The notes under the pieces are model-generated. The model saw only the letters and a program-made list of their open reading frames with translations. It was not told the DNA's origin and did not search any database. This document shows positions 1 to 58,444 of a DNA stretch of 58,444 bases, piece after piece (the first letter of the stretch is position 1; every line of letters begins with the position of its first letter). The stretch comes from a virus. The position numbers and the translations under genes are program-made. The stretch covers positions 1-58,444 of the IMG/VR virus record IMGVR_UViG_3300017963_004517. The stretch is one strand, 5' to 3'.

Positions 1-17
1 ATGGTTCTTACACTAGA

Positions 18-46
18 AGTATATCAAATAAACCCTTGTAAGTCAA
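18..46 (-). promoter_or_regulatory. Sigma70-type promoter with overlapping inverted-repeat operator, reading out of the window
   Basis: On the minus strand, TTGACT at 46-41 and TATACT at 23-18 are separated by 17 bp. The -35 box lies inside an inverted repeat (AACCCTT / AAGGGT, 31-50). It belongs to the promoter family also seen near 3.9, 51.9 and 56.8 kb. Transcription would leave the left edge, so the controlled gene is not visible. Confidence 0.65.
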
Positions 47-70
47 GGGTATATAGAGGAAAATATAAGG

Positions 71-247
71 ATGAAACCAGAGAGAGTCAGTCGTAGCGGA
101 TCACATCCTCCGCCGGCGATGCCTAGAGAAATATCTAAGCAGGAAGTTTTTACAGCTATAGATGGAATGGTTGATTATTCGTTTATTGAACGAATAAATA
201 AAAACACACTTTTAATTAGAGTGGAAGAGAAAAACTTTAGTTCTTGA
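71..247 (+). CDS. Small unknown protein (58 aa)
   Basis: An ATG at 71 opens a 58-codon frame ending in TGA at 245-247. GAGG lies about nine bases upstream of the start. The N-terminus is Pro/Ser rich and the rest is a short charged stretch with no domain I recognise. It contains a GCCGGC site, typical of the phage backbone and not of the AT-rich cassette that follows. It runs against nearly all its neighbours. It could be spurious; no independent support beyond the open frame and the ribosome site. Confidence 0.4.
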   Translation: MKPERVSRSGSHPPPAMPREISKQEVFTAIDGMVDYSFIERINKNTLLIRVEEKNFSS

Positions 248-406
248 TTTCTGATCTGTGATTATATATTATTCGCGTTTGATCATCATTAACTTATTTT
301 TACTTACTATCTATCTTGTACCAGAATATTTACCTTAAACTTGCATCAAAAGAAAAGATAGTAAATTGGGATAAAATCCCTTCCACCTTTCTTCCAATTT
401 GAAGGT

Positions 407-1834
407 TTACCTACAATCTAATTCAATTAGTGCTAATGCAATTTGTTCAGCTATAAGTTTTCCTAACAAGGGAGGAACAGCTTCACCAATTTGGGCGCGG
501 ATTTCCGATTTTTTTCCTGAAAACTTTAAATCATCGGAAAAGGTTTGAATTCTTGCTCTTTCCCGCAATGATAGCTGCGCTCGATTTCGTTCATAATGAT
601 AACCGAGAGTTCCACCGCCGCCGTAAGCCACTACAGTCCAAGCTGGCTTTAGTGGTTCTGCTCTTCGATAAATCAGACTAATGTTGTGCCCTGCGACTTT
701 CCATTGGGTGTTATCAACAAAGCTATAATTTTCTCCTGGAGGAATTCGATACATGCGTTCTTTTACTTGAGATGAAGTGCGGAGATCGCTTTCATCATCA
801 ATTTTTATTACTGGTTTATCAAGCCACCCGAGATGCTCTAATATTTTGCTGTGAGCTTCCATCGCTCTTGAAAATTCTTCTTCATCGAATTCTTCTTCAA
901 AATTCAAACCACATACCTGATAGTAATCTTCCACGACATTAAATGTGAGATTATTCCACTTTTGATTCCGCCAATCTTCGGAGTTTGGTATTTCATCAGA
1001 ACTAGCAATTTCTTTGTATTCAAGCATGACGCTTCTATACTTACAGCCTAACTTATCAAGAGGTTTTCCTTCAAATGCTTCTATGATCGTCAGGGGAAAT
1101 TTTTGGAAGATATTATCTACACCATCTAAACTGTTTGAGAATCTCTTCTCTAGAGCATCAATAGCTCCTTCGTCCAAAGATTTGATCAAATCCTGCCTAA
1201 TTCCAACAATAATTAGGCGTTTTCGCTTTTGTGGGACACCGATATTTGGGGCATATACAATGGAATTGTAGAGAAGATGATATGATAGAATTTCAGTCGC
1301 AGGAACTTTCCTTATGCCCTTCTCAATTTCACTTTTTTGAAGTGTGGTCAAATTTTGAAAATCGTTTTGAATTGTTTGATACGCTTTACCTTCGTTTGAA
1401 CTGACAAGCCCGGGGACATTTTCAAAAACAAAAAATTTAGGCTGCAAGAACATTAAGGCCCGAACAAACTCAGCATATAATTTTCCTCTCCCCCCATTCA
1501 AACCCTGTTCATTTCCTCCTCTTATTCTCGAAAAATCTTGGCAGGGGGGGCCTCCTATTAAGACATCTGGTTGAAAATGATAATCTGAGAAATCCACTTC
1601 GCGAACATCGCCTTGAATTACAAATCTTTTTCCATTGAATTCTGGAGAGTTCGGAGTTTTTATAATTTCCATATCAAAATAAGATGCAAGAGTCTTTGAG
1701 CCAGTTTCAAGTAACTCAGAGGCTAAGATGGTTTCAAATCCAGCTTGATGGAAACCGTGGTCAAATCCACCAGCTCCCGAAAATAATGAGACTACACTTA
1801 GATTTTTTTTTGTCATATCAAATTTATATTTCAA
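407..1834 (-). CDS. DNA (cytosine-5) methyltransferase
   Basis: This 475-aa protein has the ordered motifs of C5-cytosine methyltransferases. They are motif I FSGAGGF (residues 18-24), motif IV GGPPCQDFS with the catalytic Cys98, motif VI FENV (137-140), motif VIII QKRKR (202-206) and a C-terminal motif X QIGEAVPP (about 448-455). The target-recognition region lies between VIII and X, so specificity cannot be read from the sequence. It transfers a methyl group from SAM to cytosine C5. The gene overlaps the upstream glycosylase by 11 bp, so they are probably cotranscribed. A shorter start at Met7 is possible. No cognate restriction enzyme is visible, so it may be a solitary protective enzyme, or its partner may lie beyond the left edge. 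Confidence 0.95.
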   Translation of the reverse strand: MKYKFDMTKKNLSVVSLFSGAGGFDHGFHQAGFETILASELLETGSKTLASYFDMEIIKTPNSPEFNGKRFVIQGDVREVDFSDYHFQPDVLIGGPPCQDFSRIRGGNEQGLNGGRGKLYAEFVRALMFLQPKFFVFENVPGLVSSNEGKAYQTIQNDFQNLTTLQKSEIEKGIRKVPATEILSYHLLYNSIVYAPNIGVPQKRKRLIIVGIRQDLIKSLDEGAIDALEKRFSNSLDGVDNIFQKFPLTIIEAFEGKPLDKLGCKYRSVMLEYKEIASSDEIPNSEDWRNQKWNNLTFNVVEDYYQVCGLNFEEEFDEEEFSRAMEAHSKILEHLGWLDKPVIKIDDESDLRTSSQVKERMYRIPPGENYSFVDNTQWKVAGHNISLIYRRAEPLKPAWTVVAYGGGGTLGYHYERNRAQLSLRERARIQTFSDDLKFSGKKSEIRAQIGEAVPPLLGKLIAEQIALALIELDCR

Positions 1835-2504
1835 AATAAATGCACTTGGAATTTAGTGGACATTGATCACATTTAGGATTTTGCTTCGTACAAACTAAAG
1901 CCCCAAAATCCATTACAGCCCAGTTGTACTCTTTTGGGTTATTGGTTGGAACTAAGGATTCTGCAAAAGTCCAGAAATCTTTGTCTTCTCTCGCCCTGGT
2001 TTTCTTTGATTCCCAACCAAAAAATCTCTGAAGAATACGAATCATATTCGTGTCCAAGCCGGGAAGCGGTAATTCAAATGCACAGCACCTCACCATATTT
2101 GAGATATACTTTCCAATTCCAGACAAAGAGATTAGGAAATCATCTGATTTCAAGTCTTCTAATGTTGCAATTGAATAAGCTAACGCGATGTGTTTTAGTT
2201 GATCAGCCCTAACTTTATTCATACCAAGGGGTTCAAGAATTGATTCTAGAACAGATGGTCGAATTTCGATAATATCACGAAGTTCAAAATTTTGCAGCTT
2301 ATTAAATACTTTTTCTGCTTGTTGTGTTGTAGTCTTTCTTAGCAGTACCTCAGCGAGAAGCAGCTTCCAAGGATCACTAGTTATTCTCCAGGGCAAAGTA
2401 TGCCGCCCTTCTAATTCCCAAAATTGATGAAGTGTTGATTGAAAAAAAGCAATCTTCTTTTTATTTGGTTTTTTCATTTTGTGCTGAATAATATGTGGTT
2501 TCAC
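1824..2504 (-). CDS. HhH-GPD iron-sulfur DNA glycosylase, probable T:G mismatch repair partner of the methyltransferase
   Basis: This 226-aa protein belongs to the MutY/endonuclease III superfamily. It has the helix-hairpin-helix LSGIGKY (127-133), the conserved catalytic-position Asp151 in LDTNMIR, and a [4Fe-4S] motif C-x6-C-x2-C-x5-C at Cys205, 212, 215 and 221. MutY proteins of about 350 aa carry a C-terminal Nudix-like domain that is missing here. The HhH has Tyr after GK, where endonuclease III has the lyase Lys; the Mig.MthI T:G glycosylase also has Tyr there. Deaminated 5-methylcytosine gives T:G, so a role repairing damage at methylated sites is a strong inference from the adjacent gene. 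Start could be Met at 2504 or at 2477; neither has a clear ribosome site. Confidence 0.85.
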   Translation of the reverse strand: MKPHIIQHKMKKPNKKKIAFFQSTLHQFWELEGRHTLPWRITSDPWKLLLAEVLLRKTTTQQAEKVFNKLQNFELRDIIEIRPSVLESILEPLGMNKVRADQLKHIALAYSIATLEDLKSDDFLISLSGIGKYISNMVRCCAFELPLPGLDTNMIRILQRFFGWESKKTRAREDKDFWTFAESLVPTNNPKEYNWAVMDFGALVCTKQNPKCDQCPLNSKCIYFEI

Positions 2505-2961
2505 TAAATGCTTTCGAAAAAATATTGGCTAAATATGAATTGTCCAATAAATTAAGCGATGTATAGCGCAGCGGATCCCAGGAACCCAGGGGAGCCGGTC
2601 GCCAGAAGAAACGACCACCCACATGGACATGCACATCATAGATCGCGCCGGCAAGCCCATGCGTTACACACTCGCCGACCATGAACGCACCCCCGTCCAT
2701 ACGGATCGGTGGGAGCACGTCCATCATTTCGCTGTACTCATCGGCAGTCTCTTCCTGCCAGAGCCCAGACATCTCAACCGGAGTCATCCCGCTGAGTTTC
2801 TGATAATAAGTCAACTGGTCAGCATACGGATCTTCACTAGCCGGCACCCGGCCAGTCCCCCGGCAGGTCTGGCAATCCTTCACGAATACAAAACCAGCAA
2901 CCGGCTCTTCGAAGATATGACCCGAGCCGGCGCAATCAGAGCACTTTTTCCATTTAGCCAT
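2461..2961 (-). CDS. DnaJ-type zinc-finger protein with replaced C-terminus
   Basis: Starting at MAKWKKCSDC (2961), the 166-aa protein has two CxxCxGxG motifs near its N-terminus, CSDCAGSG and CQTCRGTG, the zinc-binding repeat of DnaJ-like proteins. There is no J domain. The middle segment is unrecognised. The last roughly 33 residues are encoded by AT-rich sequence beyond about 2560 and overlap the start of the glycosylase gene. I infer that cassette insertion cut off the original 3' end and the frame now reads into foreign DNA. The start is chosen because the upstream gene ends at 2954 and the zinc motif begins at once. Confidence 0.7.
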   Translation of the reverse strand: MAKWKKCSDCAGSGHIFEEPVAGFVFVKDCQTCRGTGRVPASEDPYADQLTYYQKLSGMTPVEMSGLWQEETADEYSEMMDVLPPIRMDGGAFMVGECVTHGLAGAIYDVHVHVGGRFFWRPAPLGSWDPLRYTSLNLLDNSYLANIFSKAFSETTYYSAQNEKTK

Positions 2962-3193
2962 CACGCGCCTCCAACTCCGCCAATTTAGCATCCAGGGCCC
3001 TCTCAAGAGCAGCATTGGTAAATGGAGTAGTCACATACCACGCCAGGAAATCATCCCCCATCAACGTCTTGACTCTGCTGATTTTTTTGCCGATCCGAAC
3101 ATCAGTCTCGGTCCGCTCCTGACGAAGCTCAGTCAATTCGTCAACCCCATGCGCAGCCGCTCCCCTCAGATTTCCAGCAAGAGATCTAGCCAT
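2954..3193 (-). CDS. Small charged unknown protein (79 aa)
   Basis: The ATG at 3193 overlaps the stop of the upstream gene (ATGA arrangement), and the 3' end overlaps the start of the zinc-finger gene. The protein is mostly helical and charged, with a central LTELRQERTETDVRIGKK segment that may form a coiled coil. I recognise no family. The overlaps on both sides support a translated gene in the early leftward operon. Confidence 0.6.
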   Translation of the reverse strand: MARSLAGNLRGAAAHGVDELTELRQERTETDVRIGKKISRVKTLMGDDFLAWYVTTPFTNAALERALDAKLAELEARDG

Positions 3194-3540
3194 TATCTCA
3201 ACTCCCAGGGCCGGCGAGCCAGTCGCGTCCGCAATTTCACAGGCCTGGCCTCGCGCCCTTCAAATCTTGCATCATCTTCGTCGTCCGTCTCCTCCCCTAT
3301 CCAGAGATTGCGCGTCACAATGCGCCGGCCGTCAAAGGTCACGATCACGAACTCGCGCCCAGCGAATCCGCGCAAAGGGCGAACCCAATACTTCCCATTC
3401 GCGCCCCCTCGCACTTTGCCGTCCACGTCTGGATCCACAGTATAACGGATTCCATTGATCACAAAAGCCTCGGACTCCGCCAGGCGCTCGGCCGGCGGAG
3501 CAGAGATTACAACAGGTTCAAAAACTTGTGTGTTAGACAT
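3193..3540 (-). CDS. Unknown protein (115 aa)
   Basis: Start at MSNTQVFEP (3540) is chosen because it follows a strong GGAGG ribosome site and overlaps the end of the preceding gene. The N-terminus is a short low-complexity tail. The core carries a probable small beta-rich fold (INGIRYTVDPDVDGKVRG, EFVIVTFDGRRIV), and the C-terminus is strongly basic. No family recognised. A longer upstream frame exists but would run through the neighbouring gene. Confidence 0.6.
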   Translation of the reverse strand: MSNTQVFEPVVISAPPAERLAESEAFVINGIRYTVDPDVDGKVRGGANGKYWVRPLRGFAGREFVIVTFDGRRIVTRNLWIGEETDDEDDARFEGREARPVKLRTRLARRPWELR

Positions 3541-3835
3541 TGACTCCCTCCTCCGCCTGCCAGACCCAAGAACACGCACCGATTGCATACGCCCCTGTGC
3601 AATCAACGGGCTTCCAAACGTCATGGAATTCCGGAGAATCGTTTGCGTCTGCCACGCAAGTATAGATGCCGTCATCTTCAAACCAAGCGATGTAATAATC
3701 GTCCAGTATTTCCTCGGCAACTTCCTTGGTAAACAATGGGCAAACGAACCCGTTCCAATATTTGGGCAGGCCATCGCTTTCGAGCATCAACTCGCAAGGA
3801 TAATATTTTTCGCCGTCAAGTGTAACTCTGGTCAT
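3533..3835 (-). CDS. Unknown protein (100 aa), first gene of an early operon
   Basis: The ATG at 3835 follows CTAGGAGG. A near-consensus promoter stands directly upstream at 3874-3902. The protein is acidic with several aromatic residues and Cys (DDYYIAWFEDDGIYTC). Nothing in it matches a family I know. It leads a four-gene run (3835 down to 2461) with stop/start overlaps. Confidence 0.65.
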   Translation of the reverse strand: MTRVTLDGEKYYPCELMLESDGLPKYWNGFVCPLFTKEVAEEILDDYYIAWFEDDGIYTCVADANDSPEFHDVWKPVDCTGAYAIGACSWVWQAEEGVNV

Positions 3836-3873
3836 TTCGACCTCCTAGATTATTGGATGGTTCCTACACTAAG

Positions 3874-3902
3874 ATTATAACCGCAACACCCCTAACCGTC
3901 AA
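3874..3902 (-). promoter_or_regulatory. Near-consensus sigma70 promoter with operator-like half sites
   Basis: On the minus strand TTGACG (3902-3897) and TATAAT (3879-3874) are separated by 17 bp. The -35 is embedded in a degenerate AACCCTTGACGGTTAGGGGT arrangement. The transcript leader carries the shared ACCATCC...CTAGGAGG sequence. It drives the gene starting at 3835. Confidence 0.75.
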
Positions 3903-3918
3903 GGGTTTTATGATAATT

Positions 3919-4059
3919 TCAGCTTCCTATAATAGCCGCAATTATCAAGGCCATGATGACAAGAAAAATAATTCCGCATGTGCTCCAGGCTCTATCTATT
4001 GCAATCTGCTCATCTTTTCCTGGGCTTCCACTACCAAAGGGATTTGTTGGTAAACTCAT
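3919..4059 (-). CDS. Small single-pass membrane protein (46 aa)
   Basis: ATG at 4059 is preceded by GGAG at a good distance. The first half is polar (MSLPTNPFGSGSPGKDEQIA), followed by one hydrophobic helix (GIIFLVIMALIIAAIIGS) ending at the C-terminus. The layout predicts a cytoplasmic N-terminus with a C-terminal anchor. Function unknown; tiny membrane proteins recur throughout this early region. Confidence 0.6.
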   Translation of the reverse strand: MSLPTNPFGSGSPGKDEQIAIDRAWSTCGIIFLVIMALIIAAIIGS

Positions 4060-4078
4060 CTTTTCATTCTCCTAACAA

Positions 4079-4124
4079 CGCCGGCCTGGTCAGGCAGTCA
4101 GGCTGCTCTGCGACCAGGCCGGCG
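4079..4124 (-). other. Perfect 13-bp inverted repeat between genes
   Basis: CGCCGGCCTGGTC at 4079-4091 is the exact reverse complement of GACCAGGCCGGCG at 4112-4124, with a 20-base loop. It sits between the stop of the gene at 4132 and the start of the gene at 4059. There is no T-tract on either side, so it is not a classical terminator. It could be an RNA processing, stability or attenuation hairpin. Confidence 0.65.
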
Positions 4125-4131
4125 ACAACCC

Positions 4132-4674
4132 CTAACTTTTAGCCGGGATAAAATCGGTCACCTTATCCGGTTGCCCGGTCCCTTTCATCTGGCATACTGC
4201 CAGCCAATCCCCTGGCAGGCGATTCTCGGCAAATGGATCCAGAGTCCACCCCCTCCCCTCGATTACCTCGGGCCAGCAGATCACTCCATGCTTTTTCCAT
4301 TTGCCGCCCTTGACCAGCCAATAGGGATGCTCACCACCCTGCCCTAGCTTGATCACCTCGACCGGAATGGTTTCGGTGCCAGGCTGGTGACCGTTGCCAT
4401 TAGCCCCCGCAGGCACGGAAGCCCCGCCCGAAGCGGTCGCGGTCGTAGACGTAGAAGCGGGAACAGCCGGCTCGGTAGCCAGCCCGAGCTCGCGCTGCAT
4501 GAACGAAACGGTATAGGCCAGAGCCGCAAAAGCGTCGTAAGGATTGGCGGCCCGTTGGCCGATTTTGTACCCGATGCCCTTATGCACGAGTGTCACCTCG
4601 GCATACCCGCCGGCCTCAGGCAAGTCCGCGATCTTCTTTCGATACGCTGCAATCAACTCTTCTTTGTCACTCAT
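4132..4674 (-). CDS. Unknown two-domain early protein (180 aa) with repeat-encoded linker
   Basis: An N-terminal helical and strand region (about 1-68) and a C-terminal region with KLGQGGEHPYWLVKGGKWKKHGVICWPEV (about 108-136) are joined by a Ser/Thr/Ala/Gly linker. The linker (PASTSTT...ASGGASVPAG) is encoded by a DNA element repeated elsewhere in the window. The C-terminal module resembles small ssDNA- or metal-binding folds in phage early regions, but I cannot assign it. The start at 4674 overlaps the end of the upstream gene. Confidence 0.65.
   Translation of the reverse strand: MSDKEELIAAYRKKIADLPEAGGYAEVTLVHKGIGYKIGQRAANPYDAFAALAYTVSFMQRELGLATEPAVPASTSTTATASGGASVPAGANGNGHQPGTETIPVEVIKLGQGGEHPYWLVKGGKWKKHGVICWPEVIEGRGWTLDPFAENRLPGDWLAVCQMKGTGQPDKVTDFIPAKS
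4412..4458 (+). repeat. 47-bp composite repeat, copy 1, including the 18-bp element
   Basis: A 22-bp block (4412-4433) and the 18-bp element GGTCGTAGACGTAGAAGC (4441-4458), separated by 7 bp, recur at 21006-21052 with 44 of 47 positions identical. Here it encodes the linker of the gene at 4132-4674. Confidence 0.9.
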
Positions 4675-4912
4675 CAGAAGCCCCCATCTCTTCGGCCAGG
4701 CGCTTGCCCTGTTCCCGCTGGTACTGCTGGTAGTGCTCTCGCAGGAAGCCTATGGCTTCATTGACCGCCCAGGAAAGATTCCCGTCCACTTCCCCCGTCT
4801 GAGGGTGAGTCCGGATATGCCCTGTCGCCCTGGCAAACCGCACCAGCCAGTCCCGGTCATTTGCGGGAATAGCGAGAGTCGCACTAACGTTCTTGATTAT
4901 TTTTTCAGCCAT
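4667..4912 (-). CDS. Small unknown early protein (81 aa)
   Basis: ATG at 4912 follows AAGGAG, and a promoter lies at 4971-5000. The sequence (IPANDRDWLVRFARATGH, LSWAVNEAIGFLREHYQQYQREQ) suggests a small helical, possibly DNA-binding ribbon-helix-helix type protein, but no motif is decisive. It is the first gene of a two-gene unit with 4132-4674. Confidence 0.6.
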   Translation of the reverse strand: MAEKIIKNVSATLAIPANDRDWLVRFARATGHIRTHPQTGEVDGNLSWAVNEAIGFLREHYQQYQREQGKRLAEEMGASDE

Positions 4913-4970
4913 GAAAACTCCTTATCTCCTAGAGGATGGTACCCCATATGGGGCATGATTAGATAGAACA

Positions 4971-5000
4971 AGTATACCACTAAAGTCTATTATTTATCAA
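4971..5000 (-). promoter_or_regulatory. Sigma70-type promoter of the shared family
   Basis: Minus-strand TTGATA (5000-4995) and TATACT (4976-4971) are separated by 18 bp, and AACCC precedes the -35. The leader contains ACCATCC followed by CTAGGAG, as in other members, plus a CCCCATATGGGG palindrome at 4942-4953. It drives the gene at 4667-4912. Confidence 0.65.
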
Positions 5001-5004
5001 GGGT

Positions 5005-5652
5005 TTAAAACTCAACCACCCACACCCATGGGTTACCTTCCACGTACCATGGCCGGCCACGATGTTCCGTGACTTCCGAGCCGGCATCCCAGGGAAACGA
5101 CACGTAATACGAACCATCCTGGCGAGGTCGCGGTTTTGCGTTGATCGAATCCCAGAGATCACGAAACTGTGCCCAAGCCTTGGGGTATTCGTGATAGATC
5201 CCCTCGGCAACGGCATCCTCGTAACTGATTTCCTGGATCCGCTGCACACGGATATCCGCCACTTCCAACTCCAGCCGGCTGGCTGCCCGAGGCATGTAAA
5301 TCGAGGGAGTCCATTTTGCAGTCAAGCCAGGGATGGTATCTGCCTCAGTTGCCCGATAATGATACCCACCCCCATCATCCTGACAGAACGTCTCTTTCAC
5401 CCAGAGCCGGTCGCCAGGCCGGCCATAAGGACACCGGACTCCCCATTCCCCATCTTCCGAGTAAACCCCATAAATCTCAGCCCCAGGCTGATCGAACCCG
5501 TCCCGGTCGATCACGGTCGGCGCGTACATCGTCGGCCCAATAAGCCGGCTGTACTCCGGCTGCGGTTTGATTACCCGCCTGGTCTGGGTCTTGCGCCCAT
5601 CCAGGATCGCCCGAACCATGGGAGTAGAGAATAAAATAGGTCGCCTTTTCAT
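5005..5652 (-). CDS. ASCH-domain protein
   Basis: This 215-aa protein has features of the phage ASCH family: N-terminal ILFSTPMVRAILDGRKTQTRR, central PGDRLWVKETF (about 80-90), and WTPSIYMPRAASR (about 113-125). ASCH domains have a PUA-like fold and are thought to bind RNA or modified nucleotides; the biochemical role of phage members is not settled. It overlaps no neighbour but follows a tiny membrane ORF by one base. It is probably expressed with the downstream part of the replication operon. Family call is confident, function is not. Confidence 0.85.
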   Translation of the reverse strand: MKRRPILFSTPMVRAILDGRKTQTRRVIKPQPEYSRLIGPTMYAPTVIDRDGFDQPGAEIYGVYSEDGEWGVRCPYGRPGDRLWVKETFCQDDGGGYHYRATEADTIPGLTAKWTPSIYMPRAASRLELEVADIRVQRIQEISYEDAVAEGIYHEYPKAWAQFRDLWDSINAKPRPRQDGSYYVSFPWDAGSEVTEHRGRPWYVEGNPWVWVVEF

Positions 5653-5653
5653 T

Positions 5654-5740
5654 TCACCCTCCCACCAGAGCTTGAATCAGAGCCATCAACGCGATGGCCG
5701 TAAGAAATCCCATCATAAACGTGTAGAGTTTATTCATCAT
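5654..5740 (-). CDS. Mini membrane peptide (28 aa)
   Basis: An ATG at 5740 (or 5737) overlaps the stop of the upstream gene. The frame encodes MMNKLYTFMMGFLTAIALMA plus eight further residues, a single hydrophobic helix, ending one base before the ASCH start codon. The tight packing suggests translational coupling. It is short enough to be fortuitous. Confidence 0.45.
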   Translation of the reverse strand: MMNKLYTFMMGFLTAIALMALIQALVGG

Positions 5741-6044
5741 CCCACTCCGGAAAATCCCGCTCCGGATCGCTGCGCTCGGTCAACTGCTTCAAGTTCAACT
5801 TCCACACCTCGACCGGACGCTTTGATAATCCCTGGACCGCAGACATCATCGTCGGCTCGTCCACTGGCGTAATGGCATAGATGGCGCCGGCGCCATAGAA
5901 TTTGGTGAACGCGTCCTGGGCATCGGTCGCCGGCACGTCCACCCGCACGAACCCCTGACCACCGATCACCTGCTCGGTGACCTCGCCGGCAATCATCTGG
6001 TGCCCAAATAACTCAACGATAGCAAATTGCTTGAAATCAGACAT
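5730..6044 (-). CDS. Phage protein of unknown function (104 aa), VELxGH type
   Basis: Start ATG at 6044 has GGAGG five bases upstream. The sequence pattern VELFGHQMIAGEVTE..., FVRVDVP, AGAIYAITPVDE resembles a short protein family I recall from other phages and prophages. It has no established activity. It probably forms a small beta-rich domain followed by a charged C-terminus. It is packed between the zinc-ribbon mini-gene and the mini membrane peptide. Confidence 0.7.
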   Translation of the reverse strand: MSDFKQFAIVELFGHQMIAGEVTEQVIGGQGFVRVDVPATDAQDAFTKFYGAGAIYAITPVDEPTMMSAVQGLSKRPVEVWKLNLKQLTERSDPERDFPEWDDE

Positions 6045-6171
6045 CACAACCTCCTAGATTTTCAATCTCCAGAACCGTAATGGTTCCACAGAATAGACAA
6101 ATATACTCCCCCGTCGAAAAAATCAACTCCTGGTCAACCCAGGCCTTGCAGCCCATACACCACAACTCCAT
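6037..6171 (-). CDS. Zinc-ribbon mini-protein (44 aa)
   Basis: The frame encodes CMGC...CLFC, two CxxC knuckles about 20 residues apart, typical of a minimal zinc ribbon. It fills the gap between the primase-like gene and the next gene and overlaps the latter's start by eight bases. A GTG at 6189 could give a six-residue longer protein. No clear ribosome site; coupling to the upstream stop at 6194 is possible. Confidence 0.6.
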   Translation of the reverse strand: MELWCMGCKAWVDQELIFSTGEYICLFCGTITVLEIENLGGCDV

Positions 6172-6193
6172 GATGCTGGGCTTGACCACAAGA

Positions 6194-7183
6194 TCACACA
6201 CGCCTGGCCTGCTTCACGATGGCGCGAAACGAATCCCGGTCATAGCCGGCTCCCAGGATGTAATCGTCCACCTTTTGATTGAGTCGTAGGATTTTGAGAT
6301 CCCGCTCCCCATACGCATCCCGCACATTCTTGAGAGCCCAGGGTTTTACGTCGGGATCCGGAATGTAACAGATATGGCCGGCATTGATAGCGTCCAGCAA
6401 CTCACGGCTGGGTGACATTGGTAATCCAAAGGCCTGGGTACGAGCGTCGTCGAATGTCAGCCAGGTGACCGCCGCCTTCTTCTCCCCCTCCACCAGGAAC
6501 GCCCAATCCGCGTCATTACACAATTCAAGGTTAGCAATGAACACCGGCTCAAACCCAACAGAATACTCCATGCGGTACTTCGTCCCGTCCGGCTGCGGAT
6601 TGATCAATCTGTGTTTTACGTTGACCACCTCCCCATCCAGATTGCGCTCGGCAATCGTGGCCGTGGGTGTGAGATGCTTCTCCCATCCCCCTCCGGAGTC
6701 GTACCAAAATGAATGTTCCCGATCCCACCCCAGCCCCCACTCTATCCACAAATTCACATTATTGATACCGGCATCAGACCAGTATCTCGCGCCGGCATCC
6801 TCGAAGAACAGGGTCTCTGTATAAAGCTCCCATTTTTTCTCATCCCGGAGCAACTGCAGAGCCTTCTCGGCCTCGGCCTTTCGCCGCTCTTCCTCGGCAA
6901 TCCGCTCTGCTTTCCACTGCTCCAGTTTTTCAGGATCCGGCTTGAACTCTTTATCCGGAAGCCATTTGAATCCGCAGACCCTGCACCACCCAATAGAGAT
7001 CCCGGTCTTACTAAAGGATGCAGGGAACATCCGGAACCGGTCCGGCCACTCCCCGCTCGAATGTGGAGAGCCCCCACACTCTGGGCAGGTACTGCTCCAC
7101 TCGCGCCCTCGGATCCGCTCGACAACATATTGCACATGACCTTGCAACTCATAGAACTCAGGATGTAATTGTGATTCACGCAT
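6194..7183 (-). CDS. DnaG-like primase (zinc finger plus TOPRIM-like domain)
   Basis: The 329-aa protein starts at MRESQLHPEF (7183), behind a GGAGG site. An N-terminal CPECGG...CRVCG zinc motif (Cys33, 36, 67, 70) is followed by a charged helical segment. A TOPRIM-like core follows, with VEGEKKA and IPDPDVKPW. This order matches small phage primases or primase-like proteins. It lies immediately downstream of, and overlaps, the DnaB-like helicase gene, the usual primosome arrangement. It lacks an obvious full DnaG RNA-polymerase core, so the activity could be divergent. Confidence 0.8.
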   Translation of the reverse strand: MRESQLHPEFYELQGHVQYVVERIRGREWSSTCPECGGSPHSSGEWPDRFRMFPASFSKTGISIGWCRVCGFKWLPDKEFKPDPEKLEQWKAERIAEEERRKAEAEKALQLLRDEKKWELYTETLFFEDAGARYWSDAGINNVNLWIEWGLGWDREHSFWYDSGGGWEKHLTPTATIAERNLDGEVVNVKHRLINPQPDGTKYRMEYSVGFEPVFIANLELCNDADWAFLVEGEKKAAVTWLTFDDARTQAFGLPMSPSRELLDAINAGHICYIPDPDVKPWALKNVRDAYGERDLKILRLNQKVDDYILGAGYDRDSFRAIVKQARRV

Positions 7184-8228
7184 TGGATTCCTCCGGATTG
7201 TCAACGTCCAAGGTCTCGTTATAATATTTCATTTCCCCCTGGACCAGATAGTTATATTCAGGCTCGAACTTTACAAACTTTTTGAAGTTCTCCGGCCCTT
7301 TCTTCCGTTTCAAAACCGAAATGATCATATCGTTATGGTCTTTCACGTAAAGCAGAGGCGAGTCCGCTTTGCCAAACTTTGGCGGAATTTTCTCGTCTGG
7401 CGTGACGTAATGCGCCGGCCGGACAACGGACAGCACCCCATCGGAGAATTGCTCCACGGTCGAGGTCCACTGGCCGTCATCCATCATAGGGATAGGCACC
7501 TGGCGATTGTCCACATCGCGCTTGGCCTGGCAGCCCAGCACCATACGAGTATTGAAATCCTCGGCCAGGTTCTTGAGCCCGTTGACCAGGTCCCCATAAA
7601 ACTCCACCCAGGCAGATCCCCGAGGCCGGAACCGCTGCAGATAGTCAATGAAAATGGAGTCGATCTCCTGGACAACCTGGTCACCCTGCCACGTCTCCAC
7701 ATCCCCCATGGCCAGCCGCAAATTATCTTCCGTGATCTCGGTCTTATCGCGCCGGCGCTTTTTGCTCTTCCCGATAAACCACAGAGGGCTGGTCATCATG
7801 TGCGGACTCTCTAAATGTTTCTGCACCCGATCCCAATCCTCTGGCTCCAGCTTGCCGGCAGCCATGTCGGTGATCGAGATCCTGAGCTCGGCAGCCACAT
7901 GGAAGAGCCGCAACTCCTCCACCAACTGCTCGGCAGTCATATACAGGACAACCTTGTTGTCGACCCCCATGTGCTTGAGATGCCCGGCACGCATGCGAGC
8001 CCACCTCATCATGAGAGATGACTTCCCGCTCCCAGGCCGGCCCAAAACTGTGATCAACTCCCCAGGCACCACCGGCAGGAACCCCTTCCCGGACTCTGGG
8101 TCATACTCCATGCCATTGATATAAATAGGCATGCCCTGGTCGCCGCCCTTGCGAATATTTTCCACATAATCGGTCGTGGCATTCGATGCCTCAACCGCAG
8201 TGAATACCAGCGTTGAACTATTAGTCAT
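7176..8228 (-). CDS. DnaB-like replicative helicase (RecA-fold core)
   Basis: The 350-aa protein carries Walker A GRPGSGKSS (63-71) and Walker B SIFIDYLQRF (191-200). These sit within a RecA-type ATPase preceded by MPIYINGMEYDPESGKG, reminiscent of the DnaB C-terminal domain. The N-terminal primase-interacting DnaB domain is missing. It should unwind DNA at the phage fork. It is flanked by a helicase-loader/initiator-like gene upstream (ATGA overlap at 8225-8228) and a primase-like gene downstream. Confidence 0.85.
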   Translation of the reverse strand: MTNSSTLVFTAVEASNATTDYVENIRKGGDQGMPIYINGMEYDPESGKGFLPVVPGELITVLGRPGSGKSSLMMRWARMRAGHLKHMGVDNKVVLYMTAEQLVEELRLFHVAAELRISITDMAAGKLEPEDWDRVQKHLESPHMMTSPLWFIGKSKKRRRDKTEITEDNLRLAMGDVETWQGDQVVQEIDSIFIDYLQRFRPRGSAWVEFYGDLVNGLKNLAEDFNTRMVLGCQAKRDVDNRQVPIPMMDDGQWTSTVEQFSDGVLSVVRPAHYVTPDEKIPPKFGKADSPLLYVKDHNDMIISVLKRKKGPENFKKFVKFEPEYNYLVQGEMKYYNETLDVDNPEESNA

Positions 8229-9136
8229 AGCGTCTCCAATTTGTCAGCCGGCTCGGGAGAGTCGCTCTGCGGAGTGAAAGCCTCCCGCCAGAGCTCCTCG
8301 ATCTTGGCAGGTTTCAACCAAATGCGCTGGTTGTTCCGCCGGAAGTCATCCTCATTGAACCATTCCATAAACATCTCGATGGTCTCGCCGGTTTCCTTTT
8401 CTCGAGCAATCAACTCCTTTTCATAACCGCACCATTCGGAGGTGGTTGCATCCCAATAACGCTCAAGGTTCTTATTCAGAGCAGACTCTACCCGCCGGCG
8501 CATCCCCTCAACCGCAGCAATCTCGTCAGCGTGCCCGAGCAGCCAATCAACTGGATCCCCTTTCCTGGCTTGCTGGGCTGCCTTACGCCGACGCGCTTCC
8601 TCCAGACCTTTGGCACGGTCGTAAGGTTTTTTCGCGCCAGCGTCTAATTGGTTATCCTCTTGGTTATCCTCTTGGTTATTCTTTGTTTCACCTGGTGACC
8701 CACCTCCTTCACCTGGTGACCCACCTCCTTCACCTGGTGAAGCCTTCACCTCATGAAGGCTCTTTTTGAACTCAACCCGAGACTGTATTGATAAATGATT
8801 CTCCGCCCATTTTATATTCCTGCTCCATAGATCCGGGATGGTCAAGTGCCAGACCGGTTGAGGGTAACCAGCATCCCGCCTTATCTCCCCCTCAAGAAAC
8901 CCCAGGTCAATCCAGTATTTGCGACACTCTGATACCTTCCCGGCTGACATGCCGCTAAGGATAGCCAGATCATCAGTAGATAAAAAACACTCGCTGGAAT
9001 CGCCAGCAACTTCCTTCACCGTATCCCAGAGAGCGTAATCATAGGGAGTCCTGCTGTAATACTTCACAATGCGAGGGTTGATCGTGAAATATTTTGCATC
9101 TCGACTTCTATCAGTGGCCTTGTGCATTTCACTCAT
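8225..9136 (-). CDS. Replication initiator or helicase-loader-like protein with winged-helix N-terminus
   Basis: Start is Met at 9136, four bases into the upstream stop (ATGA), with GGAGGAGG-like sequence upstream. The first 100 residues resemble a winged-helix domain (LSTDDLAILSGMSAGKVSECRKYWIDLGFLEG). A low-complexity middle (SPGEGGGSPGEGGG, NQEDNQEDN) is encoded by tandem DNA repeats. The C-terminal part is helical and charged and resembles the DnaD/initiator arrangement of phage replication modules. Its place directly before the helicase supports an origin-recognition or loading role. I cannot tell initiator from loader. Confidence 0.65.
   Translation of the reverse strand: MSEMHKATDRSRDAKYFTINPRIVKYYSRTPYDYALWDTVKEVAGDSSECFLSTDDLAILSGMSAGKVSECRKYWIDLGFLEGEIRRDAGYPQPVWHLTIPDLWSRNIKWAENHLSIQSRVEFKKSLHEVKASPGEGGGSPGEGGGSPGETKNNQEDNQEDNQLDAGAKKPYDRAKGLEEARRRKAAQQARKGDPVDWLLGHADEIAAVEGMRRRVESALNKNLERYWDATTSEWCGYEKELIAREKETGETIEMFMEWFNEDDFRRNNQRIWLKPAKIEELWREAFTPQSDSPEPADKLETL
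8648..8745 (-). repeat. Tandem repeats inside the initiator gene, candidate origin
   Basis: Three 12-bp units TTGGTTATCCTC (8648-8683, the last variant) are followed by two full 21-bp units (8687-8707, 8708-8728) and a partial third (8729-8740). Each 21-bp unit contains TCACCTGGTGA, an inverted repeat of five bases around a central T. Repeats within an initiator gene recall the origin in lambda gene O. Confidence 0.75.
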
Positions 9137-9327
9137 GACTCCTCCTCCTGATTCACCGCTCGAGCCTGTTCGTTCATCGCCTCGGCTTCCGGGTGCCCAC
9201 AGTGACCGTGCTCCTCCCAGCAGTCCACACAAAGCGATCTCCCGCAGTACCAACATATCTCGGGATCCAGACCAGCGTCATCCCCGCAGCGCCGGCAAAT
9301 GAAAATTGTCGCAGGATGATCAAACAT
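9133..9327 (-). CDS. Cysteine-rich zinc-binding protein (64 aa)
   Basis: The N-terminal half has CRRCG, CWYCG, CVDC and CGH in quick succession, consistent with two crossed zinc sites. The C-terminal half is acidic and Gln/Glu rich. The ATG at 9327 follows CTAGGAG. It is the first gene behind the promoter at 9507-9535 and overlaps the initiator gene, so it is probably an early gene. Substrate or partner unknown. Confidence 0.65.
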   Translation of the reverse strand: MFDHPATIFICRRCGDDAGLDPEICWYCGRSLCVDCWEEHGHCGHPEAEAMNEQARAVNQEEES

Positions 9328-9395
9328 TGCAAACTCCTAGTGGGAACAAAAATCACCTCTTGGGGGTATTTCCGTATTTCCGCTGGCAGGTTATA

Positions 9396-9457
9396 GAGAC
9401 CAAACTTCTACGACTTGCGGTACGGAAACACCCCGAAAAGGTGATTCGCTTGGTCTC
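9396..9457 (-). other. Leader hairpin
   Basis: GAGACCAA (9396-9403) and TTGGTCTC (9450-9457) form an 8-bp inverted repeat around a 46-base loop. It lies in the roughly 170-base untranslated leader between the promoter and the gene at 9327. It might serve attenuation or RNA stability; function not shown. Confidence 0.5.
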
Positions 9458-9506
9458 GCCGGCCTGCCAAACCGGGCTTGCGCTTTCGCGCTATGTTGTT
9501 ACAAAC

Positions 9507-9535
9507 AGTCTAGCACACCTGTGCAGGCCTGTCAA
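9507..9535 (-). promoter_or_regulatory. Sigma70-type promoter for the replication operon
   Basis: Minus-strand TTGACA (9535-9530) and TAGACT (9512-9507) with a 17-bp spacer. The 18-bp dispersed repeat abuts the -35 box directly upstream, where an activator or UP element would sit. It drives the genes from 9327 down through the helicase and primase-like genes. Confidence 0.7.
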
Positions 9536-9552
9536 GGTCGTAGACGTAGAAG
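9536..9552 (+). repeat. 18-bp dispersed repeat, intergenic copy (17 of 18 bases)
   Basis: Matches GGTCGTAGACGTAGAAG exactly, with T in place of the last C. It is the only copy outside a coding frame, between a promoter and the stop of the gene at 9558. Confidence 0.9.
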
Positions 9553-9557
9553 TTTTT

Positions 9558-9698
9558 TCAAAACGGCCAACTGACCCAGCCGGCAGCCAGTGCAACCGCA
9601 AATGCAATTGCAAGCGCGATCACCACCATGATACAGGCTTCGCCCATGGAGGTCAGGAAATCATGCAATAGACCGTACAGCCACTCTGAGAACCTCAT
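9558..9698 (-). CDS. Small membrane protein (46 aa)
   Basis: The ATG at 9698 overlaps the stop of the upstream gene (ATGA). After an amphipathic start (MRFSEWLYGLLHDFL) comes one long hydrophobic helix (ACIMVVIALAIAFAVALAAG) and a short aromatic tail. Likely an inner-membrane peptide. Function unknown. Confidence 0.6.
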   Translation of the reverse strand: MRFSEWLYGLLHDFLTSMGEACIMVVIALAIAFAVALAAGWVSWPF

Positions 9699-9961
9699 AT
9701 AACCCAACCTTCCAAATCAGCCAGATGCCAGCGACCGCACTGACACTTCCAATAATACTTCCCGTGATAGGGACCGACCAGGGTGTGCATCCGGAGCGTA
9801 ACGCATCTAACACAATATTCATTCTGCATTGCACCCACTGCGCATCGAACAGACACGGGCGCCAGGGACTGCTCCTGGCACCTAGGACACTTCGTCGTCG
9901 ATGCGCTCTCTGGCTGGAATCGTTTTCCACAAACGCAATAACGCCAGCCGTACCTAGGCAT
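9695..9961 (-). CDS. Double zinc-ribbon protein (88 aa)
   Basis: Three CxC/CxxC knuckle pairs are visible: CVCGKRF with CPRC, CVRC, and CQCGRWH. Together they suggest two zinc sites over the whole length. The gene is linked by overlaps to its neighbours on both sides. Possible roles in nucleic-acid or protein binding cannot be separated from sequence. Confidence 0.65.
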   Translation of the reverse strand: MPRYGWRYCVCGKRFQPESASTTKCPRCQEQSLAPVSVRCAVGAMQNEYCVRCVTLRMHTLVGPYHGKYYWKCQCGRWHLADLEGWVI

Positions 9962-10235
9962 CTTCTATTCTGTAATCCGTGTAATGACCAGCCGAGCCGG
10001 CCAGTTTGTTGACTGTGTGCCAGATAGCCGATTGTGCCTTCTTTTTGGCAGGGAAAATATGATAAGATCCATCCCCCATGATAAAAAGCAGATTCTGGCG
10101 CTCATCCCAACCCATCAACTTGTTGGCCGGAACAAAGCGCACAACAGACGGCTTCGCCGGCACGGGTGGAATGTATGGCTTGCGCCATTGACGACCGCTC
10201 CCCTTTTTGCTACCTGGATGATATATTTTTTTCAC
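9954..10235 (-). CDS. Unknown basic protein (93 aa)
   Basis: ATG at 10235 follows AGGAGGTTGTTG. The N-terminus is strongly basic (MKKIYHPGSKKGSGRQWRKP). The C-terminal half (MGWDERQNLLFIMGDGSYHIFPAKKKAQSAIWHTVNKLA) could form a small alpha/beta domain. It is the first gene behind a structured leader and a good promoter. No family recognised. Confidence 0.6.
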   Translation of the reverse strand: MKKIYHPGSKKGSGRQWRKPYIPPVPAKPSVVRFVPANKLMGWDERQNLLFIMGDGSYHIFPAKKKAQSAIWHTVNKLAGSAGHYTDYRIEDA

Positions 10236-10255
10236 AACAACCTCCTAATTAAAAC

Positions 10256-10365
10256 GAGACTGCCGGTCTAGGAGTTACGGGATAGCCAGATTGCGACTGG
10301 CTCAATGACCCGAGAACTTTCCGGCAGTCTCTGGGATACGACAGCGGGGAGCAGACATCGTATCC
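10256..10365 (-). other. Highly structured 5' leader RNA element
   Basis: GAGACTGCCGG (10256-10266) pairs perfectly with CCGGCAGTCTC (10321-10331). Inside are nested pairings AGTT/AACT, CGGG/CCCG and AGCCAG/CTGGCT around a 7-base loop. A second hairpin pairs GGATACGA (10334-10341) with TCGTATCC (10358-10365). The element lies between the promoter at 10380-10408 and the gene starting at 10235, so it is transcribed. The 76-base outer stem and 7-base inner loop resemble a tRNA outline, but no T-arm or D-arm is present. A riboswitch, protein-binding leader or stable small RNA are all possible. Confidence 0.6.
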
Positions 10366-10379
10366 ACCATCCACTCCCC

Positions 10380-10408
10380 ATTATATATTGACAAATCACG
10401 CAAGTCAA
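10380..10408 (-). promoter_or_regulatory. Sigma70-type promoter
   Basis: Minus-strand TTGACT (10408-10403) and TATAAT (10385-10380) with a 17-bp spacer. It directs transcription through the structured leader into the genes at 10235-9558. Confidence 0.75.
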
Positions 10409-10409
10409 G

Positions 10410-10544
10410 TCACTTTCTCTTAATTTCATAAAAATTCTTGACTCGAGTAACTCGGCTGGACTTTTGGCCTTGAGACTGACCCCAATAGCCCCAGGTAAAA
10501 ATGTTCATAACAACATCGAACAGAGACAGCAACATCTCAACCAT
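10410..10544 (-). CDS. Small protein (44 aa) after the HTH gene
   Basis: ATG at 10544 has a consensus-like GGAGGTGATTGGA ribosome site. A hydrophobic N-terminal segment (MVEMLLSLFDVVMNIFTWGY) is followed by a polar, basic tail. This is consistent with a peripheral or single-pass membrane peptide. It overlaps the end of the HTH gene and ends next to a promoter. Confidence 0.55.
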   Translation of the reverse strand: MVEMLLSLFDVVMNIFTWGYWGQSQGQKSSRVTRVKNFYEIKRK

Positions 10545-10848
10545 TCCAATCACCTCCTTCCGTTTCAATATACCATGCTGCCAGCAACTCCCTGCCCAGG
10601 TCGGTCACATGCAGGGTGCGGGGAGCCGTATGCCCACTTGGCAAAGTCATGCTGTCCAGCAGGCCGGCGCCGCGCATGGGCTCGAGATAAAAATTCACAA
10701 CACTGGTCGAACTAACTCCACAGGCATCCCCGATCTCACGTAATACTGGACCATACCCATATTCCAAGTAATAATCATCCAGATACCTCAAGATTGCCCA
10801 TCGTTTCGCGTTCATCTTGGCCTTAGCAATTATTGCAGAGTAATCCAT
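10537..10848 (-). CDS. Winged-helix DNA-binding regulator, LexA-N-like
   Basis: The start at MDYSAIIAKA (10848) is chosen because GGAGG precedes it. The segment WAILRYLDDYYLEYGYGPVLREIGDACGVSSTSVVNFYLEPMRGAGLL resembles the LexA N-terminal winged helix, including the YGYGPVLREIGDACGVSS recognition element. There is no LexA protease domain. It stands at a divergent promoter pair (10873-10928), the expected place for a control-switch regulator. It may repress one or both directions; this is inference from location. Confidence 0.75.
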   Translation of the reverse strand: MDYSAIIAKAKMNAKRWAILRYLDDYYLEYGYGPVLREIGDACGVSSTSVVNFYLEPMRGAGLLDSMTLPSGHTAPRTLHVTDLGRELLAAWYIETEGGDWNG

Positions 10849-10872
10849 ACAAACCTCCGAAACCATCTTGTA

Positions 10873-10901
10873 AGTCTAACTAATCTGGTGTAGAATGTCA
10901 T
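10873..10901 (-). promoter_or_regulatory. Leftward promoter for the HTH regulator
   Basis: Minus-strand ATGACA (10901-10896) and TAGACT (10878-10873) with 17-bp spacing. It overlaps at the -35 with the divergent rightward promoter. Confidence 0.5.
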
Positions 10902-10928
10902 TACATGATGGTTTTCATTTCCTATAAT
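10901..10928 (+). promoter_or_regulatory. Rightward promoter for the 10.9-13.8 kb operon
   Basis: TTACAT (10901-10906) and a perfect TATAAT (10923-10928) with 16-bp spacing, 17 bases before the first ATG of the rightward operon. Confidence 0.6.
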
Positions 10929-10945
10929 ACGAAAGGTTGTGCTAA

Positions 10946-11152
10946 ATGTCAAGAGACAAAACCAAACCCAAAACCTACCGATTGACAGAGGGCGAAGAAA
11001 TCGCAATCCAGGAACTCGCCCTCGCCGGCTGGGTCAAAGATCCGGAAGAGTTCAAAAACCGGACTGAAGTCGGAGTCCTGCGTAAAGCCCTCCGCGATGC
11101 CTGGAATAACTGCCCTGCCACCAAAGACAAACCGTTCCCAGGGGAGGAGTAG
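10946..11152 (+). CDS. Small basic protein (68 aa), possible regulator
   Basis: First gene of the rightward operon. The sequence KTYRLTEGEEIAIQELALAGWVKDPEEFKNRTEVGVLRKALRDAW resembles a ribbon-helix-helix layout (one strand then two helices), but this is only suggestive. The ribosome site is weak (GAAAGG). It could repress its own promoter. Confidence 0.55.
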   Translation: MSRDKTKPKTYRLTEGEEIAIQELALAGWVKDPEEFKNRTEVGVLRKALRDAWNNCPATKDKPFPGEE

Positions 11153-11155
11153 TCT

Positions 11156-11341
11156 ATGAGCGTAACTCCCGAACCAACAGATGAAGAATGCAAACGATGG
11201 GCTCTTGAAGATTTGGAAAAAAACAACATCGGCAATGCGCTCGGAGGGACGTTGCCGACCTTGTTCGGTACACCTGCCCAAATGAAAAATAAACTTGATC
11301 TAATTGAAAAGACGCTAGAAAAAAAAGGAGAGCAAAAATGA
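11156..11341 (+). CDS. Small acidic protein (61 aa)
   Basis: ATG at 11156 follows GGGGAGGAG. Mostly helical and charged (PTDEECKRWALEDLEKNNIG, LDLIEKTLEKKGEQK). The end overlaps the start of the membrane-protein gene by four bases, so the two are probably coupled. No family recognised. Confidence 0.6.
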   Translation: MSVTPEPTDEECKRWALEDLEKNNIGNALGGTLPTLFGTPAQMKNKLDLIEKTLEKKGEQK

Positions 11342-12267
11342 ACGATACTATGTTCAACGAAACTGATGATCTGGATGAACAACTGAACGATTATGTAGGC
11401 CGGCGAACACTGGTCTCCAGCATGAAGGATAGCGCCAATAAGCGACCAGAACTGGATGACCTGTCACTGCAATCAGAGATCCGAAAGAATGCCTGGCTAT
11501 ATTTTTTCCTGCTAGTCTCTGCCATGTTCACGTCTACCCTCGGCTTCATGATGGGAATTGCCCCCCACCGAACCGAAGCCGGCATTTACTACAATACCGA
11601 CATCGGTCACATGGTCCTGGCAGTAATCTACGCGATTGCATTCGTGACCGTGACCGAATTTGCATTCGGCCTGGCCAAATGGCTGTACTTCCGTCGTGAA
11701 GAGAAAAACATACGGCAAAAAATCTCTATGCTGGTCATGATGGGGATTTCGGGCATATCTATTGTAGCCACGGGGATTGCCGGCGGGATGGTGATCGCTT
11801 CTACAATTGCATTCCTTACAGACTTCCAAGCCATCCCCCACCAGGCACAAATTTGGGTTATTGTGGCTATCCCGACTCTGATGTTCGTCTATGCCCTATG
11901 TGGAACGATCTATATTCTATCCTCAGACGAGGCCGCTGCCAAACGCTTGGTGAGTGAGAAGGAACGCGAAAACGATCTGGACTACAGGACCAGGCAAAAA
12001 TTAATCCGTCAATGGGGCAAAGAGCAGGTGCAACGTGAAGAGATAAAATCCTACATTCGGTTGATCCAAGAGGGCAAACTGACCGCCGGCGAGGCCAACG
12101 CTGCCATAGAAGCCGGTATGACTCTTGGAGAGCTAGAGCAGGATCTCAACCGCGACCTGGACGGCGATGGAGAAATCAACCGAAAACGCCAGAGTCCTCC
12201 TGTAATCCGTCAGCCAGCCTACGCCAACGAAACCCGGGATTTTACCCGACCGTCGGATCGGAGCTAA
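11338..12267 (+). CDS. Four-TM membrane protein with charged cytoplasmic tail and calcium-loop-like motif
   Basis: The 309-aa protein has about four predicted transmembrane helices between residues 45 and 200 (LYFFLLVSAMFTSTLGFMMG, MVLAVIYAIAFVTVTEFAFG, MGISGISIVATGIAGGMVIA, VIVAIPTLMFVYALCGTIYI). A long helical tail follows. Near the C-terminus LNRDLDGDGEINRK matches the start of an EF-hand/dockerin-type loop (D-x-D-x-D-G), though position 12 is Arg and not Glu. It is neither a recognised holin nor a transporter. Its position in a regulator-led operon away from virion genes fits a host-membrane function such as exclusion or sensing, which is speculative. Confidence 0.7.
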   Translation: MNDTMFNETDDLDEQLNDYVGRRTLVSSMKDSANKRPELDDLSLQSEIRKNAWLYFFLLVSAMFTSTLGFMMGIAPHRTEAGIYYNTDIGHMVLAVIYAIAFVTVTEFAFGLAKWLYFRREEKNIRQKISMLVMMGISGISIVATGIAGGMVIASTIAFLTDFQAIPHQAQIWVIVAIPTLMFVYALCGTIYILSSDEAAAKRLVSEKERENDLDYRTRQKLIRQWGKEQVQREEIKSYIRLIQEGKLTAGEANAAIEAGMTLGELEQDLNRDLDGDGEINRKRQSPPVIRQPAYANETRDFTRPSDRS

Positions 12268-12293
12268 CCGGGCCGGCGGGGATACCAGACAGA

Positions 12294-12638
12294 GTGCCAA
12301 CAGAACTGCCAACAGACAACATTGATCTGTTGGCAGTCGGCCTGCAATCTGTTGGCATTCAAGATTTTAGCCTTGTAAACCCTGTTGGCACTGCCAACCA
12401 ACCGTTGAAAGTGCCAACAGGAACCCGCCGCGAATGGCGGATACACCGTGAAACCGGAGAACTTCGAGGAGTGTGCTTCCGTGAACGCAACAAAAAAAGA
12501 AAAACAGTCGCCTGGATTAATCACGATAGCCCCGGCTTCGAAGTCATCCGCGCCGAATATGAGCGATGGCAACGAACCGGACGATATCCTGTTGGCAGTG
12601 ATGTGGTCAGTGTTGGCAACGCTAATCAATCGGAATAA
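12294..12638 (+). CDS. Unknown protein (114 aa) encoded across an iteron array
   Basis: A GTG at 12294 opens a frame whose N-terminal 50 residues are largely encoded by inverted 8-mer repeats (VGTANQPLKVPTG). The middle part (REWRIHRETGELRGVCFRERNKKRKTVAWINHDSPGFEVIRAEYERW) looks like a genuine folded basic domain. The same VGTANQPLKVPTG peptide appears again in another frame at 12727-12766. No family recognised. An alternative overlapping frame at 12448-12777 is less protein-like. Confidence 0.45.
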   Translation: MPTELPTDNIDLLAVGLQSVGIQDFSLVNPVGTANQPLKVPTGTRREWRIHRETGELRGVCFRERNKKRKTVAWINHDSPGFEVIRAEYERWQRTGRYPVGSDVVSVGNANQSE

Positions 12639-13070
12639 GGCTCTGTTGGCAACTGCCGACTACAAGGGACAGCCGGCAACCGTGGTGATTCTTGTTGGCA
12701 CTTTGCCAACAGACAAGGGAATCGAACCTGTTGGCACTGCCAACCAACCGTTGAAAGTGCCAACAGGGAAGAACTAGCAAAAAAAGGATACTCCAATGAT
12801 GATAATATGCCCTGTATGTAGAGTAGAGCTAATCGATAAGGATCGCAGGAAAGTCGAAGATTATGCTGCTGTAAACTGTATGAATTGCGGATCGCTTGTT
12901 TTGGTTGAAGTAAAGCTCAGGAAGAGAGCAGCCCCAGCCATAACCCCTCGCACTTCACTCAATCCGTGGAGTCGAAAAAATAGACACCGTTGAAAGTGCC
13001 AACAGACAAGGGAATCGAACCTGTTGGCACTGCCAACCAACCGTTGAAAGTGCCAACAGAAGTGCCAACA
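12295..13070 (+). repeat. Iteron-like cluster of TGTTGGCA / TGCCAACA
   Basis: At least 16 copies of the octamer occur in both orientations, at 12295, 12307, 12328, 12350, 12383, 12412, 12590, 12611, 12644, 12693, 12704, 12729, 12758, 12997, 13022, 13051 and 13063. Three copies belong to a nearly identical 40-bp unit (12381-12420, 12727-12766, 13020-13059), with a fourth partial unit at 12987-13004. The array spans parts of two genes and non-coding sequence. It may be an origin, partition site or multi-operator. Confidence 0.9.
12796..12993 (+). CDS. Zinc-ribbon protein (65 aa)
   Basis: CPVC and CMNC knuckles flank a short charged loop, giving a minimal zinc ribbon in the first 35 residues. 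The C-terminus is basic (RSKNR). AGGAT precedes the ATG. It lies within the iteron array. Confidence 0.6.
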   Translation: MMIICPVCRVELIDKDRRKVEDYAAVNCMNCGSLVLVEVKLRKRAAPAITPRTSLNPWSRKNRHR

Positions 13071-13141
13071 GACAAAATTGACTGAGGCCAAAAACATGCC
13101 TCGTTATCAAAAATAACGGTATCCCTGAGAAGAGAACCTCT

Positions 13142-13465
13142 ATGACTGCACCACGTACCCCTAAGAGCAAATATCCACCCAATGTGCCCGAAAAACTGGT
13201 TTCCAAATATTTGGAGTGCGAGAGCAACATGAGCCGGCTCGCTCGCCGGCTTGGAGTCAACAAAGCGCACATCCACAATCTGTTGGTACACGGCAAGGAA
13301 CCCAAAGACAAGAAGCTCAGGAAAAAGCTATTTTTGCCGGCGAAAAGCCGCGAGGGGATCCCGGCCTGGGTCATCGGGGCAACAAAATACCTGACAGACC
13401 TGGAGGAAAAATCACTCACAACGCAAATGCGAATGTATGACCGAAAAGGGAAACGAGTGAAATGA
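13142..13465 (+). CDS. Helix-turn-helix protein (107 aa)
   Basis: The central segment NMSRLARRLGVNKAHIHNLLVHGKEPKDKKLRKKL is a plausible HTH (helix, tight turn GVN, recognition helix), followed by a basic tail. It directly follows the iteron cluster and would be the natural candidate to bind it. Its stop overlaps the next start (ATGA). The target site is not known from sequence. Confidence 0.7.
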   Translation: MTAPRTPKSKYPPNVPEKLVSKYLECESNMSRLARRLGVNKAHIHNLLVHGKEPKDKKLRKKLFLPAKSREGIPAWVIGATKYLTDLEEKSLTTQMRMYDRKGKRVK

Positions 13466-13824
13466 AACGGCTGATACTCATCTTGGCTCTGGCTTCCATG
13501 GCCTGTCAACTCCAGTCGGCGCCGGCTACCAGCACGCCCCAGGTACCGACGCCCATCCTGACCAGCACGGTCGTAGACGTAGAAGCGGGGAAGGGGGAAG
13601 CGCCAAGCCCATCCCCAACGCCGGCAGCCAGAGATTACACCGTGTCGGCTTATCGCCTGTGGGTGCGCGATATGGATATGATGCGGGTTGAGTATCTGAG
13701 CCAGGGAGATCCGGTCACCTGCATGCCAACAGACTCAGGATGGTGTATCATGGAGCAGGGCCGTCGGGTGTGGGCCGGCTGCCTGGATCCGAACCCCAAA
13801 CAACTAGGATGCGAAGCGAGGTAA
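13462..13824 (+). CDS. Putative secreted lipoprotein with SH3-like C-terminus
   Basis: A hydrophobic N-terminal signal (LILILALASMAC) ends at Cys in a weak lipobox (S-M-A-C). A Pro/Thr/Ser linker follows, containing the 18-bp repeat-encoded VVDVEA. The C-terminal 65 residues (YTVSAYRLWVRDMDMMRVEYLSQGDPVTC...GWCIMEQGRRVWAGCL) resemble a bacterial SH3-type fold with probable disulfides. It would sit outside the membrane. Last gene of the rightward operon, followed by a terminator. Surface exclusion is a possible role. Confidence 0.6.
   Translation: MKRLILILALASMACQLQSAPATSTPQVPTPILTSTVVDVEAGKGEAPSPSPTPAARDYTVSAYRLWVRDMDMMRVEYLSQGDPVTCMPTDSGWCIMEQGRRVWAGCLDPNPKQLGCEAR
13569..13586 (+). repeat. 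18-bp dispersed repeat in a rightward gene
   Basis: Exact copy of GGTCGTAGACGTAGAAGC. It keeps the same + strand orientation as the copies in leftward genes, so here a different peptide is encoded (VVDVEA, not STSTT). Confidence 0.95.
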
Positions 13825-13830
13825 CAGGAA

Positions 13831-13872
13831 AAAAAACTCCCCTCAAGCTGCTCAGGCTCGAGGGGAGTTTTT
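13831..13872. terminator. Bidirectional rho-independent terminator
   Basis: ACTCCCCTC and its complement GAGGGGAGT, extended by AGC/GCT, form a strong stem around a short loop. Runs of A lie on the left and T on the right. It separates the convergent rightward operon and the leftward gene at 13895-14191. Confidence 0.9.
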
Positions 13873-13894
13873 AGTTTTGATTACCTACCTCTCG

Positions 13895-14191
13895 TTAGAC
13901 AATCAGATAATAAGCGACCAGGACACCTGCCAACCATTTCAGTACGGCATTCACAATGTTGTGATACTGGACCGGGATGAACTTCTCAAGCAAGGCATGT
14001 CCCACAAAGGCAAGCAGCGCAGCAATGCCAGCCGCCAAAACCTTTAGTTGCTCACCAATATCAATGCCGGCCAAGTTGAATAACCAATCAGTCAACCAAG
14101 ATGCCGGCCACAACAGTAGGGCAGTCAAAGCAGCGGTCAATTCAGCCGGCCACTCAACTACCTTCATCAAGAAGTTTTTTTGTTTCGCCAT
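13895..14191 (-). CDS. Holin-like membrane protein (98 aa)
   Basis: Two to three hydrophobic helices (AALTALLLWPASWLTDWLF, LKVLAAGIAALLAFVGHALL, VLKWLAGVLVAYYLIV) with few charges between them and a basic N-terminus (MAKQKNFLMK) fit a small phage holin. GAAGGAG precedes the start. It is the terminal gene of the leftward late region. No endolysin is adjacent; the lysozyme is at 39-41 kb, so holin identity rests on topology only. Confidence 0.5.
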   Translation of the reverse strand: MAKQKNFLMKVVEWPAELTAALTALLLWPASWLTDWLFNLAGIDIGEQLKVLAAGIAALLAFVGHALLEKFIPVQYHNIVNAVLKWLAGVLVAYYLIV

Positions 14192-14243
14192 CGGAAATCT
14201 CCTTCTCCCGGCATACGACCGGGAACACTAGTGTAAACCTATT

Positions 14244-15350
14244 CTACAGATATTTCTCAATTTTTGCAAGGAACCGATCACGCCGGAACGGACTCCCGAT
14301 CATGCGTCTCTTCCAGTCGGCTATCTCCGCGTCATCCTGGATCGCACGCCGGAGCAGGCTGAGAGTCTGTCCCTTATTTTCACACTGCATGATATCGTAA
14401 GGAAACGCAACCAGGTGCTCGTACTTTTTCCAATTGCGTGCCCACATGACCGGTCCACGCCTGTGTTGAATGTGAGTCGGCATATCCGTGGCCATGGCCA
14501 CTGCCGGCACCCCCCGAGCCACGGCCAGGTACAGGAACGTCTGGTGCGCTACAACCAGGTCGGCGCCATCGATCTGGTCAAAGGCATTATTCATGAATCC
14601 GACCGTATATCTGATGTTTGGATGCTCTACTTTCTCGAGCCCAGACTCCCCCAGGTTTTTCACAAAGCGTACAGTCAAATGGATATCATCGTCATAAGCC
14701 AGCCGAGCCAGGCGCTCGAACGTCCCCCGGTTGACATCCTGGTCAACTCCACTGCAGCGAGGATGGATGGGAGCAAATAGAACTTCCCGAGGCTCATTTC
14801 GAGGCCGAAACTGCCGGATCGGGCAAAGCGACCAGCCGACCACTTCCAGAGGGCGAGAATACCCGAACGCCTCCATCACTTCGACATGCCCCTGGGCACT
14901 GACAAAATGCGCCGTTGTATAGTGCCACTCCTTGAAAATATCGTTCACCACATCCGGCCTGGCTGCGTGAGGATAGACAAAAAAGACCTTAGTGCCATGA
15001 TTCCGCATCTTATCCAGTTTGAATCGCCGCCCCCCCATGTCGGTATCGGTCAATACAAAAAGAGTCCCCGGATAATTGAAACCATCCACAAAATGGTACT
15101 TCCCTCCGCGATTGATAGCATCGATGAACTTGTCAGCCTTACCCTGGTGGTTGAAGCAAGCAAATGCAGTATATTCGACAGGGACAACTGGAGGGCGAGA
15201 AGGATGTGCCGGCCGGCGGGGAATCCTAATTTCCGACCGGTCTCGAGGGACAAAATTTGTTTTTTTACAATCACGACAATGGTACTTGTCAACATTGGTC
15301 ATCGACCTCAAAAAGCGCAGCTTGGGTGAATTGCAAAACTGACAACGCAT
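14244..15350 (-). CDS. Zinc-ribbon plus GT-B-like glycan enzyme
   Basis: The 368-aa protein begins with a zinc ribbon (CQFC...CRDC, Cys3, 6, 24, 27). A long domain follows that resembles GT-B or CDP-glycerol-phosphotransferase folds, with RRFKLDKMRNHGTKVFFVYPH, EVLFAPIHPRC and HIQHRRGPVMWARNWKKYEHLVAFPYD. It shares its general layout and C-terminal WKRRMIGSPFRRDRFLAKIEKYL-like ending with the gene at 17601-18509 (WKAAHIGSNFDRERFL), so the two are paralogues. Likely activity is sugar or polyol-phosphate transfer. Acceptor unknown. Confidence 0.6.
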   Translation of the reverse strand: MRCQFCNSPKLRFLRSMTNVDKYHCRDCKKTNFVPRDRSEIRIPRRPAHPSRPPVVPVEYTAFACFNHQGKADKFIDAINRGGKYHFVDGFNYPGTLFVLTDTDMGGRRFKLDKMRNHGTKVFFVYPHAARPDVVNDIFKEWHYTTAHFVSAQGHVEVMEAFGYSRPLEVVGWSLCPIRQFRPRNEPREVLFAPIHPRCSGVDQDVNRGTFERLARLAYDDDIHLTVRFVKNLGESGLEKVEHPNIRYTVGFMNNAFDQIDGADLVVAHQTFLYLAVARGVPAVAMATDMPTHIQHRRGPVMWARNWKKYEHLVAFPYDIMQCENKGQTLSLLRRAIQDDAEIADWKRRMIGSPFRRDRFLAKIEKYL

Positions 15351-15946
15351 TATCGCCTCAGTTTTTTCAGGAACACCCTGGCTACATAATGACTGTTCGC
15401 ACCAGGGACGTGATAAACAGTATCAATGCAGTGCATTCCATGACTCTCGAAAATTTCACGATAGTTGCGGGATACATGCAGGGAGCCATTGCGGCTCTTC
15501 TCGTCCTCGATAGTGATGATCAGCTTGCGCGTGCGCTCGTACATTTTAGCAAAAACCCACTCACTGTCAGGATGCAGGTGCATAAGCACCGCCACTGAAA
15601 AAATGACATGCACCGTCCTGTGTGTCGGCAACTGCTCCTCGATTGCTCCGATCCGGATTTTAGCTGCGAGCTCAGGATACTTGTCCACCATCAGTTCAAT
15701 TGCATCCGGATTGATCTCGATCCCATAAAGCCGTTGGTAGCCGGCCTGGCTGAGGGTTGCCAGGTTCCGGCCAACGTTACAACCTAACTCAAGCACAGTA
15801 TGGGAGTACGCTACGTGATGTTTACGGAACAGGTCCAACAGAAACTGGCTGCGCTTATCAGACCGGATTCCCGACACATAACACTCAGGCCTGTTCTCTT
15901 CCGGAGGGTTGTACCAATAATCCCAGATCTCCTCGCGCTTATCCAT
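15350..15946 (-). CDS. Class I SAM-dependent methyltransferase
   Basis: VLELGCNVGRNLATLSQAGY matches motif I of Rossmann-fold methyltransferases, followed by LYGIEINPDAIELM (motif II) and VIFSVAVLMHLHPDSEWVFAKMYE (motif IV region). At 198 aa it is a minimal enzyme. Its place between glycosyltransferase-like genes suggests methylation of a sugar or sugar-linked product, by inference only. It starts next to the end of the upstream gene. Confidence 0.8.
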   Translation of the reverse strand: MDKREEIWDYWYNPPEENRPECYVSGIRSDKRSQFLLDLFRKHHVAYSHTVLELGCNVGRNLATLSQAGYQRLYGIEINPDAIELMVDKYPELAAKIRIGAIEEQLPTHRTVHVIFSVAVLMHLHPDSEWVFAKMYERTRKLIITIEDEKSRNGSLHVSRNYREIFESHGMHCIDTVYHVPGANSHYVARVFLKKLRR

Positions 15947-16793
15947 TAGTACACCATACTCCCATCCGGGTCAATAATCCATTCGAATGGTCAATCCATT
16001 CCAGGCCGGCACGGCTGAACATTGGCTCGATCTCGGATGCGAAATTCGCAGCCTCGACCCAATCCCACTGCGTATCCATCCCGTACTGGCGCGTGAATAC
16101 CTGCTCGGTCCGGAAGCTATCCGGCTCATAATCGGGCAGACCATCCCACCAATGATGCTGCAGGTCACGCCCCTCGGGGAATCCCAGGTCAAATCCGATT
16201 GTGTGAACTTTCGCACACCCCAGGATGCCGGCCCAATGTAAGCACTGGAATGCCACTCCTCCCACGCTCCAGTTTGTCCGGCACCCCAACTCGGCTCGCC
16301 GTTTGAATATCGCGCCCAGCAGCAGCCCCTGGTCATATTCTCTCAGACTGAAATTCTTATCCATGTGCGCCCGGTTGAAACGGATGATATTGGGAGTATG
16401 CAGCCCGAAATGGGAGCCGACAGACGGCAGGTTTTTGTGACAGTTTGGGATCCAGTTTTGCCAGTTGATCAATCTATACTTGGCTGTGTTTTCAGCCCTG
16501 AACACATGCAGGTATTTTATATCCCGCTCGATGCCCTTCATAGAATAGATAAAAGCCCGGTTCAGGTTCTCGCCAACCAGCCAATACTCAGCACCAGGAA
16601 TCGCAGTTGCGCTATTGCAAGTAATGATCACGTCCGGATTCAACTTCTTCTTGAAATACTCCCACATTTTCCCGCTCGGACCACCCAGGATAATCAGAGC
16701 ACGGCCTCCCTCGAATTTCCCCTTGTGCCGGCGAATGATAAAAGGCTCGTCCGGTCTGTTGTGAGACTTATCGAACATCTCGCAGATCCTCAT
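15939..16793 (-). CDS. DUF115/MptE-like family protein, paralogue of the 21-kb gene
   Basis: The 284-aa protein starts with RALIILGGPSGKMWEYFKKKLNPDVIITCNSA, a Rossmann-type nucleotide-binding pattern. It has a conserved GGVAFQCLHWAGILGCAKVHTIGFDL core and a C-terminal EQVFTRQYGMDTQWDWVEAANFASEIEPMF...LEWIDHSNGL. The same pattern occurs in the gene at 20984-21853. DUF115 and sialyltransferase-like proteins have this type of layout. Substrate unknown. Confidence 0.6.
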   Translation of the reverse strand: MRICEMFDKSHNRPDEPFIIRRHKGKFEGGRALIILGGPSGKMWEYFKKKLNPDVIITCNSATAIPGAEYWLVGENLNRAFIYSMKGIERDIKYLHVFRAENTAKYRLINWQNWIPNCHKNLPSVGSHFGLHTPNIIRFNRAHMDKNFSLREYDQGLLLGAIFKRRAELGCRTNWSVGGVAFQCLHWAGILGCAKVHTIGFDLGFPEGRDLQHHWWDGLPDYEPDSFRTEQVFTRQYGMDTQWDWVEAANFASEIEPMFSRAGLEWIDHSNGLLTRMGVWCTNG

Positions 16794-17604
16794 CCAGGAT
16801 ATTGCCTATGTGCCGGCAGAGTCGCTCCTCTGTGCATAGTCTCAAGCCAACCTCGCCAAGAGCAACGTCAAAAGGCCACTCGTCCGGAGTCAGCAGTCCG
16901 TCCACTGCTGCATCCGCAACCTGGGAAATTTTCTCAACGATCCCAATAAACTGGCAATGATGGGATTGGGCATAGACCCGCTGGCCTAGATAGCTCATCC
17001 TGTAATCCACATCATTCTCAGTGAGCTTATTATATTTATCCCAGGACCAGCCCACGGAAGCAGCGTGCTGCCGTTCCCAGCTTTCAGGAATGAAACGACC
17101 CTGCTCCAACTTTGCACACGCCCGAGCCCATTCTAAAGTCGATTCTATTCCGCGTCGAAATTGAGTCCTGATAGGGTAGCCGCTCACAGCCGCAACATTT
17201 GGGAACAGTCTCAATATTCCCACCTGGGGGAAAAGCCAATTGTCGTAATAGTAGATGTCATCATCTGAACAGCATACAACCGCATTGAGGGGGAGCATCT
17301 TCAACGCCATAGCTCTGGCCAGCCCCTTCCCCAGATTGGGTGACTGGACCAGGATGTCCGGCTGGAAATCATCCTGCAGCCAGTCTAGCAGCAACCGGCT
17401 CGAGCCGTTATCCCAGACAAAAAATGTATGATCGCAATGAGCCCGGTCGCGCATGGTTTCCAGGCACGTCTGGATGACCTCCATCCGTTCCTTGTGATAG
17501 CCAGACGTGTCGTCATCTCTCCAGTGGGTGACCACAAAAAAAATGACGGCCTTGAGTTTATAACCAGCCGGCTTTTTGTGGTTCGGATTTGTCAGCGTTC
17601 TCAT
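16768..17604 (-). CDS. GT-A family glycosyltransferase
   Basis: VIFFVVTHWRDDD near the N-terminus, SPNLGKGLARAMALKMLP in the middle, and VCCSDDDIYYYDNWLFPQVGIL form the usual GT-A nucleotide-sugar pattern. The DDD cluster probably provides the metal-binding DxD. The C-terminal part (about 200-278) is unassigned. Likely transfers a sugar in the phage glycan island. Confidence 0.75.
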   Translation of the reverse strand: MRTLTNPNHKKPAGYKLKAVIFFVVTHWRDDDTSGYHKERMEVIQTCLETMRDRAHCDHTFFVWDNGSSRLLLDWLQDDFQPDILVQSPNLGKGLARAMALKMLPLNAVVCCSDDDIYYYDNWLFPQVGILRLFPNVAAVSGYPIRTQFRRGIESTLEWARACAKLEQGRFIPESWERQHAASVGWSWDKYNKLTENDVDYRMSYLGQRVYAQSHHCQFIGIVEKISQVADAAVDGLLTPDEWPFDVALGEVGLRLCTEERLCRHIGNILDEDLRDVR

Positions 17605-18509
17605 AGATATTCCCTAACAATTCCCAGGAACCGCTCCCTGTCGAAATTAGAGCCAATGTGCGCAGCTTTCCAGTGCTCTACTGCACCGGACCCGGATACT
17701 GCGAACCCGAGCACCTCATCGATGGTCATCCCTTCCAGAGACAAGGGATAGGCATAAAGATCACGGTAGGACTCAAAATTCTTGGCTCGCCGGCCGGTAA
17801 TCGTCTCGAGAGGCTCATCCTGTCCATACATGACAGTAGGGCATCCCCGAGCGACCCCCAGGGCCGCTGGGGTAGTGACTGAAATCATCAGGCCGGCCTG
17901 GTCAATGCGCTCGATCATATCGCCGGCGGGATTGGCTGTCGCTTTTGGATTGGTCGTGATCACCTTCCATCCGAGGTCTCCATCGTGCAGGTTTGGGAAC
18001 TGGCCGGCCAGCCGGCAGATCGTGACACTGTTCCAAACATCGTTGTAATCAAGTACAAATTTCAGCACCCCTTCGTCTAACTTCGCCTGCCGGCCCTTGT
18101 CGCGCCTGGGCCTGGCAGGAACAAACAACAGGTCAAGAGCCTTTGCAGGCCGGAAGGGGAGCACATCGCAACGCGGGAACCCACAGGCCTCCACCCGGTT
18201 CGGATATCCGTAGGCCTTCATAACCGCACGCTGCCCCTCGCCGGCCACGAAATTGCAGGCCACAGGGAGAGGCTCATAAATCCCATCCCAGATATAGCAG
18301 GTCAGGGGAGTGTGAGGGTAAACAAAAGCCGGCCCTCGGTTTATGATGAAATCCTCCTTCATCTCTCTGCGACGGAAATGATTCTCAATATCGTACAGGA
18401 TGAAATCAGCCTGGTCGAGCTTATCCACCCGGACATAGCCGGCGGACTCCAACGCTAGAACATAGGCACGGGCAGAGTCCTTGTTCTCGAAAACAAAAAA
18501 ACGTTTCAT
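17601..18509 (-). CDS. GT-B-like glycan enzyme, paralogue of the 14.2-kb gene
   Basis: Start is at MKRFFVFENKD (18509), in ATGA overlap with the upstream gene; a longer frame exists but would read through that gene. The protein of 302 aa has ADFILYDIENHF, YPHTPLTCYIWDG, DLLFVPARPRRDKGR and GVARGCPTVMYGQDEP, consistent with a nucleotide-sugar or glycerophosphate transferase. No N-terminal zinc ribbon, unlike the 14.2-kb paralogue. Confidence 0.6.
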   Translation of the reverse strand: MKRFFVFENKDSARAYVLALESAGYVRVDKLDQADFILYDIENHFRRREMKEDFIINRGPAFVYPHTPLTCYIWDGIYEPLPVACNFVAGEGQRAVMKAYGYPNRVEACGFPRCDVLPFRPAKALDLLFVPARPRRDKGRQAKLDEGVLKFVLDYNDVWNSVTICRLAGQFPNLHDGDLGWKVITTNPKATANPAGDMIERIDQAGLMISVTTPAALGVARGCPTVMYGQDEPLETITGRRAKNFESYRDLYAYPLSLEGMTIDEVLGFAVSGSGAVEHWKAAHIGSNFDRERFLGIVREYL

Positions 18510-19147
18510 CGGGACACCTTCAAAAATTGCACATAAGAGTCGAAATTTGCCATGTCGTAATAATACCCCATTTTGAAGCCATACCACACGAACTCCTGTA
18601 AAGCCAAGTTGATCGCGTCCGTGTATGTCTCCAGGTGCGCAGTCAGCCACAGATCGCGCACCTCCCGACTCCATCCCAGCACCCCCCAGGCCAGGCCAGG
18701 CTCCCCCATCTGCTTATTGATAATCACCCCTTCCCTGAGCATCCCAAACCGCTCTGGCAGGTCGGTCTGATGTAACCCGAGTGAGATCCCATCCATGGGG
18801 AACTCAGCGAACACGCTCACATCCGGGTAGGTATCCGGCATCGCAAAATAATAATAGTCGGCATAGTCCTCCAGGCCGGCCAGGATGGAACCCCAGAAAT
18901 CGAGATCCATGCGCTCATTCGGTCTGAGTAGTACCCGGTCATTTAGACCGCATCGATCAATGTGCCTGACAATCTCCCCAGCGGTCGCATCCGAATAAAC
19001 CACAATAACCTGCTCTGCCGGCATGGCGTTTATCGTCCGGTCTAGCAGCCACACACGCTCTCCACAGGGGAGCAGGAACTTTGGATAATATCCCCACCTG
19101 GAGCCCAGGCCGGCTGCAGGCACGATACCCAATTTTTTTATAGCCAT
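18506..19147 (-). CDS. Nucleotidyltransferase (sugar-activation type)
   Basis: The N-terminus LGIVPAAGLGSRWGYYPKFLLPCGERVWLLDRTI carries the GxGxR...K nucleotide-binding signature of NDP-sugar pyrophosphorylases. A later acidic YYFAMPDTYPD is the likely metal site. It should charge a sugar with a nucleotide for the adjacent transferases. Sugar specificity cannot be read. At 213 aa it is a short but complete-looking version. Confidence 0.8.
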   Translation of the reverse strand: MAIKKLGIVPAAGLGSRWGYYPKFLLPCGERVWLLDRTINAMPAEQVIVVYSDATAGEIVRHIDRCGLNDRVLLRPNERMDLDFWGSILAGLEDYADYYYFAMPDTYPDVSVFAEFPMDGISLGLHQTDLPERFGMLREGVIINKQMGEPGLAWGVLGWSREVRDLWLTAHLETYTDAINLALQEFVWYGFKMGYYYDMANFDSYVQFLKVSR

Positions 19148-19389
19148 CGCTCAAACTCCGTAAAGGGAGTCTCCTTTATTGTGTATTGCCTCTGAGGGAG
19201 AGCCGACTGCTCCTCCAAGAGTTGCCGTAACTTCAAAATTGCGACATACTCATCCAATTTGGCCCTGTTCAGGATTTTCGCGTCCATTTTTAGTTCCAAC
19301 CCTTGAATGTACCATTTGCGATTCCTGGCAATCCGCTCCTCTAAGGCATCTATATCGGGGAACTGACCCCACGCTCCAGAAATTGGCAT
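19138..19389 (-). CDS. Small helical protein (83 aa)
   Basis: ATG at 19389. The sequence (DALEERIARNRKWYIQGLELKMDAKILNRAKLDEYVAILKLRQLLEEQ) is continuous amphipathic helix, likely coiled coil. Overlaps the nucleotidyltransferase start. Unknown function. Confidence 0.55.
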   Translation of the reverse strand: MPISGAWGQFPDIDALEERIARNRKWYIQGLELKMDAKILNRAKLDEYVAILKLRQLLEEQSALPQRQYTIKETPFTEFERWL

Positions 19390-19392
19390 CAA

Positions 19393-19458
19393 TCATCTAA
19401 TTTCTTTCCAGCGGCCGGCAAAATATATGGAGGCACTAGAACCATACTGCAACTCCAT
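19393..19458 (-). CDS. Possible 21-aa mini-gene
   Basis: An ATG in ATGA overlap with the stop of the structural gene opens MELQYGSSASIYFAGRWKEI, stopping two residues later. It fills the only gap in this run. Overlap is suggestive but length is too short to be sure. Confidence 0.25.
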   Translation of the reverse strand: MELQYGSSASIYFAGRWKEIR

Positions 19459-20855
19459 CAGTTCTCCACCAGCACAACATCAAACCCTGCGGCGATGGCT
19501 ATTCCTACCGCGCCTACAGCGGTGGCCTGAGCGGTCATCCTGATGTCTACGCCCCCTGCGAACCTTTCAGGCTCTTCATAAACGTGCTGGATGTAACTGG
19601 TGCCTACGTCACTGATACTGGTCACGTGTTTTAGCTGCCACGCTTTCCAACTACCGGCAACAGAATCGTATTCACGCGCCCATAACCTAATGATGTACTG
19701 GCTCGTTTTTGATGCCCCTGCGGTAGATGCGTACCAATCACGCATGTAGCCAACGCGGTCAATCGGGATGGTATAAACGGCCATCAGGGTCTGGTTATTT
19801 GCGCCCTGAATCACCAAGCGCACTTTCGTTTTGTCAGTCGGGACACCGCTACTGATAGCGGTATTTTCATACACATAAATGTAACCGTTGAAGGCCGTAG
19901 CGCTATTGTTCTTCCCTCTGAACACGCGGAGCAGTGGAGTAGTCAGAGCAACCCTGTTCTGTCCGTTCAGCGTGACGCTCTGATCGACCAACTCAAGGTC
20001 GGCATTTAGACCCTGCAAAACAACGACCTGCGTGTCGGCGCTGTTGCTGGAACTAATACTGTCAATGGCGGCGGTAGTGCTGTACACGTAGCTCATCAGG
20101 TTGAGATTACCATCGTCTGCCCCATCCCAAACCGTGACCTCCCCGTCACCCGTATCGAAATCGGGCGCTTGCCCGAACTTGTGGACAAAGGTCGTTCCTT
20201 CCACATCTCCCTTGGCGATGGCTAATCCGTTCTCAGCGTCAGTGACGCGCAGGTTCCCGGATAGGGTTGCGCCGATATTGCTGTATACATTGCTGCCTTG
20301 ATCAGCGGCCAGGATGGAGCGTATCAGGCCAGCGTCATCCTCGCCGCTAATATCATCGCGTACCCTGTGCGACCACTGGACGCCAGCCATAAATGAGTAC
20401 ATGACCGTAATGTGAAAATGGTCAGACGCGATCATATCCTCACTGCCATTGACATAGACTAAACGGAAGTAAGGCGCTACACGCTGGAGCTTCCAGGTTT
20501 TGAATTTTCCGAGGCCTAAATGGGTGAACTCGTCAGTCGTGTGCCAGTGGTCATTATCTACCGAGAACTGCGCCTGAACGCCATCAGTGGCAGAGGGGTG
20601 GTCAGAATAAATGGAGATCGTTATTTCAGCGTAGGAAAGGATGGATTCGGCTGTGCCTATAAAACTCTCTCCCGCCGCCAGTTTCTCAGTAGACGAATTC
20701 AAGGTAGACAGAATGACGTTCTGCCCGGATGCCAAAGCGGTGGCCACCAGTACGGCATGGGTGCCATCTCCTTGGTCAATCCACTTTCTGATAATGTCAA
20801 TGTTGGCAGTATCTCCAAAGCCGTTGATCCGAAGTGTATCAAGTTTGTCGCTCAT
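19458..20855 (-). CDS. Virion or tail-associated structural protein (465 aa)
   Basis: Beta-rich, Gly/Ser/Thr-rich protein with few Cys or Lys clusters, typical of phage fibre or tip proteins. The N-terminus has repeated hydrophobic strands (GTHAVLVATALASGQNVILSTLNSSTEKLAAGESF). The C-terminus ends in a small-residue-rich segment (AVGAVGIAIAAGFDVVLVEN). It lies downstream of the tail genes, next to glycan-modification genes. Probable receptor-binding or decoration protein; no specific fold recognised. Confidence 0.55.
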   Translation of the reverse strand: MSDKLDTLRINGFGDTANIDIIRKWIDQGDGTHAVLVATALASGQNVILSTLNSSTEKLAAGESFIGTAESILSYAEITISIYSDHPSATDGVQAQFSVDNDHWHTTDEFTHLGLGKFKTWKLQRVAPYFRLVYVNGSEDMIASDHFHITVMYSFMAGVQWSHRVRDDISGEDDAGLIRSILAADQGSNVYSNIGATLSGNLRVTDAENGLAIAKGDVEGTTFVHKFGQAPDFDTGDGEVTVWDGADDGNLNLMSYVYSTTAAIDSISSSNSADTQVVVLQGLNADLELVDQSVTLNGQNRVALTTPLLRVFRGKNNSATAFNGYIYVYENTAISSGVPTDKTKVRLVIQGANNQTLMAVYTIPIDRVGYMRDWYASTAGASKTSQYIIRLWAREYDSVAGSWKAWQLKHVTSISDVGTSYIQHVYEEPERFAGGVDIRMTAQATAVGAVGIAIAAGFDVVLVEN

Positions 20856-20991
20856 CTTTTTCGCCTTCCGTATAAAACGCGATATGGTCCGGGCACTTCA
20901 ACCGTTTCTCAATAACCTCCGACCCCAGGCCATTCTTGCGAATCAAAACTGTTATATGCGCTGATTTCGGCTTCCCGCAAATTTTACACAT
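20839..20991 (-). CDS. Small zinc-binding protein (50 aa)
   Basis: Start at MCKICGKPKSAH (20991), preceded by AGGAGA. CxxC at the N-terminus and a single later Cys in LKCPDH could complete one zinc site. Overlaps the stop of the upstream gene. A longer upstream frame reads through the 47-bp repeat and is not preferred. Confidence 0.5.
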   Translation of the reverse strand: MCKICGKPKSAHITVLIRKNGLGSEVIEKRLKCPDHIAFYTEGEKDERQT

Positions 20992-21853
20992 GAGCTCTCC
21001 TGGCCGGCACGGAAGCCCCGCCCGAAGTGGACGGGGTCGTAGACGTAGAAGCGCAAAACAAACCCATGGCCTCGAACAGACCGTGACTATGGTCAACCCA
21101 CCGCAACCCATCGCGCTCGAACAAAGGTTCTAACGTCCCCAACCATCGGGCTCCCTGCAGCCAGTCGTGCTGGGTCTGCAGGCCGGCGAACTGCGTGAAC
21201 ATCCTCCCGGTCCGGAACCGGTCCGGTTGATACTTCGGATATTTATACCAATGGTCCAGACTGCAAAAATCCATCCCAATGGTGTGAACTTCCGCGCACC
21301 CCAGGATGCCGGCCAAATGGATCGCCTGGGTGCCAACAGTCCCGACCCGAAACTGTATACGCTCCGAAGTCAATGCTCCAGGATGGTCGAAGAGAGGGCC
21401 GGCCAGGAACCCGTCCCCATACGCTCGAAAATTGAACCGTACGAACTGCGCCTCGTAATCGTCCCCGAGCTCGCCCATGCGCTTGATCTTGACCACGTTC
21501 CTGATACGGTCATCAATCAGGACCGGATCTTTCCAATTCAAAAACGAATACAACCGCCGGCGAGCATGATGGTCAGGGGATAGTATCCTCATCATCTGCC
21601 GATACCGCTCCTCACCCTTCGCAGCACGGCCGGCAGCCAGGTGCATATTTTCCACGACCAAATGATAATCCAGATCGTCTATCTCGAAGCATACCCCATT
21701 GACGCCAATGACCACATCCGGATCCAGGGAGTCTCTCAAGGATTGCCAGCCCCGAGCCGACTCTCCTCCTAAGATCACCAAAGCCGTGCCTCCATAGTTG
21801 GAGGCCGTGAGGTTATTCATACCCTGCGGGTTATCCGGTCTCACGCCTTCCAC
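20984..21853 (-). CDS. DUF115/MptE-like family protein, paralogue of the 16-kb gene
   Basis: Shares with the 15939-16793 protein the opening ALVILGGESARGWQSLRDSLDPDVVIGVNGV. It also shares the core VGTQAIHLAGILGCAEVHTIGMDF and the tail RTGRMFTQFAGLQTQHDWLQGARW...LRWVDHSHGLFEAMGLF. Its last residues (CASTSTTPSTSGGASVPARRAHV region) come from the 47-bp repeat, so the end was probably added or replaced by that element. Met12 at 21820 is an alternative start. Function as for the paralogue, unknown. Confidence 0.6.
   Translation of the reverse strand: MEGVRPDNPQGMNNLTASNYGGTALVILGGESARGWQSLRDSLDPDVVIGVNGVCFEIDDLDYHLVVENMHLAAGRAAKGEERYRQMMRILSPDHHARRRLYSFLNWKDPVLIDDRIRNVVKIKRMGELGDDYEAQFVRFNFRAYGDGFLAGPLFDHPGALTSERIQFRVGTVGTQAIHLAGILGCAEVHTIGMDFCSLDHWYKYPKYQPDRFRTGRMFTQFAGLQTQHDWLQGARWLGTLEPLFERDGLRWVDHSHGLFEAMGLFCASTSTTPSTSGGASVPARRAHV
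21006..21052 (+). repeat. 47-bp composite repeat, copy 2, including the 18-bp element
   Basis: 44 of 47 positions match copy 1 at 4412-4458. The 18-bp core is 21035-21052. It forms the very C-terminus of the 20984-21853 gene. Confidence 0.9.
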
Positions 21854-22137
21854 ACCTTCTCCAATGCCTTACGCTTCTCGATCTCAGCAGCCAACAACAT
21901 GGTATTCTCATCCAGCTTTCTGGTCAGGTCGTCTATCTCTTCTCTCAACTTGCGGTTCTCCTGTGTCAGCGAGTCAATGGTCTCCTGCATGGTCTGGATG
22001 GTAGACGCTCTCAGTCCGTTTATGTGCGCTGCCTGTGACGGCCGATCCTTGCGCCACTGCAAATAGAACAGCACGATGTTAAATGCGGCGGTGACCAGCA
22101 GGGGCAAAATGATCTGGTAAAAGATACTAGTGTCCAT
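21841..22137 (-). CDS. Membrane-anchored coiled-coil protein (98 aa)
   Basis: One N-terminal transmembrane helix (IFYQIILPLLVTAAFNIVLFYL) is followed by a long charged coiled coil (TMQETIDSLTQENRKLREEIDDLTRKLDENTMLLAAEIEKRKALEK). This resembles i-spanin or small phage membrane-anchor proteins. It sits with a multi-TM neighbour just after the fibre gene, where lysis genes are common in siphoviruses. Assignment to lysis is inference. Confidence 0.6.
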   Translation of the reverse strand: MDTSIFYQIILPLLVTAAFNIVLFYLQWRKDRPSQAAHINGLRASTIQTMQETIDSLTQENRKLREEIDDLTRKLDENTMLLAAEIEKRKALEKVWKA

Positions 22138-22420
22138 TGCGTGTTGCGAAGTTTTTCAGCCACATCAAATACGCGATCATGCTGGTCTGCACCAGCCTCA
22201 GGATTGCGGACAGGTTGGTTCGACTTTGGGATAGCGAGGTCAAATCTTCGCCGGACGTCAGGATCCATCCGTAATAGGCTGCTCCCAACAACCCAAAAAT
22301 GAGGTACAAAACAATAGAGAATCGTTTCGTCGGACGTAACCATAATCCTACTAGCGCACCAACCACAATGAGCAAATGCACTCCTAATATAACCCATTGA
22401 CTGACAATGCGTACAGTCAT
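22127..22420 (-). CDS. Multi-TM holin-like protein (97 aa)
   Basis: Start at MTVRIVSQWV (22420) abuts the fibre gene's stop. Three hydrophobic stretches (VILGVHLLIVVGALVGLWL, FSIVLYLIFGLLGAAYYGWIL, ILRLVQTSMIAYLMWL) with a short cytoplasmic loop fit a phage holin. It pairs with the coiled-coil membrane protein downstream. Confidence 0.5.
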   Translation of the reverse strand: MTVRIVSQWVILGVHLLIVVGALVGLWLRPTKRFSIVLYLIFGLLGAAYYGWILTSGEDLTSLSQSRTNLSAILRLVQTSMIAYLMWLKNFATRNGH

Positions 22421-24312
22421 CAATACTCCAACACTCCCACATAACCGCGCATTCGTGGGCCTGTGGACGTAGCATTGTTGACCACCTGATAACCCCATAG
22501 ATCACTCGCATTCAAGTTCGCTGTTCCAGTAGCCGAGTAAGTGCCGGCAGCCGACCCTGCTGGGATGGTCAAGGAAAAGCCACTTGCAGCGCCATTGACC
22601 AGAACAGTGATAACCAGGCTGCCGGTCGCGGGCTGCGCATCGCCAGTCACAAAGGTTATGCTTGTAACCGTTGCCTTCACACTGGTCGGCAACTGAGATG
22701 CGCCTGTTTGCAACCCTGCCTCGGACTGAGGGCCTAAATAGCGGGTACTGGATGCTGGAACCTGCCCGTTTGCGCCTGTTCCCGTCCATTGCTCTTTTGG
22801 TGCCCTTGAATCAACATACGCTTTGATCGATTGCTGGCTGGCTACCTTTGTAGCATCATCGGATGCCATGTCGTCCTCGTCCAAAAACCAACTATACGAG
22901 GACAGGTCGGTAACTGCCTGCAGCTTACTTTCAATATACGTCCAGACGCGAGACATCAAAATCCAGACCGGATTCCCGCTGGAGTCATCGTCCCCTAAAA
23001 GACGATCAGCGTCCTCCAGGGCAGCCCCGATCTCAGACCCGGATGTTGTGTCAACGTCGTCCACATCCCCATCCCAGGCGGTTACCGCGTGACTGTGCAA
23101 GACCGTTTCACTTCCATCAGTCAGTTCTTCTAGTTCCGCCCCACTCACGTCGGTCGCCGCATCATTGCCCGATATATCCGTATAATCTGGGGTTGGTTCG
23201 AACTTACCGGAAATATACGTCCAGATCCTCGACATCAAAATCCAGACCGGATTGCCGCTTGAATCATCGTCCCCTAAAAGACGATCAGCGTCCTCCAGGG
23301 CAGCCCCGATCTCAGACCCGGATGTTGTGTCAACGTCGTCCACATCCCCATCCCAGGAACCCCCGCCGGCCTGGGGAAGCGCGTCGATCTTCGCCTCGAG
23401 CTCCTCCAGAGCATCCTGGACATTAGTTGACTCGATACATCCATACGGATCCACAACAACATATTGGGCAGAATGGAAGTGATAGCCATCAGCACTGAAA
23501 TTCTTGACAAGAGCATCCCACTGCGCTTCTGATAGGTGGTAAGCCTCCAGGACTCCCAGATAGTCCCCGCCCCCGTCGATGTCTGATAGTCTGTTGTGAG
23601 GTGGAACAGGATCGTAGAGGCAGAGCCTGGGATCCACGAAATCATACAAGCCTCCTGGATCCCGGCTGATCGCCGCCTGGCTGGCGTAGAGCCTGACCGC
23701 GCATAATGGGTGATCCGTGATAATCGGAATATCATCCAGGGTCAAAGCGTCTTTGTTCAGGGCAGCACTGCCGGCTGTGACAGAAACCGTTCCTGTGTCA
23801 TCGTACTCCAACAGGACATACAGTGCCCCGGATGCCGGCTGGTACCCGGACAGATCCACCTGTTGATTGGCCAGCACTCCGAACTCTCCCAGGCTGGTGA
23901 TAAACACACCACCGAAAACCTGCACCGTGAACCCGCTATAGGGTAAAACCAGGAATGGCTTGAGTTGATCCTTGCTGATGAAAATCGGATTCTCGTCCCC
24001 GTAGCCATGGGTGTGGGGAGCGACATACGACTCGGAATTATCGCCCCCGCCGTAAATGTTCCAAAAGCCAACCACGTACAACTCACGCCCCCGCTGCTCC
24101 ACATTGACCAGCCGGCCGGAAATATTCGGCACCGACACATTCGTAGCCAGAAAGGTGAAACCGCTAATAATGTCTCTGACATAGACCTTGCCCCCGCCGG
24201 CTGAAACTGTACCGTTCCGGTCTCCCAGGCTGGCAATAAAGCTCTTGGGCAGGTTTTGAAGTTGTCTCTGTTGAATCAGCGCCCGTTCGATTTGTAATCT
24301 AGTTTTTGGCAT
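22420..24312 (-). CDS. Tail fibre or tip protein (630 aa) with internal duplication
   Basis: N-terminal region is helical and Gln/Arg rich, typical of fibre attachment. A repeated 48-residue acidic module (residues about 320-367 and 413-460) contains WDGDVDDVDTTSGSEIGAAL and repeats in near-identical DNA. The C-terminal part (GTGANGQVPASSTRYLGPQ, LVITVLVNGAASGFSLTIPAG) is a beta-rich jelly-roll-like tip. Typical fibre position after the tail-tip gene. Confidence 0.7.
   Translation of the reverse strand: MPKTRLQIERALIQQRQLQNLPKSFIASLGDRNGTVSAGGGKVYVRDIISGFTFLATNVSVPNISGRLVNVEQRGRELYVVGFWNIYGGGDNSESYVAPHTHGYGDENPIFISKDQLKPFLVLPYSGFTVQVFGGVFITSLGEFGVLANQQVDLSGYQPASGALYVLLEYDDTGTVSVTAGSAALNKDALTLDDIPIITDHPLCAVRLYASQAAISRDPGGLYDFVDPRLCLYDPVPPHNRLSDIDGGGDYLGVLEAYHLSEAQWDALVKNFSADGYHFHSAQYVVVDPYGCIESTNVQDALEELEAKIDALPQAGGGSWDGDVDDVDTTSGSEIGAALEDADRLLGDDDSSGNPVWILMSRIWTYISGKFEPTPDYTDISGNDAATDVSGAELEELTDGSETVLHSHAVTAWDGDVDDVDTTSGSEIGAALEDADRLLGDDDSSGNPVWILMSRVWTYIESKLQAVTDLSSYSWFLDEDDMASDDATKVASQQSIKAYVDSRAPKEQWTGTGANGQVPASSTRYLGPQSEAGLQTGASQLPTSVKATVTSITFVTGDAQPATGSLVITVLVNGAASGFSLTIPAGSAAGTYSATGTANLNASDLWGYQVVNNATSTGPRMRGYVGVLEY
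22933..23076 (-). repeat. 144-bp direct repeat in fibre gene, copy 1
   Basis: Nearly identical to 23212-23355. In frame, it encodes the second copy of the acidic module. Confidence 0.9.
23212..23355 (-). repeat. 144-bp direct repeat in fibre gene, copy 2
   Basis: Nearly identical to 22933-23076. In frame, it encodes the first copy of the acidic module. Confidence 0.9.
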
Positions 24313-24323
24313 AACTCACCAAC

Positions 24324-27263
24324 TCACCAACTCACAAACCGAATATGGTTGATTGCGCACAGGGGAGCGACGCTGGCCAGGTTCCCGGTCTTGATCTCCC
24401 AGGTAGTTCCAAAGTCTGGCGTATATTTCACAACCTGGGTCGTGCCCGTCAAAAAAGCGGTTGGGGAACCCTTACAGTTTTCGAACATCCTGTACCCGAT
24501 CCCGAGACTGGCATCCACGTTCCCCCAGGAGGCACCGTAATCGGATGACTTCTTCGCCAAAGTATCTTCATCGCTACCCATCAGGTACTGGCCGGTCGGG
24601 TCACAGGCGATTAGCTGTGGGTAGTCGGAGCTATCTTGGTCGCCAATGTCAGGCTGTGCGGTAAGTGATGCAGCCCCATCGCCATCTATGATGGTTCTCA
24701 GGAAACGTTTGTCTAAGTTCCAAGCATACACGTAACCACCACCCCCAACGGCTCGATGGTGCGATGATGAAAATGTCTGCTGCGGGGGTGTAGTGGGGTA
24801 AGTTTGAGAGTTGACCTGTATCCCACCGGCTGCGCTAAACCGTGAGTAACACTGGCTCGAAAAGGCATTACTCCTTGCATGCTGACAAAACCACCCATCG
24901 CCATAGTGCACAACGTCGCTGCCCCAAATGCGTGCATCCAGTCCGGCTGCCGTTTGTGTCATGGTCGCCCCATCCCATAGATACACATCCATACTGCCAC
25001 TAGGACCTGAGAGCATCATCAATTCTTCGTCAACGTCTGGATTGACACCTATAGCCTCAATAGCAGTGGTCGGGGAGTCTGAATATATCTGCTCCCATGG
25101 TGCCCCCAACGACTCGGTCCTCCACAATTCCCAGCTATACCGCCGAACACTACCCAAAATGCACAAGGCGAAAATTGCCCCGCTGGGTGCAACCAAAACG
25201 CGCTGAACATCGTTGTACTCGGTGCTGGTCATGCCGGCATTCATCTGGAACCACTCAGGGTCATCCTCGTTGAAATTGGTTGTATATAAAAATCCAAAGT
25301 TGGAGGTCGAAATAAGCACTGTTGACGGACCAAGCGTTTCATCCCCGACCACTACCGGAGTCAAGGCCAAATCAATTGGAGGGAGTGGAGGGAGGGATGG
25401 AAGCGGGGGAAGTGGGGGGATAGCTCCATCGTCCACGCTATCCGGAATATCTCCATTGATTGATAATCCCTCAAACGTCTCAGGCTCTACCACCAAAAAA
25501 ACATCCAGTGCTCCAGCTTGTGGATTGTGTCTGAACTCCAGCCGGCGGGGAACCGCACTGCCATCGTAGCCGACTCCCCTGGGATCCTCAGCAGCCGACA
25601 CGGTCAGGTTGATGTATTGCCTTGGCCACAAGTCCAGCAAACGAGGCGCATGAACCAAATCGATCTCGTACTGGAAAGCGTTGTTTTTCCAGCCGAAATA
25701 CAACCCGCACATCTGATTACACTGGCTCTGACTCGAAACCAAATAGTTAGCTCCAGTCTCGGTCGATCCATAACGTTTGTGGATATGGCCAGGGGAAAGA
25801 GACACATAAGCGAGGGGATCCCCGCTCGCATTGACAGATACTCCAGACCAGTACAGCATGGACAAAACGTCATGCGTTTCCAGGACCTTGATACTAGACC
25901 AGTCTGATTCCGTAAGTGTGATCACCTCGGGAATAGATCCCCTGGAGGCTTCCATCTGTGGTTCTACTTCCACGAATAACCGGTTGAACCGGTCCACGCC
26001 AGGCCGGGCAAAAATGGTGGTCAGGGCAATTGTATTGACCTGCTCCCATAACGCACCTGTAATGGTTTTCAAGCCGGCCATGTATTTGGTATCACTGGTC
26101 AGGGTGACATCCATGATACGAGTTGCCGTCGTACGCCAATGCAGAAAATGCCAAAGCATCCGACGCACCGTCAACGCCTGCATATTTGTCCAGTCATCTG
26201 GAGTTGCAGCCGTGATCTCGATTCCCGACAGATAGCCCTCCATGCTCTTCATCCAATATGCCGCGTTGTGGATCGTGAACTCAACTGCACTCGACTTCTG
26301 ATGAAAGTCGATATTTTCCTGGGCAATCCAGCCAATCCCTAGAATATTCTCACTCCCGTTAATTGGGCAGGGAGGCGACTCGCTCACATTGTCCAGTGTG
26401 TCCTCAGTAACCAGGATAGCAAGCGCACGCTTGCGGATTGCGCTCACGCCGGCCCCCGTATCCATTTCAATGTTGAAGGCCAGCCCCCCGCTCTCATAGT
26501 CGTAACTCCAGCCGCGCAGCCTGGCCTGCTTCAAAGGATTGTCGTCATCATAAATAACGATATACCGGACTCCCTTGAAACTCTTCCCGTTGGCAGCCGT
26601 GACTGTACAATAAGCCAGGTATGTGCCGGCAGTGCTGAACACTGCCGTAGGGGAAGCGATTGCAGCATTACTGATACTATCGGCCCCGGCTATCACCCAG
26701 GCATAACTCGATATAGTGCTATCCTCCACCCAGGATGCAGTGTCGGCGGACGGCCCCAACTGGACAGTCACCGTGCCGCCTGAGAGCTTCCCAACCTTAT
26801 GACTGCCCAGCACCGGCACCGGGTCAAAGTCCTCGTGCTGGTCAGAGTAATCAACATCATATTCCATCTTTGCCACGCCGCTAACCAACCGCACCGGACG
26901 CGACCAGAGTCCATAGTCGTCGACTACGGTCAGGTAGATCGTCCCCCCGGCATCCCACTCGATCTCGCTGATTTCCCCGACATAGAACGTGCCGGCGATG
27001 GGAGCCTTGCGGATCCGGCACATCCCCAGGTCGAACGCGCCGGCGCTGGTGCCGACGTAGAGGGTCATATCCGCCAAAACGTCCCCTAATGTACCCGAGC
27101 CGTTGGTAAACGCAATCTCGCCCACCTGATCGTTAGAAGTGGGCACTGTGTCGAGTTCTGCCGTGTAAATCGTGTGAAACTCAGGGAAAGCGACCTGGAT
27201 CCGGGTAGCGTGCCCACTGGATCGCAGCGTCACAAGCTCGCCGGCAGTATAAGCGCGTGCCAT
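24324..27263 (-). CDS. Tail-tip protein with PKD-like and Asp-box beta-propeller regions (979 aa)
   Basis: Residues 1-160 are beta-rich. A PKD-like segment (STISSYAWVIAGADSISNA...FSTAGTYLAYCTVTAANGKSF) covers about 183-228. The central region (about 240-600) is a tail-associated structural domain. A Pro/Leu linker (616-630) leads to a C-terminal region with Asp-box motifs SSDYGASW and TPDFGTTW, typical of sialidase-type beta-propellers. Receptor recognition or glycan binding is likely. No catalytic sialidase residues were confirmed. It lies between a small tail gene and the fibre gene. Confidence 0.7.
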   Translation of the reverse strand: MARAYTAGELVTLRSSGHATRIQVAFPEFHTIYTAELDTVPTSNDQVGEIAFTNGSGTLGDVLADMTLYVGTSAGAFDLGMCRIRKAPIAGTFYVGEISEIEWDAGGTIYLTVVDDYGLWSRPVRLVSGVAKMEYDVDYSDQHEDFDPVPVLGSHKVGKLSGGTVTVQLGPSADTASWVEDSTISSYAWVIAGADSISNAAIASPTAVFSTAGTYLAYCTVTAANGKSFKGVRYIVIYDDDNPLKQARLRGWSYDYESGGLAFNIEMDTGAGVSAIRKRALAILVTEDTLDNVSESPPCPINGSENILGIGWIAQENIDFHQKSSAVEFTIHNAAYWMKSMEGYLSGIEITAATPDDWTNMQALTVRRMLWHFLHWRTTATRIMDVTLTSDTKYMAGLKTITGALWEQVNTIALTTIFARPGVDRFNRLFVEVEPQMEASRGSIPEVITLTESDWSSIKVLETHDVLSMLYWSGVSVNASGDPLAYVSLSPGHIHKRYGSTETGANYLVSSQSQCNQMCGLYFGWKNNAFQYEIDLVHAPRLLDLWPRQYINLTVSAAEDPRGVGYDGSAVPRRLEFRHNPQAGALDVFLVVEPETFEGLSINGDIPDSVDDGAIPPLPPLPSLPPLPPIDLALTPVVVGDETLGPSTVLISTSNFGFLYTTNFNEDDPEWFQMNAGMTSTEYNDVQRVLVAPSGAIFALCILGSVRRYSWELWRTESLGAPWEQIYSDSPTTAIEAIGVNPDVDEELMMLSGPSGSMDVYLWDGATMTQTAAGLDARIWGSDVVHYGDGWFCQHARSNAFSSQCYSRFSAAGGIQVNSQTYPTTPPQQTFSSSHHRAVGGGGYVYAWNLDKRFLRTIIDGDGAASLTAQPDIGDQDSSDYPQLIACDPTGQYLMGSDEDTLAKKSSDYGASWGNVDASLGIGYRMFENCKGSPTAFLTGTTQVVKYTPDFGTTWEIKTGNLASVAPLCAINHIRFVSW

Positions 27264-27640
27264 CAGTCCATTTGCTCCAACACGATGAAACGGATGGAGA
27301 CCTTCATGCTGTGGCTGTTCTGGATATCAGGTGACTCCACCGGCCATACCATCCGGCACCGGTAGGTATGCCAGACCAACTCTTCGTCAAGGGTGCGAGC
27401 ATATACCTCGGCCGATAGGTCGTCGGCACAAAACGCCTTGATAATATCTCGGTGGGTCTGGGATAGATAATTCCAATACCACTCAAACCAGGACCAGCCA
27501 CGGCCTGTGACTGTACCATCCGCCGCAGCCTTCCCCTCGCTGTATTTCTGGAAATGCTGGTAGGGAGCCGGCACGCCATATTCGACCAGGTAGTTCACCG
27601 GGTCGGCTATTTCGGAAAGGGCAAATTGATAAACGGTCAT
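27263..27640 (-). CDS. Distal-tail-like protein (125 aa)
   Basis: The protein (TVYQFALSEIADPVNYLVEYGV, SWFEWYWNYLSQTHRDIIKAFCADD, MKVSIRFIVLEQMD) is in the position of distal-tail or tape-measure-adjacent proteins, between tape measure and tail tip. Its end overlaps the tail-tip start. No firm family match. Confidence 0.5.
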   Translation of the reverse strand: MTVYQFALSEIADPVNYLVEYGVPAPYQHFQKYSEGKAAADGTVTGRGWSWFEWYWNYLSQTHRDIIKAFCADDLSAEVYARTLDEELVWHTYRCRMVWPVESPDIQNSHSMKVSIRFIVLEQMD

Positions 27641-30390
27641 CAGATAATCCCGTGAATATTTTCAAGTAGTTCCTGAGTATCTTCCTTGATCATCCGTCGC
27701 TCTTCGTTGGAGATGGATCCATAGAACCGACGTTGATCATTCAGCACCATGCCGCCCCCGCCCCGAGCGACCGCTTGACCAAGCGACTGTTGGGTCAGCC
27801 GCCCTCCGACCAACCCCTCGAGCATCCGGGTCGTTGAACGCGAAGCCACGAATTCGCCGGCGCCCACGTACCCAGGCCCATACCCGCCGGCCTGGTGGGT
27901 CTCTTTATATCCGGGCAGGTTACTGCCGGCTGCCCCGGAGGTCGCCTCCAGGAACTGGAGCAGATCCTGCTGCATGCGCTGGTAATAATTGGCCCGGATT
28001 TGTTGCTCGTTCAGCAGATTGGCGTCCAGATCCCGCAGGATATCGTAGAATGCGTTACGTCTGTGAATCTGCTCTTCCCTGAATTGCTCTTGTAACTGGC
28101 GCAATCGTTCAGCGGTATCCCGCTTGGCCTGGGCAAGCTGGGCCTGGTGCTCTTCGGCCAACTGCTCGAGCCGCTCTTCGAATTGTTCCCTGGCCAGTTT
28201 TTGCTGGCGCTCGAAATCTTCCTGAGCCTGCTGCTGGCGAAACTCGAATTCCTGACGCCGGCGAGCTCGCTCTTGTGCGAACTCTTGCTCCCGGTCTTGC
28301 TGCTGGCGTTGAAAATCCTCACGCCGACGCTGACTGTCAGTGCGGTACTCCGACTCGGCATCCTGGCGCCGGCGATCATAATCGCGGTTCTCTTCGATAA
28401 TCCCCAGGGCATCCCGGGCGATAGCCAGGTCACGCAGCCGGTCGTGATGATCCTCTGCGAGCTTGCGCATTTCGCTTAGATGATCTTCACGCGAGCGACG
28501 CTCATCCCTCTGGAACTCTTCCTGAGCCTCGGCACGTTGTTCGTTGTAATTCCGGACCGCCTGGGCTTCGGAAAACGCGAATTGCTCTTCGGCCTGTTGT
28601 CGCTGATATTCGAAATTATCACGAGCCTGGGCACTGGATGCAGCAAACTGCGAAATCAGGCGAGCTCGTTGAGTGGCATAGTTGGCCTCGATCTGGGCGA
28701 TCTGACGCGCACCCTGTTCCACCACCTGGGCACGCTGCTTCATGTAGTTTTCTTCGGCCTGCTTCTCTTGCTGGCGATATTGGATAAAAGCATTTGTCGC
28801 CTGGGCCTGGACCGCCTCTTGGTTGAAGTCGCGCAATCCATCAGATAACTCGGAGGCAGACTGCGCAGCCTCTTCGGCAGCCTGGTCGACCTTCTCAGTC
28901 TCCCGAGCGTATCGGTTGATCCCAGGATAACCGCCTCCCCCAGCCGCAGCCTCACGCTGGGCTTCGTCTATCTTCTTCCCGAAATCGGTCTGTGCCAGGC
29001 CGGCGCTAACTGCTTCTACAATAGCCTTGGCAATCACAACCCCGACTGCAATCGAAATTCCACCACCGATAATTTTGCCAGCGGCCCCTCCGCCGGCGCC
29101 GGTCACCGCTCCCCCAGCACCTCCACCCCCAGGCAAGACAACGCCGGCCAGGTACTCACGCACGGAAGCCTGGAACCGGGTGGTCGCCAGGGAGTATTCA
29201 GCCGTGGCTGCCAGGTACTTGAAATCCGCGTAAATCTTGATCCCCTTAGAGACTGCAGCCCCAACTGCTCCCAGGGTCGCCACGACCAGGCCAGTATTGA
29301 GAGCCGCTTGTACTAATTCCGGATTCTGTTGAACAAACGCCGCCGCCTTTTCAGCGAGCTCGGCAGCCTGCTCATAAATGGGGAGCAGGGCTTGTGCCGA
29401 AGCCTCACCCAGATTCAACTGAGCGTTCTTGACTCGCTTGGATGCCGCAATCCACCGGTCGGCTGTCTCGTCTCCCTGGATGCCGGCGGCCTCTACAAAT
29501 TGGACATACTGACGGGCGCTAAGTGCCATCCCTCCGACAACTGCAGTGCCGGCTGCAGCCAAGACGGCAGATATTTGGCCAATGTCAGAAGCGGCTCGAT
29601 TGAGCTCGGCAATCTGTGAGGTTTGCTGCTCGTATCGCTCGTCAATCGCGTCCAGAGCCTTGACGTATTCTAAAAGTTTATCGTTTATCTCATCATACGA
29701 GTCGCGTGTGACCTCGGAAGCGCGATCCGTCGACCGTTCGATTTCTACGGTCTTTTTGTTTGTCGCCACAAGTTGTTTGTAATATTCCCCTGCGGCCTTC
29801 TTGGCCTCATCCCATGATTCGGCGCTTTCTTTTATTGGTAGAGGCCCTTTGGTTACTTGTAATGCAGGGTCAACCCCCTCGGCCTTTCTTGACATTTCTA
29901 CGGCAGCCGCAATGCCAGCCTGGCGACGCTGCTCTTCTCTTGCTAGATTTTGCTGTCGCTCAAATTGGACTAGCGCATTTTTGTAAATTCCAGTTAGTTC
30001 CGTGTTGACGTCGAATGCGCTACCTGTTTGGCCAGACAATAACCGGCGAAACGTCTCAATCCTACTCTGTGTTGCTTGCTCTGCGAACTGCTGCCCATAA
30101 CCGGCAGATGTCGCAGCCTGGCGTCTTTGTGCTTCGATATCCTCGCCGGGACGCCGGGTAAATGAAGCAACCTGCTTATAGTTCTCTGCTAACTTTACAT
30201 AGACCGCTTGAGTTTCTTTAATTCCCTCTACGTGAGCCTTAGAGACATCAGATAATTTTTTGCTCGTCTCTTTTGAAACATTGCCCAGAGAGTTGATCGC
30301 ATCTTCCGTCCTCTTCAAACCCTCCTCTGTGCGACGCTGTTCGCTGGGATCTAATGTCAATCCAAAAGATAAGTTTAAGTTATCAGCCAT
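27640..30390 (-). CDS. Tape-measure protein (916 aa)
   Basis: The longest gene but one, placed right after the tail chaperone genes. It has an N-terminal helical region, and a hydrophobic segment near 285-300 and 405-480 (GGGGAGGAVTGAGGGAAGK then a membrane-like IGGGISIAVGVVIAKAIVEAV). A very long Gln/Arg/Glu coiled coil follows (about 520-840) with frequent RRQxFxRQQ patterns. The length would set tail length at roughly 130-140 nm by the usual 0.15 nm per residue relation, an estimate only. Confidence 0.85.
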   Translation of the reverse strand: MADNLNLSFGLTLDPSEQRRTEEGLKRTEDAINSLGNVSKETSKKLSDVSKAHVEGIKETQAVYVKLAENYKQVASFTRRPGEDIEAQRRQAATSAGYGQQFAEQATQSRIETFRRLLSGQTGSAFDVNTELTGIYKNALVQFERQQNLAREEQRRQAGIAAAVEMSRKAEGVDPALQVTKGPLPIKESAESWDEAKKAAGEYYKQLVATNKKTVEIERSTDRASEVTRDSYDEINDKLLEYVKALDAIDERYEQQTSQIAELNRAASDIGQISAVLAAAGTAVVGGMALSARQYVQFVEAAGIQGDETADRWIAASKRVKNAQLNLGEASAQALLPIYEQAAELAEKAAAFVQQNPELVQAALNTGLVVATLGAVGAAVSKGIKIYADFKYLAATAEYSLATTRFQASVREYLAGVVLPGGGGAGGAVTGAGGGAAGKIIGGGISIAVGVVIAKAIVEAVSAGLAQTDFGKKIDEAQREAAAGGGGYPGINRYARETEKVDQAAEEAAQSASELSDGLRDFNQEAVQAQATNAFIQYRQQEKQAEENYMKQRAQVVEQGARQIAQIEANYATQRARLISQFAASSAQARDNFEYQRQQAEEQFAFSEAQAVRNYNEQRAEAQEEFQRDERRSREDHLSEMRKLAEDHHDRLRDLAIARDALGIIEENRDYDRRRQDAESEYRTDSQRRREDFQRQQQDREQEFAQERARRRQEFEFRQQQAQEDFERQQKLAREQFEERLEQLAEEHQAQLAQAKRDTAERLRQLQEQFREEQIHRRNAFYDILRDLDANLLNEQQIRANYYQRMQQDLLQFLEATSGAAGSNLPGYKETHQAGGYGPGYVGAGEFVASRSTTRMLEGLVGGRLTQQSLGQAVARGGGGMVLNDQRRFYGSISNEERRMIKEDTQELLENIHGII

Positions 30391-31134
30391 TACCTTGTTG
30401 CTCTTTGTATCGCTCCATTACCTGTCCGACCATCTTCTCGAAGATCGAGTCCAGATATAGAATGTTACTCATCAACGGCTCTGGCTGCCGGCGGAGGTCA
30501 GTCGGTAAGAAGCGCCGGTCTGTCGCTCGCCATTTCACCCAGACATCATAGGCCTCTTTGAAATCATCCAAACTTATATCAAGCTCATCGGGCAGGTAAA
30601 AATCCTGGCGATCAGGATTTTTCGGAACCGACCTCAAGAGGCTTTGATAGATTTTTTGGGTCTCGTCCCTTTTTTTTTGGTGGCAGCCAACTCGCGTTCC
30701 TGCTGGGAAATCTGGACATCATAAATCTTGTTCAGCCCGTCCAGCCAGACAAACTCATGCCCAAGCTCCCTGGCCGTCTCGACCCAAAAGGCGATATCGC
30801 TCTTGGGCATGACCAGGAACTGTTCAGGAGTCGGCACTTCGCCATCCGAGCAAATCTTTAGAGGCGCCCAGACCTCGGTGATCATGTTCCTGCGAACGAT
30901 CTCCTCGTACTCTTCGGACTCGTCAAAGCCCTTCAAAAGCTCGGTCACCAGGGACGATAACTTAAAACGGGAAAACCCGTCGGCCTCCGTTACGGTCAAT
31001 CTGAACTTGCGGAGTTGGATCTCGACCGCGACTAGCCCCGTGTCGGTCTCACCAATAGCGAGGCGATGGGGCTGGGGGATCACGGTCGTAGACGTAGAAG
31101 CTTTTTCTGTTCCGTTGATTTCTGCGCTAGTCAT
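30383..31134 (-). CDS. Tail-assembly chaperone fusion product (predicted -1 frameshift)
   Basis: The 84-codon frame ending at 30383 has no ATG start, only a TTG at 30637, but is open back through the AAAAAAAAAGGG run at 30678-30667 in the -1 frame relative to 30634-31134. Slipping back one base at this run joins the first about 155 residues of the 166-aa protein to about 95 residues from the other frame, giving about 250 aa. This is the layout of the G/GT chaperones of lambda-like and many siphophages. The frame arithmetic, slippery run and position between major tail protein and tape measure all agree. Confidence 0.75.
30634..31134 (-). CDS. Tail-assembly chaperone, unshifted product (166 aa)
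   Basis: ATG at 31134. N-terminal tail ASTSTT is encoded by the 18-bp repeat. The helical core (FSRFKLSSLVTELLKGFDESEEYEEIVRRNMITEVWAPLKI) resembles phage chaperones. The basic end (AATKKKGTRPKKSIKAS) is the product when no frameshift occurs. It should assist tail-tube or tape-measure assembly and be absent from the mature virion. Confidence 0.75.
   Translation of the reverse strand: MTSAEINGTEKASTSTTVIPQPHRLAIGETDTGLVAVEIQLRKFRLTVTEADGFSRFKLSSLVTELLKGFDESEEYEEIVRRNMITEVWAPLKICSDGEVPTPEQFLVMPKSDIAFWVETARELGHEFVWLDGLNKIYDVQISQQERELAATKKKGTRPKKSIKAS
30667..30678 (-). promoter_or_regulatory. Slippery run for programmed -1 frameshifting
   Basis: Nine A followed by GGG in the mRNA (AAAAAAAAAGGG). 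Two tandem AAA codons in the 0 frame allow slippage back by one base, which places ribosomes in the open frame of the 30383 gene. A second A run (CCCAAAAAATC) follows about nine bases later. Confidence 0.65.
31084..31101 (+). repeat. 18-bp dispersed repeat in chaperone N-terminus
   Basis: Exact GGTCGTAGACGTAGAAGC, encoding ASTSTT near residue 12 of the chaperone. Confidence 0.95.
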
Positions 31135-31153
31135 GCTAGTCTCCTAAAGGGGT

Positions 31154-32041
31154 TTATGAATCAGCGATCTGGTACAAAACCAAAATCTCGACACCGGCCC
31201 CGTAGGTGGTCACTGGAGCAGTGTTGAACGTGATCGTGGCAGTCGTGGCCGTGTAATCCGCAGCATCGACCACCGCCGGCGTGCCTGTCGTAAGCACAGC
31301 CACAATCTCGATGTTTGTGGCATCTGCAGCTTGTTTGTCGGCAGGGAAATCAAACGCAACCTGGGCAGCCTGGGCAGCGAACGCTGCGACTCGAGGCCGG
31401 TAGGCACTGAAACCAGACCAAATGCCGGCATTGTCAGCGCCTGATGCGGACACGCCTGAGAATGGGTCAGACGGGTCTGACAGGATGGACAAGTCGCCAC
31501 CCCACAGGTACTGGTCAACTGGATCGGGAGCCAGGTCGAATATCAGATCGATGGGCTCCTGGCCGGCACCGGGCTCGCGCACGATGGCCTTGGTATTGGG
31601 AATCATGTGGAACCGCCAACGCTGGGAACCGCTCTGCGCGATAGCAGCCTGGTACATGATCAAGCCCACGTTCGGCTCTGTACCCTGCAAGTCAGACATA
31701 TGTGGAAGCATGCGCATGCCGGCCTTTTCGATGATCGTGCCGCCGGTCAGGGCAGCGATGATATCCAGGTCGGTAGCGCCGACAGAGATCTCGCCCGTGG
31801 CAGGCTCAATGGGGGGGAACACCTGCTGTTTTAGCAGACGGTCATTCCCGATATGAGCCACGCGCCGGCTCGGCGGGATGGTCAAATTGTAGGCCTTGAA
31901 GCCATATACCTCTAGGCCAGTATATGCCTCGCCGGCACCATCGGCCAGAGATCCATCAGGTCGGTTATAAGCATTGAGTTGGTAGATGACAACCTGTTTC
32001 GATCCCGAAAAAACATAAGGTTCAACATTGATACTGGTCAT
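31154..32041 (-). CDS. Major tail (tube) protein
   Basis: A 295-aa beta-rich protein immediately upstream of the tail chaperones, the standard place for the tube protein. It shows MTSINVEPYVFSGSKQVVIYQL, several Gly/Ala-rich strands and a C-terminal immunoglobulin-like stretch (IEIVAVLTTGTPAVVDAADYTATTATITFNTAPV). No sheath gene is adjacent, consistent with a non-contractile tail. Family identity by position and style; not verified by alignment. Confidence 0.7.
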   Translation of the reverse strand: MTSINVEPYVFSGSKQVVIYQLNAYNRPDGSLADGAGEAYTGLEVYGFKAYNLTIPPSRRVAHIGNDRLLKQQVFPPIEPATGEISVGATDLDIIAALTGGTIIEKAGMRMLPHMSDLQGTEPNVGLIMYQAAIAQSGSQRWRFHMIPNTKAIVREPGAGQEPIDLIFDLAPDPVDQYLWGGDLSILSDPSDPFSGVSASGADNAGIWSGFSAYRPRVAAFAAQAAQVAFDFPADKQAADATNIEIVAVLTTGTPAVVDAADYTATTATITFNTAPVTTYGAGVEILVLYQIADS

Positions 32042-32044
32042 AGG

Positions 32045-32359
32045 TTACTCCTTATATGAACGTACTTCATACTCATACGGTTTCGCATTCTTGCGAACCT
32101 CAAGAATAGCTTTGATAATCTTGCTCTTGACAGAGGGTTTAGGACTTGGAACGTCATCCCATTCCGGAAGAGCTCTCAACTGCGTGACAGTCATAGAGTC
32201 CAGCAAGCCGGCATCATTAGCCCGAGGGGGAGCCGACGATGCGCGATAGACAACCCGGTCGCCGCAACGAGCGATAACCAAATCATAACGTTCTGGATCT
32301 GGCACCACGGGCAGAAAATGGTTGTGCCCACGAACAGGGCATTTGACATCTTCGGGCAT
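32045..32359 (-). CDS. HeH/LEM-like structural-region protein, paralogue of 33776-34105
   Basis: The C-terminal half, LLDSMTVTQLRALPEWDDVPSPKPSVKSKIIKAILEVR, has the layout of a small helix-extension-helix domain. The 33776-34105 protein carries the same pattern with LETLTVAQLKALPEWGEVEP and IVAAILAIR. The N-terminal part has CPVRGHNHFLPVVP but no full zinc site. It sits between the major tail protein and the tail-terminator-like gene. Role unknown. Confidence 0.6.
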   Translation of the reverse strand: MPEDVKCPVRGHNHFLPVVPDPERYDLVIARCGDRVVYRASSAPPRANDAGLLDSMTVTQLRALPEWDDVPSPKPSVKSKIIKAILEVRKNAKPYEYEVRSYKE

Positions 32360-32853
32360 TACAATCCTTCTCTCGGCACAATCTGCCTCACGGTCACAAG
32401 GCAGACCTGCCGAATATGAGAATAAACAACCATCGAATCCTCTGTCCCAGATACCGGGATATAGCTGGGACGGTCCTCGCTTGACAAGATCGCGTCACGC
32501 ACAAATTGAGTTTTGCCAAGATTTCGGCCTTTTTGGGTGTGATTTAGCAGATATATCACATCGCCTCGATAGGCTTTGAAACCGTTCTCATTCCAGGCCT
32601 TTGTCTCTGACGTTTTCCAGCGGACCATCAGATCTAACAGGATTTCCCAGGAGTATTCGATAAACCCGGAAGTATCCTCGGTCTGGGGGAATGCACCCGG
32701 ATAGGTGAACGCAAAATGGTCGAAGCCGGCACTCAGATATTGGTCATCCGAGGCCGTCACCTGTTTTGTCGCGTCAGTCCAATATGAGGACAACTCTGTT
32801 CGCAGCAAAGTAATCAATCCGGTCTCGCACAATTTCCAATAGTCGGTTGCCAT
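32359..32853 (-). CDS. Tail-completion or terminator-like protein (164 aa)
   Basis: Located between the gp10-like connector and the tail-tube side, with an overlapping start and stop chain. Shows ELSSYWTDATKQVTASDDQYLSAGFDHFAFTYPGAF, common to tail-terminator-type proteins. Assignment is mainly positional. Confidence 0.5.
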   Translation of the reverse strand: MATDYWKLCETGLITLLRTELSSYWTDATKQVTASDDQYLSAGFDHFAFTYPGAFPQTEDTSGFIEYSWEILLDLMVRWKTSETKAWNENGFKAYRGDVIYLLNHTQKGRNLGKTQFVRDAILSSEDRPSYIPVSGTEDSMVVYSHIRQVCLVTVRQIVPREGL

Positions 32854-32854
32854 T

Positions 32855-33346
32855 TTATTCGTTCACTCCAAAGCCTTCCTGTCGGGCGATCTCTTTCAGC
32901 ACCCGCTTGACTGTCAAAGGCAGCTTCTTTATAAAGCGGTCCTTGACAATCTTGAACAGATTCCAGCGTCCTCGATGGATACGAGATTGCCGGCCGGTAC
33001 TGCGAGCCGTGCCGCCAATGTATTTGGCATGCGCGAGCGGGTTACCAACATCATACCCATCCTCGCGCTTGATCACCTTCCAGGCCTTGGCGTAATCACC
33101 ACTTCGCTTGGTAGGGATCCCGCGACCGAAGCCGTCACTGGCAAAGAAGGCCTTACGCTGCCTGACCGAATCCCATTGGATTGGATATGTCGGCTTCTTG
33201 CCCGGCTCCTTCATCTTCGACCGGATAGCCACTGCAGTATCGTATAGACGCTGCCGGCTAACCAGCGGAATCTTTTTTCGCAGCCGCTCGAACCGCTTGG
33301 CCACGAGGGTCGCCGGCGGTACGATCTTGAGACTCAGGAATGGCAT
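32855..33346 (-). CDS. HK97 gp10-like head-tail connector (163 aa)
   Basis: A basic helical protein (VAKRFERLRKKIPLVSRQRLYDTAVAIRSKMKEPGKKP) with HAKYIGGTARSTGRQSRIHRGRW resembles gp10-type connectors, where a conserved strand precedes an aromatic/Gly stretch. Position fits. Confidence 0.6.
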   Translation of the reverse strand: MPFLSLKIVPPATLVAKRFERLRKKIPLVSRQRLYDTAVAIRSKMKEPGKKPTYPIQWDSVRQRKAFFASDGFGRGIPTKRSGDYAKAWKVIKREDGYDVGNPLAHAKYIGGTARSTGRQSRIHRGRWNLFKIVKDRFIKKLPLTVKRVLKEIARQEGFGVNE

Positions 33347-33359
33347 GGTAAGGTACTAA

Positions 33360-33776
33360 TTACAACAGGTCGAAGGATGCAACCTTGCGCCCCGTGTCGA
33401 CCTTTGGGACGCCCTGGTTTTCGAAGCCGACTGATTTGCGCTGAACCCAATCGTGAACCTCTTTGTCAATAGTGATAAACGGGGAGAGGCCTCGAGTAAG
33501 GATATTTTCGGAATAGAACCGGCCTGTCCTGTGGGCAGCGTCTACCAGGTCACTCACAATTCCTTCGACCAACAGGTCGAGCTCTTTGACAACCGCAGCC
33601 AGAGTAACCGGAACAGTGAAGCCTTCATCAGCCAACGCCGTATCGACCATGGCGCTGACATCATCCAGCCATCCGGTAACCGTCGCTGATGTTGGAATCG
33701 TGGAGGTTGTAAAAGTGCCAGAATCCGACCAAAGCGCATTCATCGCACCCACGCCGGCGACTGTCCCGTAGGCCAT
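33360..33776 (-). CDS. Head-tail connector or adaptor-like protein (138 aa)
   Basis: Sequence TATVTGWLDDVSAMVDTALADEGFTVPVTLAAVVKELDLLVEGIVSDLVDAAHR forms helices as in small phage adaptor proteins (gp6-like). It lies right after the capsid-side paralogue 33776-34105 and before the gp10-like gene. Confidence 0.55.
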   Translation of the reverse strand: MAYGTVAGVGAMNALWSDSGTFTTSTIPTSATVTGWLDDVSAMVDTALADEGFTVPVTLAAVVKELDLLVEGIVSDLVDAAHRTGRFYSENILTRGLSPFITIDKEVHDWVQRKSVGFENQGVPKVDTGRKVASFDLL

Positions 33777-34105
33777 TAGCCGGCCTCACGTGCTTCCTGT
33801 TGATGGGGTACACGGATAGCCAGAATGGCAGCCACGATCTCCGGTTTAGTGCTCGGGCGAGGTGGTTCGACCTCACCCCACTCCGGAAGAGCCTTCAACT
33901 GTGCAACAGTCAGGGTCTCGAGGTGGGCAGCATGATCAGGCGCCTCTTCGGGAGGGGCATTCTCGCCCTTGACCAACTCCAGGATATCTCGAAACCCTTC
34001 GGCTTCGTCGGTCGTCAATTCAATGGTGTCGCCTGGCCCGTATTGATTATACGGACCAAAGCGACGACCAGGTAGAACTCGATAGGTATACTTTTTATCA
34101 GGCAT
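33776..34105 (-). CDS. HeH/LEM-like structural-region protein, paralogue of 32045-32359
   Basis: N-terminal region (YTYRVLPGRRFGPYNQYGPGDTIELTTDEAEGF) is a small beta domain. The C-terminal LETLTVAQLKALPEWGEVEPPRPSTKPEIVAAILAIR segment matches the other copy about 1.7 kb away. It directly follows the major capsid gene in transcription order. The pair may arise by duplication with different N-terminal domains. Confidence 0.6.
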   Translation of the reverse strand: MPDKKYTYRVLPGRRFGPYNQYGPGDTIELTTDEAEGFRDILELVKGENAPPEEAPDHAAHLETLTVAQLKALPEWGEVEPPRPSTKPEIVAAILAIRVPHQQEAREAG

Positions 34106-34160
34106 TGCTTATCTCCTAATCCCCAGAGGGGATGTAAGTCAAACCTTATAGCCGGCTCAA

Positions 34161-35147
34161 CTAGCAGCCGGTCGCGTGTAGAACGCCACACCGACTGTTA
34201 GCATCGTATTTGATGCGGGGAACCTGCGCAATCATGACACGGTAATCTGTGATCATGCCGCCCATCTCGGCCCATGTGATCGGCGCCAGGGTCATGCCAA
34301 TGGCCAGGTCGACCACGTCTGAGGTCATCTGCACCATCACCATATGGCCGGCGGTTAGTTCATAGCTGGGCTTTACGTCAATGACTTCTGGGATGTTCTG
34401 TTTGACCACAGAGATCTCGCTCAGGTGAGCAGTCGGGTCAATCAGGTTGAGGGTCTCGCCGTATTGAGTCGAGGCCAGGTAGATCATGAACGGGCCCTTG
34501 AACCCAATGGCACGCAGGGCTGTAAGTCCGCCCGTCACCGCCTTGTAGAAGTTGCCGGCAGTACCGAAGTCGCCGGAACCCAGGCCAGCCGCAGTCGTCG
34601 AGATGCGGTTCGTCGCATTGGTGTATCCCTGGATGGTATAGCCGGCCAATTGCTTGGCATGGCCGGAGAAGAGCATGGTCTCCAGGGACTCAGTCACCAC
34701 TCGGGTAGCCGCTGCAACGTGGTCGGTTTCCAGTGGATCTCCACTCTGGCGAGCAGATTCCAGGTCACGGAGGTCGAACGCGAATTCCTTGTAGATCACA
34801 GGAACCGGGATGTTGACCTGCGTATATTCCAGCCGGTCACGCTCACCACGAACGTCCACACTCATGGTAACGTTGGCAGCCGTCATATCGCCGACCTGCT
34901 CATAGGCGCTGACCTTCGAACCCAGGCCTCCCAATTTCTTGGTAAGCCCACGGCTCATAAGATCCGCCACGCCGTTCAATTCGATCTTGGCAGTCTGGAG
35001 AACAACCTTGTCGAGCTCGAGCCACTCATCTTTTTGCAGCAGGGCATTCTGGTGCATGCCCACATGAGGCCGGATCTTATGTTGCGCAGCAGCAACTCCA
35101 CCACGGCCGAACAGGGTCATAATGTCGCTTGATTTTGCTGTGAACAT
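34161..35147 (-). CDS. Major capsid protein (HK97/encapsulin-like fold)
   Basis: A 328-aa protein with VNIPVPVIYKEFAFDLRDLESARQSGDPLETDHVAAATRVVTESLETMLFSGHAKQ, close in style to the conserved spine-helix/P-domain region of encapsulin-like capsid proteins (DUF2184-related). It follows a decoration-like gene, a scaffold-like gene and the protease. Length fits a capsid subunit without a large N-terminal scaffold domain. Confidence 0.8.
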   Translation of the reverse strand: MFTAKSSDIMTLFGRGGVAAAQHKIRPHVGMHQNALLQKDEWLELDKVVLQTAKIELNGVADLMSRGLTKKLGGLGSKVSAYEQVGDMTAANVTMSVDVRGERDRLEYTQVNIPVPVIYKEFAFDLRDLESARQSGDPLETDHVAAATRVVTESLETMLFSGHAKQLAGYTIQGYTNATNRISTTAAGLGSGDFGTAGNFYKAVTGGLTALRAIGFKGPFMIYLASTQYGETLNLIDPTAHLSEISVVKQNIPEVIDVKPSYELTAGHMVMVQMTSDVVDLAIGMTLAPITWAEMGGMITDYRVMIAQVPRIKYDANSRCGVLHATGC

Positions 35148-35635
35148 TATATAATCCTCACTCTCACGCGAGCCGCTGTGGTGCCGGCGGAATTATCCAC
35201 CGCCTCGGTTGCGCGTCCAATCATTTTTTCTGGGAGTTGGGCAGCAGCCGCGTAGGCCATCAGATATCCATCAGAGGCGCTTTGTACCAACCCTTCGGCT
35301 GCAACGCTCTGGCCAGGCCCCAACAGGGCATAAACGATATCGCCTGGTCTGGGGAACCAAACCTTGACTGCCGCGTTATCATCATCGTAGTCGACATCGA
35401 TGTCGCCCAGGGTCTTGGAAACAGAGTCCTCGTTCAAACCCTCGATAGCGAACATACGCTCTGCATTCCCACCCTGGGTGGTGTGCGGACGTACTTCGCC
35501 GGCTACGGTTTCGACCAGCATGCCGGGAGTGATCGCGGTCACGCCCGAAGCAGTGATCGGGGCAAGCGGGAATTCCTCGTAGTTAGGTTCTCCCGCGCAT
35601 TTCAGCACAATCGTGCTGGGAGCAGACTTAGCCAT
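35147..35635 (-). CDS. Capsid decoration-like protein (162 aa)
   Basis: Small beta-rich protein just upstream of the major capsid gene, with PLAPITASGVTAITPGMLVET and WFPRPGDIVYALLGPGQSVAAEGLVQSASDGYL. Decoration proteins often have this type of strand/loop-rich layout and neighbourhood. Start at MAKSAPS (35635). Confidence 0.6.
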   Translation of the reverse strand: MAKSAPSTIVLKCAGEPNYEEFPLAPITASGVTAITPGMLVETVAGEVRPHTTQGGNAERMFAIEGLNEDSVSKTLGDIDVDYDDDNAAVKVWFPRPGDIVYALLGPGQSVAAEGLVQSASDGYLMAYAAAAQLPEKMIGRATEAVDNSAGTTAARVRVRII

Positions 35636-35641
35636 CATCGT

Positions 35642-36235
35642 CTATTCCTCCTTTGCATTTTTGAACAGGGATTCGATATCGGGCATAGGCGCAACATCTT
35701 CCTTGTTCGCTTTGACGGTCTGGGGATTGAGCAAGCTGTAATCCACCGTCACGTCATGACCATCGAATGAGCGTGCCAGTTTTTTCAGGGTCGTCACGGG
35801 CACATCCTCCAGGTCGGCCTCTTCGAACTGGCCGGCGGAGTTGGCCACGATCTGGGTGACCAGAGCGTCACGATCCCGGTCCTGTTGGTTCTGGATGAAC
35901 TCAACAGCCTCAACTGCATTGAGCAGCAGTCCTTTGTAGGCATCGAATCCGCCAATCTCATCGATCAACGAATTGAGCTTCAAAAGGTTAGCGACATCAG
36001 GTCCTGGATCCCGACCGGGAGCCTGAGCCTGGTGAGCGTTCTGCTTGGGAGATGCCGAAGTGGGTTCGTCGTCCTTTTTCTTGTTCTTCGCTTCCCAGGC
36101 CTTCTGCTCATCCTCGCTCATCTCATCCCAATCATCCGGGTAGTCCATCTGATTGGTAGAGATATCCTCGATAGCGTCCTCGTTCACATGGAAGCCAAAG
36201 AGTTCAGCGAGTTTTTGGAATTTTGTTTTTTCCAT
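35642..36235 (-). CDS. Scaffold-like acidic helical protein (197 aa)
   Basis: Start at MEKTKFQKLAE (36235), behind GGAGA. Acidic N-terminal half (DEMSEDEQKAWEAKNKKKDDEPTSASP) and helical C-terminal half (LLLNAVEAVEFIQNQQDRDRDALVTQIV). Phage scaffolds are similarly acidic and helical and lie between protease and capsid genes. A longer upstream frame would read through the protease gene. Confidence 0.6.
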   Translation of the reverse strand: MEKTKFQKLAELFGFHVNEDAIEDISTNQMDYPDDWDEMSEDEQKAWEAKNKKKDDEPTSASPKQNAHQAQAPGRDPGPDVANLLKLNSLIDEIGGFDAYKGLLLNAVEAVEFIQNQQDRDRDALVTQIVANSAGQFEEADLEDVPVTTLKKLARSFDGHDVTVDYSLLNPQTVKANKEDVAPMPDIESLFKNAKEE

Positions 36236-36245
36236 CGTCTCTCCT

Positions 36246-37979
36246 TTACTGAACAGATTCCAATAACGATAGTGCCACAGCAAGGCCTTCCAAGTCTTGC
36301 TGGTTTTTCTTAGGTTTTCCACTGATGACTGATACTACATCAGGAATAGGATCATGAATAATAGGCCTCTTGTAATCTTCTGAATCGCGATCCCAAAGTG
36401 ACAAAATCTCTTCGTCAGAATAACCTTTTTTTTGCAGATATTTGTAGTCTGATTCGCTCCACATGGGGTGAGATACTATTCGTTCTTTTATAGGTACTTT
36501 AGAAGCGGATTTTGAGCCGGCCCCCTTCCCACCGTGTATACTCTGCGGACTCCCAGACTTATGCGGACCAGGACCGTAGTGATTAGTTTTCATCCACTTG
36601 CCGTCCTCTTCTTTCCAGCCGGCGCGTTTCACCGCGCCCCAGGCGATCTTGGCAGCCTTTTCCTCGTCGTGCTCTTCCTTAGCCTTTTGGTAAACAGACT
36701 CCCAGAGATCCTTGCCCTCAGCCGGCAGGGAGCCGGTCACGTTTACTTTTAGGGATCTGGCCTTTATTAATTTTTCTTCAAAAGATTCGAGGGTATCGAA
36801 AACCTTATTGTACTCATCAGGATAATTCCCCTTCATGACCTCTTCACGCCCATATGATTCTGACAAAAATGCCGTCAAATCACTCCTGGCTGATCGCAGA
36901 GTATCAAGTTGTAGACCAAGAAACCTGCTCCCTTTTTTTGACAACTCTGATGCAGATAAATCGGAACGCTCTTTCAAACCCCGATAAACTTCGCGTGTCG
37001 ATTTTGGTAACGAAACCCCTCCAGCCTTCCCGGTCGTAGACGTAGAAGCGGATTTTGAGCCGGCACCCTTCCCACCATGCACACTCTGCGGACTCCCGTC
37101 CTTGTGCGGACCAGGACCGTAGTGGTTCTGTGCCACTTTGTGAACATAGCGCGTATCTTTGATAACCGGGATCCACTCCGGCTCGTCGTCAAAGTAGACC
37201 TTGCCACTGGCTGGGTTATAGGTATAGCCGACTTGAAAATAATCATTCCCGCGTCTGACGAACACATGCGTGTCGGTCGTTTCTTCGACATAAGACTCGA
37301 CAGGAACCGTAGTCTCGGATCCGAGCTCACTGGCGCGTTTATCGCGCACGCGCATCAAATCCGTGAATCCCTGCCGGATATCATCGAGGCGCTTCTCGTA
37401 AGTTCCAGGGCTGGCACTGTTGCGGTTCAACCCGCAGCCATCAGCCAGGGAGCAGGCTCCCGCCTCCTGGGTAAGCAGCGCGATGTGATCCGGGTGTATT
37501 TTCTGGTCAACATAACTGTAGTCACGCCCATTGAAATTGCCGGCCTGGGGAACAGACTCTGACCAATAGCCCGTCGAAGTCTCGACCTCTTGACTGTTAT
37601 CGATCCGCTCCAGGACCAGGGCAGCATCCTGATTATTCTCGTTGTCCCTCAACGACACGAGCAAATCCCTGTCCAGCCAATACTCGCCGACCAGACGACG
37701 CCCGTCCATTTTGGCATTATAGAACCGGCCAACCACAGGGACATCTGGATCCGGCACTCGGGCAGAGCCCCCGTTCTTTTTGGGATGGGGGAGCACTACC
37801 GGGATGTCGTTCCAATCGTTGACAAACGACCCGAACTCATCCGCCGGCACAAAACGCCCATTGAGTACACCCTCGACCAGGGGAACGCCGTTCACAACAA
37901 GCCACCGCTTGCCGGCGCGTTCCACCTCTCGGAAGGTGGGCAATAGGCGATTCGAGGCAAAAGCCAGTGATGTATCCAT
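36246..37979 (-). CDS. DUF2213-like prohead protease with linker-joined C-terminal modules
   Basis: Residues 1-187 match the DUF2213-like maturation protease pattern (VVNGVPLVEGVLNGRFVPADEFG, PVVLPHPKKNG, HPDHIALLTQEAGACSLADGCGL). After a linker-rich stretch, GPGPHKDGSPQSVHGG (about 288-303) leads to an unassigned helical segment and a ChaB-like segment (SLPAEGKDLWESVYQKAKEEHDEEKAAKIAWGAVKRAGWK, about 417-456). A second GPGPHKSGSPQSIHGG (about 469-484) leads to a C-terminal unknown domain. Gene promoter and palindrome lie at 38024-38061. The maturation protease function is inferred from family and position. Confidence 0.75.
   Translation of the reverse strand: MDTSLAFASNRLLPTFREVERAGKRWLVVNGVPLVEGVLNGRFVPADEFGSFVNDWNDIPVVLPHPKKNGGSARVPDPDVPVVGRFYNAKMDGRRLVGEYWLDRDLLVSLRDNENNQDAALVLERIDNSQEVETSTGYWSESVPQAGNFNGRDYSYVDQKIHPDHIALLTQEAGACSLADGCGLNRNSASPGTYEKRLDDIRQGFTDLMRVRDKRASELGSETTVPVESYVEETTDTHVFVRRGNDYFQVGYTYNPASGKVYFDDEPEWIPVIKDTRYVHKVAQNHYGPGPHKDGSPQSVHGGKGAGSKSASTSTTGKAGGVSLPKSTREVYRGLKERSDLSASELSKKGSRFLGLQLDTLRSARSDLTAFLSESYGREEVMKGNYPDEYNKVFDTLESFEEKLIKARSLKVNVTGSLPAEGKDLWESVYQKAKEEHDEEKAAKIAWGAVKRAGWKEEDGKWMKTNHYGPGPHKSGSPQSIHGGKGAGSKSASKVPIKERIVSHPMWSESDYKYLQKKGYSDEEILSLWDRDSEDYKRPIIHDPIPDVVSVISGKPKKNQQDLEGLAVALSLLESVQ
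36490..36581 (-). repeat. Linker-coding repeat, copy 2 in protease gene
   Basis: Encodes the second GPGPHKSGSPQSIHGGKGAG linker of the protease gene; closely similar in DNA to 37043-37124. Confidence 0.75.
37032..37049 (+). repeat. 18-bp dispersed repeat in protease gene
   Basis: Exact GGTCGTAGACGTAGAAGC, encoding ASTSTT directly after the first Gly/Pro/His linker. Confidence 0.95.
37043..37124 (-). repeat. Linker-coding repeat, copy 1 in protease gene
   Basis: Encodes the first GPGPHKDGSPQSVHGGKGAG linker. Overlaps the end of the 18-bp element. Confidence 0.75.
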
Positions 37980-38023
37980 AAAAATAGCGCGACTCCGGGT
38001 TTTTAATCCGAAGTCACGCTTCT

Positions 38024-38061
38024 GTGCTATTATATTAGCACAATAGGGTAAGAAATGTCAA
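38024..38061 (-). promoter_or_regulatory. Capsid-region promoter with palindrome over the -10
   Basis: Minus-strand TTGACA (38061-38056) and TAATAT (38037-38032) are spaced 18 bp. GTGCTATTATATTAGCAC (38024-38041) is a palindrome covering the -10 and could be an operator. Downstream, an imperfect hairpin at about 37987-38020 includes the GGAG before the protease start, so translation may be occluded. Confidence 0.65.
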
Positions 38062-38073
38062 TCTACCAATGTA

Positions 38074-38289
38074 CTATACCTTGAGTCGTAAATTGACGTA
38101 ATCTATGCCAAGGCTGGTAAATAGATCGCGTTTCCGTGGATGAATCTTTGGCCGCTCGGCTGCGACGATGGCCTGGATCCGAGATTTAGACAACCCATAC
38201 TTGACCATCAAGTTCTCCATATTCATCTTGAGGCTATCTTGATAAATATTGCGATTCCTGTACTCGATGGCAATCGTCCTGGCTATCAT
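38074..38289 (-). CDS. Small helix-turn-helix-like protein (71 aa)
   Basis: ATG at 38289 overlaps the upstream stop (ATGA). The segment MVKYGLSKSRIQAIVAAERPKI resembles a compact HTH. The basic C-terminal half (HPRKRDLFTSLGIDYVN) may bind nucleic acid. It is the last gene before the capsid promoter and could act on the palindrome there. Confidence 0.55.
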   Translation of the reverse strand: MIARTIAIEYRNRNIYQDSLKMNMENLMVKYGLSKSRIQAIVAAERPKIHPRKRDLFTSLGIDYVNLRLKV

Positions 38290-39080
38290 GGCCAATACAA
38301 CTTTTTATAGCCTGCGAGAAGCAGATATGATGGATAGAACACTGGCTTCCGTGTGATAAGAGGGATAGGTACACCCTTGGTGAGACGGGGGAAACGGTTC
38401 ACGGCAAATGATCCATCAGGGAAATCCGGGTCTTTCAGGTCACCGGCCTTGATGATAGTTGCCCAACAAATGCGCCGGTCAGTCAGGATGTCAATGTCAC
38501 AATCATAGGGGATGTTGTTCTCCCACCCGTACTCAGTATTGGCAAGATGCCAGGTGTCTATGCACACGTTCGTGTTCGCTATCGTCCCGTTGTGAACATT
38601 GGATCCAGTGGTACGGATAGCATCGAAGCCAGGATCCTCGGATTCCAGATTCTCACCCGCTACCCAATTGGAAAGGGGAACTGAGTTTGGACCATAGCCG
38701 GTGCCGCGTGTGTTCCAAAACGCAACGCCGGCGCTATAGGTTCCGGTATACGCTCGCACAATGTGATCGTGCTGGTCAGCGGTCAAGAGCCCAGAGCGAG
38801 TCCCGTCCAGGTTGAACATACGATGCCCGTACTCGGACAGCGCCATCAGGTTGGCACAAAACCACTGCCCATGCCGATCCATCCTGACCGCATGGCTGTT
38901 CGTATGATTGGACTCTTCGCCGAGCAAAAACACATCAGGCGCACCGCCAAGCTCGATTGCCTTTGGCCTGATCGGATAGAACTCCCTGCTGCGAGGTGGG
39001 AAAAATTCTGGAGTAACCCAAAACCCATCTTGGGGAGGTACGGCCGGCTCATTAACCCGTACACTTATCGAGACTTTCAT
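38286..39080 (-). CDS. Unknown structural-region protein (264 aa)
   Basis: No domain recognised. Aromatic- and Asp-rich sequence with VRMDRHGQWFCANLMALSEYGHRMFNLDGTRSGLLTADQHDHIVRAYTGTYSAG. The start overlaps the endolysin stop (ATGA), so it is made with it. Could be a lysis accessory or virion protein. Confidence 0.45.
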   Translation of the reverse strand: MKVSISVRVNEPAVPPQDGFWVTPEFFPPRSREFYPIRPKAIELGGAPDVFLLGEESNHTNSHAVRMDRHGQWFCANLMALSEYGHRMFNLDGTRSGLLTADQHDHIVRAYTGTYSAGVAFWNTRGTGYGPNSVPLSNWVAGENLESEDPGFDAIRTTGSNVHNGTIANTNVCIDTWHLANTEYGWENNIPYDCDIDILTDRRICWATIIKAGDLKDPDFPDGSFAVNRFPRLTKGVPIPLITRKPVFYPSYLLLAGYKKLYWP

Positions 39081-40906
39081 AGTTTTGTCAGGGTGCCCGT
39101 CACTGTTTTTGTGTCAGGTGCATAACCCTTGATCTCGATGGTCACGTCCACAGAATAACCTAAATCTCCAGGCTCTGGCTCTGGCGGATCTGGATCCGGA
39201 GGGGGTTCAGTGCCGCCGTCATAGGGATCGAGGTCGATATCCTTTATATAGCGATCGCCATTGGTAGGGTAACCAGAGACAATCTTGCGCATGCCGGCCA
39301 GCGGACCGGAATCCCAAAGCCAATCGCACTCGATCACCGTACTGGCCGGAATCGTTTCTCTGGGACTCCCGTTCACATTATATAGAGTCGCCTTTTTATT
39401 GGTTATGTATATTGCAGTAGGCACTGTCTCACCTCTTTCTTTAATCTCAAATCCAACATGATTGGCAACCGCGTGCAGCTTGTCGTCTGGTGGGTTGTTT
39501 TTTATCACCGGCACGCCGGCGCTATTTTTGAATATCAGGGTATTGGAGTCGCCGCCGTCCAGGTTGCCTCCCCATAGTGCCCCCAGAGACTTTGCGAAAT
39601 GAGCAAGCTCCAAACGGGTCAGGCCCTGGGTGCCGTCGTTGCGCCCGTCGATGGTTATCAGAATGTACTCGGTATTATTCCAGAATAACGCATTCCTCGG
39701 GTCAACAAAGATATTATCAACTCGAGGCCAGAGGCTGCGCACCCGGTCAACGAGGGTCGCCAGCCTGACTGACGCCGGCACAATCCCATCCAGCAGCAGT
39801 ACATCCGATATGCCAACCACGTTATAGGCCTCATCGTCGATGCCCCAGACCATGCCAATCGGCTGATGGTTGCGGTCGAATTGGATACTTACCTCGTCTA
39901 CTATTGTTTTTTCAATTTCCCCATCCGTCACGACTGGTGCGTAGGGCACCGGCGGAGATACGCTATAGTCCGCATGCCCCCCGTTGATCACGATATCCGG
40001 ATGGCCTCGGGTATTAAAGAAGTGCATTCCCGTACCATGGAACCCGAGCCCATTGACATGGATTCTCTCCACATCCGAACGGTTGAAGCGGGTCACATGA
40101 AAATTGAACGGCCGAGGCGAATCCCTGTGGCCACGGGTATACAGAACCTGGTCATCAAACCAGGACTCGACCACATCACCATCGGGAGGCTGAGGGGGAT
40201 CCCCGCCTCCAATCCAGGCCTGGAACTCATTCAGATTCCCGTTGTAAACGTTCTGATCGCACCAGCCGCCTGTACCGTGCATAGCCGGCGAGCCGGCTTC
40301 GCTGTACTGCCAGAGCACCCAATCCTTGCGGTTTGTGGGCATTGAGGGCAATTTATCCGGGCTGGGTGAGTAATAATATTGAGCAACCCAGAATCCATCC
40401 CAGGGAGCCTGTGTGAACACGTCCACGCCATACAGGCGCATGCAGGCCGGCCAGACCACAGAGTCGTACGTCGAGGGGTTGGTATAGAACAGCAGCCTGG
40501 CACCTGGATGCCATTCTTTCACAAAAGTCCCGAACTCCTGGGCCTTCTCGACAAACGCATCGTTCATCGTATTGTTGGCAGATTCGAAATCACAGACCAG
40601 GATGTCCAAATCCAGGTCATCTGTTGTAGCCAGGAAATGGTCGGCCTGACTCCTGCCACTCACGCCACTGCGCAGATAGTGATACGCTCCCAGCACAGGC
40701 ACCTTACCCAGAGCCGCGTCATAAAAATCGAAAAAGGATTGATCCACCCAGGATACCCCTTCGGTCGCCTTGAAAATAGCAAAGTCGATCAGACCAGGAT
40801 CGGCCTGGTCAGGATCGAACGACTCTTCCCAATGGCTGATGTCGATGCCATAAGCCCTGGGAGAGCCGGCGATCACTCGCTCATTGTGTTTATGGAATGT
40901 TGACAT
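39077..40906 (-). CDS. GH25 lysozyme endolysin with phosphodiester-glycosidase-like domain
   Basis: Residues 19-235 match GH25 muramidases: YGIDISHWEESF, DFAIFKATEG, VLGAYHYLR, and the catalytic DxE pattern VCDFESA. Residues about 320-500 match the NAGPA-type phosphodiester glycosidase pattern (FWNNTEYILITIDGRNDGTQGLTRLELAHFAKSLGALWGGNLDGGDSN). The C-terminal part has SH3-like and Pro/Glu linkers. The enzyme should cut peptidoglycan; the second domain may trim teichoic-type or wall-linked phosphodiesters, an inference. No signal peptide; a holin-like partner may be needed for export. Confidence 0.9.
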   Translation of the reverse strand: MSTFHKHNERVIAGSPRAYGIDISHWEESFDPDQADPGLIDFAIFKATEGVSWVDQSFFDFYDAALGKVPVLGAYHYLRSGVSGRSQADHFLATTDDLDLDILVCDFESANNTMNDAFVEKAQEFGTFVKEWHPGARLLFYTNPSTYDSVVWPACMRLYGVDVFTQAPWDGFWVAQYYYSPSPDKLPSMPTNRKDWVLWQYSEAGSPAMHGTGGWCDQNVYNGNLNEFQAWIGGGDPPQPPDGDVVESWFDDQVLYTRGHRDSPRPFNFHVTRFNRSDVERIHVNGLGFHGTGMHFFNTRGHPDIVINGGHADYSVSPPVPYAPVVTDGEIEKTIVDEVSIQFDRNHQPIGMVWGIDDEAYNVVGISDVLLLDGIVPASVRLATLVDRVRSLWPRVDNIFVDPRNALFWNNTEYILITIDGRNDGTQGLTRLELAHFAKSLGALWGGNLDGGDSNTLIFKNSAGVPVIKNNPPDDKLHAVANHVGFEIKERGETVPTAIYITNKKATLYNVNGSPRETIPASTVIECDWLWDSGPLAGMRKIVSGYPTNGDRYIKDIDLDPYDGGTEPPPDPDPPEPEPGDLGYSVDVTIEIKGYAPDTKTVTGTLTKL

Positions 40907-40912
40907 TTTTCA

Positions 40913-41803
40913 TTATTCGGGAGGACGCCAGTCGGTATAACATGGCTGTGCTTTTTCGGCATCCCGCTCCAGGCAAAGGGCGATCCACCAATCTTCCGTA
41001 GGATGCACACGCCCCCACCATCCCCGGTCTTGCAAAAAAAACAAAGAAGTTGCAACCTTGATTGTTTCATAAAGTGGCACCGCGTTCTCTATACTCGAGC
41101 AATAGCGCCCCTCCTCAACATAATTGCAGTAAGGGAGTAAATAGCCGACATTGCAGTCGTTGTACAGGCTCGGCTGGCAACGGATGTTCAGGCCACGATA
41201 TTCATCTATATTATCCCCGTACACGTTCACACGGGCAAGAACTGTGCTTGGTGGGGTTTCAGGTGTGATCGTGGGGCGGATGGTCTCAGTTGCCGTCACA
41301 GTCGGGACACCAGGGGTGGAAGTAGGTGTAACCGTAACGGTCGGGGAAACAGATGACGGAATAACGTCATAAATTTCATAGTTGGTAGCATCGCTGTAAA
41401 CTGAGATCTTGTAGTAGGCTGGAGGACACGCGCCGGCCCAGCCGCCATCGTCGGCCATGTGCGCCACAATTCTCATTTCTATCTCCTGTCCCGGGTGTAC
41501 TTGCCACATGACAGGCCAATAGGGTCCACTGCTGCACATCCTCAAGTTGTCCTGTTTGAACTTCTCAGGGTCTCCATAGTTGAAGCGGATAGCACGAGAA
41601 GCGTAAATTTCGTCACGCCACTCCAAATACTCGACGTGGGACATGGGCAGCATATCTTCCGTGTATACAACCCTTTTCGGGAACACCGAATTCAAGAATG
41701 GCACGCCACTCGCGTTGAGAAAATGTGCGATCACCAACGCCAAAAAAGAAACCGCAATAATGCCGGCGACAAGCAAGACAGGTTTCAAAAATCGTTTATT
41801 CAT
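40913..41803 (-). CDS. Membrane-anchored exported protein with Thr/Pro linker (296 aa)
   Basis: Start at MNKRFLKPVLLVAGIIAVSFLALVI (41803), in ATGA overlap with the upstream gene. One N-terminal membrane helix, an extracytoplasmic domain, a Thr/Pro linker (TVTVTPTSTPGVPTVTATE) and a Cys-containing C-terminal domain (CQPSLYNDCNVGYLLPYCNYVEEGRYCSS). Such linkers are common in Chloroflexota surface proteins. Function unknown. Confidence 0.5.
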   Translation of the reverse strand: MNKRFLKPVLLVAGIIAVSFLALVIAHFLNASGVPFLNSVFPKRVVYTEDMLPMSHVEYLEWRDEIYASRAIRFNYGDPEKFKQDNLRMCSSGPYWPVMWQVHPGQEIEMRIVAHMADDGGWAGACPPAYYKISVYSDATNYEIYDVIPSSVSPTVTVTPTSTPGVPTVTATETIRPTITPETPPSTVLARVNVYGDNIDEYRGLNIRCQPSLYNDCNVGYLLPYCNYVEEGRYCSSIENAVPLYETIKVATSLFFLQDRGWWGRVHPTEDWWIALCLERDAEKAQPCYTDWRPPE

Positions 41804-42657
41804 TTCATCTCCAATCTGGGAGTGGAAATTCCTCGCCACTCTCGATAGGCTGCCAGGTTTTCAGGAAACAATAGCAGCATTCCCAGCCAGACCACTGCCC
41901 AGGTGTGCAAGGTCACGTAGGGAGCGAAAAACGGGGAGGAGGCAATAGCAAAGCGGAGATCCCGCTTCCATATCGCAACCCCCAGCAAGGCACATCCAAC
42001 AGGCACCCCGTAAGGGAACAGACTCGAGCTCCACCAAATGTCGACCAGGCCTGGAGATTTCGCCGGCCAAAACCCGAACAGGGCAAATGACAAAACAAGT
42101 GCCACGCTCACCGGAGTGACGACTCTCACGACCTGTCTGAACCCGCCCTCAATCCAGGCATCGATCACCCAGAATGCAGCCACGCCAATCCCGAACTGTG
42201 GCTTGCATAGGACAAAGAACAGGCCGGCCTGGGGAGGCAGCAGGAACCCCAGCACGACCAGACCTTCCACGTTCCCATTCCACGAGTTGAGCAGGATCCC
42301 AGAAAACAATACAAAAACGGTCAAAATAATTGCATTCATCCGCAGCTTGAAAGCAGCGAAGATATAACTATATAAATTTAGTATAAACATGACAGCCGTC
42401 CCCAGCGGAGCAGAAAGCAGCGCGATGGGGAGCAGGGGAAGTAACAGCCATGGGGGATTGAAAAAGCCCGAGTCCGCGTAAGGTGACCGGCCGGCCAGCA
42501 GGTCCAGGGCAGCCGGCCGGAATGAATACTTCCAATCAACCCCCAGATTGGGCAGGCCTTCGGTGGTCAACTCCATCTGAACGGGGAGGTGGGTGTACAC
42601 GTAATAGACTCCCAGAGCGAACAGGGCAATGAATAAAAGAACTCGTAAGCCCCTCAC
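41800..42657 (-). CDS. Polytopic membrane protein, DUF2029/GT87-like
   Basis: About eight hydrophobic helices over 285 aa and a RSPYADSGFFNPPWLLLPLLPIALL pattern typical of GT87-type (DUF2029) polyprenol-linked mannosyltransferases. FRPAALDLLAGRSPY supports this. Such enzymes act on lipid-linked sugars in the membrane. Presence in a capsid-adjacent operon is unusual. Weak enough that a pseudo-similarity cannot be excluded. Confidence 0.55.
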   Translation of the reverse strand: MRGLRVLLFIALFALGVYYVYTHLPVQMELTTEGLPNLGVDWKYSFRPAALDLLAGRSPYADSGFFNPPWLLLPLLPIALLSAPLGTAVMFILNLYSYIFAAFKLRMNAIILTVFVLFSGILLNSWNGNVEGLVVLGFLLPPQAGLFFVLCKPQFGIGVAAFWVIDAWIEGGFRQVVRVVTPVSVALVLSFALFGFWPAKSPGLVDIWWSSSLFPYGVPVGCALLGVAIWKRDLRFAIASSPFFAPYVTLHTWAVVWLGMLLLFPENLAAYREWRGISTPRLEMK

Positions 42658-42839
42658 TTTTTCACCTCCTCGTTGATCGCAAGCAAGTCGTTCAAGAGAT
42701 TATTGAACCGCGTCCAGATCTCATCCCACCTCGCAAACTCAGTCTTATAATCGCCATTAGGACAGATGATATAATCCCCATCTTTGGCCAGATACTCCCC
42801 ACAGACTGGACACAAGCCGGCTCTCTTTTCATCAGACAT
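42654..42839 (-). CDS. Zinc-ribbon protein beginning MSDEKRAGL (61 aa)
   Basis: CPVC...CPNG with a helical charged tail. Start at 42839 is chosen because a repeated 29-bp segment containing the start codon also precedes the gene at 43353, and each yields MSDEKRAGL. Overlaps the stop of the GNAT-like gene. Confidence 0.6.
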   Translation of the reverse strand: MSDEKRAGLCPVCGEYLAKDGDYIICPNGDYKTEFARWDEIWTRFNNLLNDLLAINEEVKK

Positions 42840-42842
42840 CCT
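42814..42842 (-). repeat. 29-bp direct repeat containing a start codon
   Basis: Identical to 43327-43355. Both copies include the ATG and first codons of adjacent genes, giving the same N-terminal MSDEKRAGL. Confidence 0.9.
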
Positions 42843-43353
42843 CGCCTCCACTTGGAAATAATAACTCATATTCGCGTTTTCCGCTCTGACCTGTTCTTAT
42901 CAGTTTTCCAATCTGCTTTTCTCTTTGTAGTTTTTCGGTCAGGGCTAGTCCACCCTCGGAGGTGGGGAATATGTTCACGGTTTTCATTCCCTTACTCCTA
43001 AGAATTTCAAGCGCCTCAACGGTTACAGCGTATCCAGAGCCGCGCCGCCTGGATCCTTCCGCGACCTCAGTATAGAAAATCTCACCTCTAGTGGGAGAGG
43101 TTCGGTCATTCGTAAAATCTGCCTTGATAAACCCCAGAACTTTGGCATCCCCGTTTCTAATCTCAAAATTTTCAGGGCTTCCGGCTACCCCCCAAGTTAC
43201 ACTTGAGTCTTTTCTTAGATTTGGGGAGTAAGATGTTTTAGACTTTCCCCCGCCATGCACGCTCTGTGGACTCCCGGATTTGTGCGGACCAGGACCGCCG
43301 TGCATAAGAACCATTCGAATACGCTTCAAGCCGGCTCTCTTTTCATCAGACAT
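42832..43353 (-). CDS. GNAT-like protein with GPGPHKSGSPQSVHGG linker
   Basis: Starts MSDEKRAGLKRIRMVLMH, then the Gly/Pro/His linker (about 19-34). The remaining about 140 residues (DAKVLGFIKADFTNDRTSPTRGEIFYTEVAEGSRRRGSGYAVTVEALEILRSKGMKTVNIFPTSEGGLALTEKLQREKQIG) match a GNAT acetyltransferase fold, including the Q/R-x-x-G-x-G-type RRRGSGYA acetyl-CoA loop. Substrate unknown. It shares its linker with the portal, minor head and protease proteins, suggesting virion delivery. Confidence 0.6.
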   Translation of the reverse strand: MSDEKRAGLKRIRMVLMHGGPGPHKSGSPQSVHGGGKSKTSYSPNLRKDSSVTWGVAGSPENFEIRNGDAKVLGFIKADFTNDRTSPTRGEIFYTEVAEGSRRRGSGYAVTVEALEILRSKGMKTVNIFPTSEGGLALTEKLQREKQIGKLIRTGQSGKREYELLFPSGGEDV

Positions 43354-43355
43354 CC
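43327..43355 (-). repeat. 29-bp direct repeat containing a start codon, copy 2
   Basis: Identical to 42814-42842; contains the start of the GNAT-like gene. Confidence 0.9.
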
Positions 43356-43594
43356 TGCACCTCCTCCACGACTGCAACGACTTCACGGACCGGAGTCGCA
43401 ACCAACAGATTCCTGGCGCCGGCAGAGCGGAGGTGGTCGGTATTGATAATACACTTCACCTTGCGCTTGCCATCCAGCCGCCGGCCCCGGATGGGCACCA
43501 ATTCGATGGAGCGGGTCGCAGGGTTGTAGATGAAGAGCAGGTGACCCTCGTCGTCCACGACTCTGATCATGCCGTTCTGATTTTCGTCGCTCAT
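43346..43594 (-). CDS. Small unknown protein (82 aa)
   Basis: Start at MSDENQNGMIRV (43594). The first half forms a small beta domain (RVVDDEGHLLFIYNPATRSIELVPIRGRR), the second is strand and acidic. Overlaps the stop of the minor head gene and the start of the GNAT-like gene. The MSDE opening resembles its neighbours. Confidence 0.55.
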   Translation of the reverse strand: MSDENQNGMIRVVDDEGHLLFIYNPATRSIELVPIRGRRLDGKRKVKCIINTDHLRSAGARNLLVATPVREVVAVVEEVQDV

Positions 43595-45015
43595 CGAAAC
43601 TCCAATCCACAAAGGCAATGCGATAAACAAGTCGCCTCGCCAATAGGAACCATGTCGGCAATCGGCACCCAGCCAAGCTGGAATAACTCAACGCACCCAG
43701 GCCGGCTCGAGTCTATGCAGTGCTCTTCGTTCGGCCCCAGGACTCTCCGGGCTTCCCGATAGCCGGCATCCTCAGCCACGCGCATGCGCTCGTTCTCGTA
43801 GATCGCATTCGCAGCCCGGGCATACATGCCGGCACGCACAACCGCGAACCCGTTCAATGGCTGCGCACCCGACTCGATCTCTGCCAGGAAATTGTCGAGC
43901 CAGCGGTAGTGTGGACGCATCCGCCAGCCAAACCTTGAAACATGAGACCGGTCGTAGTTTTCCAGACCCCCGATGGAGGCCAGGTAAGCCGCCCGGTATT
44001 CCTGTTTCATGATTGATCGCATCGCATCGTACCACTGCTGCCGGCTGATCTCGCCGTTCACCAGCCTGGCCGTGAGATCCCGCAGGTCACGCTGCACAGC
44101 ATTGGCAACCCGCTGGACTCCCATCTTGATCCGGAAGTCAGGCACCCGCCGGCCGGCGACCACGTAACGCCAGACTCCCGTGCTATGGTCGAAAAAAATC
44201 TCGGCCAGCCGGCGAGCGTTTTGAAAAACGTTCAAGCGAATGACCCTGAACGATGGAGTCTCTCTTTCTATTACTACATAGCGAGCATCTAGAAGTTCTC
44301 CAAAGTCCGTCGACACAAATGCTGCCGTTCCTGTCAAGGCGCTGCCGGCGCTCCAGTCTACGCGCCACATATAATCCATTTTGTCATTATCGTACAATCT
44401 TTGGATCCGGCGCAAAGTAGGAACGTCCAATTCATTAGTCGTGATGGATAGCGCAAACCTTCCCCTTCCATAATCATCAACGCCTATACGGATCCAGCCA
44501 TTCTCGAGTAGGTATGCCCTTCTACTGGATAAGGTTGTCCCTTTTGAATAATCGACCTCGTATCCGCCGGCTCTTATAACTTCCCGTTCAAAATCCATGT
44601 GTCCCTGCGGAGCTCGATAAACGTCATTATCTGGAGATACATAGAACTCATTGTGCTCTCCCTCACCGAAAATCTTATCGACCAGATAACCCAGGTCTGG
44701 ATCGATATCGAGCCTCTGTTTTGTTTCCGAACCATCTCCGCCGGCATGCACGCTCTGCGGCGTGCCCGTGCCTGGGTGCGGTCCAGGGCCGTAGTGCTGT
44801 TGCTTGACCAAAATCAAAGGCCGGGTTTCCAGCAGCCCCGGGATCCCAGAATGCTTATCCCACAGGTCAATCGTATCCTGGAGATCGTCAACATTCTCCA
44901 GCCACTCCTGGAGCTCATCCTCGGTCCAACGCCGGATGGGAATATTGTCGTCATCCGTGTAACGCCGGCGAGCCGGAAGGTCTAGGATCTGGGGGAGTGG
45001 GCTGGGAAAGGTCAT
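43591..45015 (-). CDS. Minor head-like protein with linker and inserted domain (474 aa)
   Basis: Residues 1-73 and about 260-474 look like a phage minor head or MuF-type protein: WRMRPHYRWLDNFLAEIESG, ANAIYENERMRVAEDAGYREARRVLGPNEEHCIDSSRPGCVELFQLGWVPIADM. Between them lies GPGPHPGTGTPQSVHAGG (about 76-93) and an unassigned domain with GWIRIGVDDYGRGRFALSITTNELDVPTLRRIQRLY. It directly follows the portal region, the normal minor-head place. Confidence 0.65.
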   Translation of the reverse strand: MTFPSPLPQILDLPARRRYTDDDNIPIRRWTEDELQEWLENVDDLQDTIDLWDKHSGIPGLLETRPLILVKQQHYGPGPHPGTGTPQSVHAGGDGSETKQRLDIDPDLGYLVDKIFGEGEHNEFYVSPDNDVYRAPQGHMDFEREVIRAGGYEVDYSKGTTLSSRRAYLLENGWIRIGVDDYGRGRFALSITTNELDVPTLRRIQRLYDNDKMDYMWRVDWSAGSALTGTAAFVSTDFGELLDARYVVIERETPSFRVIRLNVFQNARRLAEIFFDHSTGVWRYVVAGRRVPDFRIKMGVQRVANAVQRDLRDLTARLVNGEISRQQWYDAMRSIMKQEYRAAYLASIGGLENYDRSHVSRFGWRMRPHYRWLDNFLAEIESGAQPLNGFAVVRAGMYARAANAIYENERMRVAEDAGYREARRVLGPNEEHCIDSSRPGCVELFQLGWVPIADMVPIGEATCLSHCLCGLEFR

Positions 45016-45383
45016 TCCAAAAAAGTCCTTACAAAAAGAGTGTAAGATTGAGGCTCTTTCAGCGCACCATCAGGGTGAGGATCGTGAAATACCTCTCCGT
45101 TCCGGCCAACAACACTGTGATGGAAATCTCCATTCTTGCTGGTTCCATTGATTATGTGGTAACCCGTCGGCATGATCCCGCCGGCCTCGCAAGATTCAAT
45201 CGTCACGTCAATCGGATACAACTCAAATTTATAGATGCACCAAATCGTGAAGTTTTCATACCAGTCTGAACGATTCCCAAAGTCGGGTACATTATCTATG
45301 GGAATCTCGAAAATAGACGCCAAGCAAGCCGCTAGGCAATTGCCGTCTGGATAACCGAATTTGGTCTGGTCGGTTGGAATCAT
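45012..45383 (-). CDS. Papain/C39-like cysteine peptidase-like protein (123 aa)
   Basis: PDGNCLAACLASIFEIPIDNVPDFG near the N-terminus and HHSVVGRNGEVFHDPHPDG near the C-terminus give a Cys, His and Asp in papain-like order. Small phage and polymorphic proteins share this architecture. It lies between the portal and minor head genes, which carry linker modules; it may be another effector. Catalysis not shown. Confidence 0.65.
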   Translation of the reverse strand: MIPTDQTKFGYPDGNCLAACLASIFEIPIDNVPDFGNRSDWYENFTIWCIYKFELYPIDVTIESCEAGGIMPTGYHIINGTSKNGDFHHSVVGRNGEVFHDPHPDGALKEPQSYTLFVRTFLE

Positions 45384-45610
45384 TTCAAAGACGCCTTTAC
45401 TTTCTCAACTTCTTCCTGTTGAATCTCGGTGTAATTTTCATCGCCACCTATTCCAAAATGAGCAATCAACTCCGGGTCATCGATCCACTTGGAACCATCC
45501 CATCTTTCAGAGATAACCTTGTCTTTTTCAACGCTCCACCTATGCAGAGATCGGATGGTCTCTTCTTCGCCCTTTTTCCCTTCATATGTTTTTCTGACGA
45601 GATACTTCAT
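45380..45610 (-). CDS. Small charged protein (76 aa)
   Basis: ATG at 45610 overlaps the portal stop (ATGA). The sequence KYLVRKTYEGKKGEEETIRSLHRWSVEKDKVISERWDGSKW is mixed strand and helix. It stands between the portal and the peptidase-like gene. It could be a partner or immunity-type protein. No match recognised. Confidence 0.55.
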   Translation of the reverse strand: MKYLVRKTYEGKKGEEETIRSLHRWSVEKDKVISERWDGSKWIDDPELIAHFGIGGDENYTEIQQEEVEKVKASLK

Positions 45611-47817
45611 TTCACAACTCCTGGCAAGGCCTGCCAATTTACAGGACGTTCCAAATCATTCCACATAGATGACATCTCTCTAGCCAACTCTAACCGCTTT
45701 GCGTCGTTGGCGTCTAGCTCCCTCCATATCTCGTAGATTTTATGAACATTCCTTTTTATTGTCAGGGAATCTTCCGTGTGATATTGGATCTCGAACCTGA
45801 AACCGGTTTTCTCGTTCACCATAACGGTATTGTATCCGGCATACTCTCCACCAGGTTTGAAAAAGTTTTTCCATTTGTGATCGTATTTTTTCCAGCCGTC
45901 CCTGGCAAGGTCGGTCTGAACCTCTTTGACATCCTCAACGAACGTTTCAGGATTGAAAACCAGGGTATAACGGAGAGAGTCGTTTATTTGGAGAGCCGCC
46001 TCCTCTGGAGTGATCCCCATCTGCTCTGAGTCTATCCTTATTTTCCTGGAAAGACTAGCCGCTGTTTTGAGTTTATTGTCAAGCCCAACCAGTCTCCCGC
46101 CGGCCTTATCTGCAATTCTTTGAAGAGTAGAAGTCACCTCCGGCTCCGCCTTGGCTGCTTCCCTGATCTTGGTCTTGACCGCTTTCTCGATGTTAGACCG
46201 TGCGCCAGCCCCTTTACCTGGAGCAAAACCGCCGCGCCTGCCCGGTCTGCCTTTATGGCCTTTGTGACCAGAGCCCGGCCCACCGTGAGTCTTGAGAACT
46301 TCTTTCATTTGCCCTAAGTCAAACTCCTCGGGATTGGGAGCGAAGCCCCCCGAACCGTTCCCGTCGCCGGCCTGTGGGGGAGGAAACTTGTTGCCCTGCC
46401 CCATGGCCTTCTCTTCCTTGTCGGCCTGCTCGCGTTTCATGGCAGGAGTCCAAACAAAATTCAGGTAACGTTTGGCAAACTCCTCGGGAGGCATGATTGT
46501 CTCGGGAGCACCGCCGGAAGCTGTGCTCATCGCCTGGGCAGTCTTGACAGCCAGGTCGGCCTTTTGCATGTCGTTCAGTTCAATCAGGGACGGCCAATCA
46601 ACAAAATACTCCTCCGGGAGATCCAGAATCCCGAGCTCATCGCATCGATCCAGGAACGGCCGCAGGATGTAAGGCTCTGCAAAATTTCGCCGGCGAGCGT
46701 CGATCAGGTCCGAGAAGTTGTCATCATCTTGCGAGCTCGCCAGTTCACCGCGTTCGGACCCCAGCAGCCGACGCTGCGGGATTCCTTTTGATCCAGAGAT
46801 ATATTCGATGATCACATCGAACTGCTCACGCGAATCCACGGGATGACCTCCAAGCTCCTGGACATCCAGACCCCGGGCGCGAATGACCCGGCGGAGGTTG
46901 TGTTCCCACTCATCCCACTCGTCCTGCATAGCCTCGTACTCATCCGAGTCTTTCGATGGCAAAGTAAACCCTTCCATTGCTTTGAGCACCACCCCTTGAT
47001 AAATGAGTTTCCAGTAAGCCTCAGACCCGCCCCCGACTACCTTCTCGAGATCCCAAAAGCGGTTAATTATGTTTTTCAGGCCAGGGACGCCATACACGCG
47101 CCCCAGCCCCCCACCCCTCTGCCGGCCTTGCTTGATATGGATGACGCGGGAATAGTGGACCCGCCTGGAAAGTTCCCCTTGATCATCGATAACGATTTGA
47201 TAATACTCCGGCAGTCCGAATCTATTGGACTCCGGGTCTTTTACGATGCTGGTCTCATCTACCGTGGCATTGCCCTCGTCACACGTAATGACATAAGCCA
47301 ACTGGCCGGCCTTGCCTTTTATCTCGTCCTCGGGCCGGCCAGGCAACCCCAGGTAGAGCAGGGAAAACCTGGAGATCCCCAGCATCCGGTCGGCCTCAAG
47401 GAACTGAGCCCATAGATCGTGACTCTTTACTAACTCTTTGAATCTCTCTTGAATTGGACCGGGCTCGGCCTTTTCGTCCTCGGCCTTTTCCTCGCTCTCG
47501 AATAAAATTGGATGTTTACGCCAGGTCTCATCGCTCACCAAATCAACCACACGAGTCCCTATTCCATCACGCTCGTATATGTTGAGATAATCGGAATACT
47601 CTGGGTCTAGCTTATAGCCAAGCGTCTCATAGAGTTTTCGGTCACCATCAAACGACTGACCCAGCGCACGGCCAAGGCCGGCGCGACTCAAACGGGATAG
47701 ATAAGAATTCAACTGTATTGCGTGATCAAGCTGCCGACTAGTTGCATTGAGTTTTTTTTCCAGGTCGGCCTTAGTCCCCGCTCGCGGTTTCTTGGTTCCT
47801 TTTGGTTGATTAGCCAT
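45607..47817 (-). CDS. Portal protein fused to a RelA/SpoT-like domain
   Basis: Start at MANQPKG (47817), preceded by GGAAGGTGA. Residues 1-505 fit a DUF1073-type portal protein (LNIYERDGIGTRVVDLVSDETWRKHPILFE, VITCDEGNATVDE, EYISGSKGIPQRRLLGSERGELASSQDDDNFSDLIDARR). A GGPGSGHKGHKGRPG linker starts near 511. The last about 190 residues resemble RelA/SpoT-type synthetase-like domains: NDSLRYTLVF (612-621), YAGYNT (659-664), FEIQYHTEDS (675-684) and KRNVHKIYEIWR (688-699). Activity could be a nucleotide-modifying toxin or signal enzyme delivered with the virion; not proven. Confidence 0.8.
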   Translation of the reverse strand: MANQPKGTKKPRAGTKADLEKKLNATSRQLDHAIQLNSYLSRLSRAGLGRALGQSFDGDRKLYETLGYKLDPEYSDYLNIYERDGIGTRVVDLVSDETWRKHPILFESEEKAEDEKAEPGPIQERFKELVKSHDLWAQFLEADRMLGISRFSLLYLGLPGRPEDEIKGKAGQLAYVITCDEGNATVDETSIVKDPESNRFGLPEYYQIVIDDQGELSRRVHYSRVIHIKQGRQRGGGLGRVYGVPGLKNIINRFWDLEKVVGGGSEAYWKLIYQGVVLKAMEGFTLPSKDSDEYEAMQDEWDEWEHNLRRVIRARGLDVQELGGHPVDSREQFDVIIEYISGSKGIPQRRLLGSERGELASSQDDDNFSDLIDARRRNFAEPYILRPFLDRCDELGILDLPEEYFVDWPSLIELNDMQKADLAVKTAQAMSTASGGAPETIMPPEEFAKRYLNFVWTPAMKREQADKEEKAMGQGNKFPPPQAGDGNGSGGFAPNPEEFDLGQMKEVLKTHGGPGSGHKGHKGRPGRRGGFAPGKGAGARSNIEKAVKTKIREAAKAEPEVTSTLQRIADKAGGRLVGLDNKLKTAASLSRKIRIDSEQMGITPEEAALQINDSLRYTLVFNPETFVEDVKEVQTDLARDGWKKYDHKWKNFFKPGGEYAGYNTVMVNEKTGFRFEIQYHTEDSLTIKRNVHKIYEIWRELDANDAKRLELAREMSSMWNDLERPVNWQALPGVVK

Positions 47818-47821
47818 AGAT

Positions 47822-49255
47822 TCACCTTCCAAATGTGCCGGCAACTCGAGGGCCGACTAATTCATTATAGCATCCCGACGCCGCGTCGACAATATCATCA
47901 TGGTACTGTGGATCCGGGAAATTGTGCAACTGCGCCAAAAACTCCTCGTTCCAAGAGCCGGCCAGCAGTTTGACATTTCCAGCAAAGGCCTGGGATGCCA
48001 ACGGCTTCGCACGCAAAACCTTGTCGCCGGCACCCGCCACCGGGATACCCATCACGTCGAAGCCCTGCATTCCTGTGACCACGTTGTAAGCATCCCGAAC
48101 GCCAGACGCCCCGCCCTCCTGTTCGAACCGGACCGCAACCTTCAACCCCCCAGAGTTGTCCTGGGTCGCAGTATTGAAAACAGCATTATTGGCCTCAGCC
48201 GGACTCATGCGCTCGTTGGACATATCCAGGATATAGGTTATCCCGTCCACGATCTTGCCCTTGACCGAGGCTGTGTAATCCGGGTCATCCTTTTTCTTGG
48301 TCGTGCCCAGGCTCTTCTTGGTCGCCGCGAAATCCCAAAAACGCACCATGCGTCCGCCGGCCGGCACGGCCGGCACGATCTCGAACCAGGCCCGGTTGAA
48401 CACCAGGCCGGCCTCCGGTTTGATTTTCCAGTTTCCGCCGCGCCTAGCATCCCCGAGCAGCCGCTGCCGGTCCACCAGGGGAAGCGCCTGCAAGTTGGCC
48501 AGGTAAGCCGGATCCTTAGACAACAGAATCTCATTATCGTAGACTGTGGAGAGAATGAAGGTCACCGATTTGGGCAATGACCCCGGGAACTTTTCCTGCA
48601 ACTCACCTGGAGTGTCAGCCCAATGGATCTGGTCATTCTCGTTGACCATCCAACGGATAACCCCAGATCGCTCAGGGATAGCCCAGCCCTCGTCGTCGAT
48701 CCACCAGGCCAGGAAATCGGCCAGCCAGCCAGGCTCCGGATTGGCACTGGCTCTCACATATGGCTTGACCCCGCACATCGACCGGTTGCGGGATAGCATG
48801 TAGAAAAACTGCGACTGTGTGAAGGTCTCAAGTTGGTCGAACTCAAGCAACGGAACCTGGGCGCTTTTCCAGGCCTCCTTGTCCTGTTCTCGCTGCATGT
48901 GAGAGAATGAGATATTCGAGCCGGCAGGGAACCGGTAACGCTTGTCGTTCTCGTTTGGCCGGCCACCCAGATAGGGATAGATATCGCCGGCCTCATCCCA
49001 TAGAGCACCCTCATGGGTGATCTCCGGGATAGTACGCCGGAAGATGACCGCGCCAAAACCTGGATTGGAAATATGACGAAGAGGCTCGACCAACAGGCTC
49101 CAGGTTTTGCCCCCGCCGGCGGCGCCACCATAGATGGCAATGTCAGCCGACGAGGCATGGAACTCAGCCTGCCTTGGTTGAGGGACTACTACAAAGTTGT
49201 CAGGGTTGGATAGTTGAGTCTGTACGGCTCGATCAACATCAGTTTTTGTCAGCAC
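47822..49255 (-). CDS. terL: Terminase large subunit
   Basis: The 477-aa protein has Walker A GGAAGGGKT (43-51) and a Walker B-like LLEFDQ (136-141). Nuclease-type acidic positions include VRFWDFAATKKS and HDDIVDAASG near the C-terminus. It should drive DNA packaging through the portal and cut the concatemer. It sits between the small terminase and portal genes, the normal order. Confidence 0.95.
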   Translation of the reverse strand: MLTKTDVDRAVQTQLSNPDNFVVVPQPRQAEFHASSADIAIYGGAAGGGKTWSLLVEPLRHISNPGFGAVIFRRTIPEITHEGALWDEAGDIYPYLGGRPNENDKRYRFPAGSNISFSHMQREQDKEAWKSAQVPLLEFDQLETFTQSQFFYMLSRNRSMCGVKPYVRASANPEPGWLADFLAWWIDDEGWAIPERSGVIRWMVNENDQIHWADTPGELQEKFPGSLPKSVTFILSTVYDNEILLSKDPAYLANLQALPLVDRQRLLGDARRGGNWKIKPEAGLVFNRAWFEIVPAVPAGGRMVRFWDFAATKKSLGTTKKKDDPDYTASVKGKIVDGITYILDMSNERMSPAEANNAVFNTATQDNSGGLKVAVRFEQEGGASGVRDAYNVVTGMQGFDVMGIPVAGAGDKVLRAKPLASQAFAGNVKLLAGSWNEEFLAQLHNFPDPQYHDDIVDAASGCYNELVGPRVAGTFGR

Positions 49256-49649
49256 GTTTGTTGTCTGGGAGATAAACGTTCACCTGGGCAACCTCCCCTA
49301 TATGTTCCTGCTCTTCTCGTGGCTTCCATCGTTCTGGGAACCGCCTGGCCAGGAAATCTCTAGCCGCCTGCCAGCTATATGGAATCTGTTGCTGCCATTG
49401 AGAAACGACGCGAATTTCGGCACGCGCTTCGGCAGCCTGTACCACCTCAAAAAACTCTAAATATTTTTTGTTGGTTCTTGTCTTTTTTTTCTCTCCGCTG
49501 GCAAGAGCCTCCCCCATTTTCATCCAGTTTCGAAAAGTCTGGTAGTCTATGCCGGCGTAAGCACACGCCGCCTCGTAATAGTTGCCGCCGGCGATGGCCT
49601 TTTCGATCTTTTTTCGTACGTCTGGTGTAAGTTTGGAGGGCCTGCCCAT
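49239..49649 (-). CDS. terS: Terminase small subunit
   Basis: An N-terminal HTH (RPSKLTPDVRKKIEKAIAGGNYYEAACAYAGIDYQTFRNWMKMG) is followed by a charged helical region and a C-terminal tail. This matches the DNA-recognition small terminase family. Start is the ATG at 49649. It overlaps the large subunit start by about 16 bases. Confidence 0.85.
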   Translation of the reverse strand: MGRPSKLTPDVRKKIEKAIAGGNYYEAACAYAGIDYQTFRNWMKMGEALASGEKKKTRTNKKYLEFFEVVQAAEARAEIRVVSQWQQQIPYSWQAARDFLARRFPERWKPREEQEHIGEVAQVNVYLPDNKRADKN

Positions 49650-49699
49650 CACGCTTATCCTTGTAAGTCAAATGGTTTTTTGTTTTCAGTATAGCATAA

Positions 49700-49727
49700 A
49701 ACCACCCTCTTTTTTTTGAGGGTGGTT
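49700..49727. terminator. Strong hairpin terminator upstream of terS
   Basis: AACCACCCTC and GAGGGTGGTT form a 10-bp perfect stem around an 8-base loop, with a short T tail in the leftward direction. It should end transcription of the radical SAM gene before the terminase operon. Confidence 0.75.
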
Positions 49728-49751
49728 ACATTTGGGTGACTTTTTCAATTA

Positions 49752-50609
49752 TCAGTTGTGCTGTGGGATCCGCTTGGGGTTGTGATACCCGGCCGGCAGG
49801 AATGGCTGCAGATCCTTTTTGAAGTAGTGCACTATCCCCAGGTCCTGGCATAACTCCATCATTGCCTCGGTGTAGGATTTCCAGTCCGTTGTATTGGTCA
49901 TGGGCAGGTAGTTAGCCCGGCCAATCTTGAAGAGATCCACAAACTCGTGAGTCTCTTTGATAATCTGCAGGCTGGCCTCTGTGCTCAGGGTAGGCTCCAG
50001 GGATACCCAGGTAAAAATGCCGGCCTCGTGGAAGGTTTTCAGGGTATCGATCCTGTCCTGGGGGAGGGCTGCTGCGCGTTCCCACTTTAGGGAGAAGGTA
50101 TCATCCAGAGAAGTGAGAGTCGAGGCGAAGGCGTCCCGGTCCGGCCGGAAGAGCTCCAGGTAGGGCAGGGCTCGGGAGCCGCCTTTGGTCAGGGTACAAA
50201 AGGCCAGGCCGTGATCGACCAGGGTTTCGATGGTAGGACGGGTCAAACTTGTGTCCAGTGGATTGAAGGGATCGGTCGTGAAACTGAGCATGACCTGGGA
50301 CGTGGATCCAAGCGCCTGGTATTTCAAGGCATCCTTTTTGAGATTGGCCAGGAAATTCGGGCGAGGGGAGGCAGCGGCATCGAACTGCGGTCGGGACATC
50401 CGCAAGACAGCCGGCACGTAGCAATACGCGCATTTATGGCCACATCCCCGGTATGGATTGGTTGCCAGCGGAGCGTACTCGCCGGCCTGCCCTTTGGGAG
50501 CATAGATATATGAACAACCTTTTACGGATACTCCGTCCGGGTTGAATTGAGGCGCCGGCCCCGAGTAGGGAGCCGGAGTCTGGTCAAATAGGTTTGGTTG
50601 TGAAGTCAT
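49752..50609 (-). CDS. Radical SAM protein, SPL/Rv2578c-like family
   Basis: CGHKCAYC (Cys56, 60, 63) gives the CxxxCxxC radical SAM cluster, followed by YVPAVLRMSRPQFD. Sequences such as MLSFTTDPFNPLDTSLTRPTIETL and KIGRANYLPMTNTTDW resemble the spore-photoproduct-lyase-like Rv2578c type. Known members of that type occur in phages and bacteria; the substrate is unknown for most. It overlaps the next upstream gene. Confidence 0.85.
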   Translation of the reverse strand: MTSQPNLFDQTPAPYSGPAPQFNPDGVSVKGCSYIYAPKGQAGEYAPLATNPYRGCGHKCAYCYVPAVLRMSRPQFDAAASPRPNFLANLKKDALKYQALGSTSQVMLSFTTDPFNPLDTSLTRPTIETLVDHGLAFCTLTKGGSRALPYLELFRPDRDAFASTLTSLDDTFSLKWERAAALPQDRIDTLKTFHEAGIFTWVSLEPTLSTEASLQIIKETHEFVDLFKIGRANYLPMTNTTDWKSYTEAMMELCQDLGIVHYFKKDLQPFLPAGYHNPKRIPQHN

Positions 50610-50956
50610 TTGGATTCTCCTGTTGCTTTTTCAATAGCCAAGCGAGCGCATCGAACTAAAAAATCAAGGCTGTGACGATGGCTTCCTCCGTTCTCGTGAA
50701 ACCTTGTCAATCTTTCGAGAGCTTCCAAAAGATCCGGAGCAGCGGCTATCAGGCGAGCGTCAGCGTTGACCAGTTCTTGGCATCTCCAACTTTCAGCCTC
50801 GTGTAATACTGCGATTCGGGTATGCCTACCATAGATACCCCAGGCGTTTTGGTTACCCTGGGAGTCTGGGTTTTTCCCGTCAAATATTCCGGCGTTTCGG
50901 TATGACCTACAATCCTGTTGGGCCTTCCATGGGCCGGGTGTGTGTTTTGTTGTCAT
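50606..50956 (-). CDS. Ead/Ea22-like small protein (116 aa)
   Basis: Start at MTTKHTPGPWKAQ (50956), with GGAGG upstream. The TPGPW opening and C-terminal NADARLIAAAPDLLEALERL pattern is shared by many phage early proteins of unknown function. A related ending occurs in the gene at 54366-54713. Confidence 0.75.
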   Translation of the reverse strand: MTTKHTPGPWKAQQDCRSYRNAGIFDGKNPDSQGNQNAWGIYGRHTRIAVLHEAESWRCQELVNADARLIAAAPDLLEALERLTRFHENGGSHRHSLDFLVRCARLAIEKATGESK

Positions 50957-50969
50957 TGGTTCCTCCAAT

Positions 50970-51851
50970 CTAAATATTCTGGTAAGCATTTTGCAGAGCC
51001 AGGGATGCCGCCTGGCATTCCTGAACCTTGAAATTTTTTCCGAGCTTTTGCCATTCGAGAGCCGCAGTGTTCCAGAATTCGATCAACTTCAAAATGGTAT
51101 CTCCGGGAGTGTCTCCCTTTAGGTCTGGGGTGACCGTCGAGGGAGTCGGCGGGGATGAAAAGTCAAGCTGACTGGCCGGCACTTCCTGGACCACCCACAA
51201 AGGCTCCTCGAACATCTTGGCCTGGTGCTGCTGGGTTGCGTATTCGCTCACCAGCCGGCGAAACCAGCCGGTTGTCGGTTTCGGGTTCTTGCGAAGAGCA
51301 GCCACTGCCAGGCTCTGACGGTTCGGATCCAGGTTGGCCGAGGCCAGGATCTGGGCATACCCGAGTTTCAAATTATCCGTGCGGACCAGGTGCTGCAAGT
51401 CCTCGCGCAGGGTCAAGAGCTTGAGTCTGTATTGTACCCGCACATCACTCACGCCGGCTCGTTTTGCGCATTCTGCGACCGTCCAGCCCAGACGCTCGAT
51501 CCGGTGCAAATAGGCGTTGGCTTCGTCGATGGGGTCTAAATCTGAGCGGGATACGTTCTCCGAGAGCATGATCGCCGAGGCATCTTCGTCTGAAAGTTCT
51601 TTGACGATAGCCGGCACGGTTTCCCAGCCCAGGGAACGGATAGCCCGAAACCGTCGCTCGCCGGCGACGATCTCATATTCAGCCGCATCGCTCAAGCTGG
51701 ATGGGGCAGGGCGGACTGTGATGGGTTGGATCAGGCCGTTCTTTTCGATGTTATCAGCCAGGTCCTGGAGATCCTCTTTGTCGAAGATCGTCCGGTCGTT
51801 ATTCCCAGGGAGTATCTGATCCCATGGGATTTGGTGAACTTTTTGGGTCAT
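50970..51851 (-). CDS. parB: ParB-like DNA-binding protein
   Basis: Residues 1-75 include the ParB N-terminal domain with GERRFRA (64-70). SENVSRSDLDPIDEANAY (97-114) is the box II region. An HTH (LGWTVAECAKRAGVSDVRVQYRLKLL, about 121-146) follows. The C-terminal dimer region is helical. ParB proteins bind parS sites and hydrolyse CTP in cells; no ParA or clear parS was found here. It is led by the promoter at 51889-51917. Confidence 0.9.
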   Translation of the reverse strand: MTQKVHQIPWDQILPGNNDRTIFDKEDLQDLADNIEKNGLIQPITVRPAPSSLSDAAEYEIVAGERRFRAIRSLGWETVPAIVKELSDEDASAIMLSENVSRSDLDPIDEANAYLHRIERLGWTVAECAKRAGVSDVRVQYRLKLLTLREDLQHLVRTDNLKLGYAQILASANLDPNRQSLAVAALRKNPKPTTGWFRRLVSEYATQQHQAKMFEEPLWVVQEVPASQLDFSSPPTPSTVTPDLKGDTPGDTILKLIEFWNTAALEWQKLGKNFKVQECQAASLALQNAYQNI

Positions 51852-51888
51852 AGCGCCTCCTAGATTAGATGGATGGTCTTACAAGGTA

Positions 51889-51917
51889 ATTGTACTCTAC
51901 AAACCCTTATTCGTCAA
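51889..51917 (-). promoter_or_regulatory. Sigma70-type promoter with operator, for parB
   Basis: Minus-strand TTGACG (51917-51912) and TACAAT (51894-51889), 17-bp spacing, -35 within AACCCTTATTCGTCAAGG (near-inverted AACCCTT / AAGG). The leader has ACCATCC...CTAGGAGG as at 3.9 and 56.7 kb. Confidence 0.7.
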
Positions 51918-51922
51918 GGCTT

Positions 51923-52462
51923 TTACAGATTGAAAAAGCCGTAGTATTTCCTCCCGTGGTTTATGTAAGTCACCTGCTCAACCCCTCGCAAGGCCAGGAA
52001 TTCCCTGAACTTTTGCCAGCCATTTCGGGAGCACAGGATAGGGGATTTCTCGATCATCGTCCGGCTGAACCCGATCTCTTCCAGCATATCCCAGGGAAGC
52101 TGGCCGGCGAAAGATTTAATGAACGTAAAGAATACCAGGCCGTGATAATCCCGCTCGAAGAGGATTTTGAGTTGAGCATAGGGGACCCCGTAAGAGTCCA
52201 GGTCGATCACGTTGTAAACCGAGAGATTCAAAGCTGTCAAAAAACGGGTGTTATCCCCTACCAGGTGGAATCCGCCTTTGTTCTTTTCCTTTTCTATTGA
52301 CAAGGTTTTTATGTTTTTGTCAGGGTTAGATTCCTTGACCATCTTCCAGATCGTGCCCTCGCCGGCGAAGCAATCCAGGACCACGGCCGGATCCGGGAGG
52401 TGCCGGCTGCGCAAACTGACCTTATCCTGGAGGTGGGCATTATCCGTTTTAATTTGCCCCAT
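51923..52462 (-). CDS. SAM-dependent methyltransferase-like protein
   Basis: Start at MGQIKTDNAHLQDKV (52462), with GAGG upstream; the longer frame begins in the neighbour. VVLDCFAGEGTIWKMVKE is motif I, NIKTLSIEKEKNKGG motif II, and YNVIDLDSYGVPYAQLKILFE an acidic catalytic region resembling D(P)PY. Nucleic-acid or tRNA methylation is possible (TRM1-like). It sits between two ParB-like genes. Confidence 0.7.
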   Translation of the reverse strand: MGQIKTDNAHLQDKVSLRSRHLPDPAVVLDCFAGEGTIWKMVKESNPDKNIKTLSIEKEKNKGGFHLVGDNTRFLTALNLSVYNVIDLDSYGVPYAQLKILFERDYHGLVFFTFIKSFAGQLPWDMLEEIGFSRTMIEKSPILCSRNGWQKFREFLALRGVEQVTYINHGRKYYGFFNL

Positions 52463-53108
52463 AGTCCACCTCAACCCCCTCGATCAGTTGTATCTGGTCG
52501 ACCAGGTCCGTGACAAAAACGGCCGCATCGATAGGGAAGCTGATCAATACCCTGGCCATGGTATAGGGAGTCAGTTGCTCAGTTTGCTCGAAGCCCTGGA
52601 CGCCGTCCATGCCGTCGGATCCCATTTCCTCCAAAAAAAGCAAGACATCCTGGTCGTCTGTTTCAATCTGCTCGAGCAATTTGTCGACATTGTCCTGGTC
52701 TGTTTCGGCCAGGGCTGCAATGGCATCCAGGGACAAAAGAGCCTGGGCCTCTTCCGCTTCTGACAGGTCTACATGGATGTACGGGACGTATCCATCCCCG
52801 TGCCTGAGAGCGTTCAAGACTCTTTCGTGCCCATCTATCAGGTTGCCGGTTCGTTTATTCTCGAGAGCAAATTGAATCCATCCCAGGGAGTTGAGGGATC
52901 CCTCGACCGCGCTTTGTTGCTTGGGGGGATGCTTTCTCCAGTTTTTCGGATGCTCTTTGAACTGGCTGGCTCGCTTGGCGCCGAATCCAATGATCAGCAG
53001 CCGGCGATCTCCAATCTTGACAAACGAGTCGCGGACATCCTGGGGGACTTCCGTGTACCATAATTCGTTGGTATTTTTTGCCTTTGATTTTGGTTTGGCG
53101 TCTGGCAT
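52449..53108 (-). CDS. ParB/Srx-like nuclease-domain protein
   Basis: The region SLNSLGWIQFALENKRTGNLIDGHERVLNALRHGDGYVPYIHVDLSEAEEAQALLSLDAIA matches the ParB-like fold found in phage proteins linked to DNA modification (IDGHERVLNA). The C-terminal half is acidic and helical. Start at MPDAKPK (53108). It precedes a methyltransferase-like gene. A role in DNA modification or protection is plausible. Confidence 0.75.
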   Translation of the reverse strand: MPDAKPKSKAKNTNELWYTEVPQDVRDSFVKIGDRRLLIIGFGAKRASQFKEHPKNWRKHPPKQQSAVEGSLNSLGWIQFALENKRTGNLIDGHERVLNALRHGDGYVPYIHVDLSEAEEAQALLSLDAIAALAETDQDNVDKLLEQIETDDQDVLLFLEEMGSDGMDGVQGFEQTEQLTPYTMARVLISFPIDAAVFVTDLVDQIQLIEGVEVDYGAN

Positions 53109-53143
53109 GGTCACCTCTTATGCCTAGTATAGCACAATGAAAA

Positions 53144-53163
53144 AGAGACCCGTCAGGGTCTCT
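53144..53163 (-). terminator. Rho-independent terminator
   Basis: AGAGACCC and GGGTCTCT form an 8-bp stem around GTCA, followed by five T in the leftward direction. It ends the transcript of the gene at 53185-53361. Confidence 0.9.
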
Positions 53164-53184
53164 TGGAGATGGGATCACCTCCTG

Positions 53185-53361
53185 TTATTTTTCTTTGGCC
53201 CGTAACTTTTTCCAGGCCTCTCGAAGCTCTTCGTCAGAGGAATATTTTTCCTCCGGGATTCCTAATTTCTTAGACATCTCGCGGATGAATTTTTTGTATT
53301 CCTTGAAGGATCTTGTTGACGGCTTGCCGTAGTGTACTGTATTTTTCTTTTGTTTTGCCAT
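53185..53361 (-). CDS. Small basic protein (58 aa)
   Basis: ATG at 53361. MAKQKKNTVHYGKPSTRSFKEYKKFIREMSKKLGIPEEKYSSDEELREAWKKLRAKEK, with helical basic halves. Its N-terminus recalls the 14-kb membrane protein but the rest does not. Followed by a strong terminator. Confidence 0.6.
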   Translation of the reverse strand: MAKQKKNTVHYGKPSTRSFKEYKKFIREMSKKLGIPEEKYSSDEELREAWKKLRAKEK

Positions 53362-53370
53362 TTCATACTC

Positions 53371-53919
53371 CTAGTCATGAAATTCTGGGGCTTGACCTTT
53401 TGGCCAGACCGTTTTTATTGATTTGTCATTTAGCAAATCATAAAATTCTCGTTGCTTGTGCTTTACTCCCAGGGAGTTGGCCTCCTCGATGGTCTCAACC
53501 GGGATGCTTACGTCAAGATAGATATTTCCATCTTCCGTATTGAACCAGCCTCCGAAGTATTTGTCATCATCCTTTAGAAGATCCCAATTTTCATCGACAT
53601 AATCTGACAGGTCTTTTTCTGTGATGTCTTTGGCCGGGATGATCTTGCTCCGTTCGGCATAGGGTGAAACGATAAACCCGACAGCGGCGGCGTGCTCTTC
53701 TAAAACTGGCTGGTATGAAAATCCGCCTTTCTCCAGTAAATGATCCCGCAGGGATTTGTACTTTGATGGCTTCGATGTCTTTGACGGCTTAGATGATTTT
53801 CTGCCTCCGCCTGGAGCAGAGCCGCCACGCTGGCCAGGCCGGCCCTTGTGTCCTTTGTGACCGGAACCCTTGCCGCCGCTCAGTACAAGTTTCATTCGCT
53901 CCAGGTTTATTTTGTTCAT
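53371..53919 (-). CDS. Protein of unknown function with GKGSGHKGHKGRPG linker (182 aa)
   Basis: Start at MNKINLERMKLVLSGGKGSG (53919). The Gly/His/Lys linker covers about 15-40. The C-terminal domain, KGGFSYQPVLEEHAAAVGFIVSPYAERS and YFGGWFNTEDGNIYLDVSIPVETIEEA, resembles a domain I recall from polymorphic phage proteins. Function unknown. It shows the linker in a gene far from the head cluster. Confidence 0.65.
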   Translation of the reverse strand: MNKINLERMKLVLSGGKGSGHKGHKGRPGQRGGSAPGGGRKSSKPSKTSKPSKYKSLRDHLLEKGGFSYQPVLEEHAAAVGFIVSPYAERSKIIPAKDITEKDLSDYVDENWDLLKDDDKYFGGWFNTEDGNIYLDVSIPVETIEEANSLGVKHKQREFYDLLNDKSIKTVWPKGQAPEFHD

Positions 53920-53954
53920 AGTTTCATTATACACCTTTTTAGGGCCGGGGTAAA

Positions 53955-54152
53955 CTACTCCCTTTCAGGGGATACGTTGACCTTGACATCCCTGTCGATA
54001 CGGTAGACATTGATCAAAACCTCACCGTTCTCGAGGTTGACAATCGAGATCAAGCAACCTTTTCCATGCTGACCAGTGACCTCTATAATGCGTTCGTTTC
54101 TCATTGCATAGTTGTTTGCAACGCACTTGGTTTTTACTGATGGTTTTTTCAT
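53955..54152 (-). CDS. Small unknown protein (65 aa)
   Basis: GGAG precedes ATG at 54152, in ATGA overlap with the upstream gene. Beta-like strands (CLISIVNLENGEVLINVYRIDRDVKVNVS) suggest a small beta-barrel. No family recognised. Confidence 0.55.
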   Translation of the reverse strand: MKKPSVKTKCVANNYAMRNERIIEVTGQHGKGCLISIVNLENGEVLINVYRIDRDVKVNVSPERE

Positions 54153-54361
54153 GATCTCCTCGCTTTTCCAATTTTCTTCTCAGGGTGAACGGGAAAATCC
54201 CAATCAGGAACCTCATCATCTGATAAAGAAGTGTGAATATTTCCGCCAATAACTAAGCCGCAATGTTTCTCCGCCCACTCCTCTGCCTGGGCTTTGTTTT
54301 CGGCGTTGATCACAAAGTGACCTTTGAATGTGTAAGATACTGGTACCTTATATGTTGCCAT
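54149..54361 (-). CDS. Small unknown protein (70 aa)
   Basis: ATG at 54361. An N-terminal strand (KVPVSYTFKGHFVINAENKAQAEEWAEKHC) and a polar C-terminus. Overlaps its downstream neighbour. Unknown function. Confidence 0.55.
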   Translation of the reverse strand: MATYKVPVSYTFKGHFVINAENKAQAEEWAEKHCGLVIGGNIHTSLSDDEVPDWDFPVHPEKKIGKARRS

Positions 54362-54365
54362 GATT

Positions 54366-54713
54366 TTACTCCTCGATCCCGTACTTGATCTTTCGAACGA
54401 GAGCTCGGCCGTCCCTGTGGGCAGCCGTCACGCTTTGGTAGGCAGCATCATGGGCTGGCATTTTCGCTTTGACATCTGCCAGAACTATGACCGCCTCTTC
54501 CAGTGCCTCCAGCAAATTTGGCGCCTCAGCGAAGAGATCCGCATACTTCTCGGATTCTTTGTCCCCTGCCGGCCCGGTCACAGCGACCAGGCCCAGGGTA
54601 TCGGCGTAGCATACGCAAGAATGCCGATCGATGCTTTTGAAGTTGTCGGTTGCATCGTAAACTCCGACCGACAACTCCCGGTCAAATGGTTTTGATAAAC
54701 TTTTGTTATCCAT
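54366..54713 (-). CDS. Ea22-like protein (115 aa)
   Basis: Start at MDNKSLSKPFD (54713). The C-terminal KYADLFAEAPNLLEALEEAVIVLADVKA recalls the end of the 50-kb Ea22-like protein. A His/Cys segment (DRHSCVCYAD) lies in the middle. Function unknown. Confidence 0.6.
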   Translation of the reverse strand: MDNKSLSKPFDRELSVGVYDATDNFKSIDRHSCVCYADTLGLVAVTGPAGDKESEKYADLFAEAPNLLEALEEAVIVLADVKAKMPAHDAAYQSVTAAHRDGRALVRKIKYGIEE

Positions 54714-54717
54714 GGCT

Positions 54718-55269
54718 TTACTCCTTTCCAGGCCAGGCCGGCGAGCCGGCTGGCACCACAAATTCGAATTCTCCACGATCCCGATAATCAGCCTCGGGAA
54801 CCAGGAAACAGCGACCGTCGCCCTTCCGGCTGGCAGCCTCCGAGCCTTTCAAGGCCACAACCCCGACAAATCCGGCAGGCACCGTTTCGTGCCAGGATCC
54901 GCTTGCTGAGATAACCAGCCAGTCATCTTGGTGATCGGCGTAATACTTCCGGCGCCGTAACTCCCGACTGTCCTCCAGTTTGACCGGCTGGCCAGTGTGT
55001 TCGGCATACTCATCCGGGTAACAATCCCGAAAACTCCTGATAGCCGACTCGACCATCTCGGGCTCGAACTCGTCCGGGAAAGCGATCACGAAGCGAGTCC
55101 ATTCGAGATCCTCTTCGAAGGTCCTGGATCCGTCGTGGGAGTAGGGGCTGGGCCGAAGCAGAGCCGGCGCCACCTTCTTCATTTCAGCATGCTTCGCCTG
55201 GCTGATCGTGTAATAGCCATGGCCAGGGGTAGAGCGGAAACTCACCCACTTTGGTAATGTGTAAGTCAT
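54718..55269 (-). CDS. Unknown phage protein (183 aa)
   Basis: ATG at 55269. Shows FRSTPGHGYYTISQAKHAEMKKVAPALLRPSPYSHDGSRTFEEDLEWTRFVIAFPDEFEPEMVESAIRSFRDCYPDEYAEHTG and a C-terminal strand region. No family recognised. Confidence 0.55.
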   Translation of the reverse strand: MTYTLPKWVSFRSTPGHGYYTISQAKHAEMKKVAPALLRPSPYSHDGSRTFEEDLEWTRFVIAFPDEFEPEMVESAIRSFRDCYPDEYAEHTGQPVKLEDSRELRRRKYYADHQDDWLVISASGSWHETVPAGFVGVVALKGSEAASRKGDGRCFLVPEADYRDRGEFEFVVPAGSPAWPGKE

Positions 55270-55270
55270 G

Positions 55271-55720
55271 TTAGTCCTCCTCCGTGAAATAATGGTACCC
55301 AGCGATCCCGTAGCTTTCCTTCATTGACGCGGGGGATTCGCCTCGGTCGGCGATCCATTTCGCGCAGCCAGGGCACAGGCCGTAACCGGTATCCCGGTTC
55401 CACCACTGCCGGCCCTTGGCAAGTCCACCACAGCAGCAGCAGGTCAAGGATTTGACCTTGATCCCGTAGCCGAGTTGGATGGTCTGGGTCACGCTGCAGG
55501 GATATTCCTGGCCGGCTTGGGCCTGGACGCCGGCAGCGTGCTTGCGAACATCGGGCAACAGTTTGCTCTTGCGATCGTAAACCGTGAGCTCGAGAGTCGC
55601 GTAGGACAGGTGGGCGATTTTCTTATAATCGCCGCGCTCTTCCTTGGTCCGGCCTGCATAGACCAGGCCGGTGGGAAATGAGCCAATAAAAAGATTGGGG
55701 TTGTTAGATTTTGGGGACAT
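55271..55720 (-). CDS. Zinc-finger-containing protein (149 aa)
   Basis: SLTCCCCGGLAKGRQWWNRDTGYGLCPGC supplies two Cys pairs in the C-terminal half, likely one zinc site. N-terminal part is beta-rich and basic. Overlaps the upstream gene. Function unknown. Confidence 0.6.
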   Translation of the reverse strand: MSPKSNNPNLFIGSFPTGLVYAGRTKEERGDYKKIAHLSYATLELTVYDRKSKLLPDVRKHAAGVQAQAGQEYPCSVTQTIQLGYGIKVKSLTCCCCGGLAKGRQWWNRDTGYGLCPGCAKWIADRGESPASMKESYGIAGYHYFTEED

Positions 55721-55919
55721 TCGAAACCTCTCTGACGAATCTCGTCAACTCAACTTTTTCGACCTTGACATTGGTATAGCCGGCTCCAGTCAAATCATAA
55801 ACAACCTGACCTATAGCCTGCCCTTGATGCAGGGCATCCTCCGAAAGGCGAAACGAGCCCTCTCCCTTTTCAGGATGCTTGCAAGTGCCTGAAACAACAA
55901 AGGTGTAAATGTTAGGCAT
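55704..55919 (-). CDS. Small unknown protein (71 aa)
   Basis: ATG at 55919, with an overlapping neighbour on each side. Single domain of strand and helix, MPNIYTFVVSGTCKHPEKGEGSFRLSEDALHQG. Function unknown. Confidence 0.55.
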   Translation of the reverse strand: MPNIYTFVVSGTCKHPEKGEGSFRLSEDALHQGQAIGQVVYDLTGAGYTNVKVEKVELTRFVREVSNVPKI

Positions 55920-56256
55920 TGGTTCTCCTTTTGATTACAACCCAGGATCCGGAAGTCCCCCAGCAGATCCTCCCAGATTCGAGGTGCTTCTTTAGTTCGG
56001 CGCGGTCATCATCTGGCAGGCGGTCAGACGTGCCTTTGTTCAGATGGATAACCAGCCGAGCGAGTTGCCAATCCAACAAAGTGACCAGGCGTTCCTGGAT
56101 CCAGGTCACCCTGCGGGGATCGCGTTGCCAGGTCAACTCCCTGGTCAATTGCCGACGCTCTTCCTTCAAGTTCTCCCTACAGAGAAAAGTGTAAGCAGCG
56201 GGGTACTTCTCATACAACTTTGTGATAGCCTCGCTGGTTATGTAGGATGTGTTCAT
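55912..56256 (-). CDS. Basic helical protein (114 aa)
   Basis: CTAGGAGG-type ribosome site before ATG at 56256. Helical basic region (LKEERRQLTRELTWQRDPRRVTWIQERLVTLLDWQLARLVIHL). Possible nucleic-acid binding; not assigned. It immediately follows the tRNA-like element. Confidence 0.55.
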   Translation of the reverse strand: MNTSYITSEAITKLYEKYPAAYTFLCRENLKEERRQLTRELTWQRDPRRVTWIQERLVTLLDWQLARLVIHLNKGTSDRLPDDDRAELKKHLESGRICWGTSGSWVVIKRRTNA

Positions 56257-56289
56257 TTGTGCCTCCTAGAAATTTGAGTTGATCCTAAA

Positions 56290-56391
56290 TGATCGGGCTG
56301 GGGTCGAACCAGCGTTACCGGGCGGCTTATCGCCTGCACCCTTCCATCGCGCCTCAATAAAAGCTCTTCGCTTTGGCGGCGCTACCGACCA
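56290..56391 (-). ncRNA. tRNA-like element without clear anticodon arm
   Basis: On the minus strand, TGGTCGG (56391-56385) can pair with CCGATCA (56296-56290) with one G-U. It is followed by TA and preceded by a canonical T-arm GCTGG-TTCGACC-CCAGC (56313-56297). Total length is 102 bases without CCA. The middle contains hairpins (AAAGC/GCTTT; GGC/GCC), but I cannot fit a normal D-arm or anticodon stem. It exactly fits a gap between two genes. It may be a degenerate tRNA, a tRNA-derived attachment sequence or another tRNA-like RNA. Confidence 0.5.
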
Positions 56392-56402
56392 TGATGGCAT
56401 GA

Positions 56403-56657
56403 TTAGATGTAACCCAGAGCCAGCAGCCAGGACGGGAGTCCGTGCTCGCAGTGCCCATCAGGCTCGATCTGGGGGCAACCGTCGATTGCCTCACAAGAGC
56501 CTTCGGATACCCAGCGTTCCAACGTTCTCAGGCTGGGCTTTCTTCCCTTGACAACAATGGTATCCGGATGGCGGTCAAAGTAACCGCTTGCCCGGAGATC
56601 CGCCTCAGTCAAGCCGGCCTTGATCTTTCGAATTCGTCCAGAGCGATAAACTAACAT
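56403..56657 (-). CDS. Phage protein with DGCxxEPDGHCEHGLPSWL motif (84 aa)
   Basis: C-terminal IDGCPQIEPDGHCEHGLPSWLLALGYI is typical of a small protein common in phages; Cys/His residues suggest a metal site. N-terminal half (YRSGRIRKIKAGLTEADLRASGYFDRHPDTIVV) is basic and helical. GGAGG before the start. Function unknown. Confidence 0.7.
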   Translation of the reverse strand: MLVYRSGRIRKIKAGLTEADLRASGYFDRHPDTIVVKGRKPSLRTLERWVSEGSCEAIDGCPQIEPDGHCEHGLPSWLLALGYI

Positions 56658-56791
56658 TTTGTGCCTCCTAGATTTTGGATGGTCTCCCAGCGTCCGTGCC
56701 TGTCCTCGCGGGGGATGCAGTAGGCTTCGTTGATCGGCTGCGGGGATCGAGGGGATCTTACCGGGGTTTGTAAGGTTCTTCGTACATATAT

Positions 56792-56830
56792 AGTATAGTC
56801 TATAAACCCTTATCCGTCAAGGGTTTATAG
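56792..56830 (-). promoter_or_regulatory. Promoter with perfect 12-bp inverted repeat operator
   Basis: Minus-strand TTGACG (56820-56815) and TATACT (56797-56792), 17-bp spacing. CTATAAACCCTT (56800-56811) and AAGGGTTTATAG (56819-56830) are a perfect inverted repeat over the -35 to -10 region. It overlaps the 3' end of the methyltransferase gene and leads towards 56657. Best-preserved member of the family. Confidence 0.85.
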
Positions 56831-57503
56831 ACTTGTCCAGGATAACCAGTTTAGCTGCCACCATGGTGCCGGAGGCCTTGAACGTGCCGGCGGGTAGATC
56901 TTCGGAATAGTCCAATTTAGAATGTACCCAATTACGGAATTGAACGCACTTTTTATCTTTCCTGAAAAACGGACCAGGGCTCATGATCGCCACGATCCGA
57001 CCGCCTGGGTTTAGCAGGGAATAGGCGTGTTTCACATGGTCTATGTCCTGCAAATTGCTGAACGGGGGATTCATGATAATCACATCATAGGCGCCATGGA
57101 ACTCCAGGAAATCTCCACTGTGGACCACGTTGAAGCCACGCTCCTGGAGCAGCTTGACGGCGTTGTAATTGAGCTCCACACAATCCGGGGTATGGCCGGC
57201 GTCCAAGATAGCCTGGGCGATCCGTCCAGTGCCGGCTGATGGCTCCAGCCACTTCCCGCCCGGGCGATCACCAATCGATACCATTCGATCCGCCAGATCC
57301 GCCGGCGTAGGGAACAGGTCCAGATGATGGCCGTTCACGATCTCGCGCTCTTCAAAGACCTGCTTGGCCTGCCGCTTGTGATCCCTCCCGGAATTCCATA
57401 ATTCTGTAGCCCGTTCTCGGGCTGCTGCCTGGGTCGGTTTCAAGGATCGAACCGCTGCCCGTTTATGGGCAGCGGCCTTTCTTGCTAACTCTTCGAGATT
57501 CAT
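56817..57503 (-). CDS. DNA adenine methyltransferase-like protein
   Basis: LEPSAGTG (86-93) binds SAM and MNPPF (144-148) is the catalytic N6-adenine (or N4-cytosine) motif. An N-terminal helical basic region precedes them. The C-terminal part is a short recognition region, so specificity cannot be inferred. It overlaps the DUF3560 gene by four bases. Such genes protect phage DNA or regulate it. Confidence 0.85.
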   Translation of the reverse strand: MNLEELARKAAAHKRAAVRSLKPTQAAARERATELWNSGRDHKRQAKQVFEEREIVNGHHLDLFPTPADLADRMVSIGDRPGGKWLEPSAGTGRIAQAILDAGHTPDCVELNYNAVKLLQERGFNVVHSGDFLEFHGAYDVIIMNPPFSNLQDIDHVKHAYSLLNPGGRIVAIMSPGPFFRKDKKCVQFRNWVHSKLDYSEDLPAGTFKASGTMVAAKLVILDKSINP

Positions 57504-58444
57504 GCTTCCACCTTCTTCAAAAACCTGCGACCAGCCTGGTAACCTTTGGGGTTCCGTTCGTTCGCTTCCGGATAGTCCTCGAAGTCAACCCGAGCCGTCT
57601 TGGCATAGAGTTTCAAAATCCTTCCGGTCTGGCTGCGAGCCCCGTACCAAAAGGTCACCCGATCCCCTACTTTCAGGCCGTCATCTGGGGCAACCGCTTT
57701 GCGCTTGGGCTTGGGAGCCAGGATCTGCTCTGCGGCATCTTCGCCGGCTACCGCTGCCAGGTAGGCCTTTTCATACTCAAGCCGTTTGTCCAGGTGGTCC
57801 AGCCAGCGTTGATGATAGGTTACCGCCTCTTCGTGTCTTTCGATTGCGATCTTCTGAACCTCTTCCGGATCGATCTCTTCGTCGCACAGCAGGCCATAAG
57901 CGGAGCGTTTCTCAATAGGGATGTAATCGTAGTTGGCCAGGTATCGGGCAGCTACCAAGAGGGAGGGGGTTTCACCTGTGTCTTTCTTGCGAACAGTGCC
58001 AGGAATTCCCTCCCAGAGCTTCACCCAGCCTCGTGCCTTTTCAACCTGCTTCACATGTTTGCGCCGGCTGGCTTCCAGTTTCTTGATCCGGCGCCCGATC
58101 ACGTCCGGCTTGTCTTTGTGTGCAGCCCAGGCTATCGCGCCGGCAATTCGATCCTGCCAGTGCCGGGCAGCTTCCAGGCTGTACTCAGCAGTGCCTTGAG
58201 CCTGGCGAGCTTTCCTGTCCGTGGTCGCATTGATAAAACGTTCCTGCGCCCACTCAGCATTCTGCTCATGCTTTTCGGCGTACTTTTGGTACCGCTCAAC
58301 CCGACCCTCAACGTCGTCGAAGGTTTCGTCGAATTCGATCTCGTCCACGAATTTCAGGATCCAATCTTCGGCACCTGGGGACCAGATTGCTGAGAAGCAT
58401 TTCTGACCTGGGTACCAGTTGAACTTGAGGTATTTCCGGCGGTA
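57500..58444 (-). CDS. DUF3560-like protein, N-terminus beyond the window edge (partial)
   Basis: The frame remains open to the right edge of the window, so the first codons are missing. Residues near the edge (YLKFNWYPGQKCFSAIWSPGAEDWILKFVDE) and the long charged helices (VERYQKYAEKHEQNAEWAQERF) match the DUF3560 family seen in plasmids and phages. A C-terminal KVGDRVTFWYGARSQTGRILKLYAKTARVDFEDY resembles a small beta-barrel (KOW/Tudor-like). A GTG at 58348 could serve as an internal start but would split the domain. Confidence 0.75.
   Translation of the reverse strand, partial: YRRKYLKFNWYPGQKCFSAIWSPGAEDWILKFVDEIEFDETFDDVEGRVERYQKYAEKHEQNAEWAQERFINATTDRKARQAQGTAEYSLEAARHWQDRIAGAIAWAAHKDKPDVIGRRIKKLEASRRKHVKQVEKARGWVKLWEGIPGTVRKKDTGETPSLLVAARYLANYDYIPIEKRSAYGLLCDEEIDPEEVQKIAIERHEEAVTYHQRWLDHLDKRLEYEKAYLAAVAGEDAAEQILAPKPKRKAVAPDDGLKVGDRVTFWYGARSQTGRILKLYAKTARVDFEDYPEANERNPKGYQAGRRFLKKVEA

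Follow-up and report, generated by a model that had tools for sequence, protein, structure and literature searches.

An octamer array in a phage operon is exchanged together with its resident genes between related phages

The DNA analysed here, referred to as the window, is a virus record of 58,444 bases. It contains a rightward operon in which the TM gene, encoding a multi-pass membrane protein (11338–12267, + strand), is followed by two overlapping genes, X and Y, a small Cys-rich ORF, a gene for an HTH protein and, at its end, a gene for an SH3 lipoprotein (13462–13824, +). Gene X (12294–12638, +; start codon uncertain) encodes a REWRI domain with a core at about 12417–12593, and gene Y (12559–12777, +), a member of the EEPTE family, overlaps X over its 3' part, in a different frame. 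The ORF at 12796–12993 (+) specifies a zinc-ribbon-like CxxC..CxxC protein of 65 residues that has a weak ECs_2282_CxxC match and was not seen in the operons of relatives. For the HTH protein (13142–13465, +), only weak transposase-type HTH matches were obtained, and its use as a query in the viral scan returned no relatives. X and Y matched no family in Pfam, PHROGs or NCBIfam, and searching INPHARED phages, PLSDB plasmids and GTDB genomes with X found none. Structure prediction modelled X as β-β-β-α, with a pLDDT of 85 for the homologue from record G003, and the model gave no significant fold match, PDB included. An AP2 fold, considered as a candidate for X, was rejected, as neither a significant PDB match nor a Pfam match was found. 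PADLOC defence models matched none of ten module proteins, and the operon is without a family name in any library searched. Elsewhere in the window, a C5 cytosine methyltransferase adjoins an HhH-GPD/endonuclease III-like protein (407–2504), and two pairs of paralogous genes occupy the region of about 14–22 kb (14244–15350, 17601–18674, 15939–16793 and 20984–21853), each of the two families also matching one protein of record G005.

Across the genes between TM and the lipoprotein extends an array of the octamer TGTTGGCA (12295–13070, both strands). The preliminary description had counted at least 16 copies running in both directions; there are 17 exact sites, 9 on the plus and 8 on the minus strand, where about 0.03 would be expected. 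They lie at 12295−, 12307−, 12328+, 12350+, 12383+, 12412−, 12590+, 12611+, 12644+, 12693+, 12704−, 12729+, 12758−, 12997−, 13022+, 13051− and 13063−. An 18th site falls inside the lipoprotein gene (13724−), and only three more occur in the 58 kb, for a whole-window chance expectation of 2.1. TGTTGGCA is the locally densest 8-mer of the entire record, and order-2 Markov simulations of the record, which served as background for both-strand 8-mer clusters, produced no comparable cluster. A 40-bp unit, described earlier as present three times plus a partial fourth, was located in all its copies, at about 12382, 12728 and 13020 and, as the partial one, at 12986–13006. The ORF at 12796–12993 is flanked on both sides by a perfect 63-nt direct repeat (12704–12766 and 12997–13059, both +), the array being non-coding in the second copy. 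GC skew showed no consistent extreme at the array, and a literature search for the octamer found no relevant paper.

Across relatives, the octamer falls in several reading frames and yields several different peptides, so the conserved feature is the DNA. Coding sequence holds 76 of 80 sites, and the readings, with sites in overlapping genes entered for both genes, are LPT/VPT (28), LLA/VLA (27), xVGx (23), ANT/ANS (10) and CQQ/CQH (2); the frame requiring Cys-Trp is used by no site. The preliminary description had reached the same view by a different argument, namely that two ORFs encode the same peptide, VGTANQPLKVPTG, from the repeats. This argument alone is insufficient, since both ORFs read the unit in the same codon phase. 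When sites were pooled across relatives, an extended consensus, A[C/G]TGTTGGCA[A/G/C]T, was obtained, and site orientation proved random, with 40 changes among 74 neighbouring pairs. Both features fit independent asymmetric sites on double-stranded DNA and argue against RNA hairpins and a CRISPR. Hairpins were rejected as the role of the array, as orientation alternates no more than by chance. The earlier statement that the array is not a CRISPR agrees with its irregular spacing, its use of both strands and the position of sites within genes, and the regularly spaced direct repeats with unique spacers of a CRISPR are not found in it. The units had also been called directional palindromes: four TTGGCA-TGCCAA palindromes are indeed present, but orientation overall is random. 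Helical phasing of the spacing gave a pooled jitter p of 0.004 but was not reproduced array by array and was dropped.

The check for the same repeat in relatives suggested earlier turned up five further virus records whose copy of the operon holds the same word. Scanning viral contigs for the DNA pattern yielded L072 (G001) and L039 (G002), and a both-strand pattern search added L173 (G004) and L164 (G005; IMGVR_UViG_3300025030_000131). L090 (G003), with 14 octamers, was reached through the X protein, a query blind to the array. In G004, TGTTGGCA is outnumbered by a shifted word, AGTGTTGG. The array of each of the six records lies between the TM and lipoprotein genes or runs into their ends, and whole-record counts place octamer clusters at this one locus only in each. 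Window X is about 40–50% identical to X of G001, G002, G003 and G004, all with TGTTGG-type arrays, and these four records also keep the X/Y overlap. The TM protein of G001 is 37% identical to that of the window, and the G001 lipoprotein homologue matches SH3_3. Just downstream of the G001 operon, in the same orientation, lies a tyrosine recombinase gene (L072 7333–8310) that by eye resembles an integron integrase. G005 additionally carries a single-strand, tandem-like CGACCAAGTGA array of about 25 copies (14667–15090), unrelated to the octamer array. The window has its structural genes in common with G005 but not with the other same-word records. As most same-word phages otherwise share little with the window, the unit in common is the operon with its array.

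The specificity of the octamer scans of viral contigs was gauged with a reversed control word. A naive count of contigs with three same-strand octamers is uninformative, giving 84 against 62 for the control, whereas dense, irregular, both-strand arrays separate the two words (4 versus 0). In the operon-bearing records the array is the densest both-strand 8-mer cluster, with 9–17 copies compared to a simulated maximum of 4. A capsid-protein scan yielded 14 further relatives of the window, none of which has a REWRI X gene or a TGTTGGCA cluster in its record, the virus records compared being possibly incomplete fragments. The long capsid relatives without the operon, G006, G014, G017 and G018, contain no array above simulated background except for a marginal 5-copy cluster in G014. 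Two MAG contigs from Chitinophagaceae and Bacteroidetes, L212 (2992–3269) and L210 (3859–4086), showed both-strand TGTTGGCA clusters without the operon. A different phenomenon from the operon arrays was noticed in L047 (5700–6200), L169 (2570–3000), L058 (10150–10650), L012 (2480–2760), L034 (2790–3080) and L044 (13150–13430). These viral contigs are unrelated, differ in GC content and lack the TM/X/Y operon; their GTTGGC arrays are non-coding and lie near AT-rich palindromes.

In three records the operon's array is built from another word, so that four specificities (array words) were sampled. At the same operon place, two of the capsid relatives, G013 and G010 (L251), have 15 TAGTGGC sites (TAGTGGCA) and 18 AGTGGCA sites (CAGTGGCA), respectively. 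Their TM proteins are homologous to that of the window (36% identity for G013) and the G013 lipoprotein is homologous to that of G001, whereas their X and Y are not recognisably related to those of the window. The third record, L256 (G020), came from viral contigs searched with only the TM protein, a query that takes no account of the array. The prediction that the operon would hold an array passed this forward test: directly downstream of TM, L256 carries a both-strand array of 9 CTAATGG sites (TAATGGC word). By eye, TGGC is common to all four words, which suggests related recognition.

G020 is a close relative of the window, with a 91% identical capsid protein, a 79% identical TM protein and a 62% identical lipoprotein. 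Along 8001–15630 the two DNAs are 70–85% identical, and this homology is interrupted by a block at 12283–13494 that has no DNA homology to G020, where the TAATGGC array lies instead. The break falls at 12282, 12 bp ahead of the first octamer, and homology is regained at 13495, inside the lipoprotein gene. The exchanged block contains the array, X, Y and the N-terminal half of the HTH protein. X of the window shows no similarity in G020, whose own X is unrelated to it, as are those of G013 and G010. The C-terminal half of the HTH protein is kept in G020 at 40%, whereas the N-terminal (HTH) half is replaced. Within this pair, CTAATGGC clusters in G020 only and TGTTGGCA in the window only. Given the block break, the unrelated X and the word clusters exclusive to each phage, array sites and resident genes were exchanged together, and X, Y and the HTH N-terminus all change along with the motif. 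According to the preliminary description, absence of the repeat from close relatives with intact operons would refute its reading of the array. Literally, TGTTGGCA is absent from just such a relative, yet G020 has an array of another word at that place.

We consider it probable that the locus is a type-specific cassette of sites plus their binder, embedded in a phage operon, a grading that applies to this reading and not to its function. The array would then consist of roughly 9–17 short asymmetric sites in either direction, partly within genes and selected as DNA. A sequence-specific protein from the same exchanged block, most likely X, would bind the octamers, probably with one X molecule per octamer, and loading of the sites would build one large nucleoprotein complex. 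As sites and binder swap as one block between the conserved TM and lipoprotein flanks, each phage would recognise its own DNA. That X is the binder and acts as a monomer is what we infer from its location and its co-change with the motif, which make it the most likely first candidate. All five records with a REWRI-family X have a TGTTGG-type array, and of the four with another X, three have another word. In the remaining one, G005, a TGTTGGCA array occurs with an X not recognisable as REWRI, and the TM match is marginal, so X is not proven to set specificity. The structural model, lacking a significant fold match, lends no support to DNA binding by the putative binder X. Y or the HTH N-terminus could also be the binder, both changing together with X. 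The HTH protein had been proposed for this role at the outset; the swap of its N-terminal half with the motif speaks for it, but the G013 and G010 arrays occur in operons without a recognisable HTH version.

As to what such a complex would do, our leading guess, held tentatively, is that the array is coupled to the constant membrane protein and serves as a centromere-like site or an anchor. Centromeres built from short repeats include R1 parC with ParR, pSM19035 parS with omega and P1 parS with ParB. The present arrays share with plasmid and phage centromeres the local clustering of short sites and the type specificity. They differ in that no ParA is found in the six TGTTGG records, ParB occurs inconsistently, the spacing is irregular and sites lie in genes, and in having a membrane protein and a lipoprotein as their constant partners.

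An auxiliary replicator and a clustered repressor array are close rivals of this function, although each is unlikely in its own right. On the first, X or Y would be an initiator acting on iterons in and around its own gene, and type specificity would explain the block exchange. Lambdoid phages provide a precedent for iterons within the gene of the initiator itself (PMC7466680), lambda O binding to such repeats midway along gene O. The array sits in the X and Y genes and changes along with them, and the lambdoid case resembles it in the repeated sites within coding DNA of the (here hypothetical) binder and in the phage-type-specific pairing of binder and sites (PMC7466680). Unlike the gene O origin, however, the arrays comprise 9–17 sites across several genes, in both orientations and with irregular spacing, no AT-rich tract was noted, and X is not recognisably an initiator, with no initiator homology in Pfam, PHROGs or NCBIfam. 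The distance from the array to the putative initiator gene is variable, from about 3 to 12 kb. Moreover, the window has a second, iteron-like cluster at 8648–8758 (−), inside the ORF at 8225–9256 and by the DnaB-like helicase gene (7176–8228). It consists of a perfect 12-mer, a perfect 21-mer and a near-perfect 16-mer in tandem and a palindrome, TTCACCTGGTGA, and is a candidate for a lambda-like replication origin separate from the array. In the G010 record, which is only 23 kb long, seven perfect DnaA boxes (TTATCCACA) fall within 0.2 kb (L251 836–1044), upstream of the TM operon and apart from its array, and are likely that phage's origin. In view of these two clusters, the origin idea put forward in the preliminary description is possible, but less likely to apply at the array itself.

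On the repressor reading, the array would form an immunity region, in which X or the HTH protein silences the operon or blocks transcription and block exchange creates new immunity types; this, too, seems doubtful. Lambdoid immunity regions are swapped as one block of binder and sites between conserved flanks. The exchange of sites and (hypothetical) binder between homologous flanks follows the same pattern, with the difference that the array lies within the operon and is not a set of promoter operators. A second precedent comes from the stoperators of cluster A mycobacteriophages, asymmetric phage-specific sites that are bound by a repressor monomer and differ between close phages (PMC9283540; PMC6550527). 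The likeness extends to short asymmetric sites, many per genome, with a consensus that varies between related phages (PMC9283540; PMC6550527). Stoperators are dispersed over the genome and oriented with transcription (PMC9283540; PMC6550527), whereas the array sites are confined to one 0.8-kb locus, mostly in coding DNA, and are randomly oriented. Furthermore, no octamer is present at the likely promoter region of the operon (about 10.87–10.95 kb), and no repressor homologue was matched, X and Y having no family match and the HTH protein weak transposase-type matches only.

Less credible still is a titration array, a decoy for a DNA-binding protein of the host. Its many copies, its random orientation and its uneven spacing would suit such a sponge, but motif and resident genes change together between close phages, and a shared host target would account for this only if the hosts differed. 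In addition, when 84,980 bacterial and archaeal genomes were scanned for the motif on both strands, no module and only 39 scattered loci emerged. We regard as similarly improbable that the repeats, without any binding protein, merely aid recombination and so help small early genes to be swapped. That the block is exchanged is clear, the 63-nt repeat frames an ORF, and the G001 recombinase gene lies close beside its array. Nevertheless, the words differ between phages, so shared homology cannot come from them, and neither a tyrosine recombinase nor a serine resolvase was found in the window. TGTTGGCA is at odds with the integron core, GTTRRRY, and the extended consensus exceeds what homology needs. 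Least likely is a ParB-parS type centromere served by the ParB/Spo0J-family protein of the window (50970–51851, −), since, although G002 and G013 also have ParB_N proteins, the array-bearing records G020 (the nearest relative), G001, G003, G004, G005 and G010 (a 23-kb record) have no ParB_N match, the array-less G006 has two, and a search of the six TGTTGG records for AAA_31 (ParA-type) proteins found none. The ParB-like proteins suggested earlier for a test of array binding were rejected accordingly.

Returning to the cassette of sites plus binder, its most specific form would be a membrane-coupled recognition system without ParA, in which the constant TM protein and lipoprotein work with an exchangeable X/Y adaptor and its own array to anchor or partition the genome. 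We put this forward as speculation that is rather unlikely to hold. If true, it would set the compatibility between related phages, and its binding specificity would turn over by block exchange. The operon offers small candidate DNA-binding proteins and, for at least four specificities, the sites they are predicted to target. The natural swaps of a DNA word and its resident genes, between phages that are otherwise 70–91% identical, are a ready-made experiment, bearing on the evolution of DNA-recognition specificity and on how phage types stay apart.

Follow-up and report, generated by a model that had tools for sequence, protein, structure and literature searches.

A phage portal protein with a C-terminal domain of the alarmone-synthetase family, a tag peptide and a probable immunity gene

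What is the domain that extends the C-terminus of the portal protein in this stretch of DNA, and what could it do there? The window (the whole stretch analysed, 58,444 bases) is an IMG/VR virus record from an uncultured phage, and an earlier note had read its portal gene as ending in a RelA/SpoT-like domain. The gene matches the PHROG 146 portals (E 4.3e-51) as well as PF06381 (Table 1), and both profile and place beside the terminase gene identify it as a phage portal of the PF06381 family. Its frame is uninterrupted over 745 codons (45607-47844, minus strand), with TTG 47844 as the upstream limit; GGAAGGTGA lies immediately 5' of ATG 47817, which is therefore the likely start, in agreement with the 736 residues that the note had given.

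Table 1. Features of the portal locus, in window coordinates
Feature	Coordinates	Strand	Remarks
Terminase large subunit (context)	47822..49255	-	Pfam and PHROG
Portal gene with C-terminal alarmone-synthetase domain	45607..47817	-	736 aa from ATG 47817
PF06381 portal body	46528..47592	-	residues 85-439 of the 745-aa reading, E 8.9e-26 (Pfam)
Tag GGPGSGHKGHKGRPGRRGG between portal body and cargo domain	46228..46284	-	
Alarmone-synthetase (Apk-like, SYNTH) domain	45610..46206	-	residues 538-736, 199 residues
IapK-like putative immunity gene, 76 aa	45380..45610	-	ATG overlaps portal stop (ATGA)
Small gene, 123 aa	45012..45383	-	PHROG 5845 (function unknown); ATGA overlap with immunity gene
Head protein in MuF position (context)	43591..45015	-	PHROG 24776; ATGA overlap with preceding 123-aa gene

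Judged from profiles and structural models, the C-terminal domain is confirmed as a member of the RelA/SpoT SYNTH-fold alarmone-synthetase family, with a predicted pyrophosphokinase activity. A phmmer search matched the C-terminal stretch to PDB 8vx3 (E 1.8e-18, query residues 35-218 of 227), and it also matches PHROGs 7625, 2859 and 2841, which are head-protein C-termini (best E 7.8e-30). The NCBIfam model of the XopAD-family C-terminus was hit with E 8.1e-31, a match that falls far short of the cut-off set for the whole protein. Pfam returned no RelA/SpoT match, so a look at Pfam alone would miss the domain, and PADLOC recognised neither the domain nor the immunity gene nor the 2H domain described below. 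An AlphaFold model built on 57 aligned rows (mean pLDDT 95.7, pTM 0.90) has the RelA/SpoT synthetase fold, whereas a different fold would have refuted the earlier note on its own terms: Foldseek ranked 8vx3 on top (E 3.9e-13, TM 0.84), followed by Tas1 and small alarmone synthetases, and VIA-align gave Z 22.8 over 194 residues for 8vx3 (SaEAS), 14.1 for RelP, 13.6 for Tas1, 12.8 for CapRel and 8.0 for FaRel2.

The active-site residues are intact. Across the 57 aligned rows, window included, 11 columns never vary, and the window keeps all 11 residues; they include K47, K55, D76, R79, E139 and Q141, that is, the basic cluster and the Asp and Glu of the ATP/metal site that the note had asked for. 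Asp613 and Glu676 of the portal are among them, Asp613 being the Mg-site Asp by alignment to D121 of SaEAS. SaEAS was crystallised as the D121A form, according to the accessible text of PMC12691689, which is why 8vx3 shows Ala where the window has Asp. The four peptide patterns from which the domain had been recognised (LRYTLVF, YAGYNT, FEIQYHTEDS and VHKIYEIWR) all fall in aligned blocks of the family, and LRYTLV, YAGYNT and EIQYHT contain the syn2/3/4 signature RYT, GxN and YH, described as adenosine-type in the available part of PMC12226406. SaEAS has RYT and GxN yet favours guanylates (PMC12691689, accessible text), so we call the product of the domain (p)ppApp-type without certainty.

Relatives of the domain occur on phage head proteins. 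By tblastn, 42 phage records match it at 31-42% identity (best E 2e-32), with Streptococcus (33), Pasteurella (3), Haemophilus (2), Aggregatibacter (2) and Mannheimia (2) as hosts, and the features annotated at the matches are head morphogenesis, minor head, head, capsid, scaffold or hypothetical proteins. A small ORF and then a phosphohydrolase or (p)ppGpp pyrophosphohydrolase gene follow in five of seven inspected records (IPP46, V22, Javan146, Pmp13 and Pmp2); 1152AP2 has two hypothetical genes of those same sizes downstream, and Aaphi23 has hypothetical genes only. The gene sets in the inspected records correspond to Apk2, IapK and Aph1 of PMC12226406. An initial viral scan with the single domain sequence yielded 0 relatives; three viral scans with alignments (the best 80 of 135, of 181 and of 178 confirmed relatives) and one genome scan gave 211 Apk-like loci, a figure that includes redundant contigs, some of them re-cut and so counted more than once. 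The carriers observed are MuF-like, head-protease-like (L169, PHROG 80; L170 and L183, PHROG 1522), PHROG 2859 and tagged multi-module proteins. A PHROG scan of 17 carriers found no portal among them; in L217, matches to PHROGs 2662 and 859, both labelled 'portal protein', cover a stretch that we read as MuF-like.

A quick tree of 57 rows, which leaves 20 of its 54 inner forks open, pairs the window domain as sister with a GGPGSG-tagged module from a different virus, L156 (SH-aLRT 95); L154, L155, L160 and L146 lie nearby. A main clade of 17 rows (97) holds 15 of the 19 rows labelled MuF and not the window domain, the other four MuF rows falling elsewhere. By BLAST, the sequences closest to the window domain are tagged modules, one on the L156 contig (49%) and one on the L154 contig (45%).

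The C-terminus of this portal is a swappable slot, which holds an Apk domain, a 2H phosphoesterase or nothing. Related portals were found in two scans on 11 contigs (L090-L098, L236 and L237), three of which are truncated (L092, L094 and L098). The C-terminal end is visible in eight: six bear a 2H phosphoesterase (L090, L091, L093, L095, L236 and L237, that of L236 being open at the contig end) and two have no cargo (L096 and L097). L096 encodes a stand-alone tagged protein in the gene that follows its cargo-free portal. The 2H phosphoesterases carry HIT and HMT motifs, share 45-88% identity with that of L091, and match PF13563 in the four that were scanned (E 4e-11 to 4.5e-13). The earlier note had mentioned portals of the DUF1073 type with C-terminal anti-CBASS domains: sister portals do bear 2H phosphoesterases, but their match to Acb1 (PF23474) stays below its curated cut-off, and we therefore do not assign them to anti-CBASS. 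An exchangeable C-terminus on a conserved carrier, next to an immunity-family gene, is the layout of a polymorphic toxin, the toxicity itself being only predicted. The earlier note had considered neither the immunity gene nor the broader occurrence of the tag nor the slot behaviour of the portal C-terminus.

The 76-aa gene directly after the Apk domain is, from profile comparisons, a probable IapK-like immunity gene for that domain. A profile was built from 44 first-downstream ORFs of Apk domains, picked by eye for a shared W and an acidic tail and excluding the window; it ranks the 76-aa gene first of 830 window frames (E 6e-12), and together with the position and the ATGA overlap this match places the gene in the IapK-like family. 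When rows L146, L155 and L156 were left out the gene was still found at E 5.8e-8, and a profile of the 23 MuF-linked rows alone missed it (E 0.68), so that its link to IapK runs only through intermediate sequences. Direct comparison of the 76-aa protein with seven IapKs gave a loose alignment only, and single-sequence hhalign gave no match; the metagenomic half of the profile (21 rows) matches the MuF-linked half (23 rows, IapKs included) with 97.5% probability and E 7.5e-12. A confident structural model of the protein (pLDDT 89.5) gave weak fold matches only (Foldseek best E 2.0, VIA Z below 3) and no solved relative.

The IapK-like family goes with Apk rather than with tags in general, because its profile, run on 10,056 frames drawn from 79 tag loci plus 11 portal loci, matches only L266 and L298, each adjoining an Apk domain (seed row L156 comes from the contig of L266; L298 contributed no seed). 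L269 and L271 have an Apk match without an IapK-like partner, and both matches reach or near the contig end. Apk loci were counted when 1.2 kb or more of sequence follows them, and the counts include seed rows and redundant contigs: an IapK-like gene lies within 3 kb downstream in 80/80 from the first of the three viral scans (its best 80), 30/45 from genomes and 56/76 from the later viral scans; the figures for an HD hydrolase are 78/80, 5/45 and 18/76. The next gene, of 123 aa, is probably a passenger: its relatives occur in 65 phage records, and none was found in the compared loci apart from the window's own stretch. By eye, its protein has a Cys..His..Asp look. It was considered as a double-glycine protease acting on the tag and rejected, since it has no PDB match and its relatives do not lie at the compared loci.

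The peptide between portal body and cargo recurs. A scan with a fixed pattern, which biases all the counts that follow, found at least 120 stretches, and the 80 loci analysed hold at least 146 tags in at least 121 frames. At least 110 tagged frames are non-redundant, at least 20 of them with more than one tag, and they comprise at least 135 modules. The 126 modules of 60-900 aa listed for these 80 loci form 79 clusters, whose representatives match 20 Pfam families at E up to 0.001, including GNAT, Zeta toxin, DRAT and other ADP-ribosyltransferases, and CdiA_C; no more than 26 of the 79 have any match. Tag expressions, composed after inspection of those same sequences, occur in 19 of 46 viral Apk clusters, 0 of 28 genome clusters and 7 of 3600 shuffles. 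Within the window, the tags at 46.3 kb and 53.8 kb have 20 of 23 residues in common, 12 of these with different codons, a divergence that fits selection on the peptide or simply age. It is tempting to speculate that GGPGSGxxGHxGRPGxxGG and its look-alikes (HDQSTHGxWA, DERGRFxSGGG and GHPFRGNQHTDGGG) form a phage packaging or processing signal, a general effector-delivery code marking swappable modules on portal, MuF, protease and stand-alone proteins, each of which would be loaded in the head and cut free, the portal-borne alarmone synthetase being one example; we regard this generalisation as doubtful. Among the papers listed for GGPGSG, judged on titles and abstract beginnings, none treats it as a phage tag.

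We consider it reasonably probable that the portal carries a virion-borne (p)ppApp-type effector that is guarded by the immunity protein. Most likely the domain would use ATP to pyrophosphorylate adenosine (possibly guanosine) nucleotides at the 3'-OH, giving (p)ppApp-type products and an ATP drain. During late expression, the co-translated 76-aa IapK-like protein would bind and block it, allowing the producer to survive and build virions. A phage portal is made of twelve subunits whose C-termini face the capsid interior, and it normally remains in the virion. We know of no case in which a portal is ejected, so that delivery is predicted to need cleavage of the domain. Borne on the capsid-facing end, the domain may be detached, with the tag as a possible site, and then enter the next host or act there, whose nucleotide metabolism would be disrupted where the immunity protein is lacking, to the possible benefit of the phage. 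Counting against this reading are the single contig, the miss of the 76-aa gene by the MuF-linked partners alone and by single-sequence comparison with seven IapKs, the guanylate preference of SaEAS as regards the product, the lack of an HD hydrolase (Aph1) match in the window (best E 8.1) and the lack of an integrase in those window ORFs that were scanned; the MuF toxins in the accessible text of PMC5576092 come from temperate phages. That paper, too, puts forward the delivery of MuF toxins as a proposal.

The same enzyme and immunity pair could instead act inside the producing cell, where it would shut down the host late, keep out a second phage or serve as a guard of the toxin-antitoxin kind, without ever being delivered by the virion. 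The coupling of the immunity gene to the portal gene, from which the domain is expected to be dangerous during its own production, and the normal retention of portals speak for such a role; we think it unlikely all the same, as the portal end of relatives bears another enzyme and relatives of the domain sit on MuF and other head proteins, which points to a virion theme. Members of the same superfamily modify tRNA, and CapRel and FaRel2 are among the structural matches, so pyrophosphorylation of the 3'-CCA end, as by those two enzymes, has to be weighed as an activity of the domain. It seems improbable: the nucleotide enzymes SaEAS, RelP and Tas1 fit better, and the sequence relatives with tested activity, Apk2 and SaEAS, act on nucleotides. 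That the domain is no longer an enzyme and has become a structural or DNA-binding part of the portal could be argued from the copy in Pasteurella phage Pmp2, which is without the key aspartate; in the window all the family-invariant residues are kept and the immunity-family gene is still coupled, and we hold such a loss to be very improbable.

Finally, the fusion might be an assembly artefact that joined a portal to the tagged effector of another phage. None of the 211 other Apk carriers matches the profile of this portal family at E up to 10, so the portal-Apk fusion rests on one contig. A contig 99.95% identical to the window over 4.1 kb (L098) stops inside the portal and thus cannot confirm the fusion, and the peptide pattern of the junction was found in 0 other records of a scan that may leave out records near the window. 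Against an artefact, the frame is open across the junction, and no 13-mer of positions 46131-46330 is repeated elsewhere in the window, which makes misassembly through a repeat within the record unlikely. In addition, the three successive ATGA overlaps that start from the portal gene lead into a head protein that L091 and L097, too, have behind their portals. We therefore rate an artefact as extremely unlikely.

The fusion places a predicted alarmone-synthetase toxin and its probable immunity gene on the essential head protein through which DNA exits. If the favoured reading of a virion-borne effector is true, each host could receive a nucleotide-signal enzyme from the virion in a fixed dose, and it would become directly testable whether phage toxins borne on head proteins act on infection. 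The tag offers a handle for finding more head-borne effectors. On this single contig, what the fusion is can be called well supported and its role in nature weakly supported.

The closest known systems are the Apk2 toxins. According to the accessible text of PMC12226406, Apk2 are MuF-linked adenosine 3'-pyrophosphokinase toxins accompanied by IapK and Aph1 in prophages of S. pneumoniae, M. haemolytica and P. multocida; production of any of three Apk2 domains in E. coli is inhibitory, those of S. pneumoniae and M. haemolytica being bactericidal and making only (p)ppApp, and IapK neutralises the MuF-linked toxins. The window resembles them in its homologous catalytic domain (30-39% identity to seven phage copies), in its place as a C-terminal extension of a head protein, in the adjoining IapK-family gene and in the adenosine-type syn signature. 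It differs in that the carrier is a PF06381 portal without an N-terminal MuF domain, in that an IapK-like gene is present but no Aph1, and in that the domain, unlike most MuF-linked Apk2 rows, lies outside the 17-row MuF clade. Tas1/Apk1 (PDB 6ox6), a type VI secretion (p)ppApp toxin, has the same fold (Z 13.6) but is carried by a PAAR protein, as stated in the part of PMC12226406 available. SaEAS/SaSAS of Streptomyces albidoflavus (PDB 8vx3) is the best solved structural match; unlike the window domain, it is Sec-secreted, has no immunity gene and makes both (p)ppGpp and (p)ppApp, according to the accessible text of PMC12691689. The carriers of exported alarmone synthetases named in that text are Sec signals, WXG/LXG, XopAD, MuF, DUF4157 and Rhs/PAAR, the portal being absent from them.

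Other head-protein fusions share the layout. Bxa of a Bacteroides prophage is likewise a toxin extending the C-terminus of a head protein next to small immunity genes, but its carrier is MuF and its enzyme an ADP-ribosyltransferase (PMC11699363, accessible text). The available portion of PMC5512222 describes 2H phosphoesterase, PBECR and InPase domains fused to portals, and RelA/SpoT domains on MuF and in polyvalent proteins. Both an effector domain on a portal and a RelA/SpoT domain on a phage head protein thus have precedents there, whereas RelA/SpoT is placed on MuF and polyvalent proteins rather than on the portal, and that portion mentions neither an immunity gene nor a tag. A literature search, mostly of the titles and abstract beginnings of the papers listed and with supplements and most subscription papers outside its scope, found no portal that bears an alarmone synthetase. 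RelA/SpoT domains on MuF and other enzymes on portals were already known, and what the window adds, on a single contig, is an alarmone synthetase carried by the portal itself.

The tags, short peptides such as the one that lies between the portal body and its cargo in the window, look like junctions at which modules are gained and lost. In several viral Apk loci (L147, L154, L156, L160, L173 and L199), the tag is repeated ahead of each of several modules within single proteins, and its type varies between viruses. Tags are also found in the window outside the portal: a stand-alone protein has a short segment and a portal-type tag, GGKGSGHKGHKGRPGQRGG, at its N-terminal end and matches a PHROG family of unknown function. 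The product of the small gene adjoining the MuF gene opens with a related tag, HGGPGPHKSGSPQSVHGGG, and its Pfam match to the acetyltransferase family PF00583 (GNAT) falls under the cut-off (E 0.0018). Among the loci retrieved by scanning for the tag pattern, one L250 protein stops 3 residues past a tag, with no module after it, and the L298 contig contains at least 8 tags. An in-frame ATG is present just ahead of the portal tag, and a separate tag-plus-enzyme protein could in principle be produced from inside the portal gene by starting at this codon.

Features of the window outside the portal body and its enzyme domain
Feature	Position	Strand	Remark
Small gene adjoining MuF gene	42832-43401	-	weak GNAT match
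MuF-position protein	43591-45015	-	carries insert at 44218-44796 (-)
123-aa gene	45012-45383	-	PHROG 5845; flanked by putative immunity gene and MuF gene
In-frame ATG ahead of portal tag	46306-46308	-	GGGCAAATG
Stand-alone tagged protein	53371-53934	-	PHROG 3170, E 2.8e-7

The insert in the MuF-position protein is about 193 aa long and begins, at its N-terminal end, with GPGPHPGTGTPQSVHAGG. It is missing in all three relatives that could be aligned at that site (the virus contigs L091, L093 and L097, which carry related portals), and Pfam and PHROG scans of this stretch returned no matches.

The 123-aa gene has relatives in 65 phage records, Arthrobacter phages being the commonest (at least 19, among the matches listed). 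In the viral loci L149, L156, L157 and L182, the product of the gene after the Apk domain is a protein of about 210-220 aa of which the IapK-like sequence forms the N-terminus, rather than being encoded by a separate small gene. As judged from its sequence, the Apk2 domain of Pasteurella phage Pmp2 (L008, 882-1430) may be inactive, because it lacks the RYT-block aspartate that the other rows of the alignment with phage Apk copies (A2) have.
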